Below the pieces are notes generated by a model. The model was given only the letters and a program-made list of their open reading frames with translations, ran no database searches and was not told the origin of the DNA. The position numbers and the translations under genes were made by a program. From Gemmatimonadota bacterium (GTDB lineage: Bacteria; Gemmatimonadota; Gemmatimonadetes; Gemmatimonadales; Gemmatimonadaceae), in the NCBI GenBank assembly GCA_028287305.1, contig JAQBPX010000038.1:186001-250000 (forward strand): a DNA stretch of 64,000 nucleotides. Reading direction: 5' to 3'. Below are positions 1 to 64,000 of this stretch, piece after piece. The first letter of the stretch is position 1, and every line of letters starts with the position of its first letter.

Positions 1-1
1 G

Positions 2-577
2 CTCGAGCTCGGACTGCGCGGCCGCGCGACCGCGGTAGGCGCAGCAACTGGCGCGGTGGTGGGGCTGGTGGCGATCACGCCGGCCGCGGGCTTCGTGACG
101 CCGCCCTCCGCGCTGATCATCGGCGCCCTTGCGGCGGCCGCGAGCTATGGCGCGATGCAGCTGCGCGCCCGCACGCAGCTGGATGACGCGCTCGACGTCT
201 TCGCCTGCCACGGCGTCGCCGGCATCCTCGGCGCGATCCTGACCGGCGTGTTCGCGAGCAAGGCCGTGAACCCCGCCGGTGCCGACGGACTGCTGGCCGG
301 CAACCCGGGGCTCGTGGGCATCCAGGCGATCGCCGTGCTTGCCACGATGGCGTTCTCGGGCGCGGTGACGGCGGTCGTGCTGGTGGCCATTCGCGCCTTC
401 ATGCCGCTGCGCGGCTGGCTGGCGGACGAAGTCTCCGGGCTGGACTGGAGCGAGCATGGCGAGCACGCCTACCACGGTGGCGAGCTGGCGGAGCTGGTGG
501 GTGGCACCGAGTCGCTTGGACGGAGCGTGGTGGTGCCGTCGATCGAACAGAAGATTCCCGACCGAGAGGCTGCGTAG
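2..577 (+). CDS. amt: Ammonium transporter (Amt/MEP/Rh), C-terminal part
   Basis: Carries ammonium/ammonia across the inner membrane. The reading frame is open at the left edge of the window, so only the last ~190 residues are present. Visible family features are the stretch GLVAITPAAGFVTP followed by a membrane segment, and ALDVFACHGVAGILG, which contains one of the conserved pore histidines (CHGVAG) of Amt proteins, then a further membrane segment and a hydrophilic cytoplasmic tail of about 50 residues. The tail is the usual GlnK contact region, but no glnK follows; a ROK regulator begins 3 bases after the stop codon. Family assignment is firm; the N-terminal half cannot be judged. Confidence 0.93.
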   Translation, partial: LELGLRGRATAVGAATGAVVGLVAITPAAGFVTPPSALIIGALAAAASYGAMQLRARTQLDDALDVFACHGVAGILGAILTGVFASKAVNPAGADGLLAGNPGLVGIQAIAVLATMAFSGAVTAVVLVAIRAFMPLRGWLADEVSGLDWSEHGEHAYHGGELAELVGGTESLGRSVVVPSIEQKIPDREAA

Positions 578-580
578 CAC

Positions 581-1816
581 ATGCGGAAGATCAACACGCG
601 CAACTTTCACGTTGCCACGCGCGGCACGCCGCGCGCGTTCAATCGCCAGATCCTGCTGAACCTGATTCGCGAGCACCAGCCGATCTCGCGCGCGGAGCTC
701 GCGCGCCGGATGGAGATTCGCCGCAGCTCGGTGACCACGTTCGTGCGCGAGCTCGTGGCCAGCGGCGCCATTTACGAGAAGGGCACCGCGCCGGTGGTGC
801 GGGGACGTCGCCCTACCCTGCTCTTCCTCAAGACCCGCGGCAAGAATGCGATTGCCGTCGACGTGCGCACCGATTTCACCTCGATCTCACTGGCCGACAT
901 CAGCGGCCGGATCCTGGCCAGCGAGCGCTTTCCGACCCCGGAAAAGCCGGAACAGCTGCTTGAGGAAATCGGTGCACGCGCCGGCGTGCTCACGAGTCAG
1001 TCGCCTGACGGCACCGTGTGCGAGGGACTCGGCATCGTGGTGCCGGGGATGATCGACCGGCGCACGGGTCGAGTGATCTACGCGCCGCGGCTGGGCTGGC
1101 GCGACGTGGACCTCCGCGACCCCCTCGAGGCCATCGTGGGGATGAAGGTCTATCTCGAGAGCGCGCCGATCGCCTGCGCGCTCGCGCGACTGTGGCTGGC
1201 CCCCGAGCAGACGCGCGGCGTGAACAGCTTCGCGTATGTGAGCATCTCCGACGGCATCGGGATGGGACTCGTGGTGGATGGCGAGGTCCTGCGCGGCGAT
1301 TCACACACCGCGGGCGAGCTGGGTCATGTGTCGCTCGACCCGCGCGGCCCGATCTGCGTGTGCGGCAAGCGCGGGTGCTGGGAAGCGCTCGCCGGCAATG
1401 GCGCGACGATCGCCGAGTACACGCGAAGGGTGTCGGGCACGAAGGGGAAGGCGGTGGGCGCGGTGAAGCGCGACCGCGGAGTGGAGCGCATCGGCGTGGA
1501 CGAGATCGTGCGTCGCGCCAAGGGTGGCGAGCCCGCAGCGGTGGCGACGCTGCGCCAGACCGGCAAGCGCATCGGCATCGGCCTGGCGGCGATGGTGAGC
1601 GCGTTCAATCCCGGCCGCATCTTCATCGGCGGTGAAGTGACCGCGGCGTGGGAGCTGCTCGAGCCGCAGATCCGGAAGGCGCTCGAGGAGGGCACGTTGA
1701 CGACCGCCACTCGCGCGACGCAAGTGGTGCCGGATGGCAATCCGGCGGAGTACCGGTTGCTGGGTGCGGTGTCGCTGGTGGCGGCGAGGAACTATGTGGC
1801 GCCGAAGCTGGGGTGA
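581..1816 (+). CDS. ROK-family transcriptional regulator
   Basis: 411 residues: an N-terminal winged helix-turn-helix (about residues 20-70, ISRAELARRMEIRRSSVTTF) joined to a ROK (NagC/XylR-type) sugar-kinase-like fold. The ROK zinc site is present as GELGHV (H249) and CVCGKRGCWE (C259, C261, C266). Where ROK kinases have the catalytic Asp in an ENDxN motif, this protein reads ESAPI (about 193-197), so it should sense a ligand without phosphorylating it. It starts 3 bases after the ammonium transporter stop and is probably co-transcribed with it. The usual ROK ligands are sugars or amino sugars; linkage to nitrogen uptake is inference from position only. Confidence 0.9.
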   Translation: MRKINTRNFHVATRGTPRAFNRQILLNLIREHQPISRAELARRMEIRRSSVTTFVRELVASGAIYEKGTAPVVRGRRPTLLFLKTRGKNAIAVDVRTDFTSISLADISGRILASERFPTPEKPEQLLEEIGARAGVLTSQSPDGTVCEGLGIVVPGMIDRRTGRVIYAPRLGWRDVDLRDPLEAIVGMKVYLESAPIACALARLWLAPEQTRGVNSFAYVSISDGIGMGLVVDGEVLRGDSHTAGELGHVSLDPRGPICVCGKRGCWEALAGNGATIAEYTRRVSGTKGKAVGAVKRDRGVERIGVDEIVRRAKGGEPAAVATLRQTGKRIGIGLAAMVSAFNPGRIFIGGEVTAAWELLEPQIRKALEEGTLTTATRATQVVPDGNPAEYRLLGAVSLVAARNYVAPKLG

Positions 1817-2431
1817 GGCGCCTCATGATCACGCCGGAGTTCCTTCGATGAGAGTCCAACCGCAGCGTGAGTCGGGCGCGCCGCACTCGGCGCGGCAGGC
1901 GAGGCGCGCGCCGTGTCAGGGGCGCTTTGGCCAGGGGGACAGCAGCTCGAGTGATCGCGAGTGTTCGTGCCGAAGTTGTGCGGGTGGGGGGACTGCGCTG
2001 CGTTCGGCGCGGCAGGCTCCGGCAGGGCGGGCTTCGGATCGGACGAGAGAGGGGTCCCGGCGACGGGCGGGGTGACGCCCGGCGTATGAATGGTCATTCA
2101 CGCCAGGATAGTTCGCGCACACCCCCGTCATTCTCGACTTGAAAACGAACCTTTCCGCGGTACTCTCCACCGTCCATGCTCGCTTCATAACAGCCCGACG
2201 GAAGCGGTCGCAGAAGTCCTCTTGTCGTGTAGCCTTGAAGCGGTCTCCCGTATGTGATAATCGTGGGAGCGGGCTGAGGACTTTCGCCGCCGATGGCGGT
2301 CAGGGTCCAGAGCCACTCGAGGAGGACTCGCCTTGCGGACGACAGGGGGGCTCTCTAGACGCCTGGCGTCGACGGAACCCGGCGCATCCCTGAGCATCTA
2401 TTGGAGGTGGTTTTGTCAGCTTCAGCGCTCG
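1817..2431. other. Intergenic region with no convincing gene
   Basis: About 615 bases between the ROK regulator and the first gene of the low-GC block. Open frames here lack recognisable motifs and look like by-products of base composition. The only clear site is a short palindrome at 2087-2100. The base composition drops noticeably from about position 2100 onward, which marks the left border of the accessory block. Confidence 0.5.
2087..2100. promoter_or_regulatory. Orphan operator-like palindrome
   Basis: TGAATG-GT-CATTCA, two perfect 6-base arms around a 2-base centre. This shape is typical of operators of TetR/AcrR-type repressors. No such regulator and no convincing start codon lies next to it, so it may be a relic of a lost gene or simply chance. 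Confidence 0.35.
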
Positions 2432-2701
2432 TCAGCTGACTGGTCGGGGCCTACGCCGACGCACGAGTCGCAGAATGAAGAGCACCACATTCACCACGAG
2501 TAACAGCAGCGCAAGCTCGATAGCGAAGCTGAACAACGGAATCCCGAGCGAATCTCCATCTGTAGATGTGCGATAGCCCAACCGGTACTCCTCGGCGACC
2601 ATTCGCACGAGGTGCCTGTCATAGCTGATCACGAGCCCAAGCCAGAGCGAAAGATTTGCGGCGATCCACCAAGCCGCGCGCCAGATGCGGGAATTCGTCA
2701 T
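2432..2701 (-). CDS. Small hypothetical membrane protein
   Basis: 89 residues with two predicted membrane segments (about 8-26, AAWWIAANLSLWLGLVIS, and about 56-78, FAIELALLLLVVNVVLFIL) separated by a short polar loop and ending in an arginine-rich tail (RLVRRRRPRP), which predicts that the C-terminus is cytoplasmic. No family is recognised. It is the last gene of a minus-strand run of small genes in a stretch of lower G+C content. Coding potential is supported by the clean hydrophobic pattern only. Confidence 0.55.
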   Translation of the reverse strand: MTNSRIWRAAWWIAANLSLWLGLVISYDRHLVRMVAEEYRLGYRTSTDGDSLGIPLFSFAIELALLLLVVNVVLFILRLVRRRRPRPVS

Positions 2702-2760
2702 TCGACTCTTAATAGGCGAACGGAGCGAGCTTCACTCAATCGGCTGTCGTGCAGCGCACA

Positions 2761-3231
2761 TTATACCTCAAGCGCGTGGATCTCCAACGACTCCCCCGAG
2801 CGAACGAGTCTCTGTTTCGTGGCGTTGTCGCGAATATGCCAGAGCTGGTCGGTTAACGGATCTGAGACGAAGGTGCAGAGGCGCAACCCACCGTCCAAGC
2901 AAAGTGTGAGATCGCCCGTGCTATCGGACATCTCGAGTGCGACGACCGTGCTCCCGACAAGTTGATCAACGGCGTCGGCCGCCAAGTTGAACCCGGCGTC
3001 CGGGTCCGCGGCGTCCGGATCGTGCTGCGCTTGCCTCGAACCCGTCAGTACGCGCGCATCATCGCGCAAATGCCACGTGGGGTCAAACCATAGTGTGAAC
3101 CCCGTTCCCTCGCCTGGCTGCGCATCGATGTAGACCAGCAGCGAGTTTGTCGCGAGACGGCGCGCGCGCACGGTACCTCCCACGATTCGGGAGCGGAACT
3201 CCACAAACACTGCCTCAGGTGTCATCGACAT
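2761..3231 (-). CDS. Hypothetical cytoplasmic protein
   Basis: 156 residues, no signal peptide or membrane segment. The sequence seems built from two related beta-rich halves: both contain a short strand pair ending in a tryptophan motif (FDPTWHLRDD near 50 and DQLWHIRDN near 130). The second half (STVVALEMSDSTGDLTLCLD) resembles small single-domain proteins often found as orphan or immunity-type genes, but I cannot name a family. Start codon ATG at 3231, with a second ATG two codons later. It lies among other small genes of unknown function. Confidence 0.6.
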   Translation of the reverse strand: MSMTPEAVFVEFRSRIVGGTVRARRLATNSLLVYIDAQPGEGTGFTLWFDPTWHLRDDARVLTGSRQAQHDPDAADPDAGFNLAADAVDQLVGSTVVALEMSDSTGDLTLCLDGGLRLCTFVSDPLTDQLWHIRDNATKQRLVRSGESLEIHALEV

Positions 3232-3334
3232 TTGTTGAGATATAATGCCCGAGCTCAGCTGCGAAGGATTCCAATAGGAGTTGCGGCGGAGCCGCCGCCA
3301 CTCAACAGCGAACCTTCGTCAGCTGCAGCGCACG

Positions 3335-3778
3335 CTATACGGCAGGATCGCGCGACGGATCGACGTACCCCTGCGGCAGCCAACCTACTCCTCCACACAT
3401 GCACCAGATCGGTCCAACGCTTCCGGTCGGCAGTCGCACCTTGCCGGTGCCAGCACAGTGCGGGCAGTCATAGTCCCCGTCGTGGCGTTGAGGGCGCAGA
3501 CGCTGTAGGTCTTGGAGACGTGCCGCTGCCTGGAAGCGCGCCATGTTAATTGCGCGGGCGTCCCGGACTTCAACTTGGTCGGCAAGGTCGACCCTTTCCG
3601 CAAAATAGACCGAGCCGTCTGGCGAAACGGTCCAAAGCCCAACCCAATCTGCGAACGCCACGCGTTGGCCGCGCGCGGCCGCGGCGGCAATCCACTCGGG
3701 TTCCTTCGCGTCGACTGCGAGCCTCGGTGGCGCTTTCGGATTGGTGAGAAAGGCTAGGAGGCGAGCCCAAAGTGTCAT
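3335..3778 (-). CDS. Hypothetical protein with DnaJ-like zinc-ribbon motif
   Basis: 147 residues. The C-terminal third has CPHCAGTGKVRLPTGS followed by WCMCGGVGW, i.e. two CxxC/CxC-type knuckles with the CxGxG flavour of the DnaJ zinc-binding repeat, so a single bound zinc is likely. The N-terminal part (about 1-60) is acidic/mixed, with FADWVGLWTVSPDGSVYF resembling a small beta domain. No catalytic residues can be suggested. It is 24 bases downstream of the next minus-strand gene, so the two may share a transcript. Confidence 0.6.
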   Translation of the reverse strand: MTLWARLLAFLTNPKAPPRLAVDAKEPEWIAAAAARGQRVAFADWVGLWTVSPDGSVYFAERVDLADQVEVRDARAINMARFQAAARLQDLQRLRPQRHDGDYDCPHCAGTGKVRLPTGSVGPIWCMCGGVGWLPQGYVDPSRDPAV

Positions 3779-3802
3779 GGAAGCCAGAGTGCCGTATATC
3801 GC

Positions 3803-4201
3803 TTATTGGGTGGACAGGGGCTTGAGCAACCTGAACTGCGGTCCCGCAGCCCGCATGATTCGCTCCTCGAGCGCCGATGTCAGCATGCCCTTCGCGAGGT
3901 TCACTTCCATCAGGGCACTTTGAAAGCGGGCATTCCCAACTGCCTCTCTTTCGATGAGATCGACGAGGACTGCAGAGTGGCTGTGGATCAAGTCCTCTAG
4001 CAGGCCCGATCCAACGAAGTGCACGGTGTCCTCGGGAATCGCCTGGAGAAGCTCGAGAAGTAGCGACCACGCGCGCAAAGGTGGCCAATGCCACGCCTCG
4101 CGATCGCGGATCGGGTGAAAGCGAGGCTCTTGGAGCACCTCCTCATAGCGACTTTGGTCCGTCACCCAGTCGCCACGCTTAGCGTCGTAATAGTTGTCCA
4201 T
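3803..4201 (-). CDS. Hypothetical protein, DUF6869-like
   Basis: 132 residues, soluble and helical. The core (WSLLLELLQAIPEDTVHFV followed by GSGLLEDLIHSHSAVLVDLI and NARFQSAL) fits the pattern of DUF6869 proteins, a small bacterial family of unknown function; this is recognition by eye and not a search result. The start is set at MDNYYDAKRGDW because longer versions of the frame would overlap the upstream membrane protein gene and are serine/arginine-rich shadow sequence. It lies between two other small genes on the same strand. Confidence 0.6.
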   Translation of the reverse strand: MDNYYDAKRGDWVTDQSRYEEVLQEPRFHPIRDREAWHWPPLRAWSLLLELLQAIPEDTVHFVGSGLLEDLIHSHSAVLVDLIEREAVGNARFQSALMEVNLAKGMLTSALEERIMRAAGPQFRLLKPLSTQ

Positions 4202-4241
4202 TCCAAAGCCCCCGAAGTCAGGGATGACTGGCCGAGGCGCG

Positions 4242-4658
4242 CTACCGCTTGATCGCAGCGACCGGCCTGAGGAGCCTGAGCAGTACGATTCGAAGCAGGA
4301 TGCTGAGCAAATAGAACGAGAGGAACTCCTCCGCTCCGAAGCCACGAACGAACCTGGACACCCCATCTCTCCGAACAAGCACGATCGCCACGAGCAGTGC
4401 GAAGATGATCTCGCCGAACAGCAGATCGGATGCAACGGCTCGGCCGACGAAAGCGAGAATGCCAACGATGGCCAACAGCGCCAGATCAGCGAGACCAAGG
4501 GCTAGCTGCCACGCAGGCGCCGGCACTGTGAGGTCGGAGGCGGTTCTGTGAAGCGTGTACGGGTCGAATATCACCAGGATGGCCAACAGCAAGGCGAGCG
4601 TTACTGCGAGCGCGCGTTTCAATCGAGCCAGCGATCTGGGCTTGCTTTCCACCGTCAT
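4242..4658 (-). CDS. Hypothetical membrane protein
   Basis: 138 residues with four hydrophobic segments: about 15-35 (ALAVTLALLLAILVIF), 50-70 (LALGLADLALLAIVGILAFV), 77-95 (LLFGEIIFALLVAIVLV) and 110-128. Basic residues after the last segment suggest a cytoplasmic C-terminus. The start MTVESKPRS is chosen because the preceding in-frame residues are cysteine/serine-rich and not hydrophobic. No family recognised. Confidence 0.6.
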   Translation of the reverse strand: MTVESKPRSLARLKRALAVTLALLLAILVIFDPYTLHRTASDLTVPAPAWQLALGLADLALLAIVGILAFVGRAVASDLLFGEIIFALLVAIVLVRRDGVSRFVRGFGAEEFLSFYLLSILLRIVLLRLLRPVAAIKR

Positions 4659-4817
4659 GATAAGACGAGGGTTGCAGACGGAGCTCGAACATGAGGCTGG
4701 CCTGATCGAACTTATCGGAACGCACTCCGAGCGCGCCACCTGCCTGAGACGCTGCGTGACCCCGGCTGTTTGGCAGCGACCTCAACCACCGCTAGATGAA
4801 TCGGTCGGCAGGCGCTG

Positions 4818-6224
4818 CTACGGCATCGGCCGCAACGAAGCGCTCAGCTGCGCCTCCAGGTTCCCCGAAACAAGGTTGACCACAATCAGCCGCGTCTTGT
4901 CAGCGGTCGTGGTCACGCGCGTGAAGTCGGTGGAGAGATCCGGGTGCCAGCCGGCGAGCTCCGGGAACACATGTCGAACCCGCTCGAGCATGGCAGCGTT
5001 GTCGCGCGAGATCACGATCATCTTCGAGCTTCGAGCATCCCTGAGCGCTCGCAGCGACTCATCCGAGAAATCGGCCAGGTACTTCTGCGCGTTCCGGTAG
5101 GGGAACTTGCGGTCGATGAGGTCGAAGTCCGCCGGCCGCTCCGAGATGACTGCGCGGCCGAGCATCAGGAACTCCCACTCCGACAGCCAGCCCTGGAAGT
5201 CGCGCTCGAACACGTTCACGTACGCGTCCACGAGCACGCGATCCATCGGCTTGCCCGCGTCCAGGTAGGGCCTCATGAGCGGCAGCAGCTGCTTCGCCAT
5301 CGCGCTGATGTACTTCTGCCCGTACCATGAGCCCGGATTGAGCGCTCCGGTGAGCTTCTCGTGCAGGTATCCGTTGCCGACCGCAGTGGCCCACGACTCC
5401 TGCATGAGGCCCCTCGCGTAGCGACTGGTGGTAGCCGAGTTCTCGTCATACCAGCGCTGCATCTCCAGGCCAGCGTCCCGATGTTGCTCATCGAGGAGGA
5501 TGTGTGCCGCCTCGTGCATCATGAGCGAGAGCATCACCGAATAGCTCTTCATGTCGGCCGGCAGCTCGCTCTCCGACACGTTGCCGTACGCCGTGGCGCT
5601 GAAACCGCCGCCCGCGGGACGGGGATAGAACGCGAAGATGAAGGGGACGGACGGATCCCAGGACGCGCGATAGAACTTGCGAATGTCGTCGAAGAGCGCC
5701 GCTCCCCTCTTTGCCTCGAGCTCCGCCTGGATCTCGTGCATCTGGCGCTCGAAGTTTTCGCGGCTCGGCAGGTACACCAGCGAGTCGTACACCGGCGTCA
5801 ATGCCACCAGCGCCGAGGTGAGGCGGTTCAGGTCCCCACTGGGGAGCACGACTATTGAGCGCGTGCGGAAGTCGTCCAGCGATGATGCCAGCACCAGGTT
5901 CCGCTTGAGGATGTAGATCGTGTTGCCTTCGATCTTTCCGTCCGCGTACGAGGGATAGCTGTACTCGTAGTCGGTCTGGATCGAGGAGACAGAGTCCAGC
6001 AGCGCGAGGTTCGACGGCGTCGCGAATCGCGAGGCTGCGAACTGCGTCTTGTACGGATTCGCGCGCGCCTTGGGGGCGAGCTGTCGCAGGTAGTGGAAGA
6101 CCGCCAGCGGCTTGTAGAATCCGACCTCGAATCGCACGGCCGGTTGGGCGTGCGCTGCGGAAGTCGCACTGCCCAGACTCGAAACGAGAACGCCGAGTAA
6201 CAGGCGTGATCGGCGGACGGTCAT
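4818..6224 (-). CDS. Secreted putative zinc metallopeptidase (HEAAH)
   Basis: 468 residues. A signal peptide is visible (residues 1-27, ending SAAHAQ-PA). The motif LMMHEAAHILLDEQH gives an HExxH zinc site (H237, E238, H241); a candidate third ligand is E276 in LMQESWATAVG, 35 residues downstream, as in gluzincins. The region ASWDPSVPFIFAFYPRPAGG (190-209) resembles the substrate-domain entrance of similar uncharacterised peptidases. No close family is recognised. It is a single-gene unit inside the low-GC block and, with other exported peptidases in this window, fits extracellular or periplasmic protein breakdown. Confidence 0.75.
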   Translation of the reverse strand: MTVRRSRLLLGVLVSSLGSATSAAHAQPAVRFEVGFYKPLAVFHYLRQLAPKARANPYKTQFAASRFATPSNLALLDSVSSIQTDYEYSYPSYADGKIEGNTIYILKRNLVLASSLDDFRTRSIVVLPSGDLNRLTSALVALTPVYDSLVYLPSRENFERQMHEIQAELEAKRGAALFDDIRKFYRASWDPSVPFIFAFYPRPAGGGFSATAYGNVSESELPADMKSYSVMLSLMMHEAAHILLDEQHRDAGLEMQRWYDENSATTSRYARGLMQESWATAVGNGYLHEKLTGALNPGSWYGQKYISAMAKQLLPLMRPYLDAGKPMDRVLVDAYVNVFERDFQGWLSEWEFLMLGRAVISERPADFDLIDRKFPYRNAQKYLADFSDESLRALRDARSSKMIVISRDNAAMLERVRHVFPELAGWHPDLSTDFTRVTTTADKTRLIVVNLVSGNLEAQLSASLRPMP

Positions 6225-6325
6225 CGGTGTCGCTCCGTAGCCAGGAATGAACGGTATTCACTTACTGGAGTTGGACACGTCCCTGGTCAAGAGCGTTGCA
6301 CGAGCACCTCAGGCCAAGCGCCGCG

Positions 6326-6709
6326 CTACGGATTCCTCTCCAGCGCGAACTCCAAAGGCAGAGTTGCGGTGGTTCCGCAGCTGCTAGGCTTGACGACCAC
6401 TCCGTTCATCTGCTTTGGGACGTGCCCCTGAGCGCGAGCGGTAACGTCAAATGTTCCTGGGCCGCGAACCACGTAGAAGTTGCCATCTGCGCTGGCTGCG
6501 AGTGAATCGGTGACCGTACCACCCACCCGTACAATGACGGAGGCGGTGGACGCCAGGTTTGCCCTACTCGTGGCGTCCAATACCGTGGCCACGATGCTCG
6601 TCATGGTTGGTTGGCAATCGTACGAAGCGATGTCATTGCAGGAAGTGGCGACGGCGGCCAACGCTAGCAACGAGAGTATCGACTGGTGACGACCTCCTGC
6701 AATATCCAT
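6326..6709 (-). CDS. Lipoprotein with carboxypeptidase regulatory-like fold
   Basis: 127 residues. Start MDIAGG gives a lipoprotein signal with lipobox AVATSC (Cys about residue 23). The rest looks like a small transthyretin/carboxypeptidase-regulatory-like beta sandwich: ASVIVRVGGTVTDSLAAS, then GTFDVTARAQGHVPKQMNGV and a terminal strand. It is clearly paralogous to the gene at 10380-10733 (shared pattern IVRxGGxxxDS, TYD/TFD-x-T-x-RAxGxxPxQxxGVVV). Likely anchored in the outer or inner membrane; no enzymatic residues are seen. Confidence 0.7.
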   Translation of the reverse strand: MDIAGGRHQSILSLLALAAVATSCNDIASYDCQPTMTSIVATVLDATSRANLASTASVIVRVGGTVTDSLAASADGNFYVVRGPGTFDVTARAQGHVPKQMNGVVVKPSSCGTTATLPLEFALERNP

Positions 6710-6719
6710 GGATCCGCTT

Positions 6720-7463
6720 CTAAATGGCCAGTGGAACGGACGAATGAAGTGAACGCCTGAGACAATTCCGATGACACGGCAAGTGTTGCTCGCCCCCATC
6801 CGTAAGCAAGATCGCCAGAGTAAGCGGCGGCGACTCCTCGACGAGCGCGCCGCAGAATGCGCACTGGAAGTCCAGACTAGCGGCGTCCGCTGGTGTTGGT
6901 GCGGTTACGGATAATGAGTCACCAGGTACCTGTGCGTGGTATAGCTTCGTTTCCACGACCTTGACCTGACACAGCGTGCGGAATGCCTGGAGGTCCCTCT
7001 CTGAGGCGAGCGCAGACTTCGGAAGAAAGTGTGCGGATTGGTTACTGATGAAGAGGAGGAATAGCGCTCGGGTCTCCACGACGCGGATGATTGCCGGCCA
7101 CGTCAACCGACCGCTCGACAAGCCCCCCTCGAGCACGATGTTGTTCTCGTCGAATGTGTACGTGCGATCACCCTGAGCAGCAGGAGTCGCGTGAAATGCG
7201 CGATGGGCGCTCCAACGCTGCACGAGCGGGATACCGACGAGCCAGAGGACCGGGAAGCCCACAATCCAGAAGAGGTTGCCCGTTAGCGCCTCGAGCCAGT
7301 TCAGCCCGCGCGTGAGATTCATGGCGAACATGAGTAGCGGAAACACGACAACAACGAACACTCCGCCAAGTCGCATCCATTTCAGGTTGCGCATGACGTC
7401 GACCTGAGCGCGGTAGAGCAGCTCTTGGGTCGCGGTGAATCGAGCGATAATGGGCATGGACAT
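6720..7463 (-). CDS. YcxB-like membrane protein
   Basis: 247 residues. Two membrane segments follow a short cytoplasmic N-terminus (about 30-50, LGGVFVVVVFPLLMFAM, and 58-80, LFWIVGFPVLWLVGIPLV). Then comes the YcxB C-terminal-like domain (about 95-160): RTYTFDENNIVLEGGLSSGR, LTWPAIIRVVETRALFLLFI and SAHFLPKSAL match the family pattern. The last ~70 residues, with CAFCGALVEESPP and CHRNC, are extra and might bind a metal. Start chosen at MSMPII, 33 bases from the upstream gene; the longer frame would run into it. Function of the family is unknown. Confidence 0.75.
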   Translation of the reverse strand: MSMPIIARFTATQELLYRAQVDVMRNLKWMRLGGVFVVVVFPLLMFAMNLTRGLNWLEALTGNLFWIVGFPVLWLVGIPLVQRWSAHRAFHATPAAQGDRTYTFDENNIVLEGGLSSGRLTWPAIIRVVETRALFLLFISNQSAHFLPKSALASERDLQAFRTLCQVKVVETKLYHAQVPGDSLSVTAPTPADAASLDFQCAFCGALVEESPPLTLAILLTDGGEQHLPCHRNCLRRSLHSSVPLAI

Positions 7464-7495
7464 TGATGAGGTGACGGATGGAGTCCAGAAGACCG

Positions 7496-8125
7496 TCAGC
7501 GATCCTTCAAGTGGCGCTTCGAGGACTCTTTGGCGAGTCGTCGCTGCTCGCCGACCATGTACCCAGCGAAGGAGAAGCGCCTGGCATTGCGGTCGACACC
7601 GAACTGCGGGACGTAGTCCTCGCGCACCTCTGAGAGCGGTCGAAGCATGTCTTCGCGCGCGCGCGCCACGGGCTCGAAGAGATACTCGACGCCTTCCCGG
7701 CGAAGGAGCAGCCAGGCATGGCGTCCATCCAACTCTCCGTCGCGAACACACCACCCCGCGACCAGGTCAACGTCCTGTCCGAGCTCGACCAGCTTGCGCC
7801 ACGCCCAAACCGCGAAGTCTTCGCAGTCACCGGAGCGCAGCCGCTCGAACGTGGAGGGGTGCTGCCAGAAGTCCGCTTCGCCAAATAGTACCTCATCGTG
7901 CTCGTACCGACACTCGAGCAACCAGTCCTGCACTTCCTCGAGGGACGTGACGACCACGAGCGTATCGCCCTTGAGATACGAGGCGAAGTCCAGTCGAGCG
8001 CCGCTTCCGTACATGTGAAGACTTGGCTGCGAAGCGAACCGCTCCCAAGGATCATCGAACGGCACGAGCCGGATCGCGAACTCCCAGATGGGGCGAAGCA
8101 GCCTTCTGAGCAAGCGACGGATCAT
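7496..8125 (-). CDS. Transglutaminase-like cysteine peptidase family protein
   Basis: 209 residues, no signal peptide. A Cys-His-acidic arrangement of the transglutaminase-like superfamily is visible: RSGDCEDFAVWAWRKL (Cys about residue 99), GRHAWLLLRREG (His about 133) and YLFEPVARA just after. The GDCEDFA motif is typical of bacterial transglutaminase-like cysteine peptidases. The N-terminal RRLLRRLLRPIWEF is basic and amphipathic and may touch membranes. It sits 32 bases upstream of the YcxB-like gene and is likely co-transcribed with it. Substrate unknown. Confidence 0.75.
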   Translation of the reverse strand: MIRRLLRRLLRPIWEFAIRLVPFDDPWERFASQPSLHMYGSGARLDFASYLKGDTLVVVTSLEEVQDWLLECRYEHDEVLFGEADFWQHPSTFERLRSGDCEDFAVWAWRKLVELGQDVDLVAGWCVRDGELDGRHAWLLLRREGVEYLFEPVARAREDMLRPLSEVREDYVPQFGVDRNARRFSFAGYMVGEQRRLAKESSKRHLKDR

Positions 8126-8160
8126 GGCTCCAGGTCTATCACGGCGGATATTTCAAGGCA

Positions 8161-8916
8161 TCAACCGCGCAATGCCGGACAACACGCGTCGGGACACGAG
8201 TTCGGCAAGAGCCAATCTTCGCGGTAGCGTCCCTTTTCCGGCCTAAGTCGAGTGACAACGCCTCTCATGCCGATGTAGATGGTCCCGTCTCGACTACGAA
8301 CCACGCTGTTTGCGAGGAGACCCCACCAAGACTTGCTGTTATGGATCGAGGATACCTTGGTGCCGACAACGATCTCCGCGGTCTTTGAAGTAATGACGAG
8401 AAGACTGTCACTGGGGAGCAGCACAAACGCCTGCGGCGCTCCACTGAGCGGCGCAAGGGGCGTCGCTTGCCAATGACCGTTGGGCGATGAGTCGATACTA
8501 AGCACATTGCCTCGATCCATTCGCATGTGGGCAAGCCCCACAAGCGCGACGATTCCTCTCGAGATGGTGACGATGCCCCGCGAATTCTCAGTGGAAATCG
8601 TATCCAGCTTCCCCGCAGGTGATTGCCATGCAATTCCGCCGCCGAATTCACCGATGTCCCAGCCCCTGAGCGACCCATTGGGGACGACAAGTATTTGTTC
8701 AGTTGGGCGCTCTCCCGCCGCAGCGATGCGAAGTCCTTCCGGCGTAAGCTGGACCCTCCACTCGGCCTGCGCTCTGTTCGCGCACCCCCAGCCAGAGGAA
8801 AGGACAGAATCCGCGTCAACAGCATGCCAACCTGATGGTGGATTCGCGTCAGCGGCGCGGCTCGAGGTACACGCGTTGATCGTCGCGCCCAGTGCTACCA
8901 GGGTTAGTAGTCGCAC
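8161..8916 (-). CDS. Lipoprotein of unknown function, beta-propeller-like
   Basis: 251 residues beginning at GTG with a GAAGG-type ribosome site upstream. The signal MRLLTLVALGATINAC has a lipobox ending at Cys16. The mature part is made of short beta-strand repeats with GGGIAWQSPAGKLDTIS, GIVALVGLAHMRMDRG and VVRSRDGTIYIGMRGVVTRL, which look like the blades of a small beta-propeller or sensor-like domain. The tail has a C-x3-C-C arrangement (SCPDACCPALRG). No family recognised; it belongs to a set of lipoproteins in this block. Confidence 0.65.
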   Translation of the reverse strand: MRLLTLVALGATINACTSSRAADANPPSGWHAVDADSVLSSGWGCANRAQAEWRVQLTPEGLRIAAAGERPTEQILVVPNGSLRGWDIGEFGGGIAWQSPAGKLDTISTENSRGIVTISRGIVALVGLAHMRMDRGNVLSIDSSPNGHWQATPLAPLSGAPQAFVLLPSDSLLVITSKTAEIVVGTKVSSIHNSKSWWGLLANSVVRSRDGTIYIGMRGVVTRLRPEKGRYREDWLLPNSCPDACCPALRG

Positions 8917-8982
8917 TAACGAATCAGCCTTCGTTCAGGCGCAGGCTGGTTGATGGCTGCTCCGTCCAGCAGAGATCCAGGC

Positions 8983-9186
8983 TCACGAGGCGCGACGTAT
9001 CCGACTGCGGATGCGCGCCATCGCTTCATCGTGAGCGACGGGGCGCCCTGCCGCGACGTCGGCCAAGCCCAGCTCGATGGCCTGCCGAACGTAGACTTCA
9101 TACGCGAGATCGTCCCAGGTCGCGGAGTCGGGAAGGTTCTCGACGAGCTCGCGAGCCCCAGGCTTGATGTTAGGGTGGCCAGCCAT
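8983..9186 (-). CDS. Orphan antitoxin-like protein (ParE-partner type)
   Basis: 67 residues. The segment LPDSATWDDLAYEVYVRQAI followed by ELGLADVAAGRPVAHDEAMA has the layout of short antitoxins that partner ParE/RelE toxins (LPDDATWEDIMYELYVRxxIExGLxDVEAGRxxxHEE). The start MAGHPN is chosen because this family is about 65-75 residues; the longer frame adds unrelated sequence. The expected toxin gene downstream is missing: only ~65 bases separate this stop from the next gene. It may be a solitary antitoxin or the survivor of a decayed pair. Confidence 0.6.
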   Translation of the reverse strand: MAGHPNIKPGARELVENLPDSATWDDLAYEVYVRQAIELGLADVAAGRPVAHDEAMARIRSRIRRAS

Positions 9187-9304
9187 GCGAGAAAGCTGTG
9201 CAGGCGCGATTCTCGTCGCAAGCGGCGCGCGTCCATCGGCACCATACCGGATGCTGGCAATCAACCTGATGCCCCGAAGCGGGCTTGAGAGCTGCAACGA
9301 CTCG

Positions 9305-9916
9305 TTAGGCCTCGCAGGCTCCGAGACCGGACATACCGAGCTCTCTCCGTCGACGGAAGCTCAAATGAGGTCGCCCGAAGTAGTCATCGTCTCGGGTATG
9401 AATCAAGTGTAAGGGGGTCTCACTTACCACAAGACCCACGCTGTCGGGTAGCCAGTACCGGATGCGCCAACGCTCGCCATTGCCATAAGTCCGGCACACT
9501 TCGCGTGGAGGGGTGCCAAGCACGGTCGAAACCTGGATCTCGGCAGCCTCGAGTACGCCCACCGAGCCGGCGACGAGGTCGATTTCCTCGACACGAGCTT
9601 CGGGATCGGGGCGCTGATGTTCCTTCAGTGCTTGGGTGCTGTCGAAGATCACGTCTCGGGCGAAGAATCCTTCCACGGATGACGGAAGGGTGTCTCGGTA
9701 GACCGAATACGAGAGTTCGCGAAAGCGCGGATCCTTTCGCTGGATCTCGGCTGCTGAATCGCCAAGACGGAAGCTTGGCGTGTAGCGATCGAGCAGTGGG
9801 TCGAAGCGTGTGCGCACGGGCGCTGGCGCATCAACGCAAGCCGCCTGCAGAATGCAAAGCGAGATCGCGACGACTGGCGCGTGGCGCCGCAGCCGGCAAA
9901 GACTAAGCTCGAACAC
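9305..9916 (-). CDS. Lipoprotein of unknown function
   Basis: 203 residues from a GTG start. The signal VVAISLCILQAAC ends in a lipobox (Cys about 27). The mature protein is soluble with no recognised domain; GVLEAAEIQVSTVLGTPPRE and RWRIRYWLPDSVGLVVSET suggest a mixed alpha/beta fold. Isolated on the minus strand among other small genes of the low-GC block. No close relative can be named. Confidence 0.6.
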   Translation of the reverse strand: MFELSLCRLRRHAPVVAISLCILQAACVDAPAPVRTRFDPLLDRYTPSFRLGDSAAEIQRKDPRFRELSYSVYRDTLPSSVEGFFARDVIFDSTQALKEHQRPDPEARVEEIDLVAGSVGVLEAAEIQVSTVLGTPPREVCRTYGNGERWRIRYWLPDSVGLVVSETPLHLIHTRDDDYFGRPHLSFRRRRELGMSGLGACEA

Positions 9917-10034
9917 AGTGGATCGTCGTAGGCCTATCCCCCCATCTCAGCTGCGGGCGAGTCAATCATCGCGAGCGAAGCGAGCTACCATGGATCGCCA
10001 TTCGGCTGGAGCGCAGACTAGGCGGCAGGTCGAG

Positions 10035-10355
10035 TCACATCCCTTCAAGCGTGTTCCAGAGCGAGCCGAAGTTCCCCATGTATTGGCGCTCCCCGTCTTT
10101 GCCGACCGCACCCAGACCGAAATTATTTTCATCCGGATCGTAGAAGACTTCATAGCCATCGTGAGTAACGGGACTCTCTTCGACCACGAGCCAGAGCGAA
10201 AACGGGAAGCTACCGTCGCTCGTGTGAGAGACATAAGTCTCGAGGCGAGGGGGAAGGACAACACAGTCTTTCAGCGACAGTCCATCCGCCGACCAGCGAT
10301 CCCATTGGTTGCCGATTGCGGCCAGTACCACGTGCTGAACGTCTTCTGCGGTCAT
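10035..10355 (-). CDS. Small hypothetical cytoplasmic protein
   Basis: 106 residues, no signal or membrane segment. The layout (CVVLPPRLETYVSHTSDG, then FPFSLWLVVEESPVTHDGYE, then a Gly-rich segment NNFGLGAVGKDGERQYMGNF and a short amphipathic end) resembles small families of unknown or immunity-like function, but I cannot assign one. It starts 25 bases after the stop of the neighbouring gene on the same strand and is likely co-transcribed with it. Confidence 0.55.
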   Translation of the reverse strand: MTAEDVQHVVLAAIGNQWDRWSADGLSLKDCVVLPPRLETYVSHTSDGSFPFSLWLVVEESPVTHDGYEVFYDPDENNFGLGAVGKDGERQYMGNFGSLWNTLEGM

Positions 10356-10379
10356 ACTGCGACGCGGCGCGTCACGGCG

Positions 10380-10733
10380 TCAGCCCACCGGCTGCAGGGC
10401 CACTTCCAGCACGACCGTGTTCTGTTGGCATTTGCCCGAGTGCGTCACCACGACTCCCGCTCGCTGCTCGGGGGCATACCCGGGCGCACGGATGGTGAGG
10501 TCGTACGTGCCATCAGGGCGATTGATGCTGATGCGATCGGCGATAGTGGGGCCAGTCACCGAATCCAGGAGCACACCGCCCTGCCTCACGATCAGCGACG
10601 CCTTCGCGGTGATGGCCGCTTGGGTTCGCGCGTCCTTTACAGCTACGGTGATGCTCTGACCGACGGGAATAGTGCACCCGGCGAGCACTCTCTGGTCATC
10701 CCCGCAGGCGGCGGCGAGACCGGTGAATGACAA
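10380..10733 (-). CDS. Carboxypeptidase regulatory-like protein, N-terminus shortened
   Basis: 117 residues, paralogous to the lipoprotein at 6326-6709 (ASLIVRQGGVLLDSV, then TYDLTIRAPGYAPEQRAGVV). The only usable in-frame start is TTG; translation gives MSFTGLAAACGDD, a lipobox-like AAAC with almost no signal peptide in front, because an in-frame stop lies six codons before the TTG. The true N-terminus may have been lost by mutation, so this could be a decaying gene. The beta-sandwich body itself looks intact and has two cysteines (C20 and C102) that could pair. Confidence 0.55.
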   Translation of the reverse strand: MSFTGLAAACGDDQRVLAGCTIPVGQSITVAVKDARTQAAITAKASLIVRQGGVLLDSVTGPTIADRISINRPDGTYDLTIRAPGYAPEQRAGVVVTHSGKCQQNTVVLEVALQPVG

Positions 10734-10937
10734 GACAGTACCGATGACTCAAGAACATGCTACTCATGGGCGCTAGAGGATCGGCGACATGGCGTCGCCT
10801 TCACCAGTGAAGGTTGCCCGACACCGCGCCACAGGGAAGCACGTTCCAAATATTGCTTACGCGCGCGTTCAGAACAGCTTCGATGAGACGCTACGTGAGG
10901 GAGTCTTCAGGACCTCAGCAAGCTCGTCCGTTCGGCA

Positions 10938-13900
10938 TCACCACAAATCCCCCAACGACAGCACCCACCTCGGCGCGACCTCGCGCCCGCTGCTTCCCAG
11001 CCCCCGCCACCCAGCCAGCGCCGACTGGTGCACGAACAACGGCGCATCCAGCCGCGCGTGCAGCTCACGATCGAACAGCTTGCCCTTGATCGAGACTCCA
11101 ACTCCAGCATCAGCGAGCAGCGATCCATTCAGCACGCCCGGCGCGGCGCTCGCAGTCCCTGCATCCGCGAAGCCCGACACCCAGATACTCGACCGGCCCC
11201 TCGTGGTCGAGCCAAAGCTGCGCAGTCGGCGCGATAGTTCCGCGTTCACCGCCCCAATCCCCCGCAGCGCGAGACTCGGGTCGTAGCCGCGCATCATCGC
11301 GCCGCCGAGCGGGATGACGTTCACGCCGGGCTGCTTGAACAGCGCGCCGGCGGGGCGCCACAGGTCCTCGTGGAAGCTCTCCACTGGATCCTGCGTGCTC
11401 GCGTAGATCGCCCGCGCGCGCGGGCCGGTGCTGCTCGCGGCGTATCCGCGAAGGAAGAGCGCAGTCTTCTGGTCGGCATCGCGCCACAGGTTCGCGACGG
11501 AGCCCTCCGCCCGCAGGTAGGCCTGACCCTGCTCTCCCGCACCGGTGCCAGCGAATCCGCCGGTGAGTGATCCACTCGCGCGCGTGAAGCCGCTGTCGCT
11601 CGTCGCCAGGCGCGGCCAGCGCGTCTCGGCGCGCGCGATGGCCTCCATGAAGCGGCGTGTATCCCACTGCTCCGGCAGGTACGCAGGCGCGTACGGAATG
11701 CCACTCGTCGCACCCAGCGAGACCTTCGTGCGCGAGGTGCGCGCAGCGGTGTAGCGGCTCACGTCCCACGTCTGAGACACGCGCACCAGAGCCACGCCAT
11801 CGAGCGCGTTCGCCTCGGCGTGCAGCCCCATGAGCGGACGGCCACTCCACGGCAGGCTGGGATCGTCGGTGCGGATCCAGCCCTGAAGGCCGTTGATGCG
11901 CGCATTCGGCGCGCGCGTGTTCATCGCGAGGCCCAGGTCCCACCGATCGGTGGTCGAGATGTAGTGCGAGCGAACGCGCACGCCGATCGCGGCGCCACCG
12001 GCATCGGAATACCAGAGCGCTGGCGCTGGTGTCACGATCGAGCGGCCGCGCGACTCCTGCCGCAGCAGCGGCCACGGCGTGACCCACTTGCCCTTGAGCA
12101 GGCCGAGTGGGTCGCTGCCTGGCGTGTCGTTGCGGCGGTCCCAGTCGAAGGTGACATGATCGGGGTCGAGGCGCACCTCGATCGGGATGTCGCGCGTGAC
12201 GACTTCCACTTCCTGCGCATCGCGCGACTGGTCGGCACGGCCGATTACCCATCCGCTTGCCGAGCGCACGCCGACCGGCATGGGATGACGCAACTCCCCG
12301 AGGCGCGAGACGCCCACGCGCGTGACCCACGCGCCATCGGGCCGCTGCGTGGTGGTCGCGCTCGTGACGGCGTAGTCCATGAGGCCGGTGCCGTGCAGCC
12401 ATTCGTCGAAGAACCAGGCCAGGTCGCGCCCACTCGCACGCTCGGCGCTCGCGCGAATCGCCTTCTCGTCCACGTGGCGCAGCGCCCAGTGCGAGAAGTA
12501 ATCGTGGAAGAAGGCGCGGAAGGTGGTGTCGCCGAGCACGTCGCGCAGCTGGCCGTACATGAGGCACGCGCGATCGTAGATGACGTCGTTGTAGCTGCCG
12601 AACTCGCGGAAGTCCTGCGAGAGCGTCGCGATCGGCTCGGCGCGGCCGCGCAGGTCGGCCTCGAGGGTCTTGAGGTCGCTGCTGTCAGCGGTGCTGAGGG
12701 TGAGCGCGTTCACGCGATAGCCGCGCGGCAGCAGCGCGGGGCGCGCGGTGGCGCGGTCGGCGGCGCGTTCCTGCGGGGTGAGGCGCTGCGCCCAGTAGGT
12801 CTGGTAGTCGGTGAGCCCCTCGTCCATCCACCCGGCCTTCCACTCGTTGTTCGCGACGATGCCGTAGGTGAAGACGTGTCCGCCCTCGTGGAGGATCAGG
12901 CCGATGGAAGCGGAGCCGTTCATCACGAGCATCGGGAACTCGGTGCCGCCGCGGTCGATGCGGTGCACGTTCGAGAACGCGGGATACGCGTACGGGCCCC
13001 AGATGGACTCGAGCCAGGTGAGTGCGCTCTTGCTGCGCTCCACGGCGCGCAGGCCCCCGAAGGTAGAATCGTCGCCGGGCTGGTAGAGCACGTGAATGCC
13101 GACGCTGTCCCACGTGGTCCATCGTTCGTGCGCATGCACCGGGCGCACGTAGACGCCGCCCTCGTAGCGGTACTGGGGGCTGGTGGTCCAGGCGAAATGA
13201 TGGACGTCCCGCGCATACCAGCGCACGGCCTTCATGCCGGCGGGCACGGTGACGTCGGGCGCTGCGGGTGGCGCGCCGTACGCGTTGCGATTGAGGAAGA
13301 CCGTGCCAGCGCGTCGCGCGCGCTCCCAGCCCGGGTCGCCGCTCACGGGCACTCCCGTGGCGGTCATCACCTGGTCTTCGGCGGTGATGAGGGTGACGTC
13401 GTAGTCGCCGAACTCACCGTAAAGCTCACCCGCGGGCTGGAAGGCGTTGGGTTCCCAGCCGCCGCGATCGTAGACGGCGACCTTGGGATACCACTGGGCC
13501 ATGTCCCACTGGCGGCCGCGTCGTGCCTGCCTTCGCGGCACTGTGGAGGGACGCGCATCCCAGGTGAAGCCGACCACGACCGAATCACCGGGGGCGAGCG
13601 GGCGCGGGAGCATGAAGTGCGCGACGGTGCTGTCGGGCGAGCCGGGATAGTTCACGAGCACGCCGGTACCGTTCACCGTGGGCGCGCTGGTAAAGCGCTC
13701 GTAGCCCTGGTCCGGCTCCGCCAGGTCCTGGAAGCGGACGCGTGCCTCGCGCGCATCCACCTCGCTCCACTTCGAGTGCGGGCGGAAGGCGTTGAGGTAC
13801 TGATGGACGTACATCTCGCGAAGCGTGTCCGGCGAGTGATTGACGTACGTCATGGTGCCCGTGGCGCGGAGCTTCTGCGCCTGCTCGTCGAGCGTGGCGA

Positions 13901-14018
13901 CGATGCGATAGCTCACGTGCTGCTGCCAGTAGCCGGTGGTGTCACCGCTGGCAGGGGACGTGGTGGTTTGCTGCTGGAGGAGGAGCGAGAGGAGCGCGAG
14001 TCGGAACATGCGCCCCAA
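10938..14018 (-). CDS. M1-family zinc aminopeptidase-like protein, secreted
   Basis: 1026 residues. Start MGRMFRLALLSLLLQQQ gives a signal peptide. The N-terminal beta domain (about 30-260) is followed by the catalytic domain, with GGTEFPMLVMNG (357-368, the GxMEN-type loop), LHEGGHVFTYG (H377, E378, H381) and WMDEG (E400), i.e. the canonical HExxH-18-E zinc site. The C-terminal ~450 residues are beta-rich and end in an aromatic residue (LSLGDLW), consistent with an outer-membrane barrel-like or surface-anchored tail rather than the usual ERAP1-like helical domain; that part is inference. Downstream of the TonB-plug protein on the same strand. Confidence 0.88.
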   Translation of the reverse strand: MGRMFRLALLSLLLQQQTTTSPASGDTTGYWQQHVSYRIVATLDEQAQKLRATGTMTYVNHSPDTLREMYVHQYLNAFRPHSKWSEVDAREARVRFQDLAEPDQGYERFTSAPTVNGTGVLVNYPGSPDSTVAHFMLPRPLAPGDSVVVGFTWDARPSTVPRRQARRGRQWDMAQWYPKVAVYDRGGWEPNAFQPAGELYGEFGDYDVTLITAEDQVMTATGVPVSGDPGWERARRAGTVFLNRNAYGAPPAAPDVTVPAGMKAVRWYARDVHHFAWTTSPQYRYEGGVYVRPVHAHERWTTWDSVGIHVLYQPGDDSTFGGLRAVERSKSALTWLESIWGPYAYPAFSNVHRIDRGGTEFPMLVMNGSASIGLILHEGGHVFTYGIVANNEWKAGWMDEGLTDYQTYWAQRLTPQERAADRATARPALLPRGYRVNALTLSTADSSDLKTLEADLRGRAEPIATLSQDFREFGSYNDVIYDRACLMYGQLRDVLGDTTFRAFFHDYFSHWALRHVDEKAIRASAERASGRDLAWFFDEWLHGTGLMDYAVTSATTTQRPDGAWVTRVGVSRLGELRHPMPVGVRSASGWVIGRADQSRDAQEVEVVTRDIPIEVRLDPDHVTFDWDRRNDTPGSDPLGLLKGKWVTPWPLLRQESRGRSIVTPAPALWYSDAGGAAIGVRVRSHYISTTDRWDLGLAMNTRAPNARINGLQGWIRTDDPSLPWSGRPLMGLHAEANALDGVALVRVSQTWDVSRYTAARTSRTKVSLGATSGIPYAPAYLPEQWDTRRFMEAIARAETRWPRLATSDSGFTRASGSLTGGFAGTGAGEQGQAYLRAEGSVANLWRDADQKTALFLRGYAASSTGPRARAIYASTQDPVESFHEDLWRPAGALFKQPGVNVIPLGGAMMRGYDPSLALRGIGAVNAELSRRLRSFGSTTRGRSSIWVSGFADAGTASAAPGVLNGSLLADAGVGVSIKGKLFDRELHARLDAPLFVHQSALAGWRGLGSSGREVAPRWVLSLGDLW

Positions 14019-14066
14019 TTTAGCGGGGGGCGCGGGGCTGATGCAGCGCCGAGCGGGTTACCGCGG

Positions 14067-14795
14067 CTACTGCGTGCGCATCCAGATCTTGATGGCGCCG
14101 CACTCGCCGAGTGCGTCGGCGGGGAGCGAGGCGACCGTCTTGTAGATCTCGATCCCCTCGATGTCGGCGGGGTCGATGCTGCCGAGCACTTCCCAGCCGT
14201 ACTTGAGCGCCATGCCGTCGAGGAAGACCTTGGGCGTGGTGCAGGAGCTGTTCATCATCAGCGTCTTCTCCATCCCGATCTGGCGGACGTGAACGCCGGG
14301 GACGTTGCGGAGGAGGTCATAAAGATCCTTGGGCGCCTTCTTCCGGATGTCGTCGCGGTCGAAGAAGTTGCCGAAGCCGGCGTGCAGCCGCTCGTAGAAG
14401 GGGTCGAACTTCTTCGTGTAGTTGAGGCGCGGCGGCTTGAATCCCTTCGCGACGATGGTGACCGTGTCGAGCGTGGCGACGGCTGGCGTCATGGTGATCC
14501 GGAGGCCCTCGTCTTCCTTCGGGTCGAGGGCGAGCTCGAAGTAGAGGGGCTCGTAGCCCACACGTCGGACCGAGAAGACGGCCACGCGTGGGAGGCCGGC
14601 CAGATGGAAGCGGCCCTCGACGTCGGTGAAGGAGCGCTTGCCGGCGCCGATCACGGCGACCTCGGCGAAGGCGAGAGGGCGGCCGGAGGTGTCCACCACA
14701 GTGCCGGCGACCTTTGCGGAGATGGTGTCCGCTCGAGGGGCCGGGTGGGCGGCGACCAGGGCGGAGACGATTACTGCGGCCAGTTGATGGAGCAT
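14067..14795 (-). CDS. Carboxypeptidase-like plus TonB plug-domain protein, no barrel
   Basis: 242 residues. A signal peptide (1-22) precedes a carboxypeptidase regulatory-like domain (about 27-105: VAGTVVDTSGRPLAFAEVAV, RSFTDVEGRFHLAGL) and a TonB-dependent receptor plug domain (about 150-240: DLYDLLRNVPGVHVRQIG, PKVFLDGMAL, IDPADIEGIEIYKTVASLPA). The protein stops exactly where a barrel would begin, so it is a stand-alone plug, a type common in this phylum as far as I know. It could dock on a partner barrel or act as a periplasmic adaptor. Directly upstream of the M1 peptidase. Confidence 0.8.
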   Translation of the reverse strand: MLHQLAAVIVSALVAAHPAPRADTISAKVAGTVVDTSGRPLAFAEVAVIGAGKRSFTDVEGRFHLAGLPRVAVFSVRRVGYEPLYFELALDPKEDEGLRITMTPAVATLDTVTIVAKGFKPPRLNYTKKFDPFYERLHAGFGNFFDRDDIRKKAPKDLYDLLRNVPGVHVRQIGMEKTLMMNSSCTTPKVFLDGMALKYGWEVLGSIDPADIEGIEIYKTVASLPADALGECGAIKIWMRTQ

Positions 14796-15127
14796 GCCTG
14801 TATAATCGCGGCTCGGCCCGCTGGGGTCACAAGTTGGGGGCGAGGCGAGAGCCGGGAGGGACGGGACGTCTTCCTTCGGGCTTTCAACTGCGGCTTTTAA
14901 CTGCGGCTGGCGGCTAGCGGAACTGACACTGCCGGGGCGGCTCGAGGGCGGCTACCGCGGCCAGGTCGGCTACTGCGGCTGGCGGCTCGCGGATCAACAC
15001 GCGGATCGTCAGCCGCCAGCCGCGTTGGCCGCCCTGGCCGAAGTGGCCGAGGTCGAGCCGTAGTGCCGTGTCAGTTCCGCTAGCCGCTAGCCGCCGTGGC
15101 CGTACAGATCGCTGCGCAGGAATGCCA
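14796..15127. repeat. Nested inverted repeats in intergenic region
   Basis: Outer pair: 14903-14930 and 15067-15094 match as inverted copies (core GGCTAGCGGAACTGACAC). Inner pair: 14975-14987 (GCGGCTGGCGGCT) and 15011-15023 form a perfect 13-base stem. The whole 190-base stretch could fold as a long hairpin. The GCGGCTnGCGG core recurs at about 23630 beside the ATP synthase delta gene, which suggests a dispersed element. It lies between the start of the plug-protein gene and the stop of the S9 peptidase gene, both on the minus strand. Confidence 0.7.
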
Positions 15128-17779
15128 TCAGGGCAGCGCCTTCACCTCGGCACTCGACGCGTTCTTGACGTACGTATCCAGCCACGCCGTCCACCGCGCC
15201 CACTGGTCGAGAATCGTCTCCTTCGTGAGCGGACCGTGGTCCTCGTACGGATACATGTACAGCGCCGCCGTCTTGCCCATGCCGGTGAGCGCGTGCATCA
15301 GGCGGATGGAGTTCTCGGGGTCGGTGCCGGTGTTCTGGTCCTCGAGCGAGTGGTACATCAGCAGCGCGCCCTGCAGGCGATCGGCGTACAGGAAGGGCGA
15401 CATCGCGAGGTAGCTCTCGCGCGCGTCCCACAGGTCGCGTCGCTCGCTCTGGAAGCCGTTCGGGGTAAGCGAGCGGTTGTAGTTGCCGTCGCCCGCAATG
15501 CCGGCCTTGAAGTACGGCGTGTTCACGAGCGCGTTCACGGTGCTGAATGCGCCGTAGCTGTGGCCGCCGATGCCCAGGCGCTTGCGATCGATGAAGCCCT
15601 GCGCATCCAGCTCGTCGATCACCGCCGAGAGGTTGTTGCGGAGGTCGGGGATGTAGTTGTCGTTCATGCGGCCGGCGACGCCGATCACCGGCGGGTCGAA
15701 GTTCGCCACTGCGTAGCCCTGCGTGGCCATCTGCTCGATGCTGCGCGGCGCGGCCACGGGATAGCGGTTGACATTCTCCGTGCGCACCGAGCGGTCGTAG
15801 CCCGCCTGGTCGGTGTACTCGTAGGGGTAGAACCAGAACATGCCGGGGAGGCGCGTGCCGGCCTTGTAGTCGGCGGGGAGCGTAAGCTTGACCCAGAACT
15901 TGATGCCGTCGGCGCGCGTCACAAGGATGCGGCGGCGCTGCAGCGCGGCGAAGTCCGGTGTGGGATCGGTGTTGTGCGTGAGCTCGACGCCGCCCTTCGT
16001 CGCGTCGTCCATGAGCATGTAATTCGGCACGTCCTTCGTGCTTTCATGGCGCACGATGATCTTCTGCGCGTCGTCGCCGAGCAGCGCGATCGGCTCCACG
16101 AATGCGTTCGCCGGCGACTGGAAGCGTCGCGTCTTCGTGCCCGTGCGAATCTCGATGCGATCCACGAACGGCTGCGGGGTCGAGTCCATCCACGTCTTGA
16201 AGTAGCGCGTCCCCTTCACGAATGCATAGCGTCCATCGGCAGTCGTCACAGCCTCGGTCGCGCCACTCGCGGCGCGGCGCGTCATCAGCGAACCGGGATT
16301 CGTGTAGAAGGTGAGCGAGTCGGCAGCACCCGCGCCGCCACCACCACCGCCACCTCCGCCGAATCCACCACCGCCGCCCACATTGGCGGTCCAGCCGCGC
16401 TGACGCAGCATGGGATAGCGCTTGCCCGGCTCGGCGAAGTACACCGCGTAGAGCGCGCCGGTGCCGAGATTGTTCTCGGCGACGATCGCGCCCTTGCCGT
16501 CAGCGGTGAACGCGGCGCCGCTCATGCGCGCGTTGCTCTCGTGCAGCACGGTGGGCGCGCCGGTGAACGGTGCGGCCAGCGAATAGAGGCGATCCATGCG
16601 ACGCGCGGCACCCGCACCGCCACGAGCTGGCGCTGCTGCGGAGTCTGGTGCAGCCGACGAATCAGCACCGGCGCGGCGCGGTGCCGGCTCCTGCTGCATG
16701 AACGACAACCCACCGTTCGACATCCACTGGAAGTTGCGTCGCGCAGTGTCGGGAGCTGCGGCAGCGCCACGACCGGCGGTGGTGTCGGCGCCCTCACGCA
16801 TCGGACGGTTGGAGATCACGCTCACCACCTTGCCGGATGCGTCCCACAGTTCCTCGCGCGAGCCGAAGCTCGACTGCGGCACCACGTACGAGAACGGCTC
16901 GAGCATGGTGGTCACGCGAAACCACTGGCCGTCGGGCGAGGGCTCGACGGCGGAGATCATCGCGGGCTTGCCGATGCGCTGCATGGCGCGGCTCGTGACG
17001 TCGATGCGCGCGAGCTGGCCGGTGGTGTAGTAGCTGAGGAGCTGCTTCTCGTACGGGCTCTCGAGCAGGTCAGGAAAGGTGGGCGTGTGCTGCTTCGTGG
17101 CGGGCGTCACCATGCGCACAACCGGTCCAGTCTCGATCGTCGCGCGCGCGGGCTCTGCGCCGCGTCCGTCGGGGAGCACGACCGCAACGACGTATCGTCC
17201 GTCAGCGGTCCAGTCGACGTCCTGCACGAGTGTCGCGAGCACCGGCGTGCTGCTCACCTGCCGCGACTTGAACCCTGCGACGTCTGCGACGTAGATGTGC
17301 GTCGCGGTCGGCGTGTTCACCAGGTAGGCGATGCGCTTGCCATCGGGCGACCACTTGGGCGCCGAGATCGTCGCGCCCGCGGGTGCCGAGATCTCGTGCA
17401 CCGTGCCAGTCGCACTCTCGACGACGCGCAGCCGCGGCGCGCCGCGATCGGTGAGCGTGCGATTGCGATTCGCCTGCCAGTCAATCTGCAGCCCGCCGAG
17501 GTTGTAGTGCGGGCGCCCGAAGACCTGGACGCTGCCGATCGGGCCGCGGAGCGAGTCCATCATCCAGGCGCCATCCGGACTCGGGTCGCGAAGAATCAGG
17601 GCCTGCTCGCGCGGGGCGAGGATCATCCGCTCGATCACCGCCGGCGGGCGGACGTACCCTTCCGAGGAGAGGATCGCCTTGTTTGCGGCGGAGGGGCCGC
17701 CCTGCTGGCGGGGGGCCTGCGCGCCGAGGGCGAGCGGGAGGGCGGCAGCGAGGGCGAGCGCGCGGATGGGGACGGACAT
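15128..17779 (-). CDS. S9-family prolyl oligopeptidase, secreted
   Basis: 883 residues with a signal peptide (1-20, ALPLALGAQ). Long N-terminal beta-propeller region, then an alpha/beta-hydrolase catalytic domain. Visible triad: GGHSYGAF (S741), LEDQNTG (D814) and YEDHGP (H848). PGMFWFYPYEY and IDELDAQGFIDRKRLGIGG are typical of the S9 catalytic domain. Unusual: a low-complexity Gly run (about 475-495) and an Ala/Pro-rich stretch (about 355-400) inserted in the propeller, probably surface loops. It hydrolyses peptides outside the cytoplasm. Stands alone between two intergenic repeat clusters. Confidence 0.9.
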   Translation of the reverse strand: MSVPIRALALAAALPLALGAQAPRQQGGPSAANKAILSSEGYVRPPAVIERMILAPREQALILRDPSPDGAWMMDSLRGPIGSVQVFGRPHYNLGGLQIDWQANRNRTLTDRGAPRLRVVESATGTVHEISAPAGATISAPKWSPDGKRIAYLVNTPTATHIYVADVAGFKSRQVSSTPVLATLVQDVDWTADGRYVVAVVLPDGRGAEPARATIETGPVVRMVTPATKQHTPTFPDLLESPYEKQLLSYYTTGQLARIDVTSRAMQRIGKPAMISAVEPSPDGQWFRVTTMLEPFSYVVPQSSFGSREELWDASGKVVSVISNRPMREGADTTAGRGAAAAPDTARRNFQWMSNGGLSFMQQEPAPRRAGADSSAAPDSAAAPARGGAGAARRMDRLYSLAAPFTGAPTVLHESNARMSGAAFTADGKGAIVAENNLGTGALYAVYFAEPGKRYPMLRQRGWTANVGGGGGFGGGGGGGGGAGAADSLTFYTNPGSLMTRRAASGATEAVTTADGRYAFVKGTRYFKTWMDSTPQPFVDRIEIRTGTKTRRFQSPANAFVEPIALLGDDAQKIIVRHESTKDVPNYMLMDDATKGGVELTHNTDPTPDFAALQRRRILVTRADGIKFWVKLTLPADYKAGTRLPGMFWFYPYEYTDQAGYDRSVRTENVNRYPVAAPRSIEQMATQGYAVANFDPPVIGVAGRMNDNYIPDLRNNLSAVIDELDAQGFIDRKRLGIGGHSYGAFSTVNALVNTPYFKAGIAGDGNYNRSLTPNGFQSERRDLWDARESYLAMSPFLYADRLQGALLMYHSLEDQNTGTDPENSIRLMHALTGMGKTAALYMYPYEDHGPLTKETILDQWARWTAWLDTYVKNASSAEVKALP

Positions 17780-17845
17780 GCGGGAAGGGCTCCGGGGGGG
17801 TGTGTAGACCTACGGATGTGGGGGGTGGGGCGTTGGATCTGAAAA

Positions 17846-18124
17846 GCTGGCCCGCTGGCCCGCTGGCCCGCTGGCCCGCTGGCTACAGCACGGACAAGGT
17901 ATGCGGCGGCCTCCGGTCGCCGCTTCGTCATCCGTTCCATGTTGACTGACAACGAATGACGAAGCGCGAAGCGCTTCCTTGTCAGTGTTCGAGCTTCGGG
18001 CTCCTGGCTTCTGGCGACCACAACTGCGGTATCGGCGTGCGCGCCTCGCCCCCGAACATGGAAACCATGAACCAATGACAAAGGCGGGCGCCTGCAGGCG
18101 CCCGCCTACCGCATCCTGTCCGAG
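17846..18124. repeat. Composite hairpin element, copy A
   Basis: First of three related elements (others at 33431-33645 and 34678-34899). It opens with an 8-base tandem (GCTGGCCC x4, 17846-17877), followed by a hairpin unit (CGGACAAGG...GCGGCGGCC/GGTCGCCGC), a second small hairpin GAAGCGC/GCGCTTC flanked by the CCTTGTCAGTG motif, a spacer shared with the other copies (GCGGTATCGGCGTGCGCGCC), and a perfect 26-base palindrome at 18082-18107 (AGGCGGGCGCCTG and its mirror). No open reading frame is conserved between copies, so it acts as DNA or RNA structure and not as a gene. Confidence 0.75.
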
Positions 18125-18195
18125 CCCACAGACCACAGACCACCGTCCTGCCGGACGGGTAGGGCGGCCAACTACAACGGCAGATCCCTCGCTGC

Positions 18196-18285
18196 GCTCA
18201 GGATGACGACATGAGCGAAGCTCAGGATGACAACATGAGCGAAGCTCAGGATGGCGACATGAGCGAAGCTCAGGATGACGGCGTG
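18196..18285. repeat. 24-base tandem repeats
   Basis: Three full and one partial copy of a 24-base unit beginning GCTCAGGATGAC and ending ATGAGCGAA (18196-18219, 18220-18243, 18244-18267, partial from 18268). The last copies contain the stop codon of the minus-strand gene at 18270. The flanking CGCTGCGCTCAGGATGAC sequence resembles a palindromic repeat I associate with several high-GC soil bacteria. Too few copies and no spacers, so not a CRISPR array. Confidence 0.75.
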
Positions 18286-18785
18286 GGGTACACCACCTTC
18301 CACCCATCCACCAGCGACCCGATCAGCGCCCCTACCAGCGCCCCGCCCGCCGCGCCCGAAAGTCCGAACACCAGCCCGAGGCCCACCGCGTCCGACCCGC
18401 AACCATTGCTGTTCTCGCAGAGCCCCTGGGCCAGCACCACTCCGGCGGCGGCGAACACGCTCCCGACGACCGCTCCGCCGATGACCGCCCCCTTGAGCGC
18501 CTTGTGCTCCTGCGTGTACAGCGCGCGCACCTGCGCCAGGTCCGTCCGCACCTCGCTTCTGCCTTGCGCGATCGCGATCGAGTCGCCAACCGACGGGCGC
18601 AGCACCCCCTCGACACGATTGGGATACGCGAGGTCTATCCTTACTTCGTCCCCCACGTGCAACCGGCCGATGGCCGCGCGCAGCTTTTCGCTTCCGGCCG
18701 CCGTTGGCTGCGGCGACTGTGCCTCGGCTGACACCACACCGGCAGCGAGCAGCAGCCCGGCGACAACCATCTGCACACGACGCAT
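18270..18785 (-). CDS. Exported glycine-zipper membrane protein
   Basis: 171 residues. The start MRRVQMVVAG gives a signal peptide (1-23, SAEAQ). A small beta region (about 45-75, GDEVRIDLAYPNRVEGVLRP) precedes a glycine/alanine-rich double membrane hairpin (about 95-165: GAVIGGAVVGSVFAAAGVVL and GLVFGLSGAAGGALVGALIG), the pattern of glycine-zipper proteins. Longer starts upstream are Arg-rich and unlikely. Its gene end lies in the tandem repeats. It is divergent from the M61-like gene, 59 bases away. Function unknown. Confidence 0.7.
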   Translation of the reverse strand: MRRVQMVVAGLLLAAGVVSAEAQSPQPTAAGSEKLRAAIGRLHVGDEVRIDLAYPNRVEGVLRPSVGDSIAIAQGRSEVRTDLAQVRALYTQEHKALKGAVIGGAVVGSVFAAAGVVLAQGLCENSNGCGSDAVGLGLVFGLSGAAGGALVGALIGSLVDGWKVVYPTPSS

Positions 18786-18844
18786 GTCCAACCTCACGCG
18801 GTAATTGGTGAACGGCCCGTCCCTTACACAATCCATTCGATTCC

Positions 18845-20536
18845 ATGCTGCTGGCCATTGCCACTGCACTGTCCGTGCTCGCCCCGCCAGTTCGTCCTGC
18901 GCGCGCTCCGCGCCCCTTGGCATTGAGCTACGAGATTCGCTGGGCGAACGATTCACTGCCGGGCCTCGATGTCCGCCTTTCCCTCGCCGCAAACGGTGAT
19001 TCCGTCACGACGTTCCAGCTCCCCAGTGAGTGGGCGGGCAGGCGCGAGTTGTACAGGAACATCGAGGGCCTCACGGCCGAAGGCTCGCACGCGCGAATCG
19101 AGCAGGGCTCGAGTCCGGACCAGCTCCTGGTGCATCATGATCGCGCCGGCCGCTACTCACTGCACTGGCACCTGCGCGGTGCGGCGGCGCCCTCGTTCTC
19201 GAGCGACTCCCACAACCACTCCGACATCACGCCGGATTGGGCCCAGCTCGTGGGATACGACGCCTTCATCGTCCCGGACCTTCCCGAGGACCGTCTCGTC
19301 GACGCGACCTTCCTCTTTCCACGAGCACCGGACGATGCGGCGACCCAGCGCGTCATCGCGACGTCTTACGGCAGCGCTCGTGGCAGCGGCAGCATCCGCG
19401 CGCGCGTGCCCGCACACTCGCTCTGGCACGCGCTGTACGTGATCAGCGCATCGAACAGCGCGATCCGGCTCTACCAGGAGCACGTCAACGGGCGCACGGT
19501 GCACATGGCCATTCGCGATTCGCTGGCCATTCCCGACACGGCGCTGAGTCGCGTGCTGCGCGGCGTGATCTCGATGGAGCGCCACTTCTGGAACGACCCG
19601 GGCCCCGCCGACTACGTCGTGAGCATCGGCGCGGCATCGCGAGGAACCACCGCCGGCACCCGGCTGGTCGGCGCGTTCGTAGCGGAGATAGACCCCACGC
19701 TTCCGCTCAACTCGCGCGTAGTCGAGCTGTTCTCGCACGAGCTGATGCATGAGTGGCTGGGCGGCGCCATTCACCCGATCGGTGGTCTCGCTGACGGCCA
19801 GCTCTCCTGGTTCACCGAGGGATTCACCGACTTCCTCAACCATCGCCTGCTCTGGCAGTCGGGACTGCTCAGCGACAGCGGTTACGTGGCCCGCGTGAAC
19901 TCGCTGCTCGCCGAGCACGCCATGTCGCCCGCCGCGAATGCATCGTGGAAGGACATCGTCGCCGGATACTGGACCACGCAGGACATCAAGCGCGAGCCCT
20001 ACCTGCGCGGCGAGCTGCTGGCGCTCAGGCTCTCCGCACTCGCGCCGCCAGGGCGGTTCGAGGCGCTGTTGCAGTCGCTGCAAGTTGCAGCCCGGAAGGG
20101 CTTCGTGCTCACCGACAGCACCATCGGGCGAACGCTCGAATCCCTCTATGGTGCGGAGGCGGCGCGACGCGAGGTCGCGGTGACCATCGACAGCGGGCGC
20201 GTGACGCTTCCCGCTTCCCTCTTCGGCAGCTGCGCCACCACGAGCATCGCCGACCTGCAGCCCTGGGACCCCGGCTTCGACATCGACGCCACCCTCAAGG
20301 CGAAGTCCATGCGCGGCGTGCGCATCGACGGACCGGCCGCGCGCGCGGGACTCGCCGATGGCATGGCGACTGGCAGGATCAGCATCTACCGCGGCGATGT
20401 AACGCACGACATCTCCCTCCAGGCGCGCGTGGACAGCGCGACCATGCGACAGTTCGCCTATCGTCCCGTAGGCGATCGCACGGTGCCCGCGCAGGCGTTC
20501 GCGCTGCCGCAGGGATGCCGGGTGTCGGTGCACTGA
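18845..20536 (+). CDS. M61-like zinc aminopeptidase with PDZ-like C-terminus
   Basis: 563 residues with an N-terminal hydrophobic signal (1-19). The zinc site is FSHELMHEWLGG (H298, E299, H302) with WFTEGFTDF (E325) 23 residues later, the arrangement of M61/M1-type gluzincins; the segment around 130-290 matches the M61 catalytic N-lobe. The C-terminal ~80 residues (GVRIDGPAARAGLADGM, ISIYRGD) look like a PDZ domain, as in glycyl aminopeptidases. Likely exported. Close to the divergent glycine-zipper gene; no operon partners. Confidence 0.85.
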   Translation: MLLAIATALSVLAPPVRPARAPRPLALSYEIRWANDSLPGLDVRLSLAANGDSVTTFQLPSEWAGRRELYRNIEGLTAEGSHARIEQGSSPDQLLVHHDRAGRYSLHWHLRGAAAPSFSSDSHNHSDITPDWAQLVGYDAFIVPDLPEDRLVDATFLFPRAPDDAATQRVIATSYGSARGSGSIRARVPAHSLWHALYVISASNSAIRLYQEHVNGRTVHMAIRDSLAIPDTALSRVLRGVISMERHFWNDPGPADYVVSIGAASRGTTAGTRLVGAFVAEIDPTLPLNSRVVELFSHELMHEWLGGAIHPIGGLADGQLSWFTEGFTDFLNHRLLWQSGLLSDSGYVARVNSLLAEHAMSPAANASWKDIVAGYWTTQDIKREPYLRGELLALRLSALAPPGRFEALLQSLQVAARKGFVLTDSTIGRTLESLYGAEAARREVAVTIDSGRVTLPASLFGSCATTSIADLQPWDPGFDIDATLKAKSMRGVRIDGPAARAGLADGMATGRISIYRGDVTHDISLQARVDSATMRQFAYRPVGDRTVPAQAFALPQGCRVSVH

Positions 20537-20553
20537 CACCCGGCGCGCCGCGG

Positions 20554-23208
20554 TCAGTCGTTGCGAAGCGCCGTCATGGGATCGATTCGCGACGCCCGCA
20601 CCGCCGGCACCAGGCAGGAGATCGTCGCGATCACGCCGAGCAGCAGCGCGACGCTCGCCAGCGTCGGAGGATCGCTGGGTCCGATACCGAAGAGCAGCGA
20701 CTGCAGGAAGCGCGAGAGGGCGAGCGCTCCAACCAGGCCGAACACCACGCCTGCGCTCGCAAGCACCAGCCCCTGCGCGAGGACCGAGCGCACGATGGTC
20801 GCCGGCGCCGCACCAAGCGCGCTCCGCAATCCCAGCTCGCGCGTGCGCTCGGTGACGGACCCTGCGATCACTCCGTAGATCCCGGCTCCCGCCAGCAGCA
20901 GCGCGACGATCGCGAACGCCGAGAAGAGCACGAGCGCCAGTCGTCGCTGCACGATGCTCGCCGACACGAGCTGCTCCATGGTCGCCAGGTGGACGATCGG
21001 CACGGCTGGATCGAGTCGCGTGATCGCCGATCGCACGGCCGTAGTCACCTGCGCGGGGTCGCCCGACGTGCGCAACACGAGCGAGGCGCCACTTTCCGCG
21101 CCGCGATACCAGGTTCGCATGGGGATGTATATCTGACGCCCGCTCGGGTCATCGAGTCCCGCATGCCGCACGTCCTGCGCGACGCCGACCACGGTGTACC
21201 ATGGCTGCGTCGGCTCTCCCATCTGCACCTGCTTGCCGAGCGGCGATTCCCCGCCCCAGATGGTCTTCGCGAGCGTCTCACTCACCACTACGACCTTCGT
21301 GGCGGAATCGGCGTTATCCGCCGCCTGAAAAGCCCGGCCGCTGATCATGCGCATCTTCATGGTGCGCATGTAGTCCGCCGTCACTGAGTAACGATCCGCA
21401 CTGGGCGCCAGCTCGGGATTGGCGAGCGGCTTGTCCTGCGCACGCACTCCCTGGCCATCCACGTTGCCGCTCAACGGCAGCTGGCTCGCGAAGCTTGCAC
21501 CCTCCACGCCGGGAATCGCTTGCACCGCAGCCAGCACCTGGTCCTGGAACGCGAGCACCGGCGCATCCACGCTGTAGCGTGCACCGATGGCGTCCACCTC
21601 CATGGTGAGCAGGTGTGACTCGTCGAATCCCGGGTCCACCGACAGCAGGCCGAACAGGCTGCGCGCCACGAGCCCGGCGCCCACGAGCAGCATCATCGCC
21701 AGCGCGAACTCGCCGACCACTATGCCGCGTCGCGCGAACTTGCGCGATCCACCCGCGAGCCGCGCGCCAGAGCGTAGCTCGATGAAGTTCGTGCTCTCGG
21801 CGCTGCGGAGTGTCGGTGCCAGCCCGATCGCCAGGCCGAGCAGCGCAGTCACGAGCGCGGCGAGCGCGAGCGTGGACCACTGGGCGTGGATGTCACCGAG
21901 GCGCGGTAGCCGGTCCGGCAACCGCGAGACGAGCAGCGGCAGCGACCAGAGCGCCACCGCCACTCCTGCGACGCCGGACATCACGGCGAGCACGATGCCC
22001 TCGGCCGCCAGCTGCTGGATGAGTCTCCGGCGTCCCGCCCCCAGCGCGGTGCGGATCGCGAACTCGCCCTCGCGACGCGCCGAGCGCGCGAGCTGCAGGT
22101 TCACCACGTTCGCGACCGCGATCAGCAGCACCAGCACCACCGCGCCAAGCACCGAGAGCAACACGGGTCGCACGCCGCGCGTGACCTCGTCCTTCATCGG
22201 CGTCACGAGCGTCCCGATGCTGCCGTAGTCGTTGGGATACGCCGCCTTCAGTCGGGAGAAGCGCTGGTCGAGTTCCTTCGACGCGACGACCGGCTCGATA
22301 CCGGGCTTGAGCCGCGCGATCATCCGCAGGTGCCGGCAGGTGCGGCACGCCGAGGGCTGCGTGGCGCCGTAGCCGAGCACGCGGTAGAGCTGCGCGGTGG
22401 GTGAGATGGTGTTCTCGAACGACTCGGGCAGCACGCCGATGACGACCATCGGCGTTCCGTTGATGGAGATCGGTCGCCCGATGATCGAGCGATCAGACGC
22501 GTAGCGGCGCGCCCACAGTCCATGAGAGAGGATCACCACGCGCGGGAGGTCGGGCTGGTCCTCCGGCGCGGTGAAGTCACGGCCGATGGCCATCGGTACG
22601 CCGAGCGTGTGGAAGAATCCCGCCGACACGCGCATGCCATCCAGGCGCTCGGCCGCTCCCTCGCCGGTGAGTGCAGGCTGCCATTCGCCGGCCACCGCGG
22701 AGCTCTCGAGCGATTGCGCCTGCGACAGGTCCTGGTACGTCTGGAAGCCGAGCAGGTCGCGCTCGCCCTTGTCGTTTCGCTCCCAGATGAATGCGAGCCG
22801 ATCGGGCGACGGATACGGGAGTGGCCGCAGCAGCACCGGGTCCACGATGCTGTAGATCGCGGCGGTGGCGCCGATCGCGAGGCCGAGGGTGAGCGTGCAT
22901 ACGATGGTGAACGCGGGAGCGCGACGGAGGACGCGCACCGCGTGGCGCAGGTCGGCGAGGAATGACGCGAGCATGCCGTCCCCTGGAATGGGTCGCGCGG
23001 CGGGCGAGCTGTCGCTCGCGCGGATCGAGACGATGGCGCTCAAGGCGTCGCGCCAGAATGCGGCGCGCGCCGAGCGCAGTCCGTTCGTCGCGAGCCGGCG
23101 ATGAAAGAGCTCGGAGAGGTCGCCGACCACGGGCTCGCGCTCGTCGGTGGGAAGCAGCGCGTCGAGCAGCCAGGTGGCGAGGCGTGGCGGCCGATGTTCG
23201 GCGCTCAT
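20554..23208 (-). CDS. ADOP-family ABC transporter permease (prefix domain 2 type)
   Basis: 884 residues: an N-terminal cytoplasmic prefix (about 10-60, LPTDEREPVVGDLSELFHRR), then a membrane segment (about 98-120, VCTLTLGLAIGATAAIYSI), a MacB-type periplasmic domain, three-segment FtsX domain, then a second membrane segment/MacB/FtsX half, ending SRIDPMTALRND. This duplicated layout defines ADOP (Acidobacterial duplicated orphan permease) proteins, which lack their own ATPase. It overlaps the PadR gene by four bases (ATGA), so both are translated together. Substrate unknown; related permeases export peptides, lipoproteins or antibiotics. Confidence 0.9.
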   Translation of the reverse strand: MSAEHRPPRLATWLLDALLPTDEREPVVGDLSELFHRRLATNGLRSARAAFWRDALSAIVSIRASDSSPAARPIPGDGMLASFLADLRHAVRVLRRAPAFTIVCTLTLGLAIGATAAIYSIVDPVLLRPLPYPSPDRLAFIWERNDKGERDLLGFQTYQDLSQAQSLESSAVAGEWQPALTGEGAAERLDGMRVSAGFFHTLGVPMAIGRDFTAPEDQPDLPRVVILSHGLWARRYASDRSIIGRPISINGTPMVVIGVLPESFENTISPTAQLYRVLGYGATQPSACRTCRHLRMIARLKPGIEPVVASKELDQRFSRLKAAYPNDYGSIGTLVTPMKDEVTRGVRPVLLSVLGAVVLVLLIAVANVVNLQLARSARREGEFAIRTALGAGRRRLIQQLAAEGIVLAVMSGVAGVAVALWSLPLLVSRLPDRLPRLGDIHAQWSTLALAALVTALLGLAIGLAPTLRSAESTNFIELRSGARLAGGSRKFARRGIVVGEFALAMMLLVGAGLVARSLFGLLSVDPGFDESHLLTMEVDAIGARYSVDAPVLAFQDQVLAAVQAIPGVEGASFASQLPLSGNVDGQGVRAQDKPLANPELAPSADRYSVTADYMRTMKMRMISGRAFQAADNADSATKVVVVSETLAKTIWGGESPLGKQVQMGEPTQPWYTVVGVAQDVRHAGLDDPSGRQIYIPMRTWYRGAESGASLVLRTSGDPAQVTTAVRSAITRLDPAVPIVHLATMEQLVSASIVQRRLALVLFSAFAIVALLLAGAGIYGVIAGSVTERTRELGLRSALGAAPATIVRSVLAQGLVLASAGVVFGLVGALALSRFLQSLLFGIGPSDPPTLASVALLLGVIATISCLVPAVRASRIDPMTALRND

Positions 23209-23519
23209 GTGTCCAGCCCGAGCTCGAGGCCGGCGGCGAGGCGCGTGATGGTGGCGAGCGACTGCTGCACCGCGCGCTTGCCGGCGGCGCTCACGGCGTA
23301 GTAGCGCTTGCGCCGCCCGCCCCGCTCGGCGGTGGGCTCGCCGTGGCGGGAGCGGAGCAGGCCCTTCTCCTCGAGGCGGGAGAGGGTCTTGTAGATCGCG
23401 CCGAGGGCGACGTCGCGCCCGGTCTGGCGGTGGATCTCCTCCCAGATGGTGACGGCGTAGGCCTCGTCACCCACGCGAAGGACTCCCAGCATGACGACCT
23501 GTTCGAACTCGCCGAGCAT
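23205..23519 (-). CDS. PadR-family transcriptional regulator
   Basis: 104 residues. Winged helix-turn-helix with the PadR pattern FEQVVMLGVLRVGDEAYAVT, IWEEIHRQTGRDVALGAIYK, TLSRLEEKGLLRSRHGE and a basic RRKRYY strand before the dimerisation helix. The stop overlaps the start of the ADOP permease gene (ATGA), so it is the first gene of that pair and should repress it. PadR proteins release DNA on binding small phenolic or lipophilic ligands; the ligand here is unknown. Confidence 0.92.
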   Translation of the reverse strand: MLGEFEQVVMLGVLRVGDEAYAVTIWEEIHRQTGRDVALGAIYKTLSRLEEKGLLRSRHGEPTAERGGRRKRYYAVSAAGKRAVQQSLATITRLAAGLELGLDT

Positions 23520-23526
23520 CGCGACT

Positions 23527-23550
23527 CCCGATTAGATAGACAATGTCGGG
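23527..23550. promoter_or_regulatory. Candidate PadR operator upstream of padR-ADOP pair
   Basis: CCCGA and TCGGG arms enclose the A/T-rich core TTAGATAGACAATG, 8-31 bases before the PadR start codon on the minus strand. The A/T-rich TATCTA-type core is what one expects of a PadR autoregulatory site. Short arms make this only a candidate. Confidence 0.4.
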
Positions 23551-23595
23551 AATATGGGTCCTGCGAGCGTCAGGGCAAGTACAGGCTCTGTAAGG

Positions 23596-23626
23596 GGGCT
23601 TTGGGCTTTGGGCTTTGGGCTTTGGG
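23596..23626. repeat. 7-base tandem repeat GGGCTTT x4
   Basis: Four perfect copies of GGGCTTT followed by GGGA, between the padR gene and the stop of atpH. The same 7-base unit occurs at 26986-27088, on the other side of the ATP synthase cluster. Confidence 0.85.
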
Positions 23627-23637
23627 AGCTGCGGCTG

Positions 23638-24180
23638 CTAGCGGCGACCCAGCATCTTGCTGCGGAGGGTGGACAGGCGCTTGCGGACGCTGCCGTCGAG
23701 CACCGTATCACCAACGCGAACCACGACTCCACCCATGATCTCGGGGTTCACCGAGAAGTGCGGGACGACTTCCTTGCCGAAGGCGCGACCCAGCTGCTGC
23801 GCGACGTTCACGCGCTCCGACTCGCTCGGCTCACTCGACATGGTGACGTCGGCGTGCATGCGGCCCTCGGCCTCATCCACGAGGTCGGCGTAGGCCTGCG
23901 CGACCGCCGGGAAGAGCATCTGGCGACGGTTGCGGACGAGCGTCTGCAGGAAGCGCAGGAAGGTGAGCGGCACGCGATCGCCGTACGCCTTGCGGAGCAC
24001 TTCGTTCTTCTTCGCGGCGTCCACGCGGGGCGACTCGAGGAAGAGGCGGAGCTTCGCGTCGTTCTCGACCGCGGCGGCGACCTCGTTCATCATGTTCCCC
24101 CAGCCGGGCAGGTCCTTCGCCTGCCGGGCGAGCTCGAGGAGCGCTTCCGCGTAGTTGCGGGCGATGGTCGCGTCGCGCAT
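23638..24180 (-). CDS. atpH: ATP synthase F1 subunit delta
   Basis: 180 residues, the usual length. Pattern matches AtpH: the N-terminal helical domain RNYAEALLELARQAKDLPGW, FLESPRVDAAKKNEVLRKA and the C-terminal domain with SRKMLGRR-like end (NPEIMGGVVVRVGDTVLDGS). It links F1 to the peripheral stalk. Its start overlaps the atpF stop by one base. In most bacteria atpAGDC would follow; here the cluster ends and a 7-base repeat and PadR gene come next. Confidence 0.95.
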   Translation of the reverse strand: MRDATIARNYAEALLELARQAKDLPGWGNMMNEVAAAVENDAKLRLFLESPRVDAAKKNEVLRKAYGDRVPLTFLRFLQTLVRNRRQMLFPAVAQAYADLVDEAEGRMHADVTMSSEPSESERVNVAQQLGRAFGKEVVPHFSVNPEIMGGVVVRVGDTVLDGSVRKRLSTLRSKMLGRR

Positions 24181-24776
24181 CAGTGCGTGCCCGCCTTGCC
24201 GGTGCCGATGGAGGCGAGGAAGCTCTCGACGAGCTTCTTGTTGGCGTCGGTGTCGAGGTTCTTCTCGATCACCTTGCCGGCGCCGGCGATCGCGAGGTCC
24301 ACCGCCTCGCGGCGGAGGTCGGCGATGGCGCGGACCTTCTCGTTCTCGATCTCGCGTCGGGCGCGGTCGGTCATGTCCTGCTGTTCCTTGCGAGTCGCCT
24401 CGATCATCTCGTTCTTCACGCGCTCACCGGCCAGGCGGGCGTCGGCGATGACCTTCTGGGCCTCGTCGCGGCTCGCGTCGAGCGCCGCCTTGTGCTCGGC
24501 CAGGATGCGGGCGGCTTCGTCGCGGTCGCGCTTGGCGTTCTCGATCGCTTCCTCGAGCGCCTTCTCGCGCGCCTCGACGGCGGCGGTGATCGGGCCGAAC
24601 GCGAACTTCGAGAGGATGAAGAAGAGGACGAGGAAGATGCCCAGCGTCCAGAACATCAGCCCGAAGCTGGGCGACAGCAGGTCGGCGGACTCGGCGTGCG
24701 CGGCGGCCGGGGTGGCCACGAGCAGCCCGAGGGCGAGGAATGACGCGGAACGCGCGAAGCGCAGCGAAGAGCGCAT
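24180..24776 (-). CDS. atpF: ATP synthase F0 subunit b
   Basis: 198 residues. An N-terminal hydrophobic stretch with signal-like features (1-28, ALGLLVATPAAAHA) precedes the membrane anchor (about 38-58, FGLMFWTLGIFLVLFFILSK) and a long coiled-coil, Glu/Lys/Arg/Ala-rich tail (65-180) that forms the peripheral stalk. It lies between atpE and atpH; the start overlaps nothing but is 66 bases from atpE, and its stop overlaps the atpH start. Confidence 0.94.
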   Translation of the reverse strand: MRSSLRFARSASFLALGLLVATPAAAHAESADLLSPSFGLMFWTLGIFLVLFFILSKFAFGPITAAVEAREKALEEAIENAKRDRDEAARILAEHKAALDASRDEAQKVIADARLAGERVKNEMIEATRKEQQDMTDRARREIENEKVRAIADLRREAVDLAIAGAGKVIEKNLDTDANKKLVESFLASIGTGKAGTH

Positions 24777-24842
24777 GGAGGTCTACCGGTGGAGAAAGGG
24801 GGTGGCGATCTGGCGCCCCCGGGGGCGCCAGTCGCCTGAGAC

Positions 24843-25118
24843 TTAGATCTTGCCCTGGATCTGGAACGCGATGACGACGCCGAACAGCGCGGCGCCCTCG
24901 ATCAGCGCGGCGAGAATCAGCGCGGCGGTCTGGATGCGACCAGCCGCTTCCGGCTGGCGCGCCATGCCTTCCACGGCCTGGCCGCCGATGCGGCCGATGC
25001 CGAGGCCGGCACCGATGACGGCGAGACCAGCGCCAAGACCGGCGCCGACGGCCATCATGCCCTTCGAGTCCGTCGCCACGGTGGCGACCGCCTGAAGGAG
25101 GGGGGTGATGTGGATCAT
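24843..25118 (-). CDS. atpE: ATP synthase F0 subunit c
   Basis: 91 residues, two hydrophobic hairpins. The first contains the Gly-rich GAGLGAGLAVIGAGLGIG; the loop has ARQPEA; the second, ALIEGAALFGVVIAF, carries the ion-binding glutamate (E74). No Gln/Ser pair typical of sodium-binding rings is evident, so a proton ring is likely. A good ribosome site (AGGAG) stands in front of ATG 25118. 146 bases separate it from atpB. Confidence 0.96.
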   Translation of the reverse strand: MIHITPLLQAVATVATDSKGMMAVGAGLGAGLAVIGAGLGIGRIGGQAVEGMARQPEAAGRIQTAALILAALIEGAALFGVVIAFQIQGKI

Positions 25119-25264
25119 GAGTCGGGCTCCTGAATGTCGAACGTTGAACTGCGTGTTGCTCCGCGCTTGCGCGCTGTCCGTCGCTGAACCCCGGGGCTCA
25201 ACGGACTTCGCTGGTCACCCGACCAGCTACGAGTCACCGCGTGGAGAATGCGGTGACGGTACTG

Positions 25265-26305
25265 CTAATGATGCGACTCTCTGATCTGGCCAATGAAGAC
25301 AGCGGCCAGCAGCGCAAAGATGTACGCCTGCAGGAATGCCACGAAGATCTCGAGCATCATGATCGCCACCGCCATCCCCATGGGGGCGATGCCGATCGCG
25401 TAGCTCTTGAAGGTGAAGATGAGGCCGATGAACGCGAGCACCACGATGTGGCCCGCCGTCATGTTCGCGAACAGTCGAATGGCGAGCGCGAAGGGCTTGG
25501 AGAGCTTGCCGGCCAGCTCCACCGGCGACATGACCAGGAACATGACCACGCGCATCACGATGCCGAGGTCCTTGTTCCAGTAGAAGATCGTGCTCAGGTA
25601 GCCGACGCCGTTGGCGCGCATGCCCGCCACCTCGATCACGATCATGGTCGCGATCGCCAGCGTCCCCGTGACTGCGATGTTCCCGGTAGCCGTGGAGCCG
25701 TACGGGATCAGGCCAAGCAGGTTGGCGAACAGGATGAAGAAGAAGAGCGTGAGGATGAAGGGCGCGTAGCCCTCGCCGTGATGCCCCAGGTTCTTGACCG
25801 CCACTTCATTGCGGATGAAGAGCACCATGCTCTCGATGCCGGTTGCGAAGCCCGTCGAGCGCCCCACGGTGGCATGGGTGCGGCGCGACGAGCGCGCTGC
25901 CGAGATGAGCACCAGGCAGGCGAGGAAGCCGGCGAACAGCATCATGACCACGTGCTTGGTGGGCGAGATGTCGATGGGCTGGCCGCGGAAGTGTCCGATC
26001 GGCTTCCACCGTGGCAGCTCGATCTCGTGCGACATGGTGGGCCACGTGAGCCACGGAATCTCCATGCAGTGGGAGTCCGTGATGTGCGGCGTGATGATGT
26101 CGGCGGGATCATGCTTCGCGCAGGCTTCGGCGGGCTCGGCCTCGGCGGTTCCCAGCGCCTGCTCCTGGCCGGCGACCCGCGTGGCGGTGGTCTCCGCCGA
26201 GTGCACGGGCTGCGGCGCGGGCTCCTGCGCGCGGCTGGCGGCCGGCAGGGCGAGCAGCATCGCGGTGAGCGCGAGGAGGCGTGAGGTGGTGCGAAGATTC
26301 GTCAT
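25265..26305 (-). CDS. atpB: ATP synthase F0 subunit a
   Basis: 346 residues. Starts MTNLRTTSRL in an ATGA overlap with the upstream subunit-I-like gene. Unusually long N-terminus: a signal-like segment (1-26) and an acidic Ala/Pro-rich stretch to about 115, before the first membrane helix. The essential arginine of the ion path is R277 in FALAIRLFANMTAGH; APFILTLFFFILFANLLGLI is the other diagnostic helix. An N-terminal extension with signal peptide is known for several Gram-negative phyla. Confidence 0.96.
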   Translation of the reverse strand: MTNLRTTSRLLALTAMLLALPAASRAQEPAPQPVHSAETTATRVAGQEQALGTAEAEPAEACAKHDPADIITPHITDSHCMEIPWLTWPTMSHEIELPRWKPIGHFRGQPIDISPTKHVVMMLFAGFLACLVLISAARSSRRTHATVGRSTGFATGIESMVLFIRNEVAVKNLGHHGEGYAPFILTLFFFILFANLLGLIPYGSTATGNIAVTGTLAIATMIVIEVAGMRANGVGYLSTIFYWNKDLGIVMRVVMFLVMSPVELAGKLSKPFALAIRLFANMTAGHIVVLAFIGLIFTFKSYAIGIAPMGMAVAIMMLEIFVAFLQAYIFALLAAVFIGQIRESHH

Positions 26306-26649
26306 GCGTTGAGCAGCGGAGGTTCGATCAATTCGGTGACGAACAGGAACGCCGCGAGCGAGAGCATGGCCGCCTGGCTGGGCAATCCCAGCGCACGCGA
26401 CGCATAGCCCCAGATGACCAGGGTGATGAGCGAGATGACGGCACCGATGCCCCATCCCGCGATCCCCTGCCCTGCCCGCGCCATGAGCCTGGCCAGCGAG
26501 AAGGCGAGCACCTGGATCACGAACGCCACGGCGGCGCTGAGCCAGATGGCACGCTGGTCGGCGGCCGAGGTGTAGACGAAGCCAAGCGCCCAGGAGCCGA
26601 TGAGGACGACGCCCGCGCAGAGGGCGGCGTAGATGCCGATCCCCTTCAC
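26302..26649 (-). CDS. ATP synthase subunit I-like membrane protein
   Basis: 115 residues starting at GTG, overlapping its upstream neighbour (GTGA). Four hydrophobic segments without strong sequence motifs (IYAALCAGVVLIGSWALGFV, AVAFVIQVLAFSLARLM and others). The position between the AtpZ/I gene and atpB is the place of small accessory AtpI-type proteins, which assist c-ring assembly. Assignment rests on position and membrane layout. Confidence 0.7.
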   Translation of the reverse strand: MKGIGIYAALCAGVVLIGSWALGFVYTSAADQRAIWLSAAVAFVIQVLAFSLARLMARAGQGIAGWGIGAVISLITLVIWGYASRALGLPSQAAMLSLAAFLFVTELIEPPLLNA

Positions 26650-26957
26650 GGAGCGGACTTCCCTTCGCGCCGGGCGCGCTCTTCACGCTCCTGCGCGTCC
26701 ATCAGCTTCCGGTACATGCTCCAGAATCCGAGGCCGCCGCCGAGGAACACTCCGATGATCAGGAGCCAGGGAGCGGTGCCGAGCTTCCGGTCGAGCCACT
26801 GCCCCAGGTAGAGGAAGAGGACGATGGAAGCGGCGAACTGAATACCGACGCCGGCGAACTCCATTCCGGCGTTTTTTCCGCTGTCGCCATGCTTCTGGAA
26901 CGGCGGGGTGTCCTGCTTCGGATTCTGGTCGTTCACAGCCGCGAAATGTAGGGGCAT
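26646..26957 (-). CDS. AtpZ/AtpI family accessory protein
   Basis: 103 residues if started at ATG 26957 (MPLHFA); a GTG at 26936 gives MNDQNPKQD and is equally plausible, since neither has a clear ribosome site. Two membrane helices (about 48-66, FAGVGIQFAASIVLFLYLG, and 75-95, PWLLIIGVFLGGGLGFWSMY) with the AtpZ-like linker WLDRKLGTAPWLL. First gene of the ATP synthase F0 run; the upstream region holds the GGGCTTT repeat hairpin. Probably helps c-ring assembly or divalent-ion transport, as AtpZ/I do. Confidence 0.75.
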   Translation of the reverse strand: MPLHFAAVNDQNPKQDTPPFQKHGDSGKNAGMEFAGVGIQFAASIVLFLYLGQWLDRKLGTAPWLLIIGVFLGGGLGFWSMYRKLMDAQEREERARREGKSAP

Positions 26958-26985
26958 GTGAATAGTTTCACAAGGAAGCTCGAGA

Positions 26986-27088
26986 GGGCTTTGGGCTTTG
27001 GGCTTTGGACTCTGGCACCCGCGCAACTGCACACCAGTCCGCTTCCAGCCGCAGTGCCCAAAGCCCAAAGTCAAAAGCCCAAAGTCCA
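26986..27088. repeat. GGGCTTT-type inverted repeat
   Basis: GGGCTTT occurs twice at 26986-26999 and again as GGGCTTTGG at 27000; the mirror form (CCCAAAGCCCAAAGTC and a further copy) is at 27057-27087. Together they form a long imperfect hairpin with a ~50-base loop. The same 7-base unit lies on the far side of the atp cluster at 23596-23626. Confidence 0.8.
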
Positions 27089-27273
27089 TGTGGATATCCG
27101 AACATACGCCGAAGCCGGCCCACTTGTGACGTAAACCACATCCCAGTCGTAAGTTGAGCAGTGACGCCTCAAGTTGACTGTGCGTCGCTTAGTTGATAAG
27201 TTCGCTGTGTGCACGATTTGTGAGCGACGCCGCGCCACACTCTGCATGCGCCGACCTCCCCGGCCGCCCCGTC

Positions 27274-27738
27274 ATGAACACCCGCTTCGCCATCCCGCTG
27301 CTGCTCACTGGTGCCCTCGCATTCGCGTGTGGCCCGCGCTCGCATTCGTCCGAGAGCGCCGCAGCGCCGGTCAAGAAGCATCGCACGACGCGCGACGCGC
27401 AGCTCAGCACGAACTTCGACGTGCGCTCGCAGTCGAACGCGCTGCGCTTCACGCTCGCCGTCGCGAATGTCGGCGATCGCAAGATGGAGCTCGAGTTCCC
27501 GAGCGGGCAGACGCACGAGATCGTGGTCACCGACAGCATCGGCCGCGAAGTGTGGCGCTGGGGCACGAGCCGCATGTTCACGCAGGCATTCCAGAACAAG
27601 CTCCTGGGCGGCGGCGAGAGCGTGGAGTTCGACGAGCAGATGAAGGGGACGCTCAAGCCCGGCCGTTACACCGCGGTGGCGACGCTGGCGAGCTCCAACT
27701 TCCCCGTCGAGAAGCGCGTCGAGTTCATCGTGCGCTAG
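27274..27738 (+). CDS. Lipoprotein of the BsuPI (proteinase inhibitor-like) family
   Basis: 154 residues. Start MNTRFAIPLLLTGALAFACG gives a lipoprotein signal (Cys19). The body matches the BsuPI layout: RFTLAVANVGDRKMELEFPS, GQTHEIVVTDSIGREVWRWG, then GGGESVEFDEQM and KPGRYTAVATL. BsuPI domains occur in intracellular proteinase inhibitor and in many cell-surface proteins; whether this copy inhibits proteases is unknown. The frame continues upstream, but the lipoprotein start is the sensible one. Confidence 0.82.
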   Translation: MNTRFAIPLLLTGALAFACGPRSHSSESAAAPVKKHRTTRDAQLSTNFDVRSQSNALRFTLAVANVGDRKMELEFPSGQTHEIVVTDSIGREVWRWGTSRMFTQAFQNKLLGGGESVEFDEQMKGTLKPGRYTAVATLASSNFPVEKRVEFIVR

Positions 27739-27740
27739 TG

Positions 27741-27762
27741 GTGCAGTAGTGCATTACTGCAC
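27741..27762. terminator. Bidirectional terminator hairpin
   Basis: GTGCAGTA, six-base loop, TACTGCAC: a perfect 8-base stem between the convergent genes ending at 27738 and 27762, overlapping the minus-strand stop codon. Confidence 0.65.
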
Positions 27763-28211
27763 TACTTCTTCTCCCGCACCCCACTGAACGCGATCGGCGG
27801 GCTCTTGACGCCATGCTCGTCGTTGCGCGTGTAGAGCGAGCCGCTGATGGAGTCGCCGCTCACCACGAAGTCGTAGACCGGCACCAGCATGACGGTGGTG
27901 CTGCCGAAGAGGTGGTTGATCAGCTTGCCCTCGATCGGCGGCCCGCTGAGCTGGAAGCGGCGATGTGGAGCCACGCCCCAGAGCACGCGCGGCGCGGTCA
28001 TCGGTTGCGCGGAGGGCGAGACGAGCAGCCACCTTCCCACGATGGAGTCACCGCGCTGCTCGAGCGTGACGCGAGCCATGGCGCGCTCGAAGTGGGCGGA
28101 ATCGGTCCCGTTGAAGACGGGACGCTGGTAGCTGACGAGCCACTGGCCCACGACTGGATTCTGGTCGGACATGCGGCTGAACAGCATGGCGGCAACGATG
28201 AGGAAGCGCAT
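27762..28211 (-). CDS. Hypothetical exported protein
   Basis: 149 residues. A weak N-terminal hydrophobic segment (MRFLIVAAMLFSRM) may be a signal. The body is beta-rich with repeated strand pairs (VVGQWLVSYQRPVFNG, GDSIVGRWLLVSPSAQP, VVSGDSISGSLYTRN), typical of small lipocalin- or sensor-like domains of unknown function. Convergent with the BsuPI-family gene; the two share a terminator. Confidence 0.6.
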   Translation of the reverse strand: MRFLIVAAMLFSRMSDQNPVVGQWLVSYQRPVFNGTDSAHFERAMARVTLEQRGDSIVGRWLLVSPSAQPMTAPRVLWGVAPHRRFQLSGPPIEGKLINHLFGSTTVMLVPVYDFVVSGDSISGSLYTRNDEHGVKSPPIAFSGVREKK

Positions 28212-28273
28212 GAACCAAGGTTATCCGCGCCCCGCTTCCCCATTGTCAGAGGACGTCAAACATCCCTCGCGCG

Positions 28274-28954
28274 TCAGCCATCGAAGCGATAGCCCGCGCC
28301 CCTCACGGTCACGATGTAGCGGCTCGCCACGGGATCATCGCCCAGCCGCTGTCGCAGCGACGCGAGGTGCGTCTCCACGGTTCGGCTCTCGGCGCCCTCG
28401 GCGTAGCCCCACACCTCGCGCAGGAGCTCGCCGCGCGACACCACGCGGCCGCGATGGCGCAGGAGCGCGGCGAGCAGGTCGAACTCCTTGGGACGCAGCG
28501 CGAGCTCCACTCCCGCGCGCCGCACGATGCGGGCGGCGAAGTCCACGGTCACGTCGCCGAAGCCGGTCTCGCTGCTCACGGGCGTCGCAGCAGGAGCGCG
28601 ACGCAGCAACGCCTTGACGCGCGCGAGGATCTCGCGAAGTCCACACGGCTTCACGATGTAATCGTCGGCGCCGAGCCCGAACCCGCGAAGCTTCTCCTCC
28701 TCGGTGCCGCGCGCCGTCATGATCAGCACCGGGAGCGCGATGCCCTCGTCGCGCAGGCGCTGCAGTACCGTGAAGCCGCCCAGCGCGGGGAGCATGAGGT
28801 CGAGCACCAGGAGGTCGGGGCGGTCGGCGCGCGCGCGCTCGAGTCCCTCCTTTCCATCGTGCGCAATGGTCACGGCATACCCCTCGCGCTCGAGGTTCGC
28901 GCCCAGCGTCTCGGCGTAGTCGCGATTGTCCTCGACGATCAGGATGCGGCTCAT
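28274..28954 (-). CDS. OmpR-family response regulator
   Basis: 226 residues. Receiver domain: RILIVEDN, phospho-acceptor D52 in LDLMLP, then the conserved TARG switch and KPCGLREIL lysine. C-terminal winged helix of the OmpR/PhoB type (about 135-225: ALRPKEFDLLAALLRHRGRV, TVETHLASLRQRLG). The gene overlaps the sensor kinase gene by four bases (ATGA), kinase first in the genome order but downstream in translation: the regulator's start overlaps the kinase's stop. Targets unknown. Confidence 0.93.
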   Translation of the reverse strand: MSRILIVEDNRDYAETLGANLEREGYAVTIAHDGKEGLERARADRPDLLVLDLMLPALGGFTVLQRLRDEGIALPVLIMTARGTEEEKLRGFGLGADDYIVKPCGLREILARVKALLRRAPAATPVSSETGFGDVTVDFAARIVRRAGVELALRPKEFDLLAALLRHRGRVVSRGELLREVWGYAEGAESRTVETHLASLRQRLGDDPVASRYIVTVRGAGYRFDG

Positions 28955-30441
28955 GGCTTCCCTTCCGGCAACTCGATCACGGCCCGCGTCCCGCCGCCCG
29001 GTGCGTCCTCGAGCCACACCCGTCCCTGCATGGCGGTGACCACCTGCTGGACCACGGCGAGGCCGAGCCCCGTGCCGGTGCGCTCGGAGACCTGGTCGTG
29101 CGCGAGCCGCGCGTAGGGCGCGAAGACGCGCGCGCGATCGGCGATGGGAACGCCGGGCCCGTGGTCATCCACGGTGATGTGCACGCGGCCGCCGTCGGTT
29201 CGCAACGCCGAGAGCGTCACCTGTTGACCGCGGGGCCCGTACTTCACGGCGTTGTCCACCAGGTTCACGATCGCCTGCCGGAGGAGCGAGCGGTCGCCGA
29301 TCACCGCCGGCACCGGCGACGCATCGGTGGCGAGTTGCTGCCCGGCGTCCTGCACCGCGAGCTCCACTGACTCGACGACATCGCTGAAGAGGGCATCGAG
29401 GGAGACGTCGTCGCGCTGCGGCTCGAGCTTGACCGCGCCGGTGCGCGAGTAGAGCAGGACGTTGTCCACCAGGCCCATGAGTCGCCGCGCCTCGCGCACG
29501 ATGGAGCTCGCGAGGGTCACGCGCTGCCCCGCGTCGCGCTCGCGCTGCAACGCCAGCGTCTCTCCCGCGAGCAGCACCTGCGCGAGCGGCATGCGCAGGT
29601 CGTGCGAGACGCCGGCGATGAAGTCCGATCGCGCGCGCGCCAGCAGAAGCTCGCGGCGCGTGCTGACGGCCGCGACCACCACCATGAGGATGGTGCTGAG
29701 GATGAGGATGCCATTGTGCCAGAGCGTGGGCAGGGGCACGCGGCCCTGGTTCGCGACGGGTACGGACCATCCGGAGAGGCCGACGGTGAAGCCGATGCCG
29801 TCGAGCGCACCCGTGCCTCGCGCGCTCGTGCGAAAGCGGTTGAAGGGCTGGATGACGCCGAAGAGCGTCCGTCCCTGTACGTCGCTCACCCGCAGCGAGC
29901 CGGAATCGAGCTGGGCGAGGGAGAGTGGCGCGTCGAAGAGGGCGGCGGCGAGTGGCCCCTCGCGGAAGAGCGCGTCCATCAGGTGCGCGCGCGGCATGAT
30001 GATGCCGTCGACGGCGGTCGCGGTGCCCGCGTCGTCATGGCGCACGACGGTGAGCGCTGCGTTCTCGCCGAGTGATGAATCGGTGACGAGTCGAACCGTG
30101 GGACGATCGCCTCGCCTGCGGGCCGCTTCGGCCTTGAGGATGGCCGACAGCGGCGCGCCGCCGGAATCCAGCGTGCCAGCCCGTACGTCGTAGTGCACGC
30201 AGGCCATCCCGGGCGCGCGACGCAGGTCGCGAGTGGCGCAGCGGGCCGCCGACTCGAGCGCCAGCGCCTCGACGCGCGACTCCGTGAGCATCACCACGTC
30301 ATGCAGCACGCTCGCCGACACCTGCACCACCAGCTCACGGGCCTGCGTGGTGTCGTGCATCAGCGACACCGACGACCAGAGCGTGGTGGCGCCGAGTGCG
30401 GCGGCGAGGAGCCAGAAGAGGCTGTTGCGTGGGAAGCGCAT
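28951..30441 (-). CDS. Membrane sensor histidine kinase
   Basis: 496 residues. Two membrane segments (about 8-28 and 243-262) enclose a periplasmic sensor region of ~210 residues without a recognised domain. Dimerisation/phosphoacceptor helix GVSHDLRMPLAQVLLAGETL (H280), followed by an ATP-binding domain with LLRQAIVNLVDNAVKYGPRG (N box) and TGTGLGLAVVQQV (G box). Start MRFPRN is the first Met with a sensible membrane segment. The stop overlaps the response regulator start, so this is a two-gene signalling unit. Ligand unknown. Confidence 0.9.
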   Translation of the reverse strand: MRFPRNSLFWLLAAALGATTLWSSVSLMHDTTQARELVVQVSASVLHDVVMLTESRVEALALESAARCATRDLRRAPGMACVHYDVRAGTLDSGGAPLSAILKAEAARRRGDRPTVRLVTDSSLGENAALTVVRHDDAGTATAVDGIIMPRAHLMDALFREGPLAAALFDAPLSLAQLDSGSLRVSDVQGRTLFGVIQPFNRFRTSARGTGALDGIGFTVGLSGWSVPVANQGRVPLPTLWHNGILILSTILMVVVAAVSTRRELLLARARSDFIAGVSHDLRMPLAQVLLAGETLALQRERDAGQRVTLASSIVREARRLMGLVDNVLLYSRTGAVKLEPQRDDVSLDALFSDVVESVELAVQDAGQQLATDASPVPAVIGDRSLLRQAIVNLVDNAVKYGPRGQQVTLSALRTDGGRVHITVDDHGPGVPIADRARVFAPYARLAHDQVSERTGTGLGLAVVQQVVTAMQGRVWLEDAPGGGTRAVIELPEGKP

Positions 30442-30487
30442 GGGGGAACGTTCAGCCGTTGTGGCCAAAAGACAATATCTTTGGCGC

Positions 30488-31147
30488 ATGCCGACAGCAC
30501 ACGTCGTGGACCTGAGCCACGTGATCGAGTCCGGGATGATCACGCATCCCGGGCTGCCCGCGCCCTACATCTGCGACTTCCTCAGCCGCGAGGAGTCGCA
30601 CACCCGCTATGCGGAGGGCACCGAATTCCACATCGGGCGCATCGACATGGTCGCCAACACGGGCACCTACATCGACAGCCCATTCCACCGGTTCGCGCAC
30701 GGCGCCGACGTCGCAGGGCTGCAGTTGCAGTCGCTGGTGGACATGGAGTGCCTGGTGGTACGCATTCGCGGCGACGGCGCGATCGACGCGACCGCGTTCT
30801 CGGACCTCGACGTTCGCGGCAAGGCCGTGCTCGTGCACACCGGATGGGATGCGCACTGGGGCACGGAACGCTACCTGTCGGGCAATCCGTTCCTGACGGA
30901 GCGTGCGTGCCGCCACCTGGTGCAGCGCGGCGCCGCGCTGGTGGGCACCGATTCGCTGAACGTGGACTCGCTCGCCGACTTGTCGCGCCCCGCGCACACC
31001 ACGCTGCTGGGCGCCGACGTGCCGATCGTGGAGCACATGTGCAACCTGGGCGCGCTGCCCGAGACTGGCGCGCGCTTCTTCGCGGCGCCGGTGGCGGTGC
31101 GCGGCATGGGGACCTTTCCGGTTCGCGCGTTCGCGCTGCTTGGCTGA
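30488..31147 (+). CDS. Cyclase-family protein (kynurenine formamidase-like) with altered metal site
   Basis: 219 residues, cytoplasmic. Matches the cyclase_2/KynB fold: VDLSHVIESGMITHPGLPAP near the start, and GTYIDSPFHRFAHGADV where the family has HxGTHxDxPxH. Here the two first histidines of that motif are replaced (N57 and Y61), while D63 and H67 remain. That change probably alters the metal site or the reaction. The later part (VLVHTGWDAHWGTERYLSGN) fits the family. Transcribed from its own promoter, divergent from the histidine kinase. Confidence 0.75.
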   Translation: MPTAHVVDLSHVIESGMITHPGLPAPYICDFLSREESHTRYAEGTEFHIGRIDMVANTGTYIDSPFHRFAHGADVAGLQLQSLVDMECLVVRIRGDGAIDATAFSDLDVRGKAVLVHTGWDAHWGTERYLSGNPFLTERACRHLVQRGAALVGTDSLNVDSLADLSRPAHTTLLGADVPIVEHMCNLGALPETGARFFAAPVAVRGMGTFPVRAFALLG

Positions 31148-31229
31148 CACCTGTTGAGGCTAGCAGCGCGCGGCGAGCCGAATGTCAGGGGTCGATAAAC
31201 TCGCCGAGCGCGAGACGCACTGGAACTAC

Positions 31230-31404
31230 CTCAACAGCAACGGCTTTTCGCCACGGATTTCACTGGCGCGCTGCGCGCGCGACACTGCTTCATCCTCAGT
31301 ACAAGCATCCTTTGGCACGGCCGGGAAATGCCTTTGATTGCCACTAGATCCGTGTCACGCCGCGAAGCGGCGTCAGTGAAACCCGTGGCATAAGGCAGTT
31401 GAGC
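31230..31404. repeat. MITE-like element with imperfect terminal inverted repeats
   Basis: The left end starting CTCAAC and containing GCCACGGATTTCACTG (31250-31265) mirrors the right end containing CAGTGAAACCCGTGGC (31374-31389); 15 of 16 positions pair, and pairing extends outward to CTCAAC/GTTGAG with a six-base insertion on the left. The ~175-base unit has no coding sequence and fills the gap between two convergent genes. It could be a miniature transposon remnant or a strong terminator. Confidence 0.6.
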
Positions 31405-31439
31405 TCTGGCGCGCATGACACTGCATGCGCGGGATCGGC

Positions 31440-31835
31440 CTAGAACTGCGCGAAGCCTACGAGGTTACCGCCGGGCTCGCGCACGTAAAGCTCCTCGCTG
31501 CCGTAGAACGTCTTGTGTCGCGCCTTGAAGACCGGCGCGCCGGCGATGGCGCGCTCGATGTCGTCGATGCTCTCCACCTGGAGGAAGAGCGACGTGGAGT
31601 GGCCGGTGAGCTCCGGCGCGATGGCGGGACTCTCGGCGGCCACGCTGCGGCGCGTCTGGTACATCACCTCGATGCCGTCGCGTGCGACGATCGCGAAGAC
31701 GAGGGTTCCGTCATGGGCAGGCACGGAGTTGGTCATCTCGAATCCGAGCTTCTCCACCCAGAACGCGACGCACGGCTCCACTGCATCCACGATGAGGACG
31801 GGAGTGAGCTGCTTGACCTTCGGGAAGTCGGGCAT
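31440..31835 (-). CDS. VOC (glyoxalase/bleomycin resistance) superfamily protein
   Basis: 131 residues, starting [10 protein letters not shown]. Pattern: [28 protein letters not shown] and a C-terminal [20 protein letters not shown], the two beta-alpha-beta-beta-beta modules of the VOC fold. The E in YVREPGGN is the common metal-ligand position. Exact substrate cannot be told. Convergent with the cyclase-like gene. Confidence 0.8.
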
Positions 31836-31959
31836 GTCGCGTTCCGGTTGGGGTGATAGGCGAAGATGCGGGTACCGAACAAAACCCGCAAGGCCCCTCG
31901 CCAGATCCGAACACGCGCGCGCTTGTCTGCGCCTGCGCGCGGGCCCACCTTCCGGCCTA

Positions 31960-32931
<972 letters not shown>

Positions 32932-32977
32932 TTGACGCGTGATGCAATTTGAGGGTGACCCTATTGTGAGGATGTCC

Positions 32978-33418
32978 ATGTCGAGTGCCCGTCGCGTGTT
33001 CGCAGCATCGTGTTCCGTCGTCGTGCTGGTTGCGGCGTGCCAGAGGGCCGTGTCGACTGGCTCGCCTTCTCCCGCTGCAAGCGCGGCTGTTGCGGCTGCG
33101 CCGGCGATGCCGGCGGGCGTGACGCAGGCGTCGATCGACGAGGGCCACACGGCGTTCAACGGCGCGAGCTGCAAGCGCTGCCATGGCCTGGATGGCACGG
33201 GCGCGGCGAATGCGCCGAGCCTGGTGAGTGGCAAGTGGCTTCAGTCGAGCGGCGAGTACCGCGACATCGTGCGGGTGATCACGAACGGCGTGTCGAAGGC
33301 GGAGATCAAGGATCCGTCGCATCCGTTCGGGATGAGGCCGAGAGGGGGCACGGACCTGGCGGATCCGGCGATTGCGTCGATTGCGGCGTACGTGTGGTCG
33401 ATCAGTCGGGGGAAGTGA
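32978..33418 (+). CDS. Cytochrome c lipoprotein
   Basis: 146 residues. Start MSSARRV is preceded by GTGAGGA at 5-base spacing; alternative starts two and a few codons upstream exist. Lipobox VVVLVAAC (Cys21). One heme motif CKRCHG (C65, C68, H69) and the candidate axial Met in HPFGMRPR (M119). The Ala/Pro linker between residue 22 and 50 tethers the domain to the membrane. Typical of periplasmic-side electron carriers; it may be co-transcribed with the MoxR gene but no pathway partner is visible. Confidence 0.9.
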   Translation: MSSARRVFAASCSVVVLVAACQRAVSTGSPSPAASAAVAAAPAMPAGVTQASIDEGHTAFNGASCKRCHGLDGTGAANAPSLVSGKWLQSSGEYRDIVRVITNGVSKAEIKDPSHPFGMRPRGGTDLADPAIASIAAYVWSISRGK

Positions 33419-33430
33419 ACGACGGCACTG

Positions 33431-33645
33431 CAGGCCGGTAGGCCCGTAGGCCGGTAGGCTCGAGCAGTGACGAGGAAGGCGGGCGCCTGCGGGCGCCCGC
33501 CTGTGTCATTGGTTGCTCGTTCACATGTTCGAGGGCGTGGCGCGCACACCGATACCGAGGGCAGGCTTGCCAGTTGCCTGAAGCCAGAAGCTCGAGCACT
33601 GACAAGGTGTGCGGCGGCCTCCGGCCGCCGCTTCGTCATGTGTTC
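33431..33645. repeat. Composite hairpin element, copy B
   Basis: Second copy of the element also found at 17846-18124 and 34678-34899, in reverse orientation. An 8-base tandem of GGCCGGTA/GGCCCGTA type (33432-33458) is followed by GCTCGAGCAGTGACGAGGAA, a near-perfect 26-base palindrome (33477-33502, one mismatch), a shared spacer, and a second hairpin (33611-33631, GCGGCGGCC and its mirror) preceded by GCTCGAGCACTGACAAGG. Lies between the convergent cytochrome c and rhodanese genes. Confidence 0.8.
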
Positions 33646-33662
33646 GATGTTTCGGCAGTTCC

Positions 33663-34583
33663 CTACGGCTTCACCACCGGATACCCCGCCCCCAGCAGCG
33701 ACCACTCCGTGAACGATCCATCATAGAGCAGCACTGGGTGCCCCAGTACGCGCGCGGCATAGATCAACGCGGTCGCCTGTTGCCCGATGTGGCAGTACGC
33801 CACCACCGTGTCGTTCGGAGCGACTCCGGCCTTGGTGAACAGCGCCTCGAGTTCGTTGCGCGGGCGGAGCGCATTGGTCGAGTCGTACACGGCGTGGAAG
33901 GTCAGGCTCTTCGCGCCCGGAATGTGACCGGCCACGTCTCGGTTCACTCCCCCGCTCGGCCGTGCGCCAGTATAGAACACGGTGTCCCGCGCATCCACGA
34001 GTGAGTATCCCGGGCCCGTCGAACGATCGCGCACGAAGGCGGCGTCAACGATGGTCGGTCGCAGGTGCAGTGGCGAGACGTGACCACGAGCGCGAGGCGG
34101 AGCAAGCACGTCCGTCGTCGCATGGCCACCCCGGGTCCACGCCTCGATGCCGCCGTCGAGCAGCGACGCGTTGGCTCCCAGCCCGGCGTGGTCGAGCGTG
34201 AAGAGCACGCGCGTGGAAGGAGACACCCACGCCTGCGCGAAGTACACGATCACGCGCGACTTGTCCGAGATGCCGATCGCCTCGAGCGCCTGGCGGAGCG
34301 AGTCCGCGGAGGGCATCTCGAGGTCGTTGCCCGTCGGTCCCTTGCGGAGCGCGAGGTCCCCCTGCGTCACCAGGTGCGCGCCGGGAATGTGGTGCGCGGC
34401 GAACTGCGCGGAGTCGCCCACGTGCAGCAGCACGAGATCGGGATCGTTCACGTGCTGGGCGAGCCAGTCCGCGCTGACGAGCAGGGCGGGACGCAGGTCG
34501 GCGGGCGGGTGCTGGGCGAGCAGCGCCGTGGCGCTGCAGCAGCTAACGAGCGCGAGGCGCGCGACTGAGCGGAGGATTGTCAT
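33663..34583 (-). CDS. Exported sulfurtransferase with two rhodanese domains
   Basis: 306 residues with a signal peptide (1-24). Two rhodanese domains: an inactive-looking N-terminal one (about 35-160; the active-site loop reads VYFAQAWV with no Cys) and a C-terminal one (about 170-306) with VAYCHIGQQAT, catalytic C264. The layout matches thiosulfate/3-mercaptopyruvate sulfurtransferases; the substrate is not determined. Lies between two copies of a hairpin repeat element. Confidence 0.87.
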   Translation of the reverse strand: MTILRSVARLALVSCCSATALLAQHPPADLRPALLVSADWLAQHVNDPDLVLLHVGDSAQFAAHHIPGAHLVTQGDLALRKGPTGNDLEMPSADSLRQALEAIGISDKSRVIVYFAQAWVSPSTRVLFTLDHAGLGANASLLDGGIEAWTRGGHATTDVLAPPRARGHVSPLHLRPTIVDAAFVRDRSTGPGYSLVDARDTVFYTGARPSGGVNRDVAGHIPGAKSLTFHAVYDSTNALRPRNELEALFTKAGVAPNDTVVAYCHIGQQATALIYAARVLGHPVLLYDGSFTEWSLLGAGYPVVKP

Positions 34584-34906
34584 GTTGCAACCGTATGTCT
34601 GGCGGCCCCGATGCGACAGCGCGATGCCGCCAGTGACGGGTTCCTGCAGCGAACGGCGGCCGGTCGGCCGCTATCAACCTTGAACACATGACAAGGCGGT
34701 GGCCGAAGGCCGCCGCGTACCTTGTCAGTGCTCGAGCATCTGGCGTCAGGCTTCAGGCAACCCCGCCCTCGGTATCGGCATGAAGGCCACGCCGCTGAAC
34801 AAGTCAACTTCATACCAATGACAAAGGCGGGCGCCCGCAGGCGCCCGCCTTCCTTGTCACTGCTCGAGCCCGCGGGCCCGCGGGCCTGCGGGCCTGCCGT
34901 CCGGCG
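34584..34906. other. Intergenic region, mostly repeat copy C
   Basis: From the rhodanese start to the stop of the DPP IV gene. The right two thirds is the composite element at 34678-34899. The left ~90 bases next to the rhodanese start may carry its promoter, but I see no clear motif. Confidence 0.5.
34678..34899. repeat. Composite hairpin element, copy C
   Basis: Third copy, same orientation as copy A. Order: ACACATGACAAGG, hairpin GCGGTGGCC/GGCCGCCGC (34696-34716), CCTTGTCAGTGCTCGAGC, spacer with CGGTATCGG, a 28-base palindrome (34824-34851, AAGGCGGGCGCC...), CCTTGTCACTGCTCGAGC, then the 8-base tandem GCCCGCGG/GCCTGCGG (34868-34897). Each of the two hairpins is thus framed by TGACAAGG and CCTTGTCA. 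Confidence 0.82.
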
Positions 34907-36991
34907 CTACGGCGTCATCACCGCACTATTCCGCATGACCAGGTTCTCGATGAAGAACTCCATCATCCGGTCGCCGTTCATCGCCGAGTGGCCGCGGTCG
35001 GGACCCACCTGCAGGTCGAAGCTCTTTCGCGCGCCCTGCAGCGCGCTCACGAGCTGCATCATGTTGTTGGGGTGCACGTTGTTGTCGGCGGTGCCGTAAT
35101 ACAGCATCAGCCGGCCCTTGAGGTCCGCCGCATACGTCATGGCCGAGCCGGTGTCGTAGCCGGCCTTGTTCTCCTGCGGAATCCACATGTACCGCTCGGT
35201 GTAGATCGTGTCGTAGTTGCGCCAGTCGGTCACGGGCGACATCGAGCTCGCCACCGAGAACACCTCGGGATGGCGCAGCAGCGACATGACCGACGCGTAG
35301 CCGCCGTAACTCGTGCCGAAGATGCCGACGCGCGACTGGTCGATGTAGGGCCGGTTCCAGAGTGACTTCACGCCCGCGGCCTGGTCGTCGATCTCGACCG
35401 TGCCCAGGTGCAGGTAGAGCGCGTCGAGCGCTCGCTTGCCATGGCCGGCGGCGCTGCGCGAGTCCAGCGAGAGCACGATGAAGCCGAGCTCCGTGTACGG
35501 GTGTGGCGTGGTGAAGCGCTCCGTGGCGCCATTCGTCTCCGGCCCGGCGTACACGGTCACCAGCACGGGGTACTTCTTCTTCGGGTCGAAGTTGCTCGGC
35601 TTGTGCAGCATGCCGTGCAGCTCGCTCACGCCATCGGCGGCCTTGTAGGTGAAGAGCTCCACCTTCTGGAGGCCGAGCTGCTGGAACTTGGAGATGTCGC
35701 TGTCAGCGATCGGCGCCACGAGGTTGCCGCGGCTGTCGCGAAGCACCGCCGAGGGCGGGATGTCGTGCGACTGCGCGACGTCCACGAACCACGCGCCATC
35801 GGGCGACATCGTGATGCCGTGGTTGAGCGCGGGGTCGGTGATGCGCGCGTCGCCCTTGCCGTTGAGCCCCACGCGGTGGAGCTGGATCTTCATGTGGTTG
35901 TCGCCGCTCCGCGCCGTGTAGTACACGACACCGAGCTTCTCGTCCACGCGCACGATGCCCGTGACCTCGTACGGATGCGTGGTGAGCGCGGTGAGGAGCT
36001 TGCCGCCCAGGTCGTAGAGATAGTAGTTGCGGAAGCCGGTGCGCTCCGAGGCGAAGATGAAGCGCTTGCCATCGGCCAGGAACTTGAGCTCGGGGGTGTT
36101 CTCCACCCAGCCGGTGGGCCACTCCTCGCGCACGATCGCATGGCAGGCACCGGAGGTGGGGTTGCACCCCGTGACTTCCATGATGTTCTGGCGGCGGTTG
36201 GTGCGATTGAAGGTGATCTCGCTGCCGTCGGCGGTCCACGCCACGTGATAGACGTAATGCCCCACGACGTCGTTCGAGAACGGCTTGCCGTCGCGGACGT
36301 CCATCTCCTTGCGGGTCTTCGTCGCCACGTCGTAGACGTAGAGCGTGACGATCGGGTTGTTCACGCCGGCCTTGGGGTAGGCCTCGGTGTCGATGGAGCT
36401 CTGCAGCTTGGTCTGCTCCATCTGCAGGTAGTAGTCGGGCACGGGGCTCTCGTCGAAGCCGTAGTAGGCGATCTTCTTCCCGTCGGGCGACCACCACATG
36501 GCGGTGACCTGCGCGAGCTCCTCACCGTAGACCCAGCTGCCCGTTCCGAACTTGGTCCGCTTCGCGAGGCTGCCTTCCGTGGTCACGGCGTATTCGCCGG
36601 TGCCGTCGGCCTTCGAGATCCAGAGGTTGCGGTCACGATAGAAGGCGCGCTGCGTGCTGTCGGGCGAGAGCGCGACGTCGAACTGGCGGCCGCGATCCGG
36701 GTTCCGGCCGCGCTGCTGGGCGGCGGTGAGGGGCGGCGCCTCGAGCGCGGCGCGGCTGGCGACGTCGAAGCGCCAGCGCTTGCCGGCGAAGCCGTAGTCG
36801 AAGGACTTGCCGTCGGGCGCCCAGGTGAAGAACTGCGGCGCGAGGCGCACCGAGGTCGGGATCTGCGGCGACATGGTCTCGTAGCGCGCGTAGCCCGGCA
36901 TGGTCTTGAGGCGGTCCTGGGCGCGGGCTGCCGTGGCCGCGGCTGCCAACAGGACTGCGACGGAGGCAGCGCGCGAAAAGTTCAGGGTCAT
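34907..36991 (-). CDS. Dipeptidyl peptidase IV-type S9B peptidase, exported
   Basis: 694 residues starting MTLNFSRAASVAV with a signal peptide (cleavage after about ARAQ, 25). Beta-propeller domain (about 40-450) followed by an alpha/beta hydrolase with triad GTSYGG (S561), YGTADNN (D636) and DRGHS (H668). Cleaves N-terminal dipeptides, commonly X-Pro, outside the cytoplasm. The start was chosen at the first Met before the signal peptide; the frame continues far upstream but that sequence is not protein-like. Single gene. Confidence 0.92.
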   Translation of the reverse strand: MTLNFSRAASVAVLLAAAATAARAQDRLKTMPGYARYETMSPQIPTSVRLAPQFFTWAPDGKSFDYGFAGKRWRFDVASRAALEAPPLTAAQQRGRNPDRGRQFDVALSPDSTQRAFYRDRNLWISKADGTGEYAVTTEGSLAKRTKFGTGSWVYGEELAQVTAMWWSPDGKKIAYYGFDESPVPDYYLQMEQTKLQSSIDTEAYPKAGVNNPIVTLYVYDVATKTRKEMDVRDGKPFSNDVVGHYVYHVAWTADGSEITFNRTNRRQNIMEVTGCNPTSGACHAIVREEWPTGWVENTPELKFLADGKRFIFASERTGFRNYYLYDLGGKLLTALTTHPYEVTGIVRVDEKLGVVYYTARSGDNHMKIQLHRVGLNGKGDARITDPALNHGITMSPDGAWFVDVAQSHDIPPSAVLRDSRGNLVAPIADSDISKFQQLGLQKVELFTYKAADGVSELHGMLHKPSNFDPKKKYPVLVTVYAGPETNGATERFTTPHPYTELGFIVLSLDSRSAAGHGKRALDALYLHLGTVEIDDQAAGVKSLWNRPYIDQSRVGIFGTSYGGYASVMSLLRHPEVFSVASSMSPVTDWRNYDTIYTERYMWIPQENKAGYDTGSAMTYAADLKGRLMLYYGTADNNVHPNNMMQLVSALQGARKSFDLQVGPDRGHSAMNGDRMMEFFIENLVMRNSAVMTP

Positions 36992-37078
36992 CGGGGTGAG
37001 TCCTGGGTGATTACCGGTGCCGGGTTCTACCCCATGAATCTGGTGGAGTGCGCGGCCCACAGACAGTCCGCGATCGGC

Positions 37079-37200
37079 GCGCCAGGGCCGAAAAGCCTTT
37101 GCCGCGGACGAGCGCGGACGAGGCAGGAGAAAGCAGTATTCCCTGCAGTTCTTCGCGCTCGTCCGCGGTCGTCCGCGGCTGAATGCCGTTGCAGTTGGCT
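37079..37200. repeat. 122-base palindromic repeat, copy 1
   Basis: Almost the same sequence as 39714-39834, in the same orientation. Inside is an inverted repeat: GCCGCGGACGAGCGCGGACG (from 37101) against its mirror ending at 37179, which has one mismatch here. The shared ends are GCGCCAGGGCCGA and TTGCAGTTGGCT. The two copies bracket an ADOP permease gene. Confidence 0.85.
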
Positions 37201-37224
37201 GTTGACACCAACGCCTCGCCCGCG

Positions 37225-37250
37225 CACTGTATGGGTCAACTAATACAGTG
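37225..37250. promoter_or_regulatory. Operator-like palindrome before truncated ADOP gene
   Basis: CACTGTAT, ten bases, ATACAGTG: perfect 8-base arms. It lies ~65-90 bases before the GTG start of the permease gene. No regulator is encoded next to it, so the site would be served by a regulator elsewhere. Confidence 0.5.
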
Positions 37251-37315
37251 AGAGCAACCTGTCGAGCGTCACAGTCGCTGCCCGAAGCCTCAGGAAGCAG
37301 CCCGCCTTCACGAGC

Positions 37316-39673
37316 GTGGTCGTCCTGTCGCTCGCGCTGGCAATCGCGTTGAACACGACCATGTACAGCATGCTCGACGCGATGCTCCATCCCAGGCTGG
37401 ACATGGTGCGCCCCGAGGAGATCTGGTGGGTGAAGATGTTCGGCGACTATCGCTGGAAGGTGGACGACGCGAGCAGGGCGCGAGCGGTGTCGGAAGGATT
37501 GCGAAGCGCCTACGCCTCCACGACCTACCTGAGCGGATTCGGAACACGCCAGCTCGTGGAGTTCGGTTCGGTCACGCGTGAGGCGGACGAGGCGCTCGTC
37601 TCCCCGAACTATTTCGACTTCATCGGAGCAAGGCCGCGATTCGGGCGCCTGTTCCTGCCGAGCGATTCGCTCAGCGAGATCGCGGTCGTCATTCGCGAAT
37701 CGATGGCGCGGGAGTTGTTCCTCGACCCGTCGAAGGCGGTCGGACAAACGGTCCTCCTCAACAAGGAGCCGCACGTCATCATCGGCGTCGTTTCCGACTA
37801 CGCAAAATTTCCGGGCGAGCGGCCACCGGACGTCTGGATGTTGGGGCGGGGAATATATCCCCGCGCAATGTTCGTCCGGCTGGTGCGGCTGAAGCCCGGC
37901 GTCACGCGCCAGCAGGCAGAGTCGGAGCTTGCGGCGGTCGCCACGCACCTCGACCAGGACGGCGGCTACGCGCCGGGCGAGATCGCCTTCCGCTTCATTG
38001 CGGCCGCGAAGCCGCAATTCCAGCTCAAGGGCTTCCACCAGGCGATGATCTTCTCGGTGTTCTCGGTGCTGCTCGTCGCCTGCGCCAATCTCGCCAACAT
38101 CCAGCTTGCCCGGGGCATCGGACGCCGTCGTGAGCTTGCGCTCCGGTCGGCGCTCGGCGCAACGCGCGGCCGGCTCGTGAAACTCCTCCTCCTCGAGAGC
38201 GCCCTCCTCGGCGCCGCGGGACTCGCGCTCGGACTGGTGCTGACGTACTGGGGTGCGCATGCGCTTCGCGCATCAATCCCGAAGGCGATCGGTGAGATGA
38301 TCGTGGAGCCGCAGTGGAGCTGGCGCGTGTTGCTTGCCGCGCTCGGCGCGACATCGCTCTGCATCGTGCTGATCGGCCTGTTGCCGGCGCTCACGGTGTC
38401 GAGACTCGATCCGGCGGAGCTGATCAAGAGCGGGCACGGCACCGGGGCGACGCATCGCAACCGCCGCCGGTACGGCATTCTCGTGGCGTTCGAGATCGGC
38501 CTGGCGCTGGCACTGCTGAGCAGCGCGACGGTCACGGTGAGGTCGGCGCTCATCGTCAGCGGGATCGGCATGGGGTTCGACCCGAAGCCGATCGCGATCG
38601 GGTACATCAACTACCACGGCGACTCGGGGCGGAAGGTCGCGACCGGCGCGGTGCTGCAGATGCTCGCCGACCGGCTGGCGCATGTCGACGGGGTGTCGCA
38701 GGGGACGGTGAGCACGTACAAGGGACTGCAGGAGGGCACGCTCACGTACACCGACGGCACGGGCACGCATGAGTACGAGCAACGCAGCTACGGGGTGAAC
38801 GTCGTGACGTCCTCCTACATGAAGGTGTTTGGCTATCCGATCCTGATGGGGCGGGACTTCGCCGCCGGTGAGCAGGACGAGGGGCTGATCATCGTCGACA
38901 AGCCCACCGCGCAGGAACTGTGGGGGAGCGCGAACCCGGTGGGGCAACAGGTGAAGCTCGGGGCGGGGCGGACGAATGCTCCCTACCTGCGGGTGATCGG
39001 AGTCGTCGGCGAGGACCCGCGCTTCAACTCGCAGGGGTTCTCTCCGCAGGCGGGTCGCAGCCGGAGGCTTGGCGGCATCTACTACCTGCCGTCCCAAAAG
39101 GATTCCTCGACCTACGGGAAGGGCAGCATCGGCTTCCGGTTCACTGCGCGCGCAGCGTCGGGTGACGCGACGCGCCTGCCCGTCGACATCCGGAACGGCA
39201 TGCGCGGGTCCGGAGACGTCCGCGTGCAGTACGTGCAGACGGCGGACAATTACTTCGGCTACTCGTCCGCCCGGGCGAGCCTTCGCTTTGTCGCCTGGCT
39301 ATTCTCGCTGTTCGGCGTCATGGGTGTCGGGCTGGCGGCGTTCGGCGTCTATGGAGTCGTTGCGCACTCGGTCGCGGAGCGGCGGCGCGAGATGGGGGTG
39401 CGGCTCGCGCTGGGGGCCGATGCGGCACATATCCTCCACGCCATCCTGCGCGAAAGCGTTGTGGTGGCGCTCGGAGGCATCGCGTTCGGGTTGATGGCGT
39501 CGAAGTACGGGGTGCAGCTGCTCGATGCGTTCGCGTGGCCTGGCGACCTCTACAACCCGTTGATCTTCGCGGCGACGGGACTCGCGATGCTCGCCACGGT
39601 ACTGTTGAGCGCGTGGGTGCCGGCGCGCCGGGCCACGCGCATCGATCCGGCGGAGTCGCTGCGCTCGGAGTGA
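37316..39673 (+). CDS. ADOP-family ABC transporter permease, N-terminus shortened
   Basis: 785 residues from GTG 37316. Duplicated MacB/FtsX layout: first membrane segment VVVLSLALAIALNTTMYSML, periplasmic domain with SPNYFDFIGARP, FtsX-type segments with ANLANIQLARGIGRRRELAL, second half with periplasmic domain and VAERRREMGVRLALGADAAH, ending ATRIDPAESLRSE. The usual ~25 residues before the first membrane segment (AARSLRKQPAFTS) are coded upstream in frame back to about 37259 (a CTG), but a stop at 37241 leaves no prefix domain and no ATG. So either a non-standard start is used or the gene lost its 5' end. No PadR gene is beside it. Confidence 0.82.
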   Translation: MVVLSLALAIALNTTMYSMLDAMLHPRLDMVRPEEIWWVKMFGDYRWKVDDASRARAVSEGLRSAYASTTYLSGFGTRQLVEFGSVTREADEALVSPNYFDFIGARPRFGRLFLPSDSLSEIAVVIRESMARELFLDPSKAVGQTVLLNKEPHVIIGVVSDYAKFPGERPPDVWMLGRGIYPRAMFVRLVRLKPGVTRQQAESELAAVATHLDQDGGYAPGEIAFRFIAAAKPQFQLKGFHQAMIFSVFSVLLVACANLANIQLARGIGRRRELALRSALGATRGRLVKLLLLESALLGAAGLALGLVLTYWGAHALRASIPKAIGEMIVEPQWSWRVLLAALGATSLCIVLIGLLPALTVSRLDPAELIKSGHGTGATHRNRRRYGILVAFEIGLALALLSSATVTVRSALIVSGIGMGFDPKPIAIGYINYHGDSGRKVATGAVLQMLADRLAHVDGVSQGTVSTYKGLQEGTLTYTDGTGTHEYEQRSYGVNVVTSSYMKVFGYPILMGRDFAAGEQDEGLIIVDKPTAQELWGSANPVGQQVKLGAGRTNAPYLRVIGVVGEDPRFNSQGFSPQAGRSRRLGGIYYLPSQKDSSTYGKGSIGFRFTARAASGDATRLPVDIRNGMRGSGDVRVQYVQTADNYFGYSSARASLRFVAWLFSLFGVMGVGLAAFGVYGVVAHSVAERRREMGVRLALGADAAHILHAILRESVVVALGGIAFGLMASKYGVQLLDAFAWPGDLYNPLIFAATGLAMLATVLLSAWVPARRATRIDPAESLRSE

Positions 39674-39713
39674 CGAAGCGGGCCTTTGGTTGTCATGCCT
39701 CCCTGCTGTCGGT

Positions 39714-39834
39714 GCGCCAGGGCCGAACAGCCTTTGCCGCGGACGAGCGCGGACGAGGCAGGACGAAGCAGGATTCCCTGCAGTTCTTCGCGCTCGTCCG
39801 CGCTCGTCCGCGGCTAAAGTTTTTGCAGTTGGCT
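39714..39834. repeat. 122-base palindromic repeat, copy 2
   Basis: Direct copy of 37079-37200 on the other side of the ADOP gene. Here the inner 22-base inverted repeat (39736-39757 and 39793-39814) is perfect, with a 35-base loop. Confidence 0.87.
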
Positions 39835-39849
39835 TGCCGCCATGAAGAA

Positions 39850-39876
39850 GCTCCCCCCGGCATTGCCGAGGGGAGC
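39850..39876. terminator. Terminator hairpin after the SusCD operon
   Basis: GCTCCCC and GGGGAGC arms around an inner CGGC/GCCG stem; on the minus strand it is followed by TTCTTC. It lies 25 bases past the SusD stop codon. Confidence 0.7.
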
Positions 39877-39900
39877 CTCCTCAATCAGGACAGGAGTGCC

Positions 39901-41487
39901 CTACCGGCGCGTATGGCTCCGATCCCGCCTGCTCCACATGTCGTCGAAGATCGTGCTGACGGTCGACGCTGAGCCGCCCGCCACCCGGTTCATGCCCGTC
40001 GGGTTTGCCGCTCCGCCGAAGGTGTAGAGCTCCTTCTGCAGCACGCCCAGCTCCTTGGCGGGAACCGGCATCTGTCGCGGCGTTTGCTCCTGCAGTCCGT
40101 CGATGCGCCGACGGTTGTAGTAGGGCTGCGGTCCGAGCCCCAGCTCCTCCACTTCCTGCTCGTACTGCAGCTTGGTGAGCAGGCCGGCCGCGCCGTCGGC
40201 TGCCGTCGCCGGCGGCAGGCCACCGCGACCCACGCGCGTGTTGTTGATCAGGTTCGCGGCGGTCGTGAGGTTGCCGTTCGTGCGGATCAGCCCCTCCGCC
40301 CACAGCAGGTCGTTCTCGGCCTTGCTGATCACCGGCACCACGCCATAGCCGCCGCCCGTTCCCGCGGGATCGCTGGGCGTGGCGTACTCGTAGCGCACGT
40401 GCCCGATCTCGCTCTGGTGATACTGGCCGCGCGCCGGCCGGAAGATCTGGTCGGAGTTCCAGCGGAAGTCGGTGCCGTTGTCGCCGTTGCCCATCCGCTT
40501 GTCGGCGGAATTCGGCTTCGGGTTGCCGGTGGGATCGGGCCATGGGTGCTTCTGCGTGACCGGGTCGATCAGGTGCGTGACGCGAGTGTCGACGCGCTCG
40601 GTCGTGATGTCGTCGCCCCAGGCCTTGAGGTTGTCGCAGAAGTTGACGCATCCGTCGCCGGTGAACTGGAAGTCCCGTCCACCGTTGCTGATGCCGTCGG
40701 CGGCGAGCGTGGCCACCTTCGCCCAGTCGGCCGCGGTGTTCTCGACGCCGTTGCGCGGGTAGTACGCGATGGTGCGCGCCGCGAACGTGTTGGCCAGCTT
40801 CGCGATCTCGACGTTCGTGTAGCTCGTGCCATTCGTCCACGACGCCGGCGTCGAGAACGCATTCGCCTTGGCCAGGGTGGCCGCCTCCGCCAGCTTCGCG
40901 AGCGCCGCATCGCGCATCTGCGCGCGCGTCGAGAACTTGAGCGTGGTGAGGTCGGTACTCTCGTCCACGATGAAGCCCTGGTCGTAGTTCGTGGCGAGCG
41001 ACGAGAGCATCATCCCCTGCGCCAGCACGCCGATGGTCTCCACCATCTTCGTGTTGGCCGCGTCGCCGATCACCACGTTGCCCTTGCGGATCGCCCGCAG
41101 CGCGTCGTTCGCCGACGACAGCGCGGCGTAGTAGCCATACCAGTACCACTCGATGGAGGTGCGCGCCGCGGAGGCGGGATCGTTCTCCCATCCGCCGCGC
41201 TTCGCGCCCGAGGGATCGCCGATCCCCCCGGACGAGTAGAGGCGCATGTTGTAGTTGTTCCAGCTCGCCGTGTAGCTGTCGGCCATCACGGTGAGCACGC
41301 CGGCGGCTTCCATTCCCTGCGTGGTGTTGAACCACGAACGGAGGGTGCCGCCCGCCACGGCCTGCACGCCACTCGGGTCGGCGAGGGCGCGCCCCGCATC
41401 CGGGGCGTTGGGGTTCTGCACGTCCAGGGTGTCGCACGCCGCGAGCGAGAGCCCGGCGGCGGCGGCAATGATGTGTCTGAGTCTCAT
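39901..41487 (-). CDS. SusD/RagB-family outer-membrane nutrient-binding lipoprotein
   Basis: 528 residues, starting MRLRHIIAAAAGLSLAAC with a lipobox (Cys18). SusD signatures: the N-terminal DTLDVQNPNAPDAGRALADP, TPR-like helices, and the RagB C-terminal region with ENDLLWAEGLIRTNGNL, INNTRVGRGGLP, and YNRRRIDGLQ. It pairs with the SusC barrel whose stop lies two bases before its start. SusD captures the ligand at the cell surface and hands it to SusC; the substrate here (glycan or peptide) is not evident. Confidence 0.92.
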   Translation of the reverse strand: MRLRHIIAAAAGLSLAACDTLDVQNPNAPDAGRALADPSGVQAVAGGTLRSWFNTTQGMEAAGVLTVMADSYTASWNNYNMRLYSSGGIGDPSGAKRGGWENDPASAARTSIEWYWYGYYAALSSANDALRAIRKGNVVIGDAANTKMVETIGVLAQGMMLSSLATNYDQGFIVDESTDLTTLKFSTRAQMRDAALAKLAEAATLAKANAFSTPASWTNGTSYTNVEIAKLANTFAARTIAYYPRNGVENTAADWAKVATLAADGISNGGRDFQFTGDGCVNFCDNLKAWGDDITTERVDTRVTHLIDPVTQKHPWPDPTGNPKPNSADKRMGNGDNGTDFRWNSDQIFRPARGQYHQSEIGHVRYEYATPSDPAGTGGGYGVVPVISKAENDLLWAEGLIRTNGNLTTAANLINNTRVGRGGLPPATAADGAAGLLTKLQYEQEVEELGLGPQPYYNRRRIDGLQEQTPRQMPVPAKELGVLQKELYTFGGAANPTGMNRVAGGSASTVSTIFDDMWSRRDRSHTRR

Positions 41488-41489
41488 GG

Positions 41490-44400
41490 TCAGAATCCGA
41501 GCTCGATGACGGCGGTGAAGGTGCGGAAGTTCGGGTAGTTGAAGCCGTCGAAGCGGAAGGTGTACGGATCGCCGCCGAGGCCCGAGACCTCCGGGTCGTA
41601 CCCGGAGTACTTGGTCCACGTCATGATGTTGCGGCCCACGATGCCGATGCGGGCGCTGGAGACGCCGCCGAACTTGAGGCGGCTCACGAGGCTCACCGGC
41701 ACGGTGTAGTTCACCGACAGCTCCTTCAGCTTCACGTAGCTGCCGCTCTCCACGAAGTAGTCATTCGCGTCGAGCCCGTTGTAGAAGGTGTTGTAGTACT
41801 GCTGCGACTTCCGCTCGGCCGCCGGCTTCGCGCGCTGGTCATAGACCCAGTCGCGATTCTCGAAGAAGGGCCACTGGCGCGTGGCGTTGTAGATGTTCCC
41901 GCCCTTCGACCAGTCGAACACCGTGTTCAGCGCGAGGCCGTGGAACTGCATGTTGTTGTTGAGGGACAGGTTGAAGTCGGGGTTCACGTCCCCGATCTGC
42001 ACCTTGGTCTTGCCCTCGGAGTTCACGTACTTGATCGCGGCCTCGGAGACGGTGCGCCACGAGCTCTTGCGCACCACGAACCCCTCCTCGTTCACGAGCA
42101 CGGAATCGCGGTTCCACGCCTGGCCGGCGCCCGACGCGGCCTTCTTGGCCGGATCGTCGTAGAGCTGGTCCACGTTGCGGACCCACTTGTCGCCGTACAT
42201 CACGCCGAACGGCTGGCCCGCCGCCATGCGGAACATCTGCACCTGCGCGGTGGCGCCCGGGAAGGTGGGGCCCGTGAGGAAGGGCGCGACCGACAGCGCC
42301 GTGATGCGCTGGCGCGTGCGGTCGCCCGTCACGTTCGCGCGCCACGAGAAGGTCGGGCTGGTCGCGATGAGCGCGCCGAGCGCGACCTCATGCGTCTTGC
42401 CCTCGAGCGAGCCGGCGTTCTGCCACTGCGTCTGGTAACCAGTCGCGGCGGAGAGCGGCACCTGGATGATCTGGTCGGTGGTCGCCTTCTGCGAGTACGT
42501 GTACTCCAGCGAATAGCGCGACAGGAAGTCCAGGTTGAAGCCGGCTTCGGTCTCCGTAGAATGCGCCGGCTTGAGGTTGCGATTGCCGAGGTTCACCTTG
42601 GTCGGCGAGCCGCCAAGGATGGCGAACGACTCGTACTGCGCGTCGAACACCGGGCGCAGGCCGGCCGTGCCGCGCGAGGCGCGGAGGCGGAACTCGTCCA
42701 CGCCGGGCAGGGTGAAGTCCTGCGAGACGCGGTACGCCGCCGACGCACGATAGTAGTTCGCGGCGCGATTGTCCTTGCCGAACAGCGAGCTCTCGTCGCG
42801 ACGCACCAGCCCATCCACGATGAACTTGTCGCGGATGTCGAAGGTCGAGATGAGGAACGTGTTGCGGTTGCGAATGGTGATGGTCTGCGAGCCGGCCGTC
42901 AGCTGGCTCTGCTCGCCCGCCGAGAACTCCGGCGTGCCCGGCACGGTGAGGCTCCCCGTGGCCGTCGTCACCTGGTTGTTGTACTGGCTCTCGAAGATGT
43001 ACGCAGCCTTCGTGGTGTTCGTGAACCAGTTCCTGTAGCTGCGGATCGCCATCAGCGTGGCGCCGGTGTTGATGGTGCGCCCGTTCACCGACTGCTGCGT
43101 GAGGTTGCCGTCGCCCGGCACGCCAGTCGCGTCGAGGAATCCGCGGGGGGTGAGCTGCTTGATCCCCTGGTTCTCCTGGTCGTAGTTGTAGTTCCCCTCC
43201 GCGGTGAGCCAGTCGGCCAGGCGATAGCGCAGCTTGCCGGTGCCGGTGAAGCGCGAGCGGTCGGTGGTGTTCTTCTGGTTGTGCAGGAAGTAGAGCGGGT
43301 TGATGGCGTTGTTCGAGATGCGATTCGGGATCTGCGCCGCGTAGGGCGATCCGTCAGGATTCTTCGCGAACAGGTCGACATCGGGTTCCACGAACGTGAC
43401 TGCGAAAAACGGACCGAGCGGCCCGTCGATGGTGCCCTGGTTGTTCGACTTGCCGAAGAAGGTGCCGAGCGACAGGTCGAGCTTGTCGTTCACGCCGCGA
43501 TCCACGTTGATGCGCATGTTCTCGCGCGTGAAGCCCTTGAGCTCCTTGATGATCCCCTCGTTGCGGTTGTGCTGGAACGAGGCGTTGTAGTTGGTGGCGC
43601 CCACCTTCTGCCCAATGGAGAGGTAGCTCGTCCAGAACTGCCCGGGCTGGATGACCTCCTTCAAGTGATTATGCGGATTGAGATAGGCGTTGTCGGCGAT
43701 GCCGTTCGACTCCGCCTGGCGCGGGCACGTAGCGGGGTTGGCCGCGCCACAGTTCGTGCGCACGTAGTTGCCACTCGCGTCCACCTGCCAGGCGTGAGCG
43801 CCCGACTGCGGCTGGAACTTCGTCTGGAAGTTCGCGCCCGCCTCCGAGCGGAAGGTGACCACCTGCTGGCCCTCGGCCTGGTTGGCGCCGCGCTTCGTGA
43901 AGAGCTGCACCACGCCGTTGGCTGCGTCGGACCCGTAGAGCGAGCTGGCCGCTGCCCCCTTGATGACCTCGATGCGCTCGATGTCCTCGGAGTTGATGTC
44001 GGCCAGGCTCGCGCGCGTGATGGTGCCGTCGATGATAATGAGCGGGTCCTGCAGCCCGGTGATGCTCGTGCTGGAGCGCAGGCGAATCACCGGCGCCGCG
44101 CCGGGATCACCTCCCGACTGCAGCACGCGCGCCCCGGCCACCTTGCCGGTGATGCCGCCGAGCGCGCTCGTGGCGGGCACGTCCTTCAGCTGGTCGGCGG
44201 ACACGGTGCCCACCGAGAACGCGAGCTTCTTCTTCTCGATCGCGTCGGCGGTGCCGGTGACGACCACTTCACTCAGCTTGACCGGGTCGGGAAGGAGCTT
44301 GAAGTCCTGGACCTGCGTGCCGCCGGCGAGCGTGACCTGCCGCGAGATCGGCGTGTGCCCGAGGAAGCGCACGCGAAGCACCACGCCCTGGCCATTCGCA

Positions 44401-44621
44401 CGGCCCGCGGCCACGGTGAGGCTGTACGTGCCGTCCACGCGCGTGTTCGCGCCGGCGTTCAGTTCGGAGATGTAGACGTTGGCGCCGCCGAGCGGGCGGT
44501 CCTGCTCACCGGTCACCTTGCCGGTGATGACCGCTGCCTGCCCCTGCGCGCGGGCCTGTGCCGAGGCGATGAGCACTGCCATCGCGCCGCCGAGCCGGAT
44601 GGACCATCCGGAGATCCTCAT
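41490..44621 (-). CDS. SusC/RagA-family TonB-dependent outer-membrane transporter
   Basis: 1043 residues. Signal peptide 1-25 (ASAQARAQ), carboxypeptidase-like domain (about 30-110: ITGKVTGEQDRPLGGANVYI), plug domain (about 120-235: SVGTVSADQLKDVPATSALG, PLIIIDGTI, IERIEVIKGAAASSLYGSDA) and 22-strand barrel ending in VIELGF, the C-terminal Phe needed for insertion. Upstream is AGGGGGAA-type ribosome site. Operon with SusD. Imports a large ligand with TonB energy. Confidence 0.94.
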   Translation of the reverse strand: MRISGWSIRLGGAMAVLIASAQARAQGQAAVITGKVTGEQDRPLGGANVYISELNAGANTRVDGTYSLTVAAGRANGQGVVLRVRFLGHTPISRQVTLAGGTQVQDFKLLPDPVKLSEVVVTGTADAIEKKKLAFSVGTVSADQLKDVPATSALGGITGKVAGARVLQSGGDPGAAPVIRLRSSTSITGLQDPLIIIDGTITRASLADINSEDIERIEVIKGAAASSLYGSDAANGVVQLFTKRGANQAEGQQVVTFRSEAGANFQTKFQPQSGAHAWQVDASGNYVRTNCGAANPATCPRQAESNGIADNAYLNPHNHLKEVIQPGQFWTSYLSIGQKVGATNYNASFQHNRNEGIIKELKGFTRENMRINVDRGVNDKLDLSLGTFFGKSNNQGTIDGPLGPFFAVTFVEPDVDLFAKNPDGSPYAAQIPNRISNNAINPLYFLHNQKNTTDRSRFTGTGKLRYRLADWLTAEGNYNYDQENQGIKQLTPRGFLDATGVPGDGNLTQQSVNGRTINTGATLMAIRSYRNWFTNTTKAAYIFESQYNNQVTTATGSLTVPGTPEFSAGEQSQLTAGSQTITIRNRNTFLISTFDIRDKFIVDGLVRRDESSLFGKDNRAANYYRASAAYRVSQDFTLPGVDEFRLRASRGTAGLRPVFDAQYESFAILGGSPTKVNLGNRNLKPAHSTETEAGFNLDFLSRYSLEYTYSQKATTDQIIQVPLSAATGYQTQWQNAGSLEGKTHEVALGALIATSPTFSWRANVTGDRTRQRITALSVAPFLTGPTFPGATAQVQMFRMAAGQPFGVMYGDKWVRNVDQLYDDPAKKAASGAGQAWNRDSVLVNEEGFVVRKSSWRTVSEAAIKYVNSEGKTKVQIGDVNPDFNLSLNNNMQFHGLALNTVFDWSKGGNIYNATRQWPFFENRDWVYDQRAKPAAERKSQQYYNTFYNGLDANDYFVESGSYVKLKELSVNYTVPVSLVSRLKFGGVSSARIGIVGRNIMTWTKYSGYDPEVSGLGGDPYTFRFDGFNYPNFRTFTAVIELGF

Positions 44622-44799
44622 GCTGTTCCCCCTGGGATGAAAGTGTCTGCAGCATCACACGATTCACCTGGGAGGCACTGCACCTGCGACTGCAGCGCGG
44701 CGCACCACACTCGGCGATCGCAGGGGGCCGCGGAGTGCGCGACCAGGGGTGCCATGCGAGACGCGTCATGATGGGGCGAGCCGTTCAGCAGCCGGCGAT

Positions 44800-44823
44800 C
44801 ATCGGCATGCGAGGATGCCGATG
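44800..44823. terminator. Hairpin downstream of BlaR1-like gene
   Basis: CATCGGCAT, GCGAGG loop, ATGCCGATG: a perfect 9-base stem, ~80 bases past the stop of the minus-strand M56 gene. There is no clear T-run. Confidence 0.45.
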
Positions 44824-44905
44824 AGATAAACCAGAAGATGTGGCGAGCCCGTCACCTTGCGGGATGGGGCGAGGCCAGGCCGCGGTGCGGCGGGCCGAGT
44901 CGCGA

Positions 44906-45967
44906 TTAGCGGAGGCGAGCGGGTGCGCGAACCAGGACCTGGGAGTCCACCTCGACGCGAACGCCATCGCGCATCACTTCGCTCACTGCCGTGCGGGACG
45001 CGCGCACCATGAGCGCCGGAGCAGCGAGCGGGACAGCGGCGCCGAGCAACAGCGCACACACGACGGCGAGCATCATCCGTCGCGGGGGCGCGCCGCGCGC
45101 CATGGCGGCGATGCGCGCGCCGCGCTCGACGATCGGCGACGTGGTGTAGGCCGCGAGCGCATCGAGGCGCGCATCGCGCGGCGCGCCGGCGAAGGCGATG
45201 ATGGACGACAGCAGCGAGGCGGGGTCGCCGGTGCGGCGCACGGCCTCCTCATCGCAGACGAACTCGGCGTCGCGACGCAGGCGTCGCAGGACTACTGCGC
45301 TGAGCGGTTGCACGAGCAGCAGCGACGTGAGCAGGTCGAGCGCCATGAACCATTCGGGGTCGCGACGCTCGAGGTGCGCCAGCTCGTGCGCGAAGAGCGC
45401 GCGCTGCTCGCGCTCGGGCAGCGTGAAGCAGAGCGGCGTGACGCAGATCTCGCGGCCCGTGAGCGCCACCGGCGAGTGGAGCGCATCGCTCTCGGTGATG
45501 GTGATGCCGGTGAGCACGGGCACGCTGCCGGAGGGCGCGTGGCGCGTGGCCCGCAGGCGGTGCAGCGCGAGTGCGCGGCGCGTGAAGCCCGCGAGGCCGA
45601 TCATCGCGCCGAGCATCGCCGCGACCACGAGCGCCGCGCTGGTGCCGCTGGCGAGCGGGTCGCGCTCGATCGTGCTGCGTATCACGCCGGTGGGCGTGCG
45701 GATCACGCGCTCGTCCACGCTCAGGCGATTCCAGCGGTCGGGCACGAGTGGGCGAACGGCCGCCGCGATGCCGAGCGTCGCCGTTGGGGTGGCCGGTGCG
45801 AACGCGACGAGTCCCGACGTGAGCAGCGGGAGCAGGAGTGCCACCTTCCAGGTGACGTCGCGCTCGGCGGCGCCGCGCACGCGCGTGGCGACCAGCAGGG
45901 CGAGGCCCGTCATGAGCGCCGAGTGGAGCCACCAGGTGAGCAGCCAGTCGGCGATCGAGCGGGTCAT
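44906..45967 (-). CDS. M56 (BlaR1/MecR1-like) membrane metallopeptidase
   Basis: 353 residues with membrane helices near 12-30, 35-55, 110-130 and at the C-terminus (about 300-322). Zinc motif FAHELAHLERRD (HExxH) with a further acidic ligand in EFVCDEEAVRR. The usual C-terminal beta-lactam sensor domain is absent, so it is likely an antirepressor that responds to another signal and cleaves its partner. Overlaps the BlaI-type gene by four bases (ATGA), forming a two-gene regulatory unit. Confidence 0.88.
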   Translation of the reverse strand: MTRSIADWLLTWWLHSALMTGLALLVATRVRGAAERDVTWKVALLLPLLTSGLVAFAPATPTATLGIAAAVRPLVPDRWNRLSVDERVIRTPTGVIRSTIERDPLASGTSAALVVAAMLGAMIGLAGFTRRALALHRLRATRHAPSGSVPVLTGITITESDALHSPVALTGREICVTPLCFTLPEREQRALFAHELAHLERRDPEWFMALDLLTSLLLVQPLSAVVLRRLRRDAEFVCDEEAVRRTGDPASLLSSIIAFAGAPRDARLDALAAYTTSPIVERGARIAAMARGAPPRRMMLAVVCALLLGAAVPLAAPALMVRASRTAVSEVMRDGVRVEVDSQVLVRAPARLR

Positions 45968-46353
45968 GAGCCGCGCACGTCCTCTTCCACGCGCTTGAGG
46001 AGCACCATGAGCTGCTGGACGTCGCCGTCACGCACCTCGGCGCGATCCACGAATGCCGCGCTGGCTGGTACCGGCGTGTCGCGGACGATCGCCCTGAGCA
46101 TGCTGGTGACGCGCGAGACGATGGTGTCGCGCCTGGGCACGGCGGCGCGGTAGAGGTTGGCGCGCCCCTCCACCGCGTGCGTCACGAAGCCGCGCTGCTC
46201 GAGGCGCTGCAGCAGGGTGCCGATGGTCTTGCGGGAGGCGGACTCGCGCGTGGAGACGGCGGCGTGCACTTCGTTGACGGAGGCGCCGTCGGATTCCCAG
46301 AGGACGCCGAGGATCATCAACTGCAGCTCAGTGAGTTCGGTCGGGTCGGCCAT
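45964..46353 (-). CDS. BlaI/MecI/CopY-family repressor
   Basis: 129 residues starting MADPTELTELQ. Winged helix of the BlaI type: LTELQLMILGVLWESDGASV, NEVHAAVSTRESASRKTIGT, LLQRLEQRGFVTH, then GRANLYRAAV strand and C-terminal dimerisation helix. Next to an M56 membrane peptidase, which would inactivate it. The target genes are not apparent; the pair may regulate itself and a nearby gene. Confidence 0.9.
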   Translation of the reverse strand: MADPTELTELQLMILGVLWESDGASVNEVHAAVSTRESASRKTIGTLLQRLEQRGFVTHAVEGRANLYRAAVPRRDTIVSRVTSMLRAIVRDTPVPASAAFVDRAEVRDGDVQQLMVLLKRVEEDVRGS

Positions 46354-46511
46354 GTCGCGGGTCGGGGTGGCAGTCTCTCTGACACCAGTGCTACGCGAAC
46401 GGTTGCCGGATCGTTCGGCGGCTTCCCTCGATTGGGGCACTTCATACGTAAGGGTCTTGTAGCGGAACGGGATACCTCGCCGGGAGGACTCGTGATGCTG
46501 TTGGCGTGGTT

Positions 46512-46695
46512 GCGCTCCACACGTAGGGGTCGATTGGCGTAACAGCTGATCATGGTCTCCTCGGACTTGCGCGGACGAACAGATGCGGACTTTCGCGGAA
46601 ACGACAACCGACTCCTTGTGAACGGCACACCCATCGGGGTCTCCGAGGAGACCATAATCAGGCTTTACGCCCATCGACCCCTACGTGTGGAGCGC
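46512..46695. repeat. MITE-like inverted-repeat element, copy 1
   Basis: Ends match as inverted repeats: left GCGCTCCACACGTAGGGGTC, right its mirror. A second inner pair around TGATCATGGTCTCCTCGGA and its mirror follows. It is the same element as 49866-50126 with about 80 bases missing from the right arm. The two copies lie on either side of a PadR-ADOP pair. Confidence 0.85.
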
Positions 46696-46749
46696 GAGGA
46701 GGCCAGGACTTCCCCGTCGAGTACCGCAGCGGCCCCCCCGAGCCGCATC

Positions 46750-46797
46750 CCTTGCACTTCTACAGGAAACGTCGTACTCTCCTGTAGAAGCACAAGG
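46750..46797. promoter_or_regulatory. Large operator palindrome before PadR gene
   Basis: Left arm CCTTGcaCTTCTACAGGA, 12-base spacer, right arm TCCTGTAGAAGcaCAAGG: 16 of 18 positions pair. It ends 20 bases before the PadR start codon. Most likely the binding site of this PadR; a role as attenuator hairpin is possible. Confidence 0.65.
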
Positions 46798-46816
46798 GTA
46801 CCCACACCACGCGCTC

Positions 46817-47149
46817 ATGACCGACGAACGACTCGACCTGCCGCAGGGCACGCTCGACCTGCTCATCCTCAAGGCCCTCTCGCTGGGGCCGCAGCACGGA
46901 TGGGCCATCTCGGAGCGGCTGCACCAGGTATCGCGCGCCACGCTCGCGGTACCGCAGGGCTCCCTCTACCCCGCCCTGCACCGGCTCGAGCGCCGCGGGT
47001 GGATCGCGGCCGAATGGGGCACGAGCGACAACAATCGCCGCGCCAAGTACTACGAGCTCACGCGCGCGGGGCAGAAGCAGCTCCGCGCCGAGTCGGAGGA
47101 CTGGCGCCGGCTCACCGCCGCGGTGGCCCTCGTGCTGGACATGGCCTGA
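46817..47149 (+). CDS. PadR-family transcriptional regulator
   Basis: 110 residues starting [11 protein letters not shown]. PadR pattern: [58 protein letters not shown], and basic [11 protein letters not shown]. The stop overlaps the start of the ADOP permease gene (TGATG), so the pair is translated together. A strong palindrome just upstream is the likely operator. Confidence 0.93.
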
Positions 47150-49848
47150 TGTCGATCATCCCGGAGGTGCGCCACCTGCTGCGCGCGCTGTTCGCCCGCC
47201 CGGCGCTGGAGCGCGAGCTGGACGACGAGCTGCGCTTTCACCTCGAACAGGAGGCGGCGAAGCACGTCGCCGCCGGCGCGTCTCCCATGGAGGCCGAGCG
47301 CCGGGCGCGCGCCAGCTTCGGCGGCGTGCAGCGCATCAAGGACGACACCCGCGACGCGCGCGGCATCGCACTGATCGAGCAGCTGAGCCAGGACGTGCGC
47401 TACGCGGCCCGCGGCATCCGTGCTCGCCCGGGCTTCGCCGCCGCGGTGATCCTCACCCTGGGACTCGGCATCGGCGCCAACGCGACGATGTTCAACGTGG
47501 TGGACCGCCTGATGTTCAGGCCAGGGCCCTTCCTGCGCGACGCGGGCTCCGTCAATCGCGTGTACCTCTCGCACCTGGAGGAGGGAAAGCCGCGCACGGA
47601 TCGCAACACGGAGTACACGCGCTTCCTCGACCTGGCGCGCGACACGCGCTCATTCTCGGCGCTCGTGCCCATCGGGCATCCGACCCTCGCGGTGGGCACG
47701 GGAGAGTCCGCGCGCGAGATGAACGTGGACGCGGTGGGCGATCACTTCTTCGAGCTGTTCGACGCGGCACCCGCCGTGGGTCGCTTCTTCCTTCCCGACG
47801 AGCACACGCGCCCGCGTGGTGCGCCGGTGGCGGTCCTCTCCTGGGACCTCTGGCAGTCGCGCTTCGAGGGCAGGCGTGACGTGCTCGGCACCTCGCTGCA
47901 GGTGGGCCTCGTGAACGCCACCGTGGTGGGAGTTGCCCCGCGCGGGTTCACCGGCCTGGGCGACGTGGACCAGCGGCCCGCGCTCTACCTGCCGATCACG
48001 ACGTACGCCGGCAGCCGGGTGACGAAGGACCCGAGCGCGTACTACACGAACTACAACTGGGGCTGGCTGGAGCTCATCGCGCGACGGAAGCCCGGCGTGA
48101 CCGTGGATGCGGCGAACGCCGACCTGTCGAGCGCGTATCGCCGGAGCTGGGAGGCGGAGCGCGCGCTCAGCGGCGGCATCCCTCCGGCGGACAGTGCGCG
48201 CCCGATGGCGCTGGCTGGGCCACTCCAGGTGGCGCGTGGCCCCCAGGCGGGCCGAGATGCCAGCGTGGTGCTGTGGATTTCGGGTGTCTCACTGATCGTG
48301 CTGCTCATCGCGTGCGCCAACGTCGCGAACCTGTTTTTCGCTCGCGGGCTGGGGCAGCGACGCGAGGTGGCCGTGCGCCTGGCACTCGGCGTCTCCAAGG
48401 GCCGCCTGCTGCGACAGCTGCTCACGGACAGCGTGCTGCTCTCGCTGCTCGGCGGCGTGGCGGGCCTGTTCATGGCCCACTGGGGCGGGCGCATCATCCA
48501 GTCGATCTTCCTGCGCGGCGAGGTGACGCTCGGGGTGCTGGGGGACACGCGTACGCTGGTGTTCGGCGGCGCGGCCGCGATTGCCTGCGGCGTGCTCACT
48601 GGCCTGCTGCCGGCGGTGCGTGCTGGTCGCACGGAGCTCGTGACGCAGCTGAAGAGCGGCGCGCGAGCGGGACGGGAGCGGTCTCGCGCTCGCACCGCAC
48701 TGCTGGTGGCGCAGGGTGCGCTGAGCGTGGTGCTGCTCGTGGGCGCCGGGCTCTTCGTGCGCAGCCTGTACAACGTGCGCACCACGCGGCTCGGTTACGA
48801 CGTGGATCCGGTGCTCTACGTCAGCGGCAACCTGCGTGGCGTCAGGCAATCGCCAGCGGAGCTGATCGTGCTTGCGCATCGACTGGCCGAGGAGGCGCTG
48901 AGCGTTCCCGGCGTGGTGAGTGCGGCGCGCGGGCTCACCGTGCCCTTTCGCGACACCTGGTCGCAGCCGCTCTTCCTTCCGGGGCGTGGCTCGATGCGGA
49001 AGCTCGGCAGCTTTACGCTGCAGGGTGCGAGCCCGGAATTCTTCCGCACGATGGGCACCACGATCCTGCGCGGGCGCGGGTTCACCGATGCGGACCGCGC
49101 CGGAGCGCCGCTGGTGGCCGTGGTGACGGAGAAGATGGCGAGCGCGCTCTGGCCCGGCGTGAACGCGATCGGCCAGTGCATGCGGCTCGACGTGGACACG
49201 ATGCCCTGCACCACGGTGGTGGGCATCGCCGAGGACATGCACCAGCGGAGCATGGTGGATGATCCGGGGCTGCACTACTACCTGCCGATCGACCAGTTCC
49301 ATCCGGAGGACGGCGCGCTGTTCGTGCGAACGAATGGCGACGCGAGCGCGATGGCCGGCACCGTGCGCAAGCGGCTGCAGGCGCTGATGCCGGGCGCGAG
49401 CTACGTGAACGTGACGCCGATGCGCGAGATCGTGGGGGAGACGCAGCGCGCGTGGGACTTCGGCGCGCGCATGTTCCTGGCGTTCGGCCTGCTGGCGCTC
49501 GTGCTGGCCGCGATCGGCATGTACAGCGTGATCGCCTATGACGTCGCGCAGCGCACGCAGGAGATGGGCGTGCGGATGGCGCTGGGGGCGCAGCCGAGCG
49601 ACCTGATGCGCCTGGTGCTGGGCGACGGGATGCGCCTCACGGCCACGGGGCTGGTAATGGGTGGCGCGCTCGCGCTGCTGGCGACGCGCGGCATGACGCC
49701 GATGCTGTTCAACGTGTCGCCGCGAGACCCGGCGGTATTCGGGGTGGTGGCGGCGGTGCTCTGCGTGGTGTCGGTGGTGGCGTGCCTGATCCCGGCGGTG
49801 CGCTCGGCGCGGGCGAATCCCAGTGAGGCGTTGCGGGGGGATTCGTGA
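47149..49848 (+). CDS. ADOP-family ABC transporter permease (prefix domain 1 type)
   Basis: 899 residues. N-terminal permease prefix (about 18-65: ELDDELRFHLEQEAAKHVAA, EAERRARASFGG), membrane segment (about 95-118, AAAVILTLGLGIGANATMFN), then periplasmic MacB-type domain, FtsX segments (LLIACANVANLFFARGLGQR), and the second membrane/periplasmic/FtsX half (MGVRMALGAQPSDLM), ending SARANPSEALRGDS. No ATPase gene is near. Part of a PadR-ADOP cassette bracketed by inverted-repeat elements. Export substrate unknown. Confidence 0.92.
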   Translation: MSIIPEVRHLLRALFARPALERELDDELRFHLEQEAAKHVAAGASPMEAERRARASFGGVQRIKDDTRDARGIALIEQLSQDVRYAARGIRARPGFAAAVILTLGLGIGANATMFNVVDRLMFRPGPFLRDAGSVNRVYLSHLEEGKPRTDRNTEYTRFLDLARDTRSFSALVPIGHPTLAVGTGESAREMNVDAVGDHFFELFDAAPAVGRFFLPDEHTRPRGAPVAVLSWDLWQSRFEGRRDVLGTSLQVGLVNATVVGVAPRGFTGLGDVDQRPALYLPITTYAGSRVTKDPSAYYTNYNWGWLELIARRKPGVTVDAANADLSSAYRRSWEAERALSGGIPPADSARPMALAGPLQVARGPQAGRDASVVLWISGVSLIVLLIACANVANLFFARGLGQRREVAVRLALGVSKGRLLRQLLTDSVLLSLLGGVAGLFMAHWGGRIIQSIFLRGEVTLGVLGDTRTLVFGGAAAIACGVLTGLLPAVRAGRTELVTQLKSGARAGRERSRARTALLVAQGALSVVLLVGAGLFVRSLYNVRTTRLGYDVDPVLYVSGNLRGVRQSPAELIVLAHRLAEEALSVPGVVSAARGLTVPFRDTWSQPLFLPGRGSMRKLGSFTLQGASPEFFRTMGTTILRGRGFTDADRAGAPLVAVVTEKMASALWPGVNAIGQCMRLDVDTMPCTTVVGIAEDMHQRSMVDDPGLHYYLPIDQFHPEDGALFVRTNGDASAMAGTVRKRLQALMPGASYVNVTPMREIVGETQRAWDFGARMFLAFGLLALVLAAIGMYSVIAYDVAQRTQEMGVRMALGAQPSDLMRLVLGDGMRLTATGLVMGGALALLATRGMTPMLFNVSPRDPAVFGVVAAVLCVVSVVACLIPAVRSARANPSEALRGDS

Positions 49849-49865
49849 TTGCTGCCTGCTTCGTT

Positions 49866-50126
49866 GCGCTCCACACGTAGGGGTCGATCGGCGTACGGCC
49901 TGATCATGGTCTCCTCGGACTTGCGCGGACGAACAGAAGCGGACCTTCGCGGAAACGACAACCGACTCTTTGTGAACGGCACACCCATCGGGCTACTGCC
50001 CCGACAGGTGTGCCGTTCCAAAAGCATTGCAGTTGCAGTCTCCGCGAAATTCAGGCAGTTCTCCGCGGTAGTCTCCGAGGAGACATGATCAGCCATTACG
50101 CCGATCGACCCCTACGTGTGGAGCGC
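49866..50126. repeat. MITE-like inverted-repeat element, copy 2 (full length)
   Basis: ~260 bases that pair end to end as one long hairpin: left arm from GCGCTCCACACGTAGGGGTC through GAACGGCACACC, right arm the mirror from GGTGTGCCGTTC through the closing GACCCCTACGTGTGGAGCGC. Copy 1 at 46512-46695 is an internally deleted form. No coding sequence. No clear target-site duplication is visible. Confidence 0.87.
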
Positions 50127-50145
50127 GTGGAGCAAGGCCGAACCA

Positions 50146-50673
50146 CTACCCCACCGAATACCGCAGCAGCGCGCACGCGATCACGGCGTCTTCATTGTTG
50201 CCGCCGCCCTGGTAGAGGTTCACGTGGTAGGTCTCGCCCTTCTGCAGCGTCATGAAGACGTCGGCGGTGAGCTCCCCGCGTCCACCCGCGCGAATCTCGA
50301 GGGGCGGCAGGCTGTTCGGCTGCATCAGGTTCACGCCGCCCTTCGCGCACTGCCCGGTGACCACGGCCCAGCCGAGCATCTCGGATCCGCGCTGCGAGTC
50401 GAGGCTCAGCGTCACCTTGAAGAGCGGCGTGGTGCGCTGCGACGCGATGTTCGCGGTGCCGTAGAGGCGCTGCGTGCCCGAGCCCAGGTTTGCGGTGCTC
50501 TGCAGCATCGGCTTGAACTCCCCCTTCCAGCGGTTCACCGCCAGGGCACTGGCAGCCAGGGCGGAATCGGCCTTCATGGCGGACGCCGCCGCCGGCGTCG
50601 GCTTGTTGGAGACGCAGGCGGAGAGCGACGCGACGGCGCCCGCGAGGGCGATGATCGAGCGATATGACGGCAT
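50146..50673 (-). CDS. Lipoprotein of unknown function
   Basis: 175 residues from MPSYRSIIALAG, with AGGAG ribosome site nine bases upstream. Lipobox VASLSAC (about 20). Mature part: a helical stretch (SALAASALAVNRWKGEFKPM) and beta strands (PLFKVTLSLDSQRGSEMLGW, GGRGELTADVFMTLQKGETY), ending ACALLRYSVG. Resembles small membrane-anchored proteins with an OmpA/CHRD-like beta fold; no family is assigned. Convergent with the ADOP gene, with MITE copy 2 between. Confidence 0.65.
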   Translation of the reverse strand: MPSYRSIIALAGAVASLSACVSNKPTPAAASAMKADSALAASALAVNRWKGEFKPMLQSTANLGSGTQRLYGTANIASQRTTPLFKVTLSLDSQRGSEMLGWAVVTGQCAKGGVNLMQPNSLPPLEIRAGGRGELTADVFMTLQKGETYHVNLYQGGGNNEDAVIACALLRYSVG

Positions 50674-50871
50674 GAGGATCTCCTGGTCGTGTTGGGGGCT
50701 GCGTCTTGGACGCATCCCGGCGCCGGATGGTTGCCAGTGACATTGGCGTGAACCATCGCGAGCGCAGCGGGGACTAACCAGTCACGAGCGAGCAGCGGCT
50801 GGCTGGATGCTGAATAATGCGCCCTGCGCCGCAAGCTTGTCCATCGGCCTTCCCTGCCGCACCTTGTTCCG

Positions 50872-52596
50872 ATGCTTCCCGGCGACACTCCAGACTTCTT
50901 CGCGCACCTCCAGGACGCCCTCGGCACCGGCTACACGCTCGAGCGTGAGCTGGGCGGGGGCGGGATGAGTCGCGTCTACGTGGCCGTGGACAAGGGGCTC
51001 AACCGCGAAGTGGTGGTCAAGGTGCTCCCGCCGGACCTCGCGGCCGGCGTGAATCGCGACCGGTTCCGGCGCGAGATCCAGGTGGCCGCCAAGCTGCAGC
51101 ATCCGCACATCGTGCCGCTGCTCACGGCGGGCGAGCAGGGCGACCTGCTCTGGTACACCATGCCCCTGATCGAGGGCGAGTCGCTGCGCGGCGCCCTGGC
51201 CAACGGGCGGGAGTTCACCGTGCGCGAGGCCATGCGCGTGATGCATGACGTGGTGGATGCGCTCGCCTACGCGCACGCCCGCGGCGTGATCCACCGCGAC
51301 ATCAAGCCGGCGAACATCCTCATGCATGGCTCGCACGCGCTGGTGGCCGACTTCGGCGTGGCCAAGGCCATCAGTGCGGCCATGCCGGTCACGACCGCCA
51401 CCGCGGCCGGGATCGCCATCGGCACGCCAGCCTACATGGCGCCCGAGCAGCTCGCCGGAGATGCCGACGCCGACCATCGCATGGACATCTACGCGGTGGG
51501 GCTGCTGACGTACGAGCTGTTGAGCGGAAAGTCCCCGTTCACGGGGCCGAGCCCGCGCGAGACGATGGCCGCGCAGCTCACGCGCGACCCGCCGATCGTG
51601 AGCACGATCGTGCCGGGCGTGCCCGAGACGTTCTCCTCGCTGATCATGCAGTGCCTGGCGAAGGATCCCGAGAAGCGGCCGGCGAGTGCGGACGAGATCC
51701 TGCGAACGCTGGACGAGATGACCATGCCGCTAACGCCACATGGCACGCTGGCGCGCAGCGCGCCCACGACGCGATCGACGAAGCGGTTCGTCGTGGCGGC
51801 GGTCGTCGCGGCGGTCCTGGTCGGCGGAGCGGTGTATGCGATGCGCGCACGGAGTACCGAGCCCGCGGCCACGGCGCCGGCCGTCGCGCAGGCTCCGCCC
51901 GCACCCCCGCTGGTCGTCAACACGGATTCCATTGCGAAGGCGGCGCTCGCGGCCAGGGTGGCCGCGGCGCCGGTGCTCACCGCCGCCGACTCGGCGCGCA
52001 TTGCCGAGGCACTCACTTTTCGCCACGAGCAGGCGCGCCGGCGAGACTCGATCGCGAAGGTGACGAAGGAAGCGCTGCTCGAGCGCACGCGGATGGATTC
52101 CCTGATCGCCGCGAACTCCGGCCGCGCCTCGAGCGCGGGGCCGCGTCGCATTGCGATCGTGGAGCCGCGCGACCAATCGCAGTGGCCCGAGGCCACGCTG
52201 CTGGGCCGCGCGGTGGTGGACAGCCTGCGGCGGATGCTGCGCGCGCGCCCGAGACTGTATGCGCTGGTGCCCACGGATTCCGTGCGCGCGGCGATGGCGA
52301 TTCCGAAGTCGGCGGACTCGCTGAGCGCCGCAGTGAAGGCGGAGCTGATCGCCTCGGTGCAGCTCATCGCCCTCCCGCGCGATTCCGCGCTGTTGCAGGT
52401 GGCGCTCTACGACATGGGCGCCGATCGCCGGCGCGGGCGCACGCGCAGCGTGGGCGGGCAGCGCGTGGCGCGCAACGAGGTGCTCGGCACGCTGGACGCG
52501 ATGCTGCTACAGACGCTCGCGTACCTCGATGACCTCACGCGCTCACCGCGAAAGCCGGCGGCGCCCGTGACGCCCGGCGCGCCTCCCGGCGACTGA
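50872..52596 (+). CDS. Ser/Thr protein kinase with TolB-like extracytoplasmic domain
   Basis: 574 residues. Kinase domain about 20-285: Gly-loop ELGGGGMSRVYVAVD, Lys50 in VVVKVL, catalytic HRDIKPANIL (D143, K145), DFGVA (D160) and the APE-like AYMAPEQL. A membrane segment follows (about 303-325, FVVAAVVAAVLVGGAVYAM), then a Pro/Ala linker and an extracytoplasmic TolB/FlgO-like domain (about 420-560: RRIAIVEPRDQSQWPEATLL, VDSLRRMLRARPRLYALVPT). Likely receives an outside signal. Upstream of a second, larger kinase on the same strand. Confidence 0.92.
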   Translation: MLPGDTPDFFAHLQDALGTGYTLERELGGGGMSRVYVAVDKGLNREVVVKVLPPDLAAGVNRDRFRREIQVAAKLQHPHIVPLLTAGEQGDLLWYTMPLIEGESLRGALANGREFTVREAMRVMHDVVDALAYAHARGVIHRDIKPANILMHGSHALVADFGVAKAISAAMPVTTATAAGIAIGTPAYMAPEQLAGDADADHRMDIYAVGLLTYELLSGKSPFTGPSPRETMAAQLTRDPPIVSTIVPGVPETFSSLIMQCLAKDPEKRPASADEILRTLDEMTMPLTPHGTLARSAPTTRSTKRFVVAAVVAAVLVGGAVYAMRARSTEPAATAPAVAQAPPAPPLVVNTDSIAKAALAARVAAAPVLTAADSARIAEALTFRHEQARRRDSIAKVTKEALLERTRMDSLIAANSGRASSAGPRRIAIVEPRDQSQWPEATLLGRAVVDSLRRMLRARPRLYALVPTDSVRAAMAIPKSADSLSAAVKAELIASVQLIALPRDSALLQVALYDMGADRRRGRTRSVGGQRVARNEVLGTLDAMLLQTLAYLDDLTRSPRKPAAPVTPGAPPGD

Positions 52597-52747
52597 GGCG
52601 CCGGGCGAGTGGCTCGTCACGCCCACTCGCGGTTCGTCCCATCACCACACTGGATGTAAGCGTTCGACGCTAGCCTCAACGGTTCGCGTGGTTCGCGCTG
52701 TCCAATACGGGACCGCCAGCAGAGCGCCCTCCCTCCCCGGCCCCGCC

Positions 52748-55700
52748 ATGTTCGACACCGAGCAGATCGCCGCGCAACTCGCGCCGCGCTACATCGTCGA
52801 GCGCGAGCTCGGCGGGGGCGGCATGTCCCTGGTCCTCCTCGCGCGCGACGAGCGGCTCGGCCGCACCGTGGTGGTGAAGGTGCTGTCGCCCCGGCTGTTC
52901 ACGGGGCTGGACACCGAGCGCTTCCGCCGCGAGATCGCGCTGCTGGCGCAGCTCCAGCACCCGAACATCGTGCCGATCCTCGACGCCGGCGACCTGGCCG
53001 GCGTGCCCTTCTTCACCATGCCCTACGTGGCCGGAGAGTCGGCGCGCTCGCTGATCGCGGCGGTGAAGGACCACGGGCCTCCATTGCCGGTGGGCGTGGT
53101 GGTGGCGATCCTGCGCGACGTGACGCGCGCGCTGGCTTACGCGCACGCGCACGACGTCATCCATCGAGACATCAAGCCGGACAACATCCTGCTGTCGGGA
53201 GGTGCCGCGGCAGTGGCGGACTTCGGCATTGCGCGCGCGGTGGCGTCGGCACGGCCGCGCGAGGCGAGGGAGACGCAGGCGATGCGCCTCACCTCCACGG
53301 GCATGTCGGTGGGCACGCCGACGTACATGGCGCCCGAGCAGGCCGCGGCCGACCCGCACGCCGACCATCGCGTGGACATCTATGCGCTCGGCGTCACTGC
53401 GTACGAGCTGCTGAGTGGCCATCCGCCATTCGTGGCCGACTCTCCGCAGGCCCTGCTCAAGGCGCACCTCGTGGAAATGCCGCCCGCACTCGGCGAGCAG
53501 CGCGACGACGTGCCGGAGTCGCTCGAGGACCTGGTGATGTCGTGCCTGGAGAAGGACCCCGCGTTGCGGCCGCCCACGGCGAGCGCCGTGCTCGAGCGGC
53601 TGGAGACGCTCGCGAGCGGCGCGAACCCGGCGATCCACTCGTCCGGCTCGCGCGCCGTGAAGCGCCGTCGCTCGCGCCGCCGCCTGCTCGCGGGGACGAT
53701 CGTCGCCATCGCGCTGATGGTGATCGCCGGCGTGGCAGCGGGGCGTCGTCACCCGGCCGCGGTGGAGCGCGTCGCGGGCGACGTGGTGGCCATCGTTCCC
53801 TTCCGGGTGTCGTCGTCATCGCAGCAGCTGGCGTACCTCACCGAGGGAATGGTGGACCTGCTGGCTGCCGAGTTGCCGGGCGTATCGGGTGAGGGTGGAG
53901 TGCGCGCGGCGGACCCTGCGCACGTGCTCGGCGCGTGGCGACAGCAGTTCGGCACGCAGCAGGAGCCCGTGGACTCGGCGCGACTGATCCAGTTTGCGCG
54001 CTCGGTGGGCGCGGGCCAGCTGGTGACCGGCGAGGTAACCGGCACACCGCTCCGCGTGGTGATCTCCGCGAGCCTTTTCTCCACCACGAGCGGCATTCGC
54101 GTGGCGCGCGCCTCGGTGGAGGGCGTGCCCGACTCATTGCCATGGCTGGTCGACCGCCTCGCGTTCACGCTGCTCAGTGGCGCCGCGAATGCCGGCGACG
54201 ACCGGCGCATCGGGTCGCTCACGAACTCGCTGCCGGCGCTGCGCGCGTACCTCGGCGGGCAGGTTGCGTTGCGACGGGCGGATGGAATCACGGCGACACG
54301 GCAGTTTCGCGCCGCGCTCGCAGCGGACTCGATGTTCGCGCAGGCGGGGCTCGGGCTGCACCTGTCGGCGATCTGGTTTGGGCAGAGCAACGACGCCTCG
54401 GAAGGACTCGTGGCGGCGTGGCGAGCGCGAGAGCGACTGTCACCGGTGGACCGGCTGCAATTCCTGGCGCTGGCGGGCCCGAACTATCCGCTGCCATCGA
54501 GCACCGTGGAGCAGCTTGCCGCGCGCGTCGCCTATCGCGATGCGGCGCAGCAGCGAGCGGACGCATGGGTCGCGTGGGCCGACGACCTCTATCACTACGG
54601 CGCGGCGCTCGGCATCGCGAATGCGCGTGCGCAGGCGCTGGACGGGTTTCGTCGCGCTGGCGCTCTCGACTCGAGCAATTCGACCGTCGGATCGCACACT
54701 GTGTCGCTGGCGATGGTCCAGGGCGACACCGCGTTCGCCACTCGCGTGATGCAGTGGTCGGTGGCCGCCGGCAGCGGTGACGCGCACCGCCGCTACCTGT
54801 GGGATCGTGCCGCGATCCTCGGCGACGCGGACGCGCGACGAGAGGTGCTCGACTCGCTCGATGCCCTTCCGCTGAGCGGCACGAGCTGGCATGGGATCAC
54901 GCTTGCCACCTATTCCGGATACGGCGTCGAGCTCGCCGAGCGCGCCATCGCGGCGATGATCGGCCACGCGGTCACGGAGGGCGAGTCACGCAATGCGCAT
55001 CGCGTGGCGTACGAGCTGGCCTTGTCCACGGGGCGCCCCCAGCGCGCGCGCCAGCAGATCGCGATGGCGTACGCTGACACTGGGGACTACAACCATCACG
55101 TGCTCACGCTTCGCGATGCGATGGTCGGAGTGGGTGACTCGAGCGCGGCCGTGGTCGGGCCGAGCATGGCGGCGCTCACCGAAGCGGAGCGTCGCCCCGT
55201 GACGGACTCCGCGTCACGCGCGCTCCGCCATTCGGTGGTTCGCGTGCTGGAGCCCTGGCGCCTGGCGCACGGCGACTCGAGCCGCACCGAGTGGTCGTTG
55301 CGCACGCTGGTGCAGGATGCGCACGAGCAGAAACTCGATGGGGACGTGGAATTCCTGGGCGAGCTCGCCGTCATTCGCACCCTGCGCGCGGCGATCCGTG
55401 GCAACGCGGCTGCGCTCCCCGAGGCGCGCGAACTGGCGCGCCTCCTCCTGCGATTCGACTTCCAGCATGCGCATCCCGGGCGAACCACGTACGCCACGCT
55501 GGTCGCGTCGCGCGCGCTCGTGGCGGCCGGGGACAGCGCGGGCGCGCTGAACGTGGTTGGGCGGCACGGGGAATGGAACGGCAACACCTACGCGTACCTG
55601 CTGCAGGCGCGGCTCGAGGAGGCGCGCCTGGCGCGACGCGCCGGCGACCAGGCGCGCGCGCGGGACGCGTACGCCCATGTGGCGCGGCTGCTCGTGTCGA

Positions 55701-55768
55701 GCGAGCCATCATGGGCTGCGGTGAAGCGGGAGGCGGAGTCGTTCGTGGGTGGTGCGGTGCGGCCGTAG
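52748..55768 (+). CDS. Ser/Thr protein kinase with TolB-like and TPR domains
   Basis: 1006 residues. Kinase domain about 15-285: ELGGGGMSLVLLARD, K44 (VVVKVLS), D141/K143 (HRDIKPDNIL), D158 (DFGIA), TYMAPEQA. Membrane segment about 322-343 (LLAGTIVAIALMVIAGVAAG), then a TolB-like domain (VAIVPFRVSSSSQQLAYLTE) and helical TPR-type repeats to the end (FRAALAADSMFAQAGLGLHL and similar). Start set at MFDTEQ; the longer frame adds unlikely sequence. A kinase of this layout probably integrates signals and phosphorylates targets such as the neighbouring SARP-type regulator; that link is inference. Confidence 0.92.
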   Translation: MFDTEQIAAQLAPRYIVERELGGGGMSLVLLARDERLGRTVVVKVLSPRLFTGLDTERFRREIALLAQLQHPNIVPILDAGDLAGVPFFTMPYVAGESARSLIAAVKDHGPPLPVGVVVAILRDVTRALAYAHAHDVIHRDIKPDNILLSGGAAAVADFGIARAVASARPREARETQAMRLTSTGMSVGTPTYMAPEQAAADPHADHRVDIYALGVTAYELLSGHPPFVADSPQALLKAHLVEMPPALGEQRDDVPESLEDLVMSCLEKDPALRPPTASAVLERLETLASGANPAIHSSGSRAVKRRRSRRRLLAGTIVAIALMVIAGVAAGRRHPAAVERVAGDVVAIVPFRVSSSSQQLAYLTEGMVDLLAAELPGVSGEGGVRAADPAHVLGAWRQQFGTQQEPVDSARLIQFARSVGAGQLVTGEVTGTPLRVVISASLFSTTSGIRVARASVEGVPDSLPWLVDRLAFTLLSGAANAGDDRRIGSLTNSLPALRAYLGGQVALRRADGITATRQFRAALAADSMFAQAGLGLHLSAIWFGQSNDASEGLVAAWRARERLSPVDRLQFLALAGPNYPLPSSTVEQLAARVAYRDAAQQRADAWVAWADDLYHYGAALGIANARAQALDGFRRAGALDSSNSTVGSHTVSLAMVQGDTAFATRVMQWSVAAGSGDAHRRYLWDRAAILGDADARREVLDSLDALPLSGTSWHGITLATYSGYGVELAERAIAAMIGHAVTEGESRNAHRVAYELALSTGRPQRARQQIAMAYADTGDYNHHVLTLRDAMVGVGDSSAAVVGPSMAALTEAERRPVTDSASRALRHSVVRVLEPWRLAHGDSSRTEWSLRTLVQDAHEQKLDGDVEFLGELAVIRTLRAAIRGNAAALPEARELARLLLRFDFQHAHPGRTTYATLVASRALVAAGDSAGALNVVGRHGEWNGNTYAYLLQARLEEARLARRAGDQARARDAYAHVARLLVSSEPSWAAVKREAESFVGGAVRP

Positions 55769-55773
55769 GAGTG

Positions 55774-56250
55774 TCAGCGAAGGATCGTGAGGGGCTCGCC
55801 CCAATCCTCGAAGCCGTTGCTGCTGGCTGCGTCGAGGAACAGGTCGAGTCGCGACTGGTCGATCATGGTCCCCACGAGGAACAGCACGTCGACCTGCGCG
55901 AATCCCTTCATGTCGGCGCGAAGCGTGACGATCTCCTGCTTTCGGCTGGATGCGGAGGAGATGAGCGTTCCGCTCACGGCACACGTGCACGGCACGAACG
56001 TGGCAGACCACGTTCCAGAAACGGCGCCGTTCGCTCCCTCCGTGAGCTCGAGGCGCACGTTGCTGAATGCCTTGCCATCCACGCCGCGCCAGGATCCGGT
56101 CAGGCTTGCGCCGGGGAAGCTGGTGCTGGTCGTGGTGACGCGCGTGGCGACGGAGCTGTCGCCGACGCACGACGCAAGCAGCAGCATGACGGCGATTCCG
56201 CTCGCGGCGGACCGAGCGCGGGAGCGCCAATGGCCCTGGAGGACGATCAC
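55774..56250 (-). CDS. Lipoprotein with C-x-C motif, paralogue of next gene
   Basis: 158 residues, GTG start with GGAGAAGG eight bases upstream. Signal and lipobox ASGIAVMLLLASC (about 26). Beta-rich domain: GSWRGVDGKAFSNVRLELTE, GTWSATFVPCTCAVSGTLIS, VDVLFLVGTMIDQS. The CTC pair in the sandwich matches CGC in the neighbouring gene 56283-56762, and the two share the layout GxW...LTE...GTW...FxPCxC...GxI. So they are a tandem duplication. Function unknown. Confidence 0.68.
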   Translation of the reverse strand: MIVLQGHWRSRARSAASGIAVMLLLASCVGDSSVATRVTTTSTSFPGASLTGSWRGVDGKAFSNVRLELTEGANGAVSGTWSATFVPCTCAVSGTLISSASSRKQEIVTLRADMKGFAQVDVLFLVGTMIDQSRLDLFLDAASSNGFEDWGEPLTILR

Positions 56251-56282
56251 GATGTCACCTTCTCCTCGCTGGGATGAGCGCG

Positions 56283-56762
56283 CTATCGGCTGAAGTCGAG
56301 CGTGTTGCCCGCCTCGTCGTATCGAGTGTTGCTGAAGACGTCCATCATTCCGCGGAGATGCTGCGCGGCCAGCATCTCGGCCTCGAAGGTCATCTGCTCC
56401 GCGATGGGGTACCCCTCGACGGTCGCATGCAGCGTGAGCATCACGCCGTTGCGGCGCGAGCTTGCCGGCAGGATGTCGCCCCACAGCTGGCAACCGCACG
56501 GCGAGAAGCCACCATACCAGGTTCCGCTGATGGTGCCGTCGGATGCCTCGGTGAGCCGCAGTATCACGTCACCGACGTAGGGCGCGCCGCGCCCATAGCT
56601 CATCCACGTTCCCGTGGCGGACACGCCCGGAAAGTGCACGGGATCGACATTCACCATGGCGGGGTACCGCACGTCCGTGCACGACGCGAGCGAGGCGAAC
56701 AACACGATGCCGCCGACGATTCGGGCAAGCCGATGCGTGAATGCAGTGCCTGGTAAAAGCAT
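56283..56762 (-). CDS. Lipoprotein with C-x-C motif, paralogue of previous gene
   Basis: 159 residues from MLLPGTAFTHRLARIVG; GGAG about 14 bases upstream. Lipobox ASLASC (about 28). Domain layout as in the neighbour: GTWMSYGRGAPYVGDVILRL, GTWYGGFSPCGCQLWGDILP, ATVEGYPIAEQMTFEAEMLA. The pair lies between a TPR-containing kinase and a SARP-like regulator. No known family is recognised. Confidence 0.68.
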   Translation of the reverse strand: MLLPGTAFTHRLARIVGGIVLFASLASCTDVRYPAMVNVDPVHFPGVSATGTWMSYGRGAPYVGDVILRLTEASDGTISGTWYGGFSPCGCQLWGDILPASSRRNGVMLTLHATVEGYPIAEQMTFEAEMLAAQHLRGMMDVFSNTRYDEAGNTLDFSR

Positions 56763-56864
56763 GACGATACGCTCTCCTTGACGAGTTGGACCGGCCGCCC
56801 ACAATTACGATGTCGCCATCGCGGAACCGTCCAGCCAAGGAATCATGGTAAGAGCCTGCCGTCC

Positions 56865-58595
56865 ATGAATCGTCCGTCCGGAAGGGGCGCTTCAGCCGTG
56901 GCCTGGATTCATGCACTCGGCGCCCTGAGCGCCGGGACTTCGGCGGGCGTCAACGGCCGGCTCACGCAGCCCAAGCCACTCGCCCTGCTCGCCTGGCTCG
57001 CACTCGCCCGGCCGCGCGGCCTGCAGTCACGCGACGCGGCACTGCTCATGTTCTGGCCGGATCTCCCGACATCGGAGGGTCGGCACGCGCTGCGCAATGC
57101 GCTCCACGCAATTCGCAAGGCGCTCGGCGAGCCAGTGGTGGTCACCGCGGGCGACTCCCTGGTCGGCGTGAGTGCGGAAGCGCTGCGATGTGACGCGCTG
57201 GAGCTGGAAGCCGCGCTGGCGGCCGGACAGCTGCAGCCTGACACGCCCGAGGAAATCGGTGAGCTGCTGCATGGGTTTCACGTCAGCGGCGCCGGCGAGT
57301 TCGAGCAGTGGCTCGCCGCGGAGCGCGAGCGCTTTTCACGCGTGAATTCCCAGGCGGCAGTCGAGGCGGCCCGGCGCGCGGCTTCCTCCGGCTACCCGGC
57401 GCAGGCCCTGCGCCTCGCACGATGCGCCTGTGTGCTGGCGCCGGAGGACGAGTCCGCCATGCGCTACCTGCTCTCCCTCCTGCTCACGCTCGGGGATCGA
57501 AGTGCGGCCGAGCGAGAGCTCGAGTCGTTCGCGCGCCGCCTGGCAACGGCGCACGGCGGCGCGCCCTCGGCGATGACGAGCGCCCTCGTGCGAGATGGCG
57601 CGGAGTCCCTTCGGCGCACGATGTCGCTGCATGGAAGCTCGTACGCCAACTATGTGCGCGGCACGTACCTGTTCCTGCGGAGCGCGCACCCCGGCGCGTC
57701 GGCGACGGACCTCGCCGACTGCAAGCTGCTGTTCGAGCGCGCGCTCGAGGACGCACCCGACTTTGCGCCGGCGATCGCCGGCCTCTCGAACTACTGGGCC
57801 GTCGCGTCCATTCGGGCGATCGAGCAGCCCTTCGACGCGGCCTTCGAGCGCGTGATGGAACTCTGTCGGCGCGCGCTCGAGCTCGACGCCACGCTCGCCA
57901 TACCGCATGTGCACTTCGGGGTGAAGGCGATGTACCTCGACGGCGACTGGGAACGTGCCGGGTGCGAGCTCTCGCTCGCAGTGACGCTCGACCCGGGCTA
58001 CGCCGAAGCGCGCCGCTTCTACGGAATCTGGCTCGGCGCACACGGCCGGCACGCCGAGGCTCGCGCGATGCTCGCCGAGGCCGTGCGCATCGAGCCCAAC
58101 ATCCCGCTCTTCCAGAACTCGCTCGCGGCGGAGCTGATGATCGCCGGGGAATACGATCACGCCGTGCAAGTCCTGTCGCGAGCCCTCGTGCTCGATCCGC
58201 GCTACATGGCCGCTCGCGAACGATTGCTGCGCTGCCTCGAGCACGAGTCACGCTTCGAGGAGGCCGTGAACGTTCGGCAGGGCTGGCCCACGCTGCTCGA
58301 CGAGCAGTTCGCGGCTGCCTTCCTCTCGGGGGGAGCCGAGGGCTATCGCGCGACGCGACGCCTCGAGCTCCAGGGCCAGGTCACGCAGCTCGAAGCGCGA
58401 CTCTCCGCCGCCACCCCGAATCCCGCCGACCGCTTCAATCCGGTGGAGCTGCGCCTTGCGCTCGCCCACGCGGAGCTCGGCGACGCGGCGGCGTCACGGA
58501 AGTGGGTGCGCCGCGGCAGCAGCGCGCGGCCGGGCGCCGCGCGCTGGTTCGACGCGCAGCCAGCCCTGCGGGCCACCCAGGGCGCGCCGGGCTAG
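56865..58595 (+). CDS. SARP-type transcriptional regulator with BTAD and TPR repeats
   Basis: 576 residues starting MNRPSGRGAS. N-terminal winged-helix-like region (about 15-95: LTQPKPLALLAWLALARPRG, ARDAALLMFWPDLPTSEGRH) and BTAD domain (to about 230: AALAAGQLQPDTPEEIGELL, REFSRVNSQAAVEAARRAAS), followed by TPR repeats (about 250-560: RRALELDATLAIPHVHFGVK, VLSRALVLDPRYMAARERLL). SARP regulators activate target operons. Same strand as the upstream kinases; it could be their substrate, but this is inference from position. Confidence 0.85.
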   Translation: MNRPSGRGASAVAWIHALGALSAGTSAGVNGRLTQPKPLALLAWLALARPRGLQSRDAALLMFWPDLPTSEGRHALRNALHAIRKALGEPVVVTAGDSLVGVSAEALRCDALELEAALAAGQLQPDTPEEIGELLHGFHVSGAGEFEQWLAAERERFSRVNSQAAVEAARRAASSGYPAQALRLARCACVLAPEDESAMRYLLSLLLTLGDRSAAERELESFARRLATAHGGAPSAMTSALVRDGAESLRRTMSLHGSSYANYVRGTYLFLRSAHPGASATDLADCKLLFERALEDAPDFAPAIAGLSNYWAVASIRAIEQPFDAAFERVMELCRRALELDATLAIPHVHFGVKAMYLDGDWERAGCELSLAVTLDPGYAEARRFYGIWLGAHGRHAEARAMLAEAVRIEPNIPLFQNSLAAELMIAGEYDHAVQVLSRALVLDPRYMAARERLLRCLEHESRFEEAVNVRQGWPTLLDEQFAAAFLSGGAEGYRATRRLELQGQVTQLEARLSAATPNPADRFNPVELRLALAHAELGDAAASRKWVRRGSSARPGAARWFDAQPALRATQGAPG

Positions 58596-58603
58596 CCGCG
58601 TCT

Positions 58604-58963
58604 TCACCCGAGGGCGCGCCCCGCCTGTGGCAAGCCCCCCGCCGCCGCCCCGCCGATCGCACCCGTCACCGCCGAGCTGATGGTGCCGATCGCCAGCACG
58701 ACGGGCGCCGCGTCACCCAGCAGTACCGAGACCACCACGCCGAGGAAGGCACCGATTCCACCGGCGAGCGCGCCGGCTTTCGCGGAGCTGCCGCGTCCGT
58801 CGCGCGCCATCCGTCCGTAGATCACGCCGGCCACGAGCGAGATCGTCACGCCGATCACGGGAAATAGCTGCTGGAGGGGCAGTGACCAGTGGCCGAGGGT
58901 GACCATCGCCACCTGGAGGATGGTGCCGACGATGGTGGAGACCTGCAGGGCGCGCGCGTTCAT
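58604..58963 (-). CDS. Small glycine-rich membrane protein
   Basis: 119 residues from MNARALQVSTIVG; start overlaps the DUF6265 gene's stop (ATGA). Four hydrophobic segments with many glycines: TIVGTILQVAMVTLGHW, IGVTISLVAGVIYGRM, GALAGGIGAFLGVVVSVL, AIGTISSAVTGAIGGAAAG. No motif for known transporters. Co-transcribed with the DUF6265-like gene. Confidence 0.7.
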   Translation of the reverse strand: MNARALQVSTIVGTILQVAMVTLGHWSLPLQQLFPVIGVTISLVAGVIYGRMARDGRGSSAKAGALAGGIGAFLGVVVSVLLGDAAPVVLAIGTISSAVTGAIGGAAAGGLPQAGRALG

Positions 58964-59511
58964 GGCGTGATCCTCCGATAGTTGACTTCGAGGGTGGCGG
59001 GCTTGCCGTCGGCGTTGATGATGTCGCTGCGTGCCACGAGGGACGAAGTGCCCTGGTGAATCCACGACGAGACGCGCGGCTGGGTGGACATGAGCTTCGC
59101 GTCGAAGGGGACGCTGTTCTCGAAGGTGTCGAGGGTATCGGCATGCGCGCGGAGCACCATGGACTGGCGGAAGTCAGTCTCGAGCGCGCCGAGGTCGCCG
59201 CTGAAGTGACGGAAGCGCATCTCGGGCCCGCGCGGGCCATCGACGACGGAGATGAGCTCCACCACCAGCAGTTGCGGCCCCTGGAAGAGCCGCATGATGC
59301 CGGTGACCACGCCCGAGCGCGGCGGCTGGAAGATGAGCTCGGACTGCAGCGAGGGATTGCCGGGGAAGCTTCCCTGCCACGAGCCGGCGAGCCAGCCGAA
59401 GCTCGCGGTGGTGGCGGTGCTGCCCATGGGCGCGAGGTGCGCGGCGGCTGGCGTGGCCTGCGCGGTGAGGGTGCGGGCCGCGAGGGCGAGCACGAGGAGC
59501 GAGCGGATCAC
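58960..59511 (-). CDS. Exported DUF6265-family protein
   Basis: 183 residues with a signal peptide (1-18, ARTLTAQ). The body matches DUF6265: ASFGWLAGSWQGSFPGNPSL, SGVVTGIMRLFQGPQLLVVE and FRHFSGDLGALETDF. The family is beta-rich, of unknown function. First gene of a two-gene minus-strand operon, divergent from the TetR regulator; two similar operator sites sit between. Confidence 0.75.
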   Translation of the reverse strand: MIRSLLVLALAARTLTAQATPAAAHLAPMGSTATTASFGWLAGSWQGSFPGNPSLQSELIFQPPRSGVVTGIMRLFQGPQLLVVELISVVDGPRGPEMRFRHFSGDLGALETDFRQSMVLRAHADTLDTFENSVPFDAKLMSTQPRVSSWIHQGTSSLVARSDIINADGKPATLEVNYRRITP

Positions 59512-59545
59512 GGCGGGACTCCAGGAAGGGGGGAGGGCCTGCGAG

Positions 59546-59561
59546 TTGATTGAACATTCAA
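59546..59561. promoter_or_regulatory. TetR operator candidate, site 1
   Basis: TTGATTGAACATTCAA, near-palindrome with the layout of site 2 (TTGAnTG/CAnTCAA). It lies 35 bases before the DUF6265 gene's start. Confidence 0.6.
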
Positions 59562-59595
59562 CTCACTGGCGGCGCGCGCAAGGGTGCCTTGCCGC

Positions 59596-59611
59596 TTGAG
59601 TGCACACTCAA
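59596..59611. promoter_or_regulatory. TetR operator candidate, site 2
   Basis: TTGAGTG-CA-CACTCAA, perfect 7-base arms; 13 bases before the TetR start codon and exactly 50 bases from site 1. Both sites would let one repressor silence both directions. Confidence 0.7.
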
Positions 59612-59623
59612 CACATTCCGGAC

Positions 59624-60253
59624 ATGGCAGCCGACACGCGCGACCGCATCGTCTTTTCCGCGATGACCCTCTTCGCCACCAAGGGGTTCGCGTCCACCAG
59701 CATCGCCGACATCCTGGCGGCCGCCAACGTGAACTCCGGGAGCCTCTATCACTTCTTCCCGGGCAAGCAGGACGTGCTCGTGGCGGTGCTCGAGGCCTAT
59801 CGCGACGGCATCCATCCGCAGCTCCTCGACCCCGCCTGGAAGGGCGTGCGCGATCCCATCGAGCGCGTCTTCGCGCTGCTCCGGCACTACCGCCGCCACC
59901 TGCGCACCACCGAGTGCACCTACGGCTGCCCCATCGGGAGCATCGCGCTCGAGCTGCACGAGCCCGACCCCGCGGTGCGGCAGCTGCTCTCGGCCAACTT
60001 CAAGGGCTGGATCGACGCCATCGAGCAGTGCCTGCTCGACGCGGGCGACCGCCTGCCGGCGGACCTCGATCGGCGGGCGCTCGCGACGCTGGCGCTGAGC
60101 ACCATGGAGGGCGGCGTGATGCTCAGTCGCACCGACCGCACCCTCACCGGCTTCGACGATGCCGTGCGGATGTTCAGGGACTACGTGAGCCGGCTGGAGG
60201 AGTCAGTGACGCCACCCCGGAGGGCGCGTCGCGCGCGGGTCGCCCGGGCTTGA
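59624..60253 (+). CDS. TetR-family transcriptional regulator
   Basis: 209 residues starting MAADTRD. Classical TetR helix-turn-helix: RIVFSAMTLFATKGFASTSI, ADILAAANVNSGSLYHFFPG, KQDVLVAVLEAYRDGI. The ligand domain matches the TetR_C type (LRHYRRHLRTTECTYGCPIG). Two identical-looking operators in front support autoregulation and control of the divergent DUF6265 operon. Ends in a basic Arg-rich tail. Confidence 0.92.
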   Translation: MAADTRDRIVFSAMTLFATKGFASTSIADILAAANVNSGSLYHFFPGKQDVLVAVLEAYRDGIHPQLLDPAWKGVRDPIERVFALLRHYRRHLRTTECTYGCPIGSIALELHEPDPAVRQLLSANFKGWIDAIEQCLLDAGDRLPADLDRRALATLALSTMEGGVMLSRTDRTLTGFDDAVRMFRDYVSRLEESVTPPRRARRARVARA

Positions 60254-60319
60254 ACGATCTTGCTGGGGAATAGGCCGATTCCTTACAGCTGTACCATGAA
60301 CGACGCTGCATCTTGAACC

Positions 60320-61174
60320 ATGCGACGCGACCCGCACCAACTGCGTGACGAAGGGAGCGCCACCGTGATGCGCTCGGTCCGGCTCTCCTGCGGGAGCGTC
60401 GACCTGTTCCATGCGCGCGGCTTCGCGCACCGGTTCCCGCCGCACGTCCACGACGAGCACGCGATCGGCGTGTTCGAGGGCGGCGCGAGCGAGATCTCCT
60501 ATCGCGGCGCCACGGCCACCGCGGTCACCGGCTCCCTGCTCGCCATCAGCGCGGGCCAGGTGCACTCGGCGCACGCCCCCACCGCGGAGGGATGGTCGTA
60601 CCGCATGCTGTACCCGTCGCCGGCGGTGCTGCGCACGGTGATCGGCCTGGAGGCGGGCGACCTCTTTCCACGCGCCGTGATTCGCGACGCCGAGCTCGGC
60701 GCGCGCATGGGGATGGTGCACCGGCTGCTGCTCGCCGAGGGGGCGTCGATGCAGGCGGAGGCGTCGCTGGCGGAGCTGCTGCGCGTACTCTGGACGCGCC
60801 ATGCGCGCGCGACGTGGGACGATGGCGCGCGCACCGCGCCGATGCTGGTGGCCGAGCGCGCGCGCGATTACCTGGAGGCGCACAATGCGCGCGCGGTGCC
60901 GCTGGCCGAGCTGGCGGCGGTGGTGGGCGTGAGCGTGTTCCACCTGGTGCGGGTGTTCGGCCGCCGCTTCGGCGTGCCGCCGCATGCGTACCTGCGCATG
61001 CTGCGCGTGAGCCGCGCGCGGGAGATGCTGCGCACGGGCAAGCCCGCGTCGATCGTGGCGTACGAGTGCGGCTTCGCCGACCAGAGCCATTTCACGCGGT
61101 CGTTCAAGGACGTGGTGGGGATGCCGCCGGGACGGTTTACGGCGGGTGTGAGGCATGAGGAGCTGAGGGGCTGA
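60320..61174 (+). CDS. AraC-family transcriptional regulator
   Basis: 284 residues. N-terminal cupin-like ligand domain (about 20-95: PPHVHDEHAIGVFEGGASEI, SAGQVHSAHAPTAEGW), then helix-turn-helix pairs of the AraC type (about 180-275: LAELAAVVGVSVFHLVRVFG, SIVAYECGFADQSHFTRSFK, DVVGMPPGRFTAG). A later Met (60368) is an alternative start. No neighbour suggests a target. Convergent with the PQQ protein gene, sharing a terminator. Confidence 0.9.
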   Translation: MRRDPHQLRDEGSATVMRSVRLSCGSVDLFHARGFAHRFPPHVHDEHAIGVFEGGASEISYRGATATAVTGSLLAISAGQVHSAHAPTAEGWSYRMLYPSPAVLRTVIGLEAGDLFPRAVIRDAELGARMGMVHRLLLAEGASMQAEASLAELLRVLWTRHARATWDDGARTAPMLVAERARDYLEAHNARAVPLAELAAVVGVSVFHLVRVFGRRFGVPPHAYLRMLRVSRAREMLRTGKPASIVAYECGFADQSHFTRSFKDVVGMPPGRFTAGVRHEELRG

Positions 61175-61212
61175 GGAACGGCGTCCCCAGCCCCCCAAGT
61201 CCTCAGCCCCTC
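61165..61212. terminator. Bidirectional terminator hairpin
   Basis: GAGGGGCTGAGGA (61165-61177) and its perfect 13-base mirror (61200-61212) with a 22-base loop. The stem overlaps the stop codons of both convergent genes. Confidence 0.7.
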
Positions 61213-63035
61213 AGCCCCTGCCCCACATACTCCGCCGCCCGATACACCGCCGAGAGCACGTCGGGCACGCGCACGAACCCGGTGCCGGGCGCGCCGCCGA
61301 ACGAGCGCACCCAGGCACCGGCCAGCCCCCACTCGTCGCGACCCAGCACCGTGATGTGCGGATCGTCGGCAATGCCCCAGCCGGCGCGCCAGCGCGCCGG
61401 CATTCCCCAGCGCTCACCGACCGGCGTGGCGCGCACGCCGCGCACGTCGAAGGTCGCTGAATCCGTGCTCACCCCTTCGAGCGCCGACGACGCCGCGAAG
61501 TCGAGCCCCGCGAGTCCCTTGTCCACGCCGCCATCCTTCGGGTTCCTGGGCAACAGCAGCGGGGGAACTCCCGGCCACACCACCTTGCCGCCCGCGTCGA
61601 GGAAGGCGCGCAGCCGGCGCGCCATGCCGCCCGTGTCGCCGGCGATCTCGGGCAGGTGGTCGATGGCGAAGACCAGTGTGGAGGGGCGATGCGCACGCGC
61701 GGCGTCGTCGAGGAAGGCCGGCAGCGCCGCGGCATCCAGCGCGCGATAGCCGCGATTCCGCAGCGCCGTGTTGAGCTTCACCGACTCGGTGGTCCACGCG
61801 GCGCGCGCGAAGCTCGTGTCGAAGAAGACTGCGCGGTCCGGCGCGCGCGCCGAGTCGGCGCTCACGCGCAGCGCGTAGACGCTGCCGTCGGTGCTCCCGA
61901 ACACCACCAGGTCGCCGCTCGCCACCGGTGAGCCGAACACGGGCCCTTCGCTCGCGAAGCGCCAGAGGATGGCGCCGGTCGCGAGGTCGTGCGCCGTGAC
62001 CTTGCCGCCACCCTCGCCGGAGTAGAGCACGTTCCCCGCGATCGCCGGCGACGCCCAGGTGAGACCGGTGAGCTTGCGCCACTTCTCCACTCCGGTGGTC
62101 GCGTCGACGGCCTGCACGAACTGCTTGTCCGAGCTGCCTGCGTACACCACGCCGTCCTTCACGGCGGGGGACGTGTTCACCCAGCTCACCTGGTGGTCGT
62201 AGCGCCACTTCTCGGCGCCCGTGGTGGCGTCCACCGCGTACAGGAACCCGTCGCGCGAGCCGACGAACACGCTGTTGCCCGAGACGGCGGGCGACGCCTG
62301 CACGGTGCGGCGATCGAAGCCGAACTTTTTCGACTCGAGCGTCACGCCCGTCGTCGCGAAGCGCCAGCGCCGCGCGCCAGTAGTCGCGTCAAAGGCGTAG
62401 AGGTATCCATCGGCGGAGCCCACGTACACCGCGCCATTCGCGACCGCGGGGGAGCTGCGCACGCGTCCCTCGGTCATGGACTTCCAGATCGTGGCACCGG
62501 TGTGCAGGTCGAGCGCGTAGAGCGCGCCGTCCCCCGCCCCGATGTACACGCGGTGGCCCACCACCACGGGCGACGAGTGATAGATGTCCCCGGTCTCGTG
62601 TCCCCATGGAAATGGGAGCGTGGCGCCCGTGCGATGCGTCCAGGCGACGTGGCCATCGCGCGCATCGAACGCCTCGATCACGCCAGCGCGATTGGCGAGC
62701 ACCACGAGCCCCTCGGCCACGGCCGGGCTCGAGAACACCGCGCTGCCGGCGGCGTGCTTCCAGCGCAGCGCGCCCGTGGGCAGGTCGAGCGCGTAGAGGT
62801 TGCCGTCACCGCTTCCTACGAACACGGCGTCGCCGGCAATCGCCGGAGAAGCGATGACGTCGCCCTGCGTCTCGAAGCGCCACTGCAAGCCGAGCAGCGC
62901 GCGCCCGGGGGTCGCGTGAAACACGCCGGTGTGGGCGGCATCGCCGCGGAACATCGTGGGCGCTGGGGCCACCGGCACGCTGCTGGCCGGCAGCGCGAGC
63001 GCCGCACCCATCGCGAGGAGTCTTGGAAGGTTCAT
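61203..63035 (-). CDS. PQQ-repeat beta-propeller protein with fused C-terminal domain
   Basis: 610 residues, signal peptide 1-22 (ALALPASSVPVAPA). At least seven repeats with the pattern GxLYAxDxxTGxxxWxx (for example GNLYALDLPTGALRWKH and GFLYAVDATTGAEKWRY), and an eighth degenerate one, make an eight-bladed propeller (about 35-410). The C-terminal ~200 residues (about 410-610: AVFFDTSFARAAWTTESVKL, HRPSTLVFAIDHLPEIAGDT, RAFLDAGGKVVWPGVPPLLL) are a separate alpha/beta domain resembling GATase1/ThuA-like folds. Exported; no dehydrogenase heme partner near. Function unknown. Confidence 0.82.
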   Translation of the reverse strand: MNLPRLLAMGAALALPASSVPVAPAPTMFRGDAAHTGVFHATPGRALLGLQWRFETQGDVIASPAIAGDAVFVGSGDGNLYALDLPTGALRWKHAAGSAVFSSPAVAEGLVVLANRAGVIEAFDARDGHVAWTHRTGATLPFPWGHETGDIYHSSPVVVGHRVYIGAGDGALYALDLHTGATIWKSMTEGRVRSSPAVANGAVYVGSADGYLYAFDATTGARRWRFATTGVTLESKKFGFDRRTVQASPAVSGNSVFVGSRDGFLYAVDATTGAEKWRYDHQVSWVNTSPAVKDGVVYAGSSDKQFVQAVDATTGVEKWRKLTGLTWASPAIAGNVLYSGEGGGKVTAHDLATGAILWRFASEGPVFGSPVASGDLVVFGSTDGSVYALRVSADSARAPDRAVFFDTSFARAAWTTESVKLNTALRNRGYRALDAAALPAFLDDAARAHRPSTLVFAIDHLPEIAGDTGGMARRLRAFLDAGGKVVWPGVPPLLLPRNPKDGGVDKGLAGLDFAASSALEGVSTDSATFDVRGVRATPVGERWGMPARWRAGWGIADDPHITVLGRDEWGLAGAWVRSFGGAPGTGFVRVPDVLSAVYRAAEYVGQGLRG

Positions 63036-63101
63036 GCGCCCACGATAGTGCGCGGCTCCAACAGCTGCTTGACGGATCTTGACGCATGCCCGCAAACGCC
63101 G

Positions 63102-63142
63102 GATGGCTGCCACCGGGACCTTGCGGTCCGGTGACAGCCATC
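63102..63142. terminator. Terminator hairpin after the SusD gene
   Basis: GATGGCTGCCACCGGGACC and its near-complete mirror (18-base stem, one mismatch and one bulge) with a TTGC loop; on the minus strand it is downstream of the SusD stop at 63296. No long T-run. Confidence 0.55.
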
Positions 63143-63295
63143 ATCAGGCGATGGCTGGTACCAGTAGCTGGGGTGCGGGTCCCTCAGCAGTCAGCCATTC
63201 TGTAACAGGGCAGCGCGCATCATTGCTCAGACCTGCGGGGTCCTCACAACAGCCACCCTTCCCGCAAACGTTCAGCCCGTATGAGGGGCGCTCTA

Positions 63296-64000
63296 TCAGG
63301 GCACCGGATCGGCGCAGTCGGTCCCGACGCCGCCACAGCTGTAGTTCGCGATGCGCAGCGTGCCGAGCTCCTTCCCCGGAACCGGCAGCGAGCGCGGCGA
63401 GCCCGGGAACATCACGTCGAAGCGACGGGCATCGCCCCATCCTACTACGACGTTCGTGCCATACAGTTCCAACAGGCGCTCGTAGATCACGGCATCCAGC
63501 AGCGTGCCGCATCCCGTTCCCGCCACGTTCTTCGGCAGGCAGTCCGCCGAGGCCGGCACGCCGGCCGTGGTGACCGCGGGCAGCTTGCCGCGACCGACAC
63601 GGGTCTTGTTGATCATGTCCACCGCGCGCTGCAGGTTGCCGGAGGTGCGGATGAGCGCCTCGGCGATCAGCAGGTCGTTCTCTGCGGAGATCATGTTCGG
63701 GGTGAGTCCCAGGAAGCCGTTCGGCTGTCCACGCGCCATGTAGAGGTAGCGCTGGTAGGCCCACGGCGAGAGCATGTAGAAGCCGCGGGTCGGGTCGCCG
63801 ATCGTGTTGCCGCGATAGGCGAAGTCCGTCCCCATGCGCGCGTCGGGTGACGTCGCCTTGGGGGGGAGCTGCGTGCTGTTCATCTGGACGGGCTGGGTGG
63901 GGTCCATCGCGCGGATCACGCGAAAGTCCACCCGCGTCCAGCTGTCGGTGTTCATGTACACCGTGTAGTTGTTGCCGAAGGGGTTCGAGCTCGTGACGGT
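63296..64000 (-). CDS. SusD/RagB-family lipoprotein, C-terminal part
   Basis: Open at the right edge; ~234 residues seen. C-terminal RagB features: NTDSWTRVDFRVIRAMDPTQ, ISAENDLLIAEALIRTSGNL, MINKTRVGRGKLPA and ERLLELYGTNVVVGWGDARR. The layout is close to the SusD at 39901-41487 (INNTRVGRGGLP). The mature end carries several cysteines (CGGVGTDC). A SusC partner would be expected beyond the window's right edge. Confidence 0.9.
   Translation of the reverse strand, partial: TVTSSNPFGNNYTVYMNTDSWTRVDFRVIRAMDPTQPVQMNSTQLPPKATSPDARMGTDFAYRGNTIGDPTRGFYMLSPWAYQRYLYMARGQPNGFLGLTPNMISAENDLLIAEALIRTSGNLQRAVDMINKTRVGRGKLPAVTTAGVPASADCLPKNVAGTGCGTLLDAVIYERLLELYGTNVVVGWGDARRFDVMFPGSPRSLPVPGKELGTLRIANYSCGGVGTDCADPVP

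Follow-up and report, generated by a model that had tools for sequence, protein, structure and literature searches.

The window, a stretch of 64,000 nucleotides from a Gemmatimonadota bacterium, contains a gene for an ADOP-family permease enclosed by two copies of a short repeat, with a peptidase gene on one side and an ORF next to a receptor gene on the other. The features are as follows.

34907..36997, minus strand: DPPIV/S9 peptidase gene (PF00930, PF00326), the divergent neighbor
37074..37200, no strand: copy 1, read as a non-autonomous dispersed hairpin element; intergenic, flanked by the DPPIV-like and ADOP genes, which diverge from it (self-comparison, BLAST, fold)
37101..37131, plus strand: left arm of copy 1, made up of two CGCGGACGAG units, the outermost starting CCGCGGA; 84% complementary to 37149-37179
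37149..37179, minus strand: right arm of copy 1 (inverted-repeat comparison)
37226..37249, no strand: operator-like palindrome ACTGTAT-N10-ATACAGT, upstream of ADOP
37262..39670, plus strand: ADOP-family duplicated permease, core complete (ORF, profile matches; GC by codon position 0.65/0.48/0.88)
39709..39834, no strand: copy 2, dispersed hairpin element; the ADOP gene and ORF 39901-41619 converge on it (self-comparison, BLAST, fold)
39726..39757, plus strand: left arm of copy 2; 32 nt, 88% complementary to the right arm
39793..39824, minus strand: right arm of copy 2 (inverted-repeat comparison)
39901..41619, minus strand: ORF downstream of copy 2 that has itself no Pfam match at 0.001; a gene for a TonB-plug (SusC-like) receptor adjoins it

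The repeat pair and the ADOP gene

The preliminary description had reported near-identical copies in the same orientation at 37079-37200 and 39714-39834, and BLAST bears this out, with 92% identity over 122 bp in direct orientation; the ungapped comparison of 37074-37183 with 39709-39818 gives 94%, the spacing being 2635 bp. The similarity is bounded by TCGG(C/T)GCGCCAGG at its start and by TTGCAGTTGGCT at its end. The perfect 22-nt inner inverted repeat noted earlier in copy 2 (GCCGCGGACGAGCGCGGACGAG and its complement) was likewise recovered by inverted-repeat comparison, nested in the 32-nt arms; copy 1 has a similar but less perfect hairpin (31 nt, 84%). Folded as RNA, copy 1 reaches -64.9 kcal/mol (z -7.8 versus shuffles) and copy 2 -70.6 kcal/mol (z -9.7). 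Copy 1 lies upstream of both its neighbor genes and copy 2 between convergent genes. The ORF list holds no S23 ORF inside either copy, and 36900-40000 has no rRNA match, both copies lying between protein genes. An Rfam search of the same interval up to E 1 returned nine microRNA-family matches far below their gathering scores, which we took as chance.

The ADOP product aligns with TIGR03434 over positions 5-803 of 803 (E 8.5e-155; 516.9 bits, curated cut-off 622.3). Two paralogues in the genome, 62% and 50% identical, start by eye at about the same place and have no longer prefix; hence, no prefix need have been lost, and the earlier view of a truncated gene deprived of its N-terminal prefix is not confirmed. 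What appears to be missing is a start codon (ATG, GTG, or TTG) at the paralogue-equivalent place, not the core: no such codon occurs in frame before 37316, and codon 37259 is CTG. The palindrome ACTGTAT-N10-ATACAGT is found at four sites in the genome at two or fewer mismatches, three of which precede ADOP paralogues, the window gene included. That the gene has its own palindrome, common to both paralogues, suggests that it may be controlled in trans via this predicted operator.

With near-identical direct repeats on either side, homologous recombination could in principle delete the ADOP gene, and to that extent the deletion proposed in the preliminary description holds; the repeats as the boundary of a cassette are not supported, being dispersed genome-wide. 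The identity and spacing of the pair would suit a deletable cassette, but we regard this reading as highly improbable: the repeat is also present at 27 other clusters, the stretches fetched around the two paralogues with the same operator contain no such hairpin repeat, and no relative is close enough to reveal a loss. The comparison set comprised 39 other genomes, none of the window's genus. Among the five relatives having an orthologous DPPIV gene, none has a close ADOP beside it, and two have a distant ADOP-like gene (28-29% identical) 2-5 kb away; the relatives are too distant for ADOP synteny to be followed via the DPPIV neighbor.

Dispersed hairpins in two genomes

Genome-wide, the window repeat has 74 BLAST matches in 29 clusters (a grouping based on match positions transcribed by hand). 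The family consists of short palindromes with inverted arms built from the 10-bp unit CGCGGACGAG, and inward-facing arms at most 130 bp apart were found in 16 of 26 stretches picked for holding matches. For copy 1, the nearest long match is its window partner (92%), followed by one of 82% over query positions 17-120; some shorter matches (24-33 bp) are 94-100% identical. At C4:607392-607858, window-type arms (35 nt, 86%) enclose a gene of the GxxExxY family. Other arms in this genome enclose unrelated ORFs (L082 and L068), so that the arms may not need a GxxExxY gene. The window pair thus belongs to a dispersed family of hairpins and is not a known cassette boundary, and we read it as two non-autonomous, MITE-like copies.

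MITEs share their ends with parent transposons, and in the window's genome the inverted arms are likewise common to solo copies and the gene-bearing copy at C4:607392-607858. A second genome (G003) presents the same arrangement: the terminal inverted repeat GATCGTCAACAGGGTTCACGCGGAAAACGCGGAAA is common to about twelve solo hairpins and a single GxxExxY copy (L308), in which the gene sits where the solo elements have their loop. Of 13 stretches analyzed, 11 were measurable, and 10 of these are 185-205 bp from anchor to anchor; at L304, one element is nested within another. Unlike in MITEs, there is no known transposase and no constant target-site duplication in the 11 G003 elements: a duplication of at least 5 bp at a fixed offset is seen in no more than 1 of the 11, and one of 4 bp in at most 3. 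A three-unit arm pattern has 26 matches in G000, 38 in G003, and 261 in G015, all GxxExxY carriers, and at most three in each of the 22 remaining genomes. Only 3 of 11 carriers, however, have many arms of the searched type, which counts against GxxExxY as the mover.

A parallel is suggested by REPIN/RAYT systems, for which the available text of two studies describes short, dispersed palindromic doublets and a partner protein presumed to act in trans (PMC3116915, PMC3733652), with GTAG or CGTC as a tag next to the palindrome (PMC3733652). Dispersed short palindromic doublets and a presumed partner in trans are common to both, as far as those texts go. Here, in contrast, no Y1/RAYT gene was found, the arms consist of units, each about 8-10 bp long, in tandem, and they enclose the partner gene, a member of the PD-(D/E)XK superfamily. 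That the window hairpins are themselves REPINs mobilized by a REP-associated tyrosine transposase (RAYT), as their short, inverted, and dispersed doublets might suggest, is exceedingly improbable: the genome has no PF01797 match, in a search that was positive in 5 of 14 control genomes. A reverse transcriptase acting in trans was also considered, and the genome has no PF00078 (RVT_1) match.

The GxxExxY protein and its arms

The GxxExxY protein of the gene-bearing copy (L089) consists of one domain of PD-(D/E)XK (Cas4/Hjc-like) fold, scoring 113.7 bits against TIGR04256 (cut-off 35) and 116.5 bits against PF13366 (cut-off 22). Residues D61, E71, K73, and Q85 (D..ExK..Q) are invariant in 14 sequences, L089 included, and their counterparts show no variation in 30 others. 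The AlphaFold model (pLDDT 96.4) has SSO0001, a Cas4, as its best match in VIA (Z 9.7; 96 residues superposed at rmsd 3.4); the best Foldseek E-value is only 7e-3, and a sequence search up to E 0.1 retrieved no solved relatives. The modeled fold would be one common to many nucleases and as such shows no function of GxxExxY.

Across phyla, we considered the best 80 of 509 confirmed GxxExxY loci, in 77 of which the matched stretch is free of stops; 6 of the 80 were dropped before the flank-score count and 12 before counting in the table of neighbors. An inverted-flank score of at least 18 was obtained at 27 of 74 loci versus 0 of 458 controls. With an arm motif picked post hoc on the same loci, after the flank-score result, inward arms of one grammar were found at 53 of 74 genes versus 0 of 732 control pairs; L156 and L221 come from the same genome as L111 and L101. 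Many GxxExxY genes thus have arms. The score also reached 18 at 3 of 5 further loci (plasmids and a viral contig), at 4 of 7 genes in the window's genome, and at 9 of 22 in its relatives (26 of 31 matches fetched); 9 loci at contig ends were dropped from this strict count, which also covers S23. The strict score replaced a lenient gapped one that was too permissive (2985 of 3000 controls as good for L091, 2582 for L100). Many loci score below 18, so many copies would have decayed arms or none, and the cross-phyla motif fits only 2 of 29 loci in the window's genome and its relatives, because units differ there.

The family has no match among 50,697 phage records, one locus in viral contigs, and occurs in 8 of 72,556 plasmids. 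Two junctions, fabD-fabG and that between radA and a FAD gene, hold a GxxExxY element in one species and are empty in another; the comparisons are between species or genera of only about 70-75% identity, and hence the junctions are not base-exact. In a third relative, Phocaeicola massiliensis, the radA-FAD junction holds a different ORF.

We think it fairly probable that the window repeats represent short, non-autonomous forms of a palindromic mobile element, the fuller version of which has arms plus a GxxExxY gene whose product mobilizes the hairpins in trans. The ends of the element would be inverted arms of a few head-to-tail units (CGCGGACGAG, the outermost beginning CCGCGGA), and in the fuller element these arms would enclose a single small gene, GxxExxY. 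The arms may extrude or anneal into a hairpin, which the protein would recognize and nick in trans; host repair would then copy the element into gene junctions, and copies lacking the gene would ride along in the fashion of MITEs. The sequences themselves show dispersal, arms with and without the gene in two genomes, nesting, arms at many GxxExxY loci across phyla, and junctions filled or empty depending on the species; the mobilizing role of GxxExxY, how it acts on the hairpin, and the manner of copying are inferred. The pair around ADOP might represent two insertions, or one copy derived from the other, the ADOP gene having its own regulatory history.

S23 elements and related repeats

The S23 protein (TIGR02436) folds as a four-helix bundle, with 2gsc and 2rld as its nearest solved chains, and S23 genes too are found between inverted arms, often of 7-bp units, including loci in the window's genome. 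Flank scores of at least 18 were seen at 6 of 8 loci there and at 16 of 24 in relatives (29 of 93 matches fetched). On plasmids, scores reached at least 14 at 12 of 12 loci, 11 of them with period 7 (12 of 24 records fetched; some loci, such as L324 and L332, are the same insertion). Among loci of clear period, 15 of 17 for S23 have a period of 7, 8, or 14, and 21 of 21 for GxxExxY have one of 8-10; unit length thus tracks the protein, suggesting that each of the proteins recognizes its own arms. Whole S23 elements are exactly present or absent between plasmids about 98% identical, with target-site duplications of 5 bp (GTAAT) at one site (two records) and 3 bp (ATG) at another and none at a third.

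That a different fold has the same arms-plus-gene layout raises the possibility that other machinery moves the arms in trans, with GxxExxY and S23 as passengers helping the element or the host. The arms around other ORFs in the window's genome point the same way. Against this, that genome has no RVT_1 reverse transcriptase or Y1 transposase match, and unit length goes with the protein; we consider such passengers unlikely, though deserving more weight than the other alternatives. Rather more doubtful is the idea that an RNA function (as terminators, as mRNA ends, or in translation coupling) preserves the hairpins, which would multiply by recombination and slippage only. The very stable folds and the position of copy 2 agree with it, as does a possible increase in transcript stability discussed in the available text on cyanobacterial 7-bp STRR hairpins (PMC2670836). 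The position of copy 1, the nested copies and terminal inverted repeats common to about a dozen G003 loci, and the exact presence or absence of whole S23 elements argue against it.

Several described repeats resemble these elements, as far as the available text of each source goes. The known case of S23 is the intervening sequence (IVS) of 23S rRNA genes, a type of insert that RNase III excises. Its small ORF lies between inverted repeats in a unit of about 0.43 kb (PMC4990558). The S23 elements described here have the same layout and size but lie between protein genes, often with tandem 7-bp arms, and have a parallel GxxExxY class. Cyanobacterial STRRs are 7-bp tandem units forming hairpins between genes, reported there as having no partner gene or known function (PMC2670836); the period of 7 at 11 of the 12 plasmid S23 loci fetched is alike, whereas the window unit is of 10 bp, the 7-bp period belonging to the S23 loci. 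Heptamer tandem repeats at gene junctions are further shared with the TAACTGA direct repeats of Beggiatoaceae, the mobility of which their author considers (PMC4679880). In the accessible portions of the openly licensed literature we found no link between GxxExxY and repeats, which is weak evidence of absence.

Returning to mobilization by GxxExxY, we tentatively extend the proposal, with less confidence than for the window repeats themselves, to very widespread minimal mobile elements with GxxExxY as their sole mobilizing protein. In these, a Cas4/Hjc-like PD-(D/E)XK nuclease between CRCRGAG-type tandem-unit arms would act on the hairpin and spread both itself and gene-less hairpins, by a chemistry unlike that of DDE, HUH, serine, tyrosine, or reverse-transcriptase elements. 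S23 might then constitute a parallel class with 7-bp arms, and rRNA IVSs and cyanobacterial STRRs might both be forms of a single kind of element.

Repeats of this short, tandem, and palindromic type are common in bacterial genomes, and we know of no explanation for them, nor of an established function for the GxxExxY and S23 families. Tying each family to its own arms would provide both families with a testable role and offers a possible source for the intervening sequences of 23S rRNA and the heptamer repeats of cyanobacteria. The suggested mover of a widespread element would be a type of nuclease that is not yet known to serve as a transposase on its own.

The repeat pair and the ADOP gene between its copies

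The features around the window ADOP gene, and the further sites of the palindrome upstream of it, are:

Window 37079-37200: hairpin repeat, copy 1
Window 37226-37249: palindrome ACTGTAT-N10-ATACAGT
Window 37262-39670 (+): ADOP gene, duplicated permease (TIGR03434)
Window 39714-39834: hairpin repeat, copy 2
C4:157942, C4:261266 and C4:274914 (contig of the same genome): further sites of the palindrome

The two repeats lie, as the preliminary description had it, in direct orientation, with 92% identity over 122 bp (94% over the ungapped 110 bp), and the perfect inner inverted repeat of 22 nt claimed for copy 2 is present. Each copy folds as a single extended hairpin whose stability far exceeds that of shuffled versions (fold z -7.8 and -9.7). 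With the best other long match in the genome at 82% identity, copy 2 is the closest long match of copy 1; hence, one copy was probably made from the other, or the pair has been homogenized.

The enclosed gene had been regarded as truncated, with loss of an N-terminal prefix. Truncation is not borne out: the TIGR03434 model is matched over positions 5-803 of 803, though with a score under the curated cutoff. The frame is without an internal stop, and its GC content by codon position (0.65/0.48/0.88) is coding-like. Two paralogues on contig C4 are 62% (C4:261301-263706) and 50% (C4:272471-274876) identical to it; sequence stretches including them (20 and 16 kb) yielded no hairpin repeat. The palindrome precedes all three genes and also a different ORF: a genome-wide search allowing up to two mismatches recovered four places, three of them exact and one with a single mismatch (reversed control, 0). 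It is possibly the operator of a small regulon, on which a PadR-type regulator would act in trans. Both paralogues have an ATG shortly downstream of the palindrome. Alignment by eye places AAC, followed by CTG, at this position of the window gene, whose first in-frame ATG/GTG/TTG is at 37316; hence, the supposed loss of a prefix is better read as loss of an ordinary start codon, from a gene lacking any prefix. Two further ADOP-like stretches (window 20557-22941 and 47701-49842) show 27-28% identity to the window gene.

Hairpin arms with and without a GxxExxY gene

A search with the repeat returned 74 matches in its own genome, in 29 clusters (matches merged when at most 300 bp apart, the GxxExxY copy counting as two). 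Many copies show, in this order, an end that is T-rich or bears AACTGC, then GCCGCGGACGAGCGCGGACGAG (or one of its variants), a loop, and the inverse. The two-unit pattern occurs 52 times in this genome (reversed control, 0), and inward-facing arms at most 130 bp apart are found in 16 of 26 stretches, themselves picked for holding matches. At C4:607392-607858, window-type arms, 443 bp apart from start to start, enclose an intact gene of the GxxExxY family (TIGR04256/PF13366). We read both window repeats as non-autonomous copies of a hairpin element of the GxxExxY type. Window-type arms also surround an unrelated ORF of about 230 codons, stop to stop (L082, 4054-4820), and a gene that by eye looks SIMPL-like (L068, 3923-5120); these may be cargo or accidental pairs.

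The genome has seven GxxExxY genes; at the loci L086, L087, and L091 inverted arms are not clear, and three others have arms of different units.

Own-genome GxxExxY loci with inverted arms of other units (length, identity)
L092: 39 nt, 90%
L090: 48 nt, 85%
L088: 34 nt, 85%

On a strict measure of inverted similarity between the 300-bp flanks (9 loci at contig ends dropped), scores of at least 18 were reached by 4/7 GxxExxY loci of this genome and 9/22 in relatives, against 1/122 shifted control windows. In the relative G003, one of the 25 genomes searched, gene-less (solo) elements share a terminal inverted repeat, GATCGTCAACAGGGTTCACGCGGAAAACGCGGAAA, around a loop of roughly 130 bp; measurements were obtained for 11 of 13 stretches, and 10 of those 11 span 185-205 bp. 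Where the solo copies have their loop, L308 of G003 has a GxxExxY gene between nearly the same ends, and at L304 one element is nested within another. A three-unit arm pattern occurs 26 times in G000, 38 in G003, and 261 in G015; none of the other 22 genomes has it more than 3 times (reversed-pattern controls, 0-7 per genome). These three are among the 11 of 25 genomes that carry GxxExxY; the remaining 8 carriers are not rich in the pattern.

A three-sequence GxxExxY alignment, used to scan GTDB contigs, yielded 509 confirmed relatives, the best 80 of which were kept; these derive from Acidobacteriota, Planctomycetota, Verrucomicrobiota, Chloroflexota, Bacteroidota, Cyanobacteriota, Proteobacteria, Bacillota, and others, and include two archaeal-labeled MAG contigs, L158 (arms, score 17) and L185 (score 8). 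Among this best 80 of 509, 27 of the 74 loci with enough flank scored at least 18 (controls, 0/458). Their typical arms are ACCACAGAGGACACAGAGGACACAGAG, with CCRCRGAG as the outermost unit and NCRCRGAG inside, a grammar that the window arms fit loosely, as CCGCGGAC followed by GCGCGGAC. An inward two-unit motif, chosen post hoc from the same loci, is present on both sides in 53/74 of them versus 0/732 control pairs; it fits only 2/29 loci of the present genome and its relatives, because the arm units there differ. The gene runs with both neighbors in 34/68 cases and against both in 4/68 (flanks of at least 900 bp; crude longest-ORF calling). Five additional loci, four on plasmids and one on a viral contig, scored 21, 19, 19, 11, and 10. 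In Flavobacterium, two GxxExxY elements (L200 and L207) occupy different junctions, near stop and start codons, of what by eye appears to be a Bat aerotolerance operon.

S23 elements and empty sites

A parallel class carries S23 four-helix-bundle genes (TIGR02436), eight of which are found in this genome, mostly within inverted arms of short tandem units; flank scores of at least 18 were obtained for 6/8 here and 16/24 in relatives (shifted controls, 1/122). Twelve of 24 S23-bearing plasmid records, taken blind to arms (11 cyanobacteria and one Azospirillum), all have inverted arms, with scores of 14-31 against 7-13 in 24 controls, and a period of 7 in 11 of the 12. Counting clear cases only, many arms and above all GxxExxY ones having no clear period, the period is 7, 8, or 14 in 15/17 S23 loci and 8-10 in 21/21 GxxExxY loci. 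The cyanobacterial STRR are described as 7-bp repeats that form hairpins and have no known function (PMC2670836); we infer that they correspond to S23 arms. On cyanobacterial plasmids, S23 elements also lie inside CRISPR-Cas operons (L323, L325, and L329), twice at the cas6/cas4 junction and once at cas10/cmr3, the latter element being absent from PCC 7002.

Several window hairpins resemble S23 surroundings by eye: 26986-27087 (7-bp units GGGCTTT/AAAGCCC), similar to sequence preceding the S23 gene L100 and perhaps a solo element of S23 type; 14900-15097 (nested inverted repeats of GCGGCTGGCGGCT-type units), similar to the S23 arms at L098; and 61158-61219 (AGGAGCTGAGGGGCTGAGGA, 8-bp unit), similar to sequence adjoining the S23 loci L093 and L100. 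Further long inverted repeats lie at 46502-46705 and 49866-50126 (64 nt, 86%; 43 nt, 93%).

A 428-bp S23 element in Trichormus plasmid C is absent at the same site from plasmids of Nostoc linckia and N. carneum; between Trichormus and N. linckia, the junction flanks are 99-100% identical, and GTAAT (5 bp) is doubled. In one gene block of Nostoc plasmids, elements of 506 and 417 bp occupy two different junctions, one of which has 3 bp doubled and the other no doubling; at the second site, the ungapped alignment of the right flank is poor. Two junctions are informative for GxxExxY elements: Sphingomonas parapaucimobilis has one at fabD-fabG, a junction that is empty in S. paeninsulae and Rhizobium indigoferae, and Bacteroides finegoldii has one at radA-FAD, where Parabacteroides distasonis has none and Phocaeicola massiliensis has another ORF; at the ~70-77% identity of these comparisons, the exact joints are not readable.

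The GxxExxY protein and its possible role in mobilization

The residues D, ExK, and Q are invariant in the aligned GxxExxY sequences. Foldseek searches with the AlphaFold model (pLDDT 96.4) placed SSO0001, a Cas4, and lambda exonuclease at the top, with weak E-values; VIA aligned 96 residues of SSO0001 (Z score 9.7, rmsd 3.4) and gave Z scores of 6 to 7 for Hjc resolvases. The predicted structure thus supports membership in the PD-(D/E)XK superfamily, at the level of superfamily and with no activity implied.

GxxExxY and S23 might instead be passengers in arms moved by other machinery, a reading that we consider rather unlikely; its strongest point is that S23, without a nuclease fold, occurs in the same arms-plus-gene layout. 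The same arms occur with and without the gene, the unit length varies with the kind of protein enclosed, and the rival movers RAYT and RVT_1 were not found in this genome. For these reasons, the simplest account, if not a proven one, is that GxxExxY mobilizes the hairpin element.
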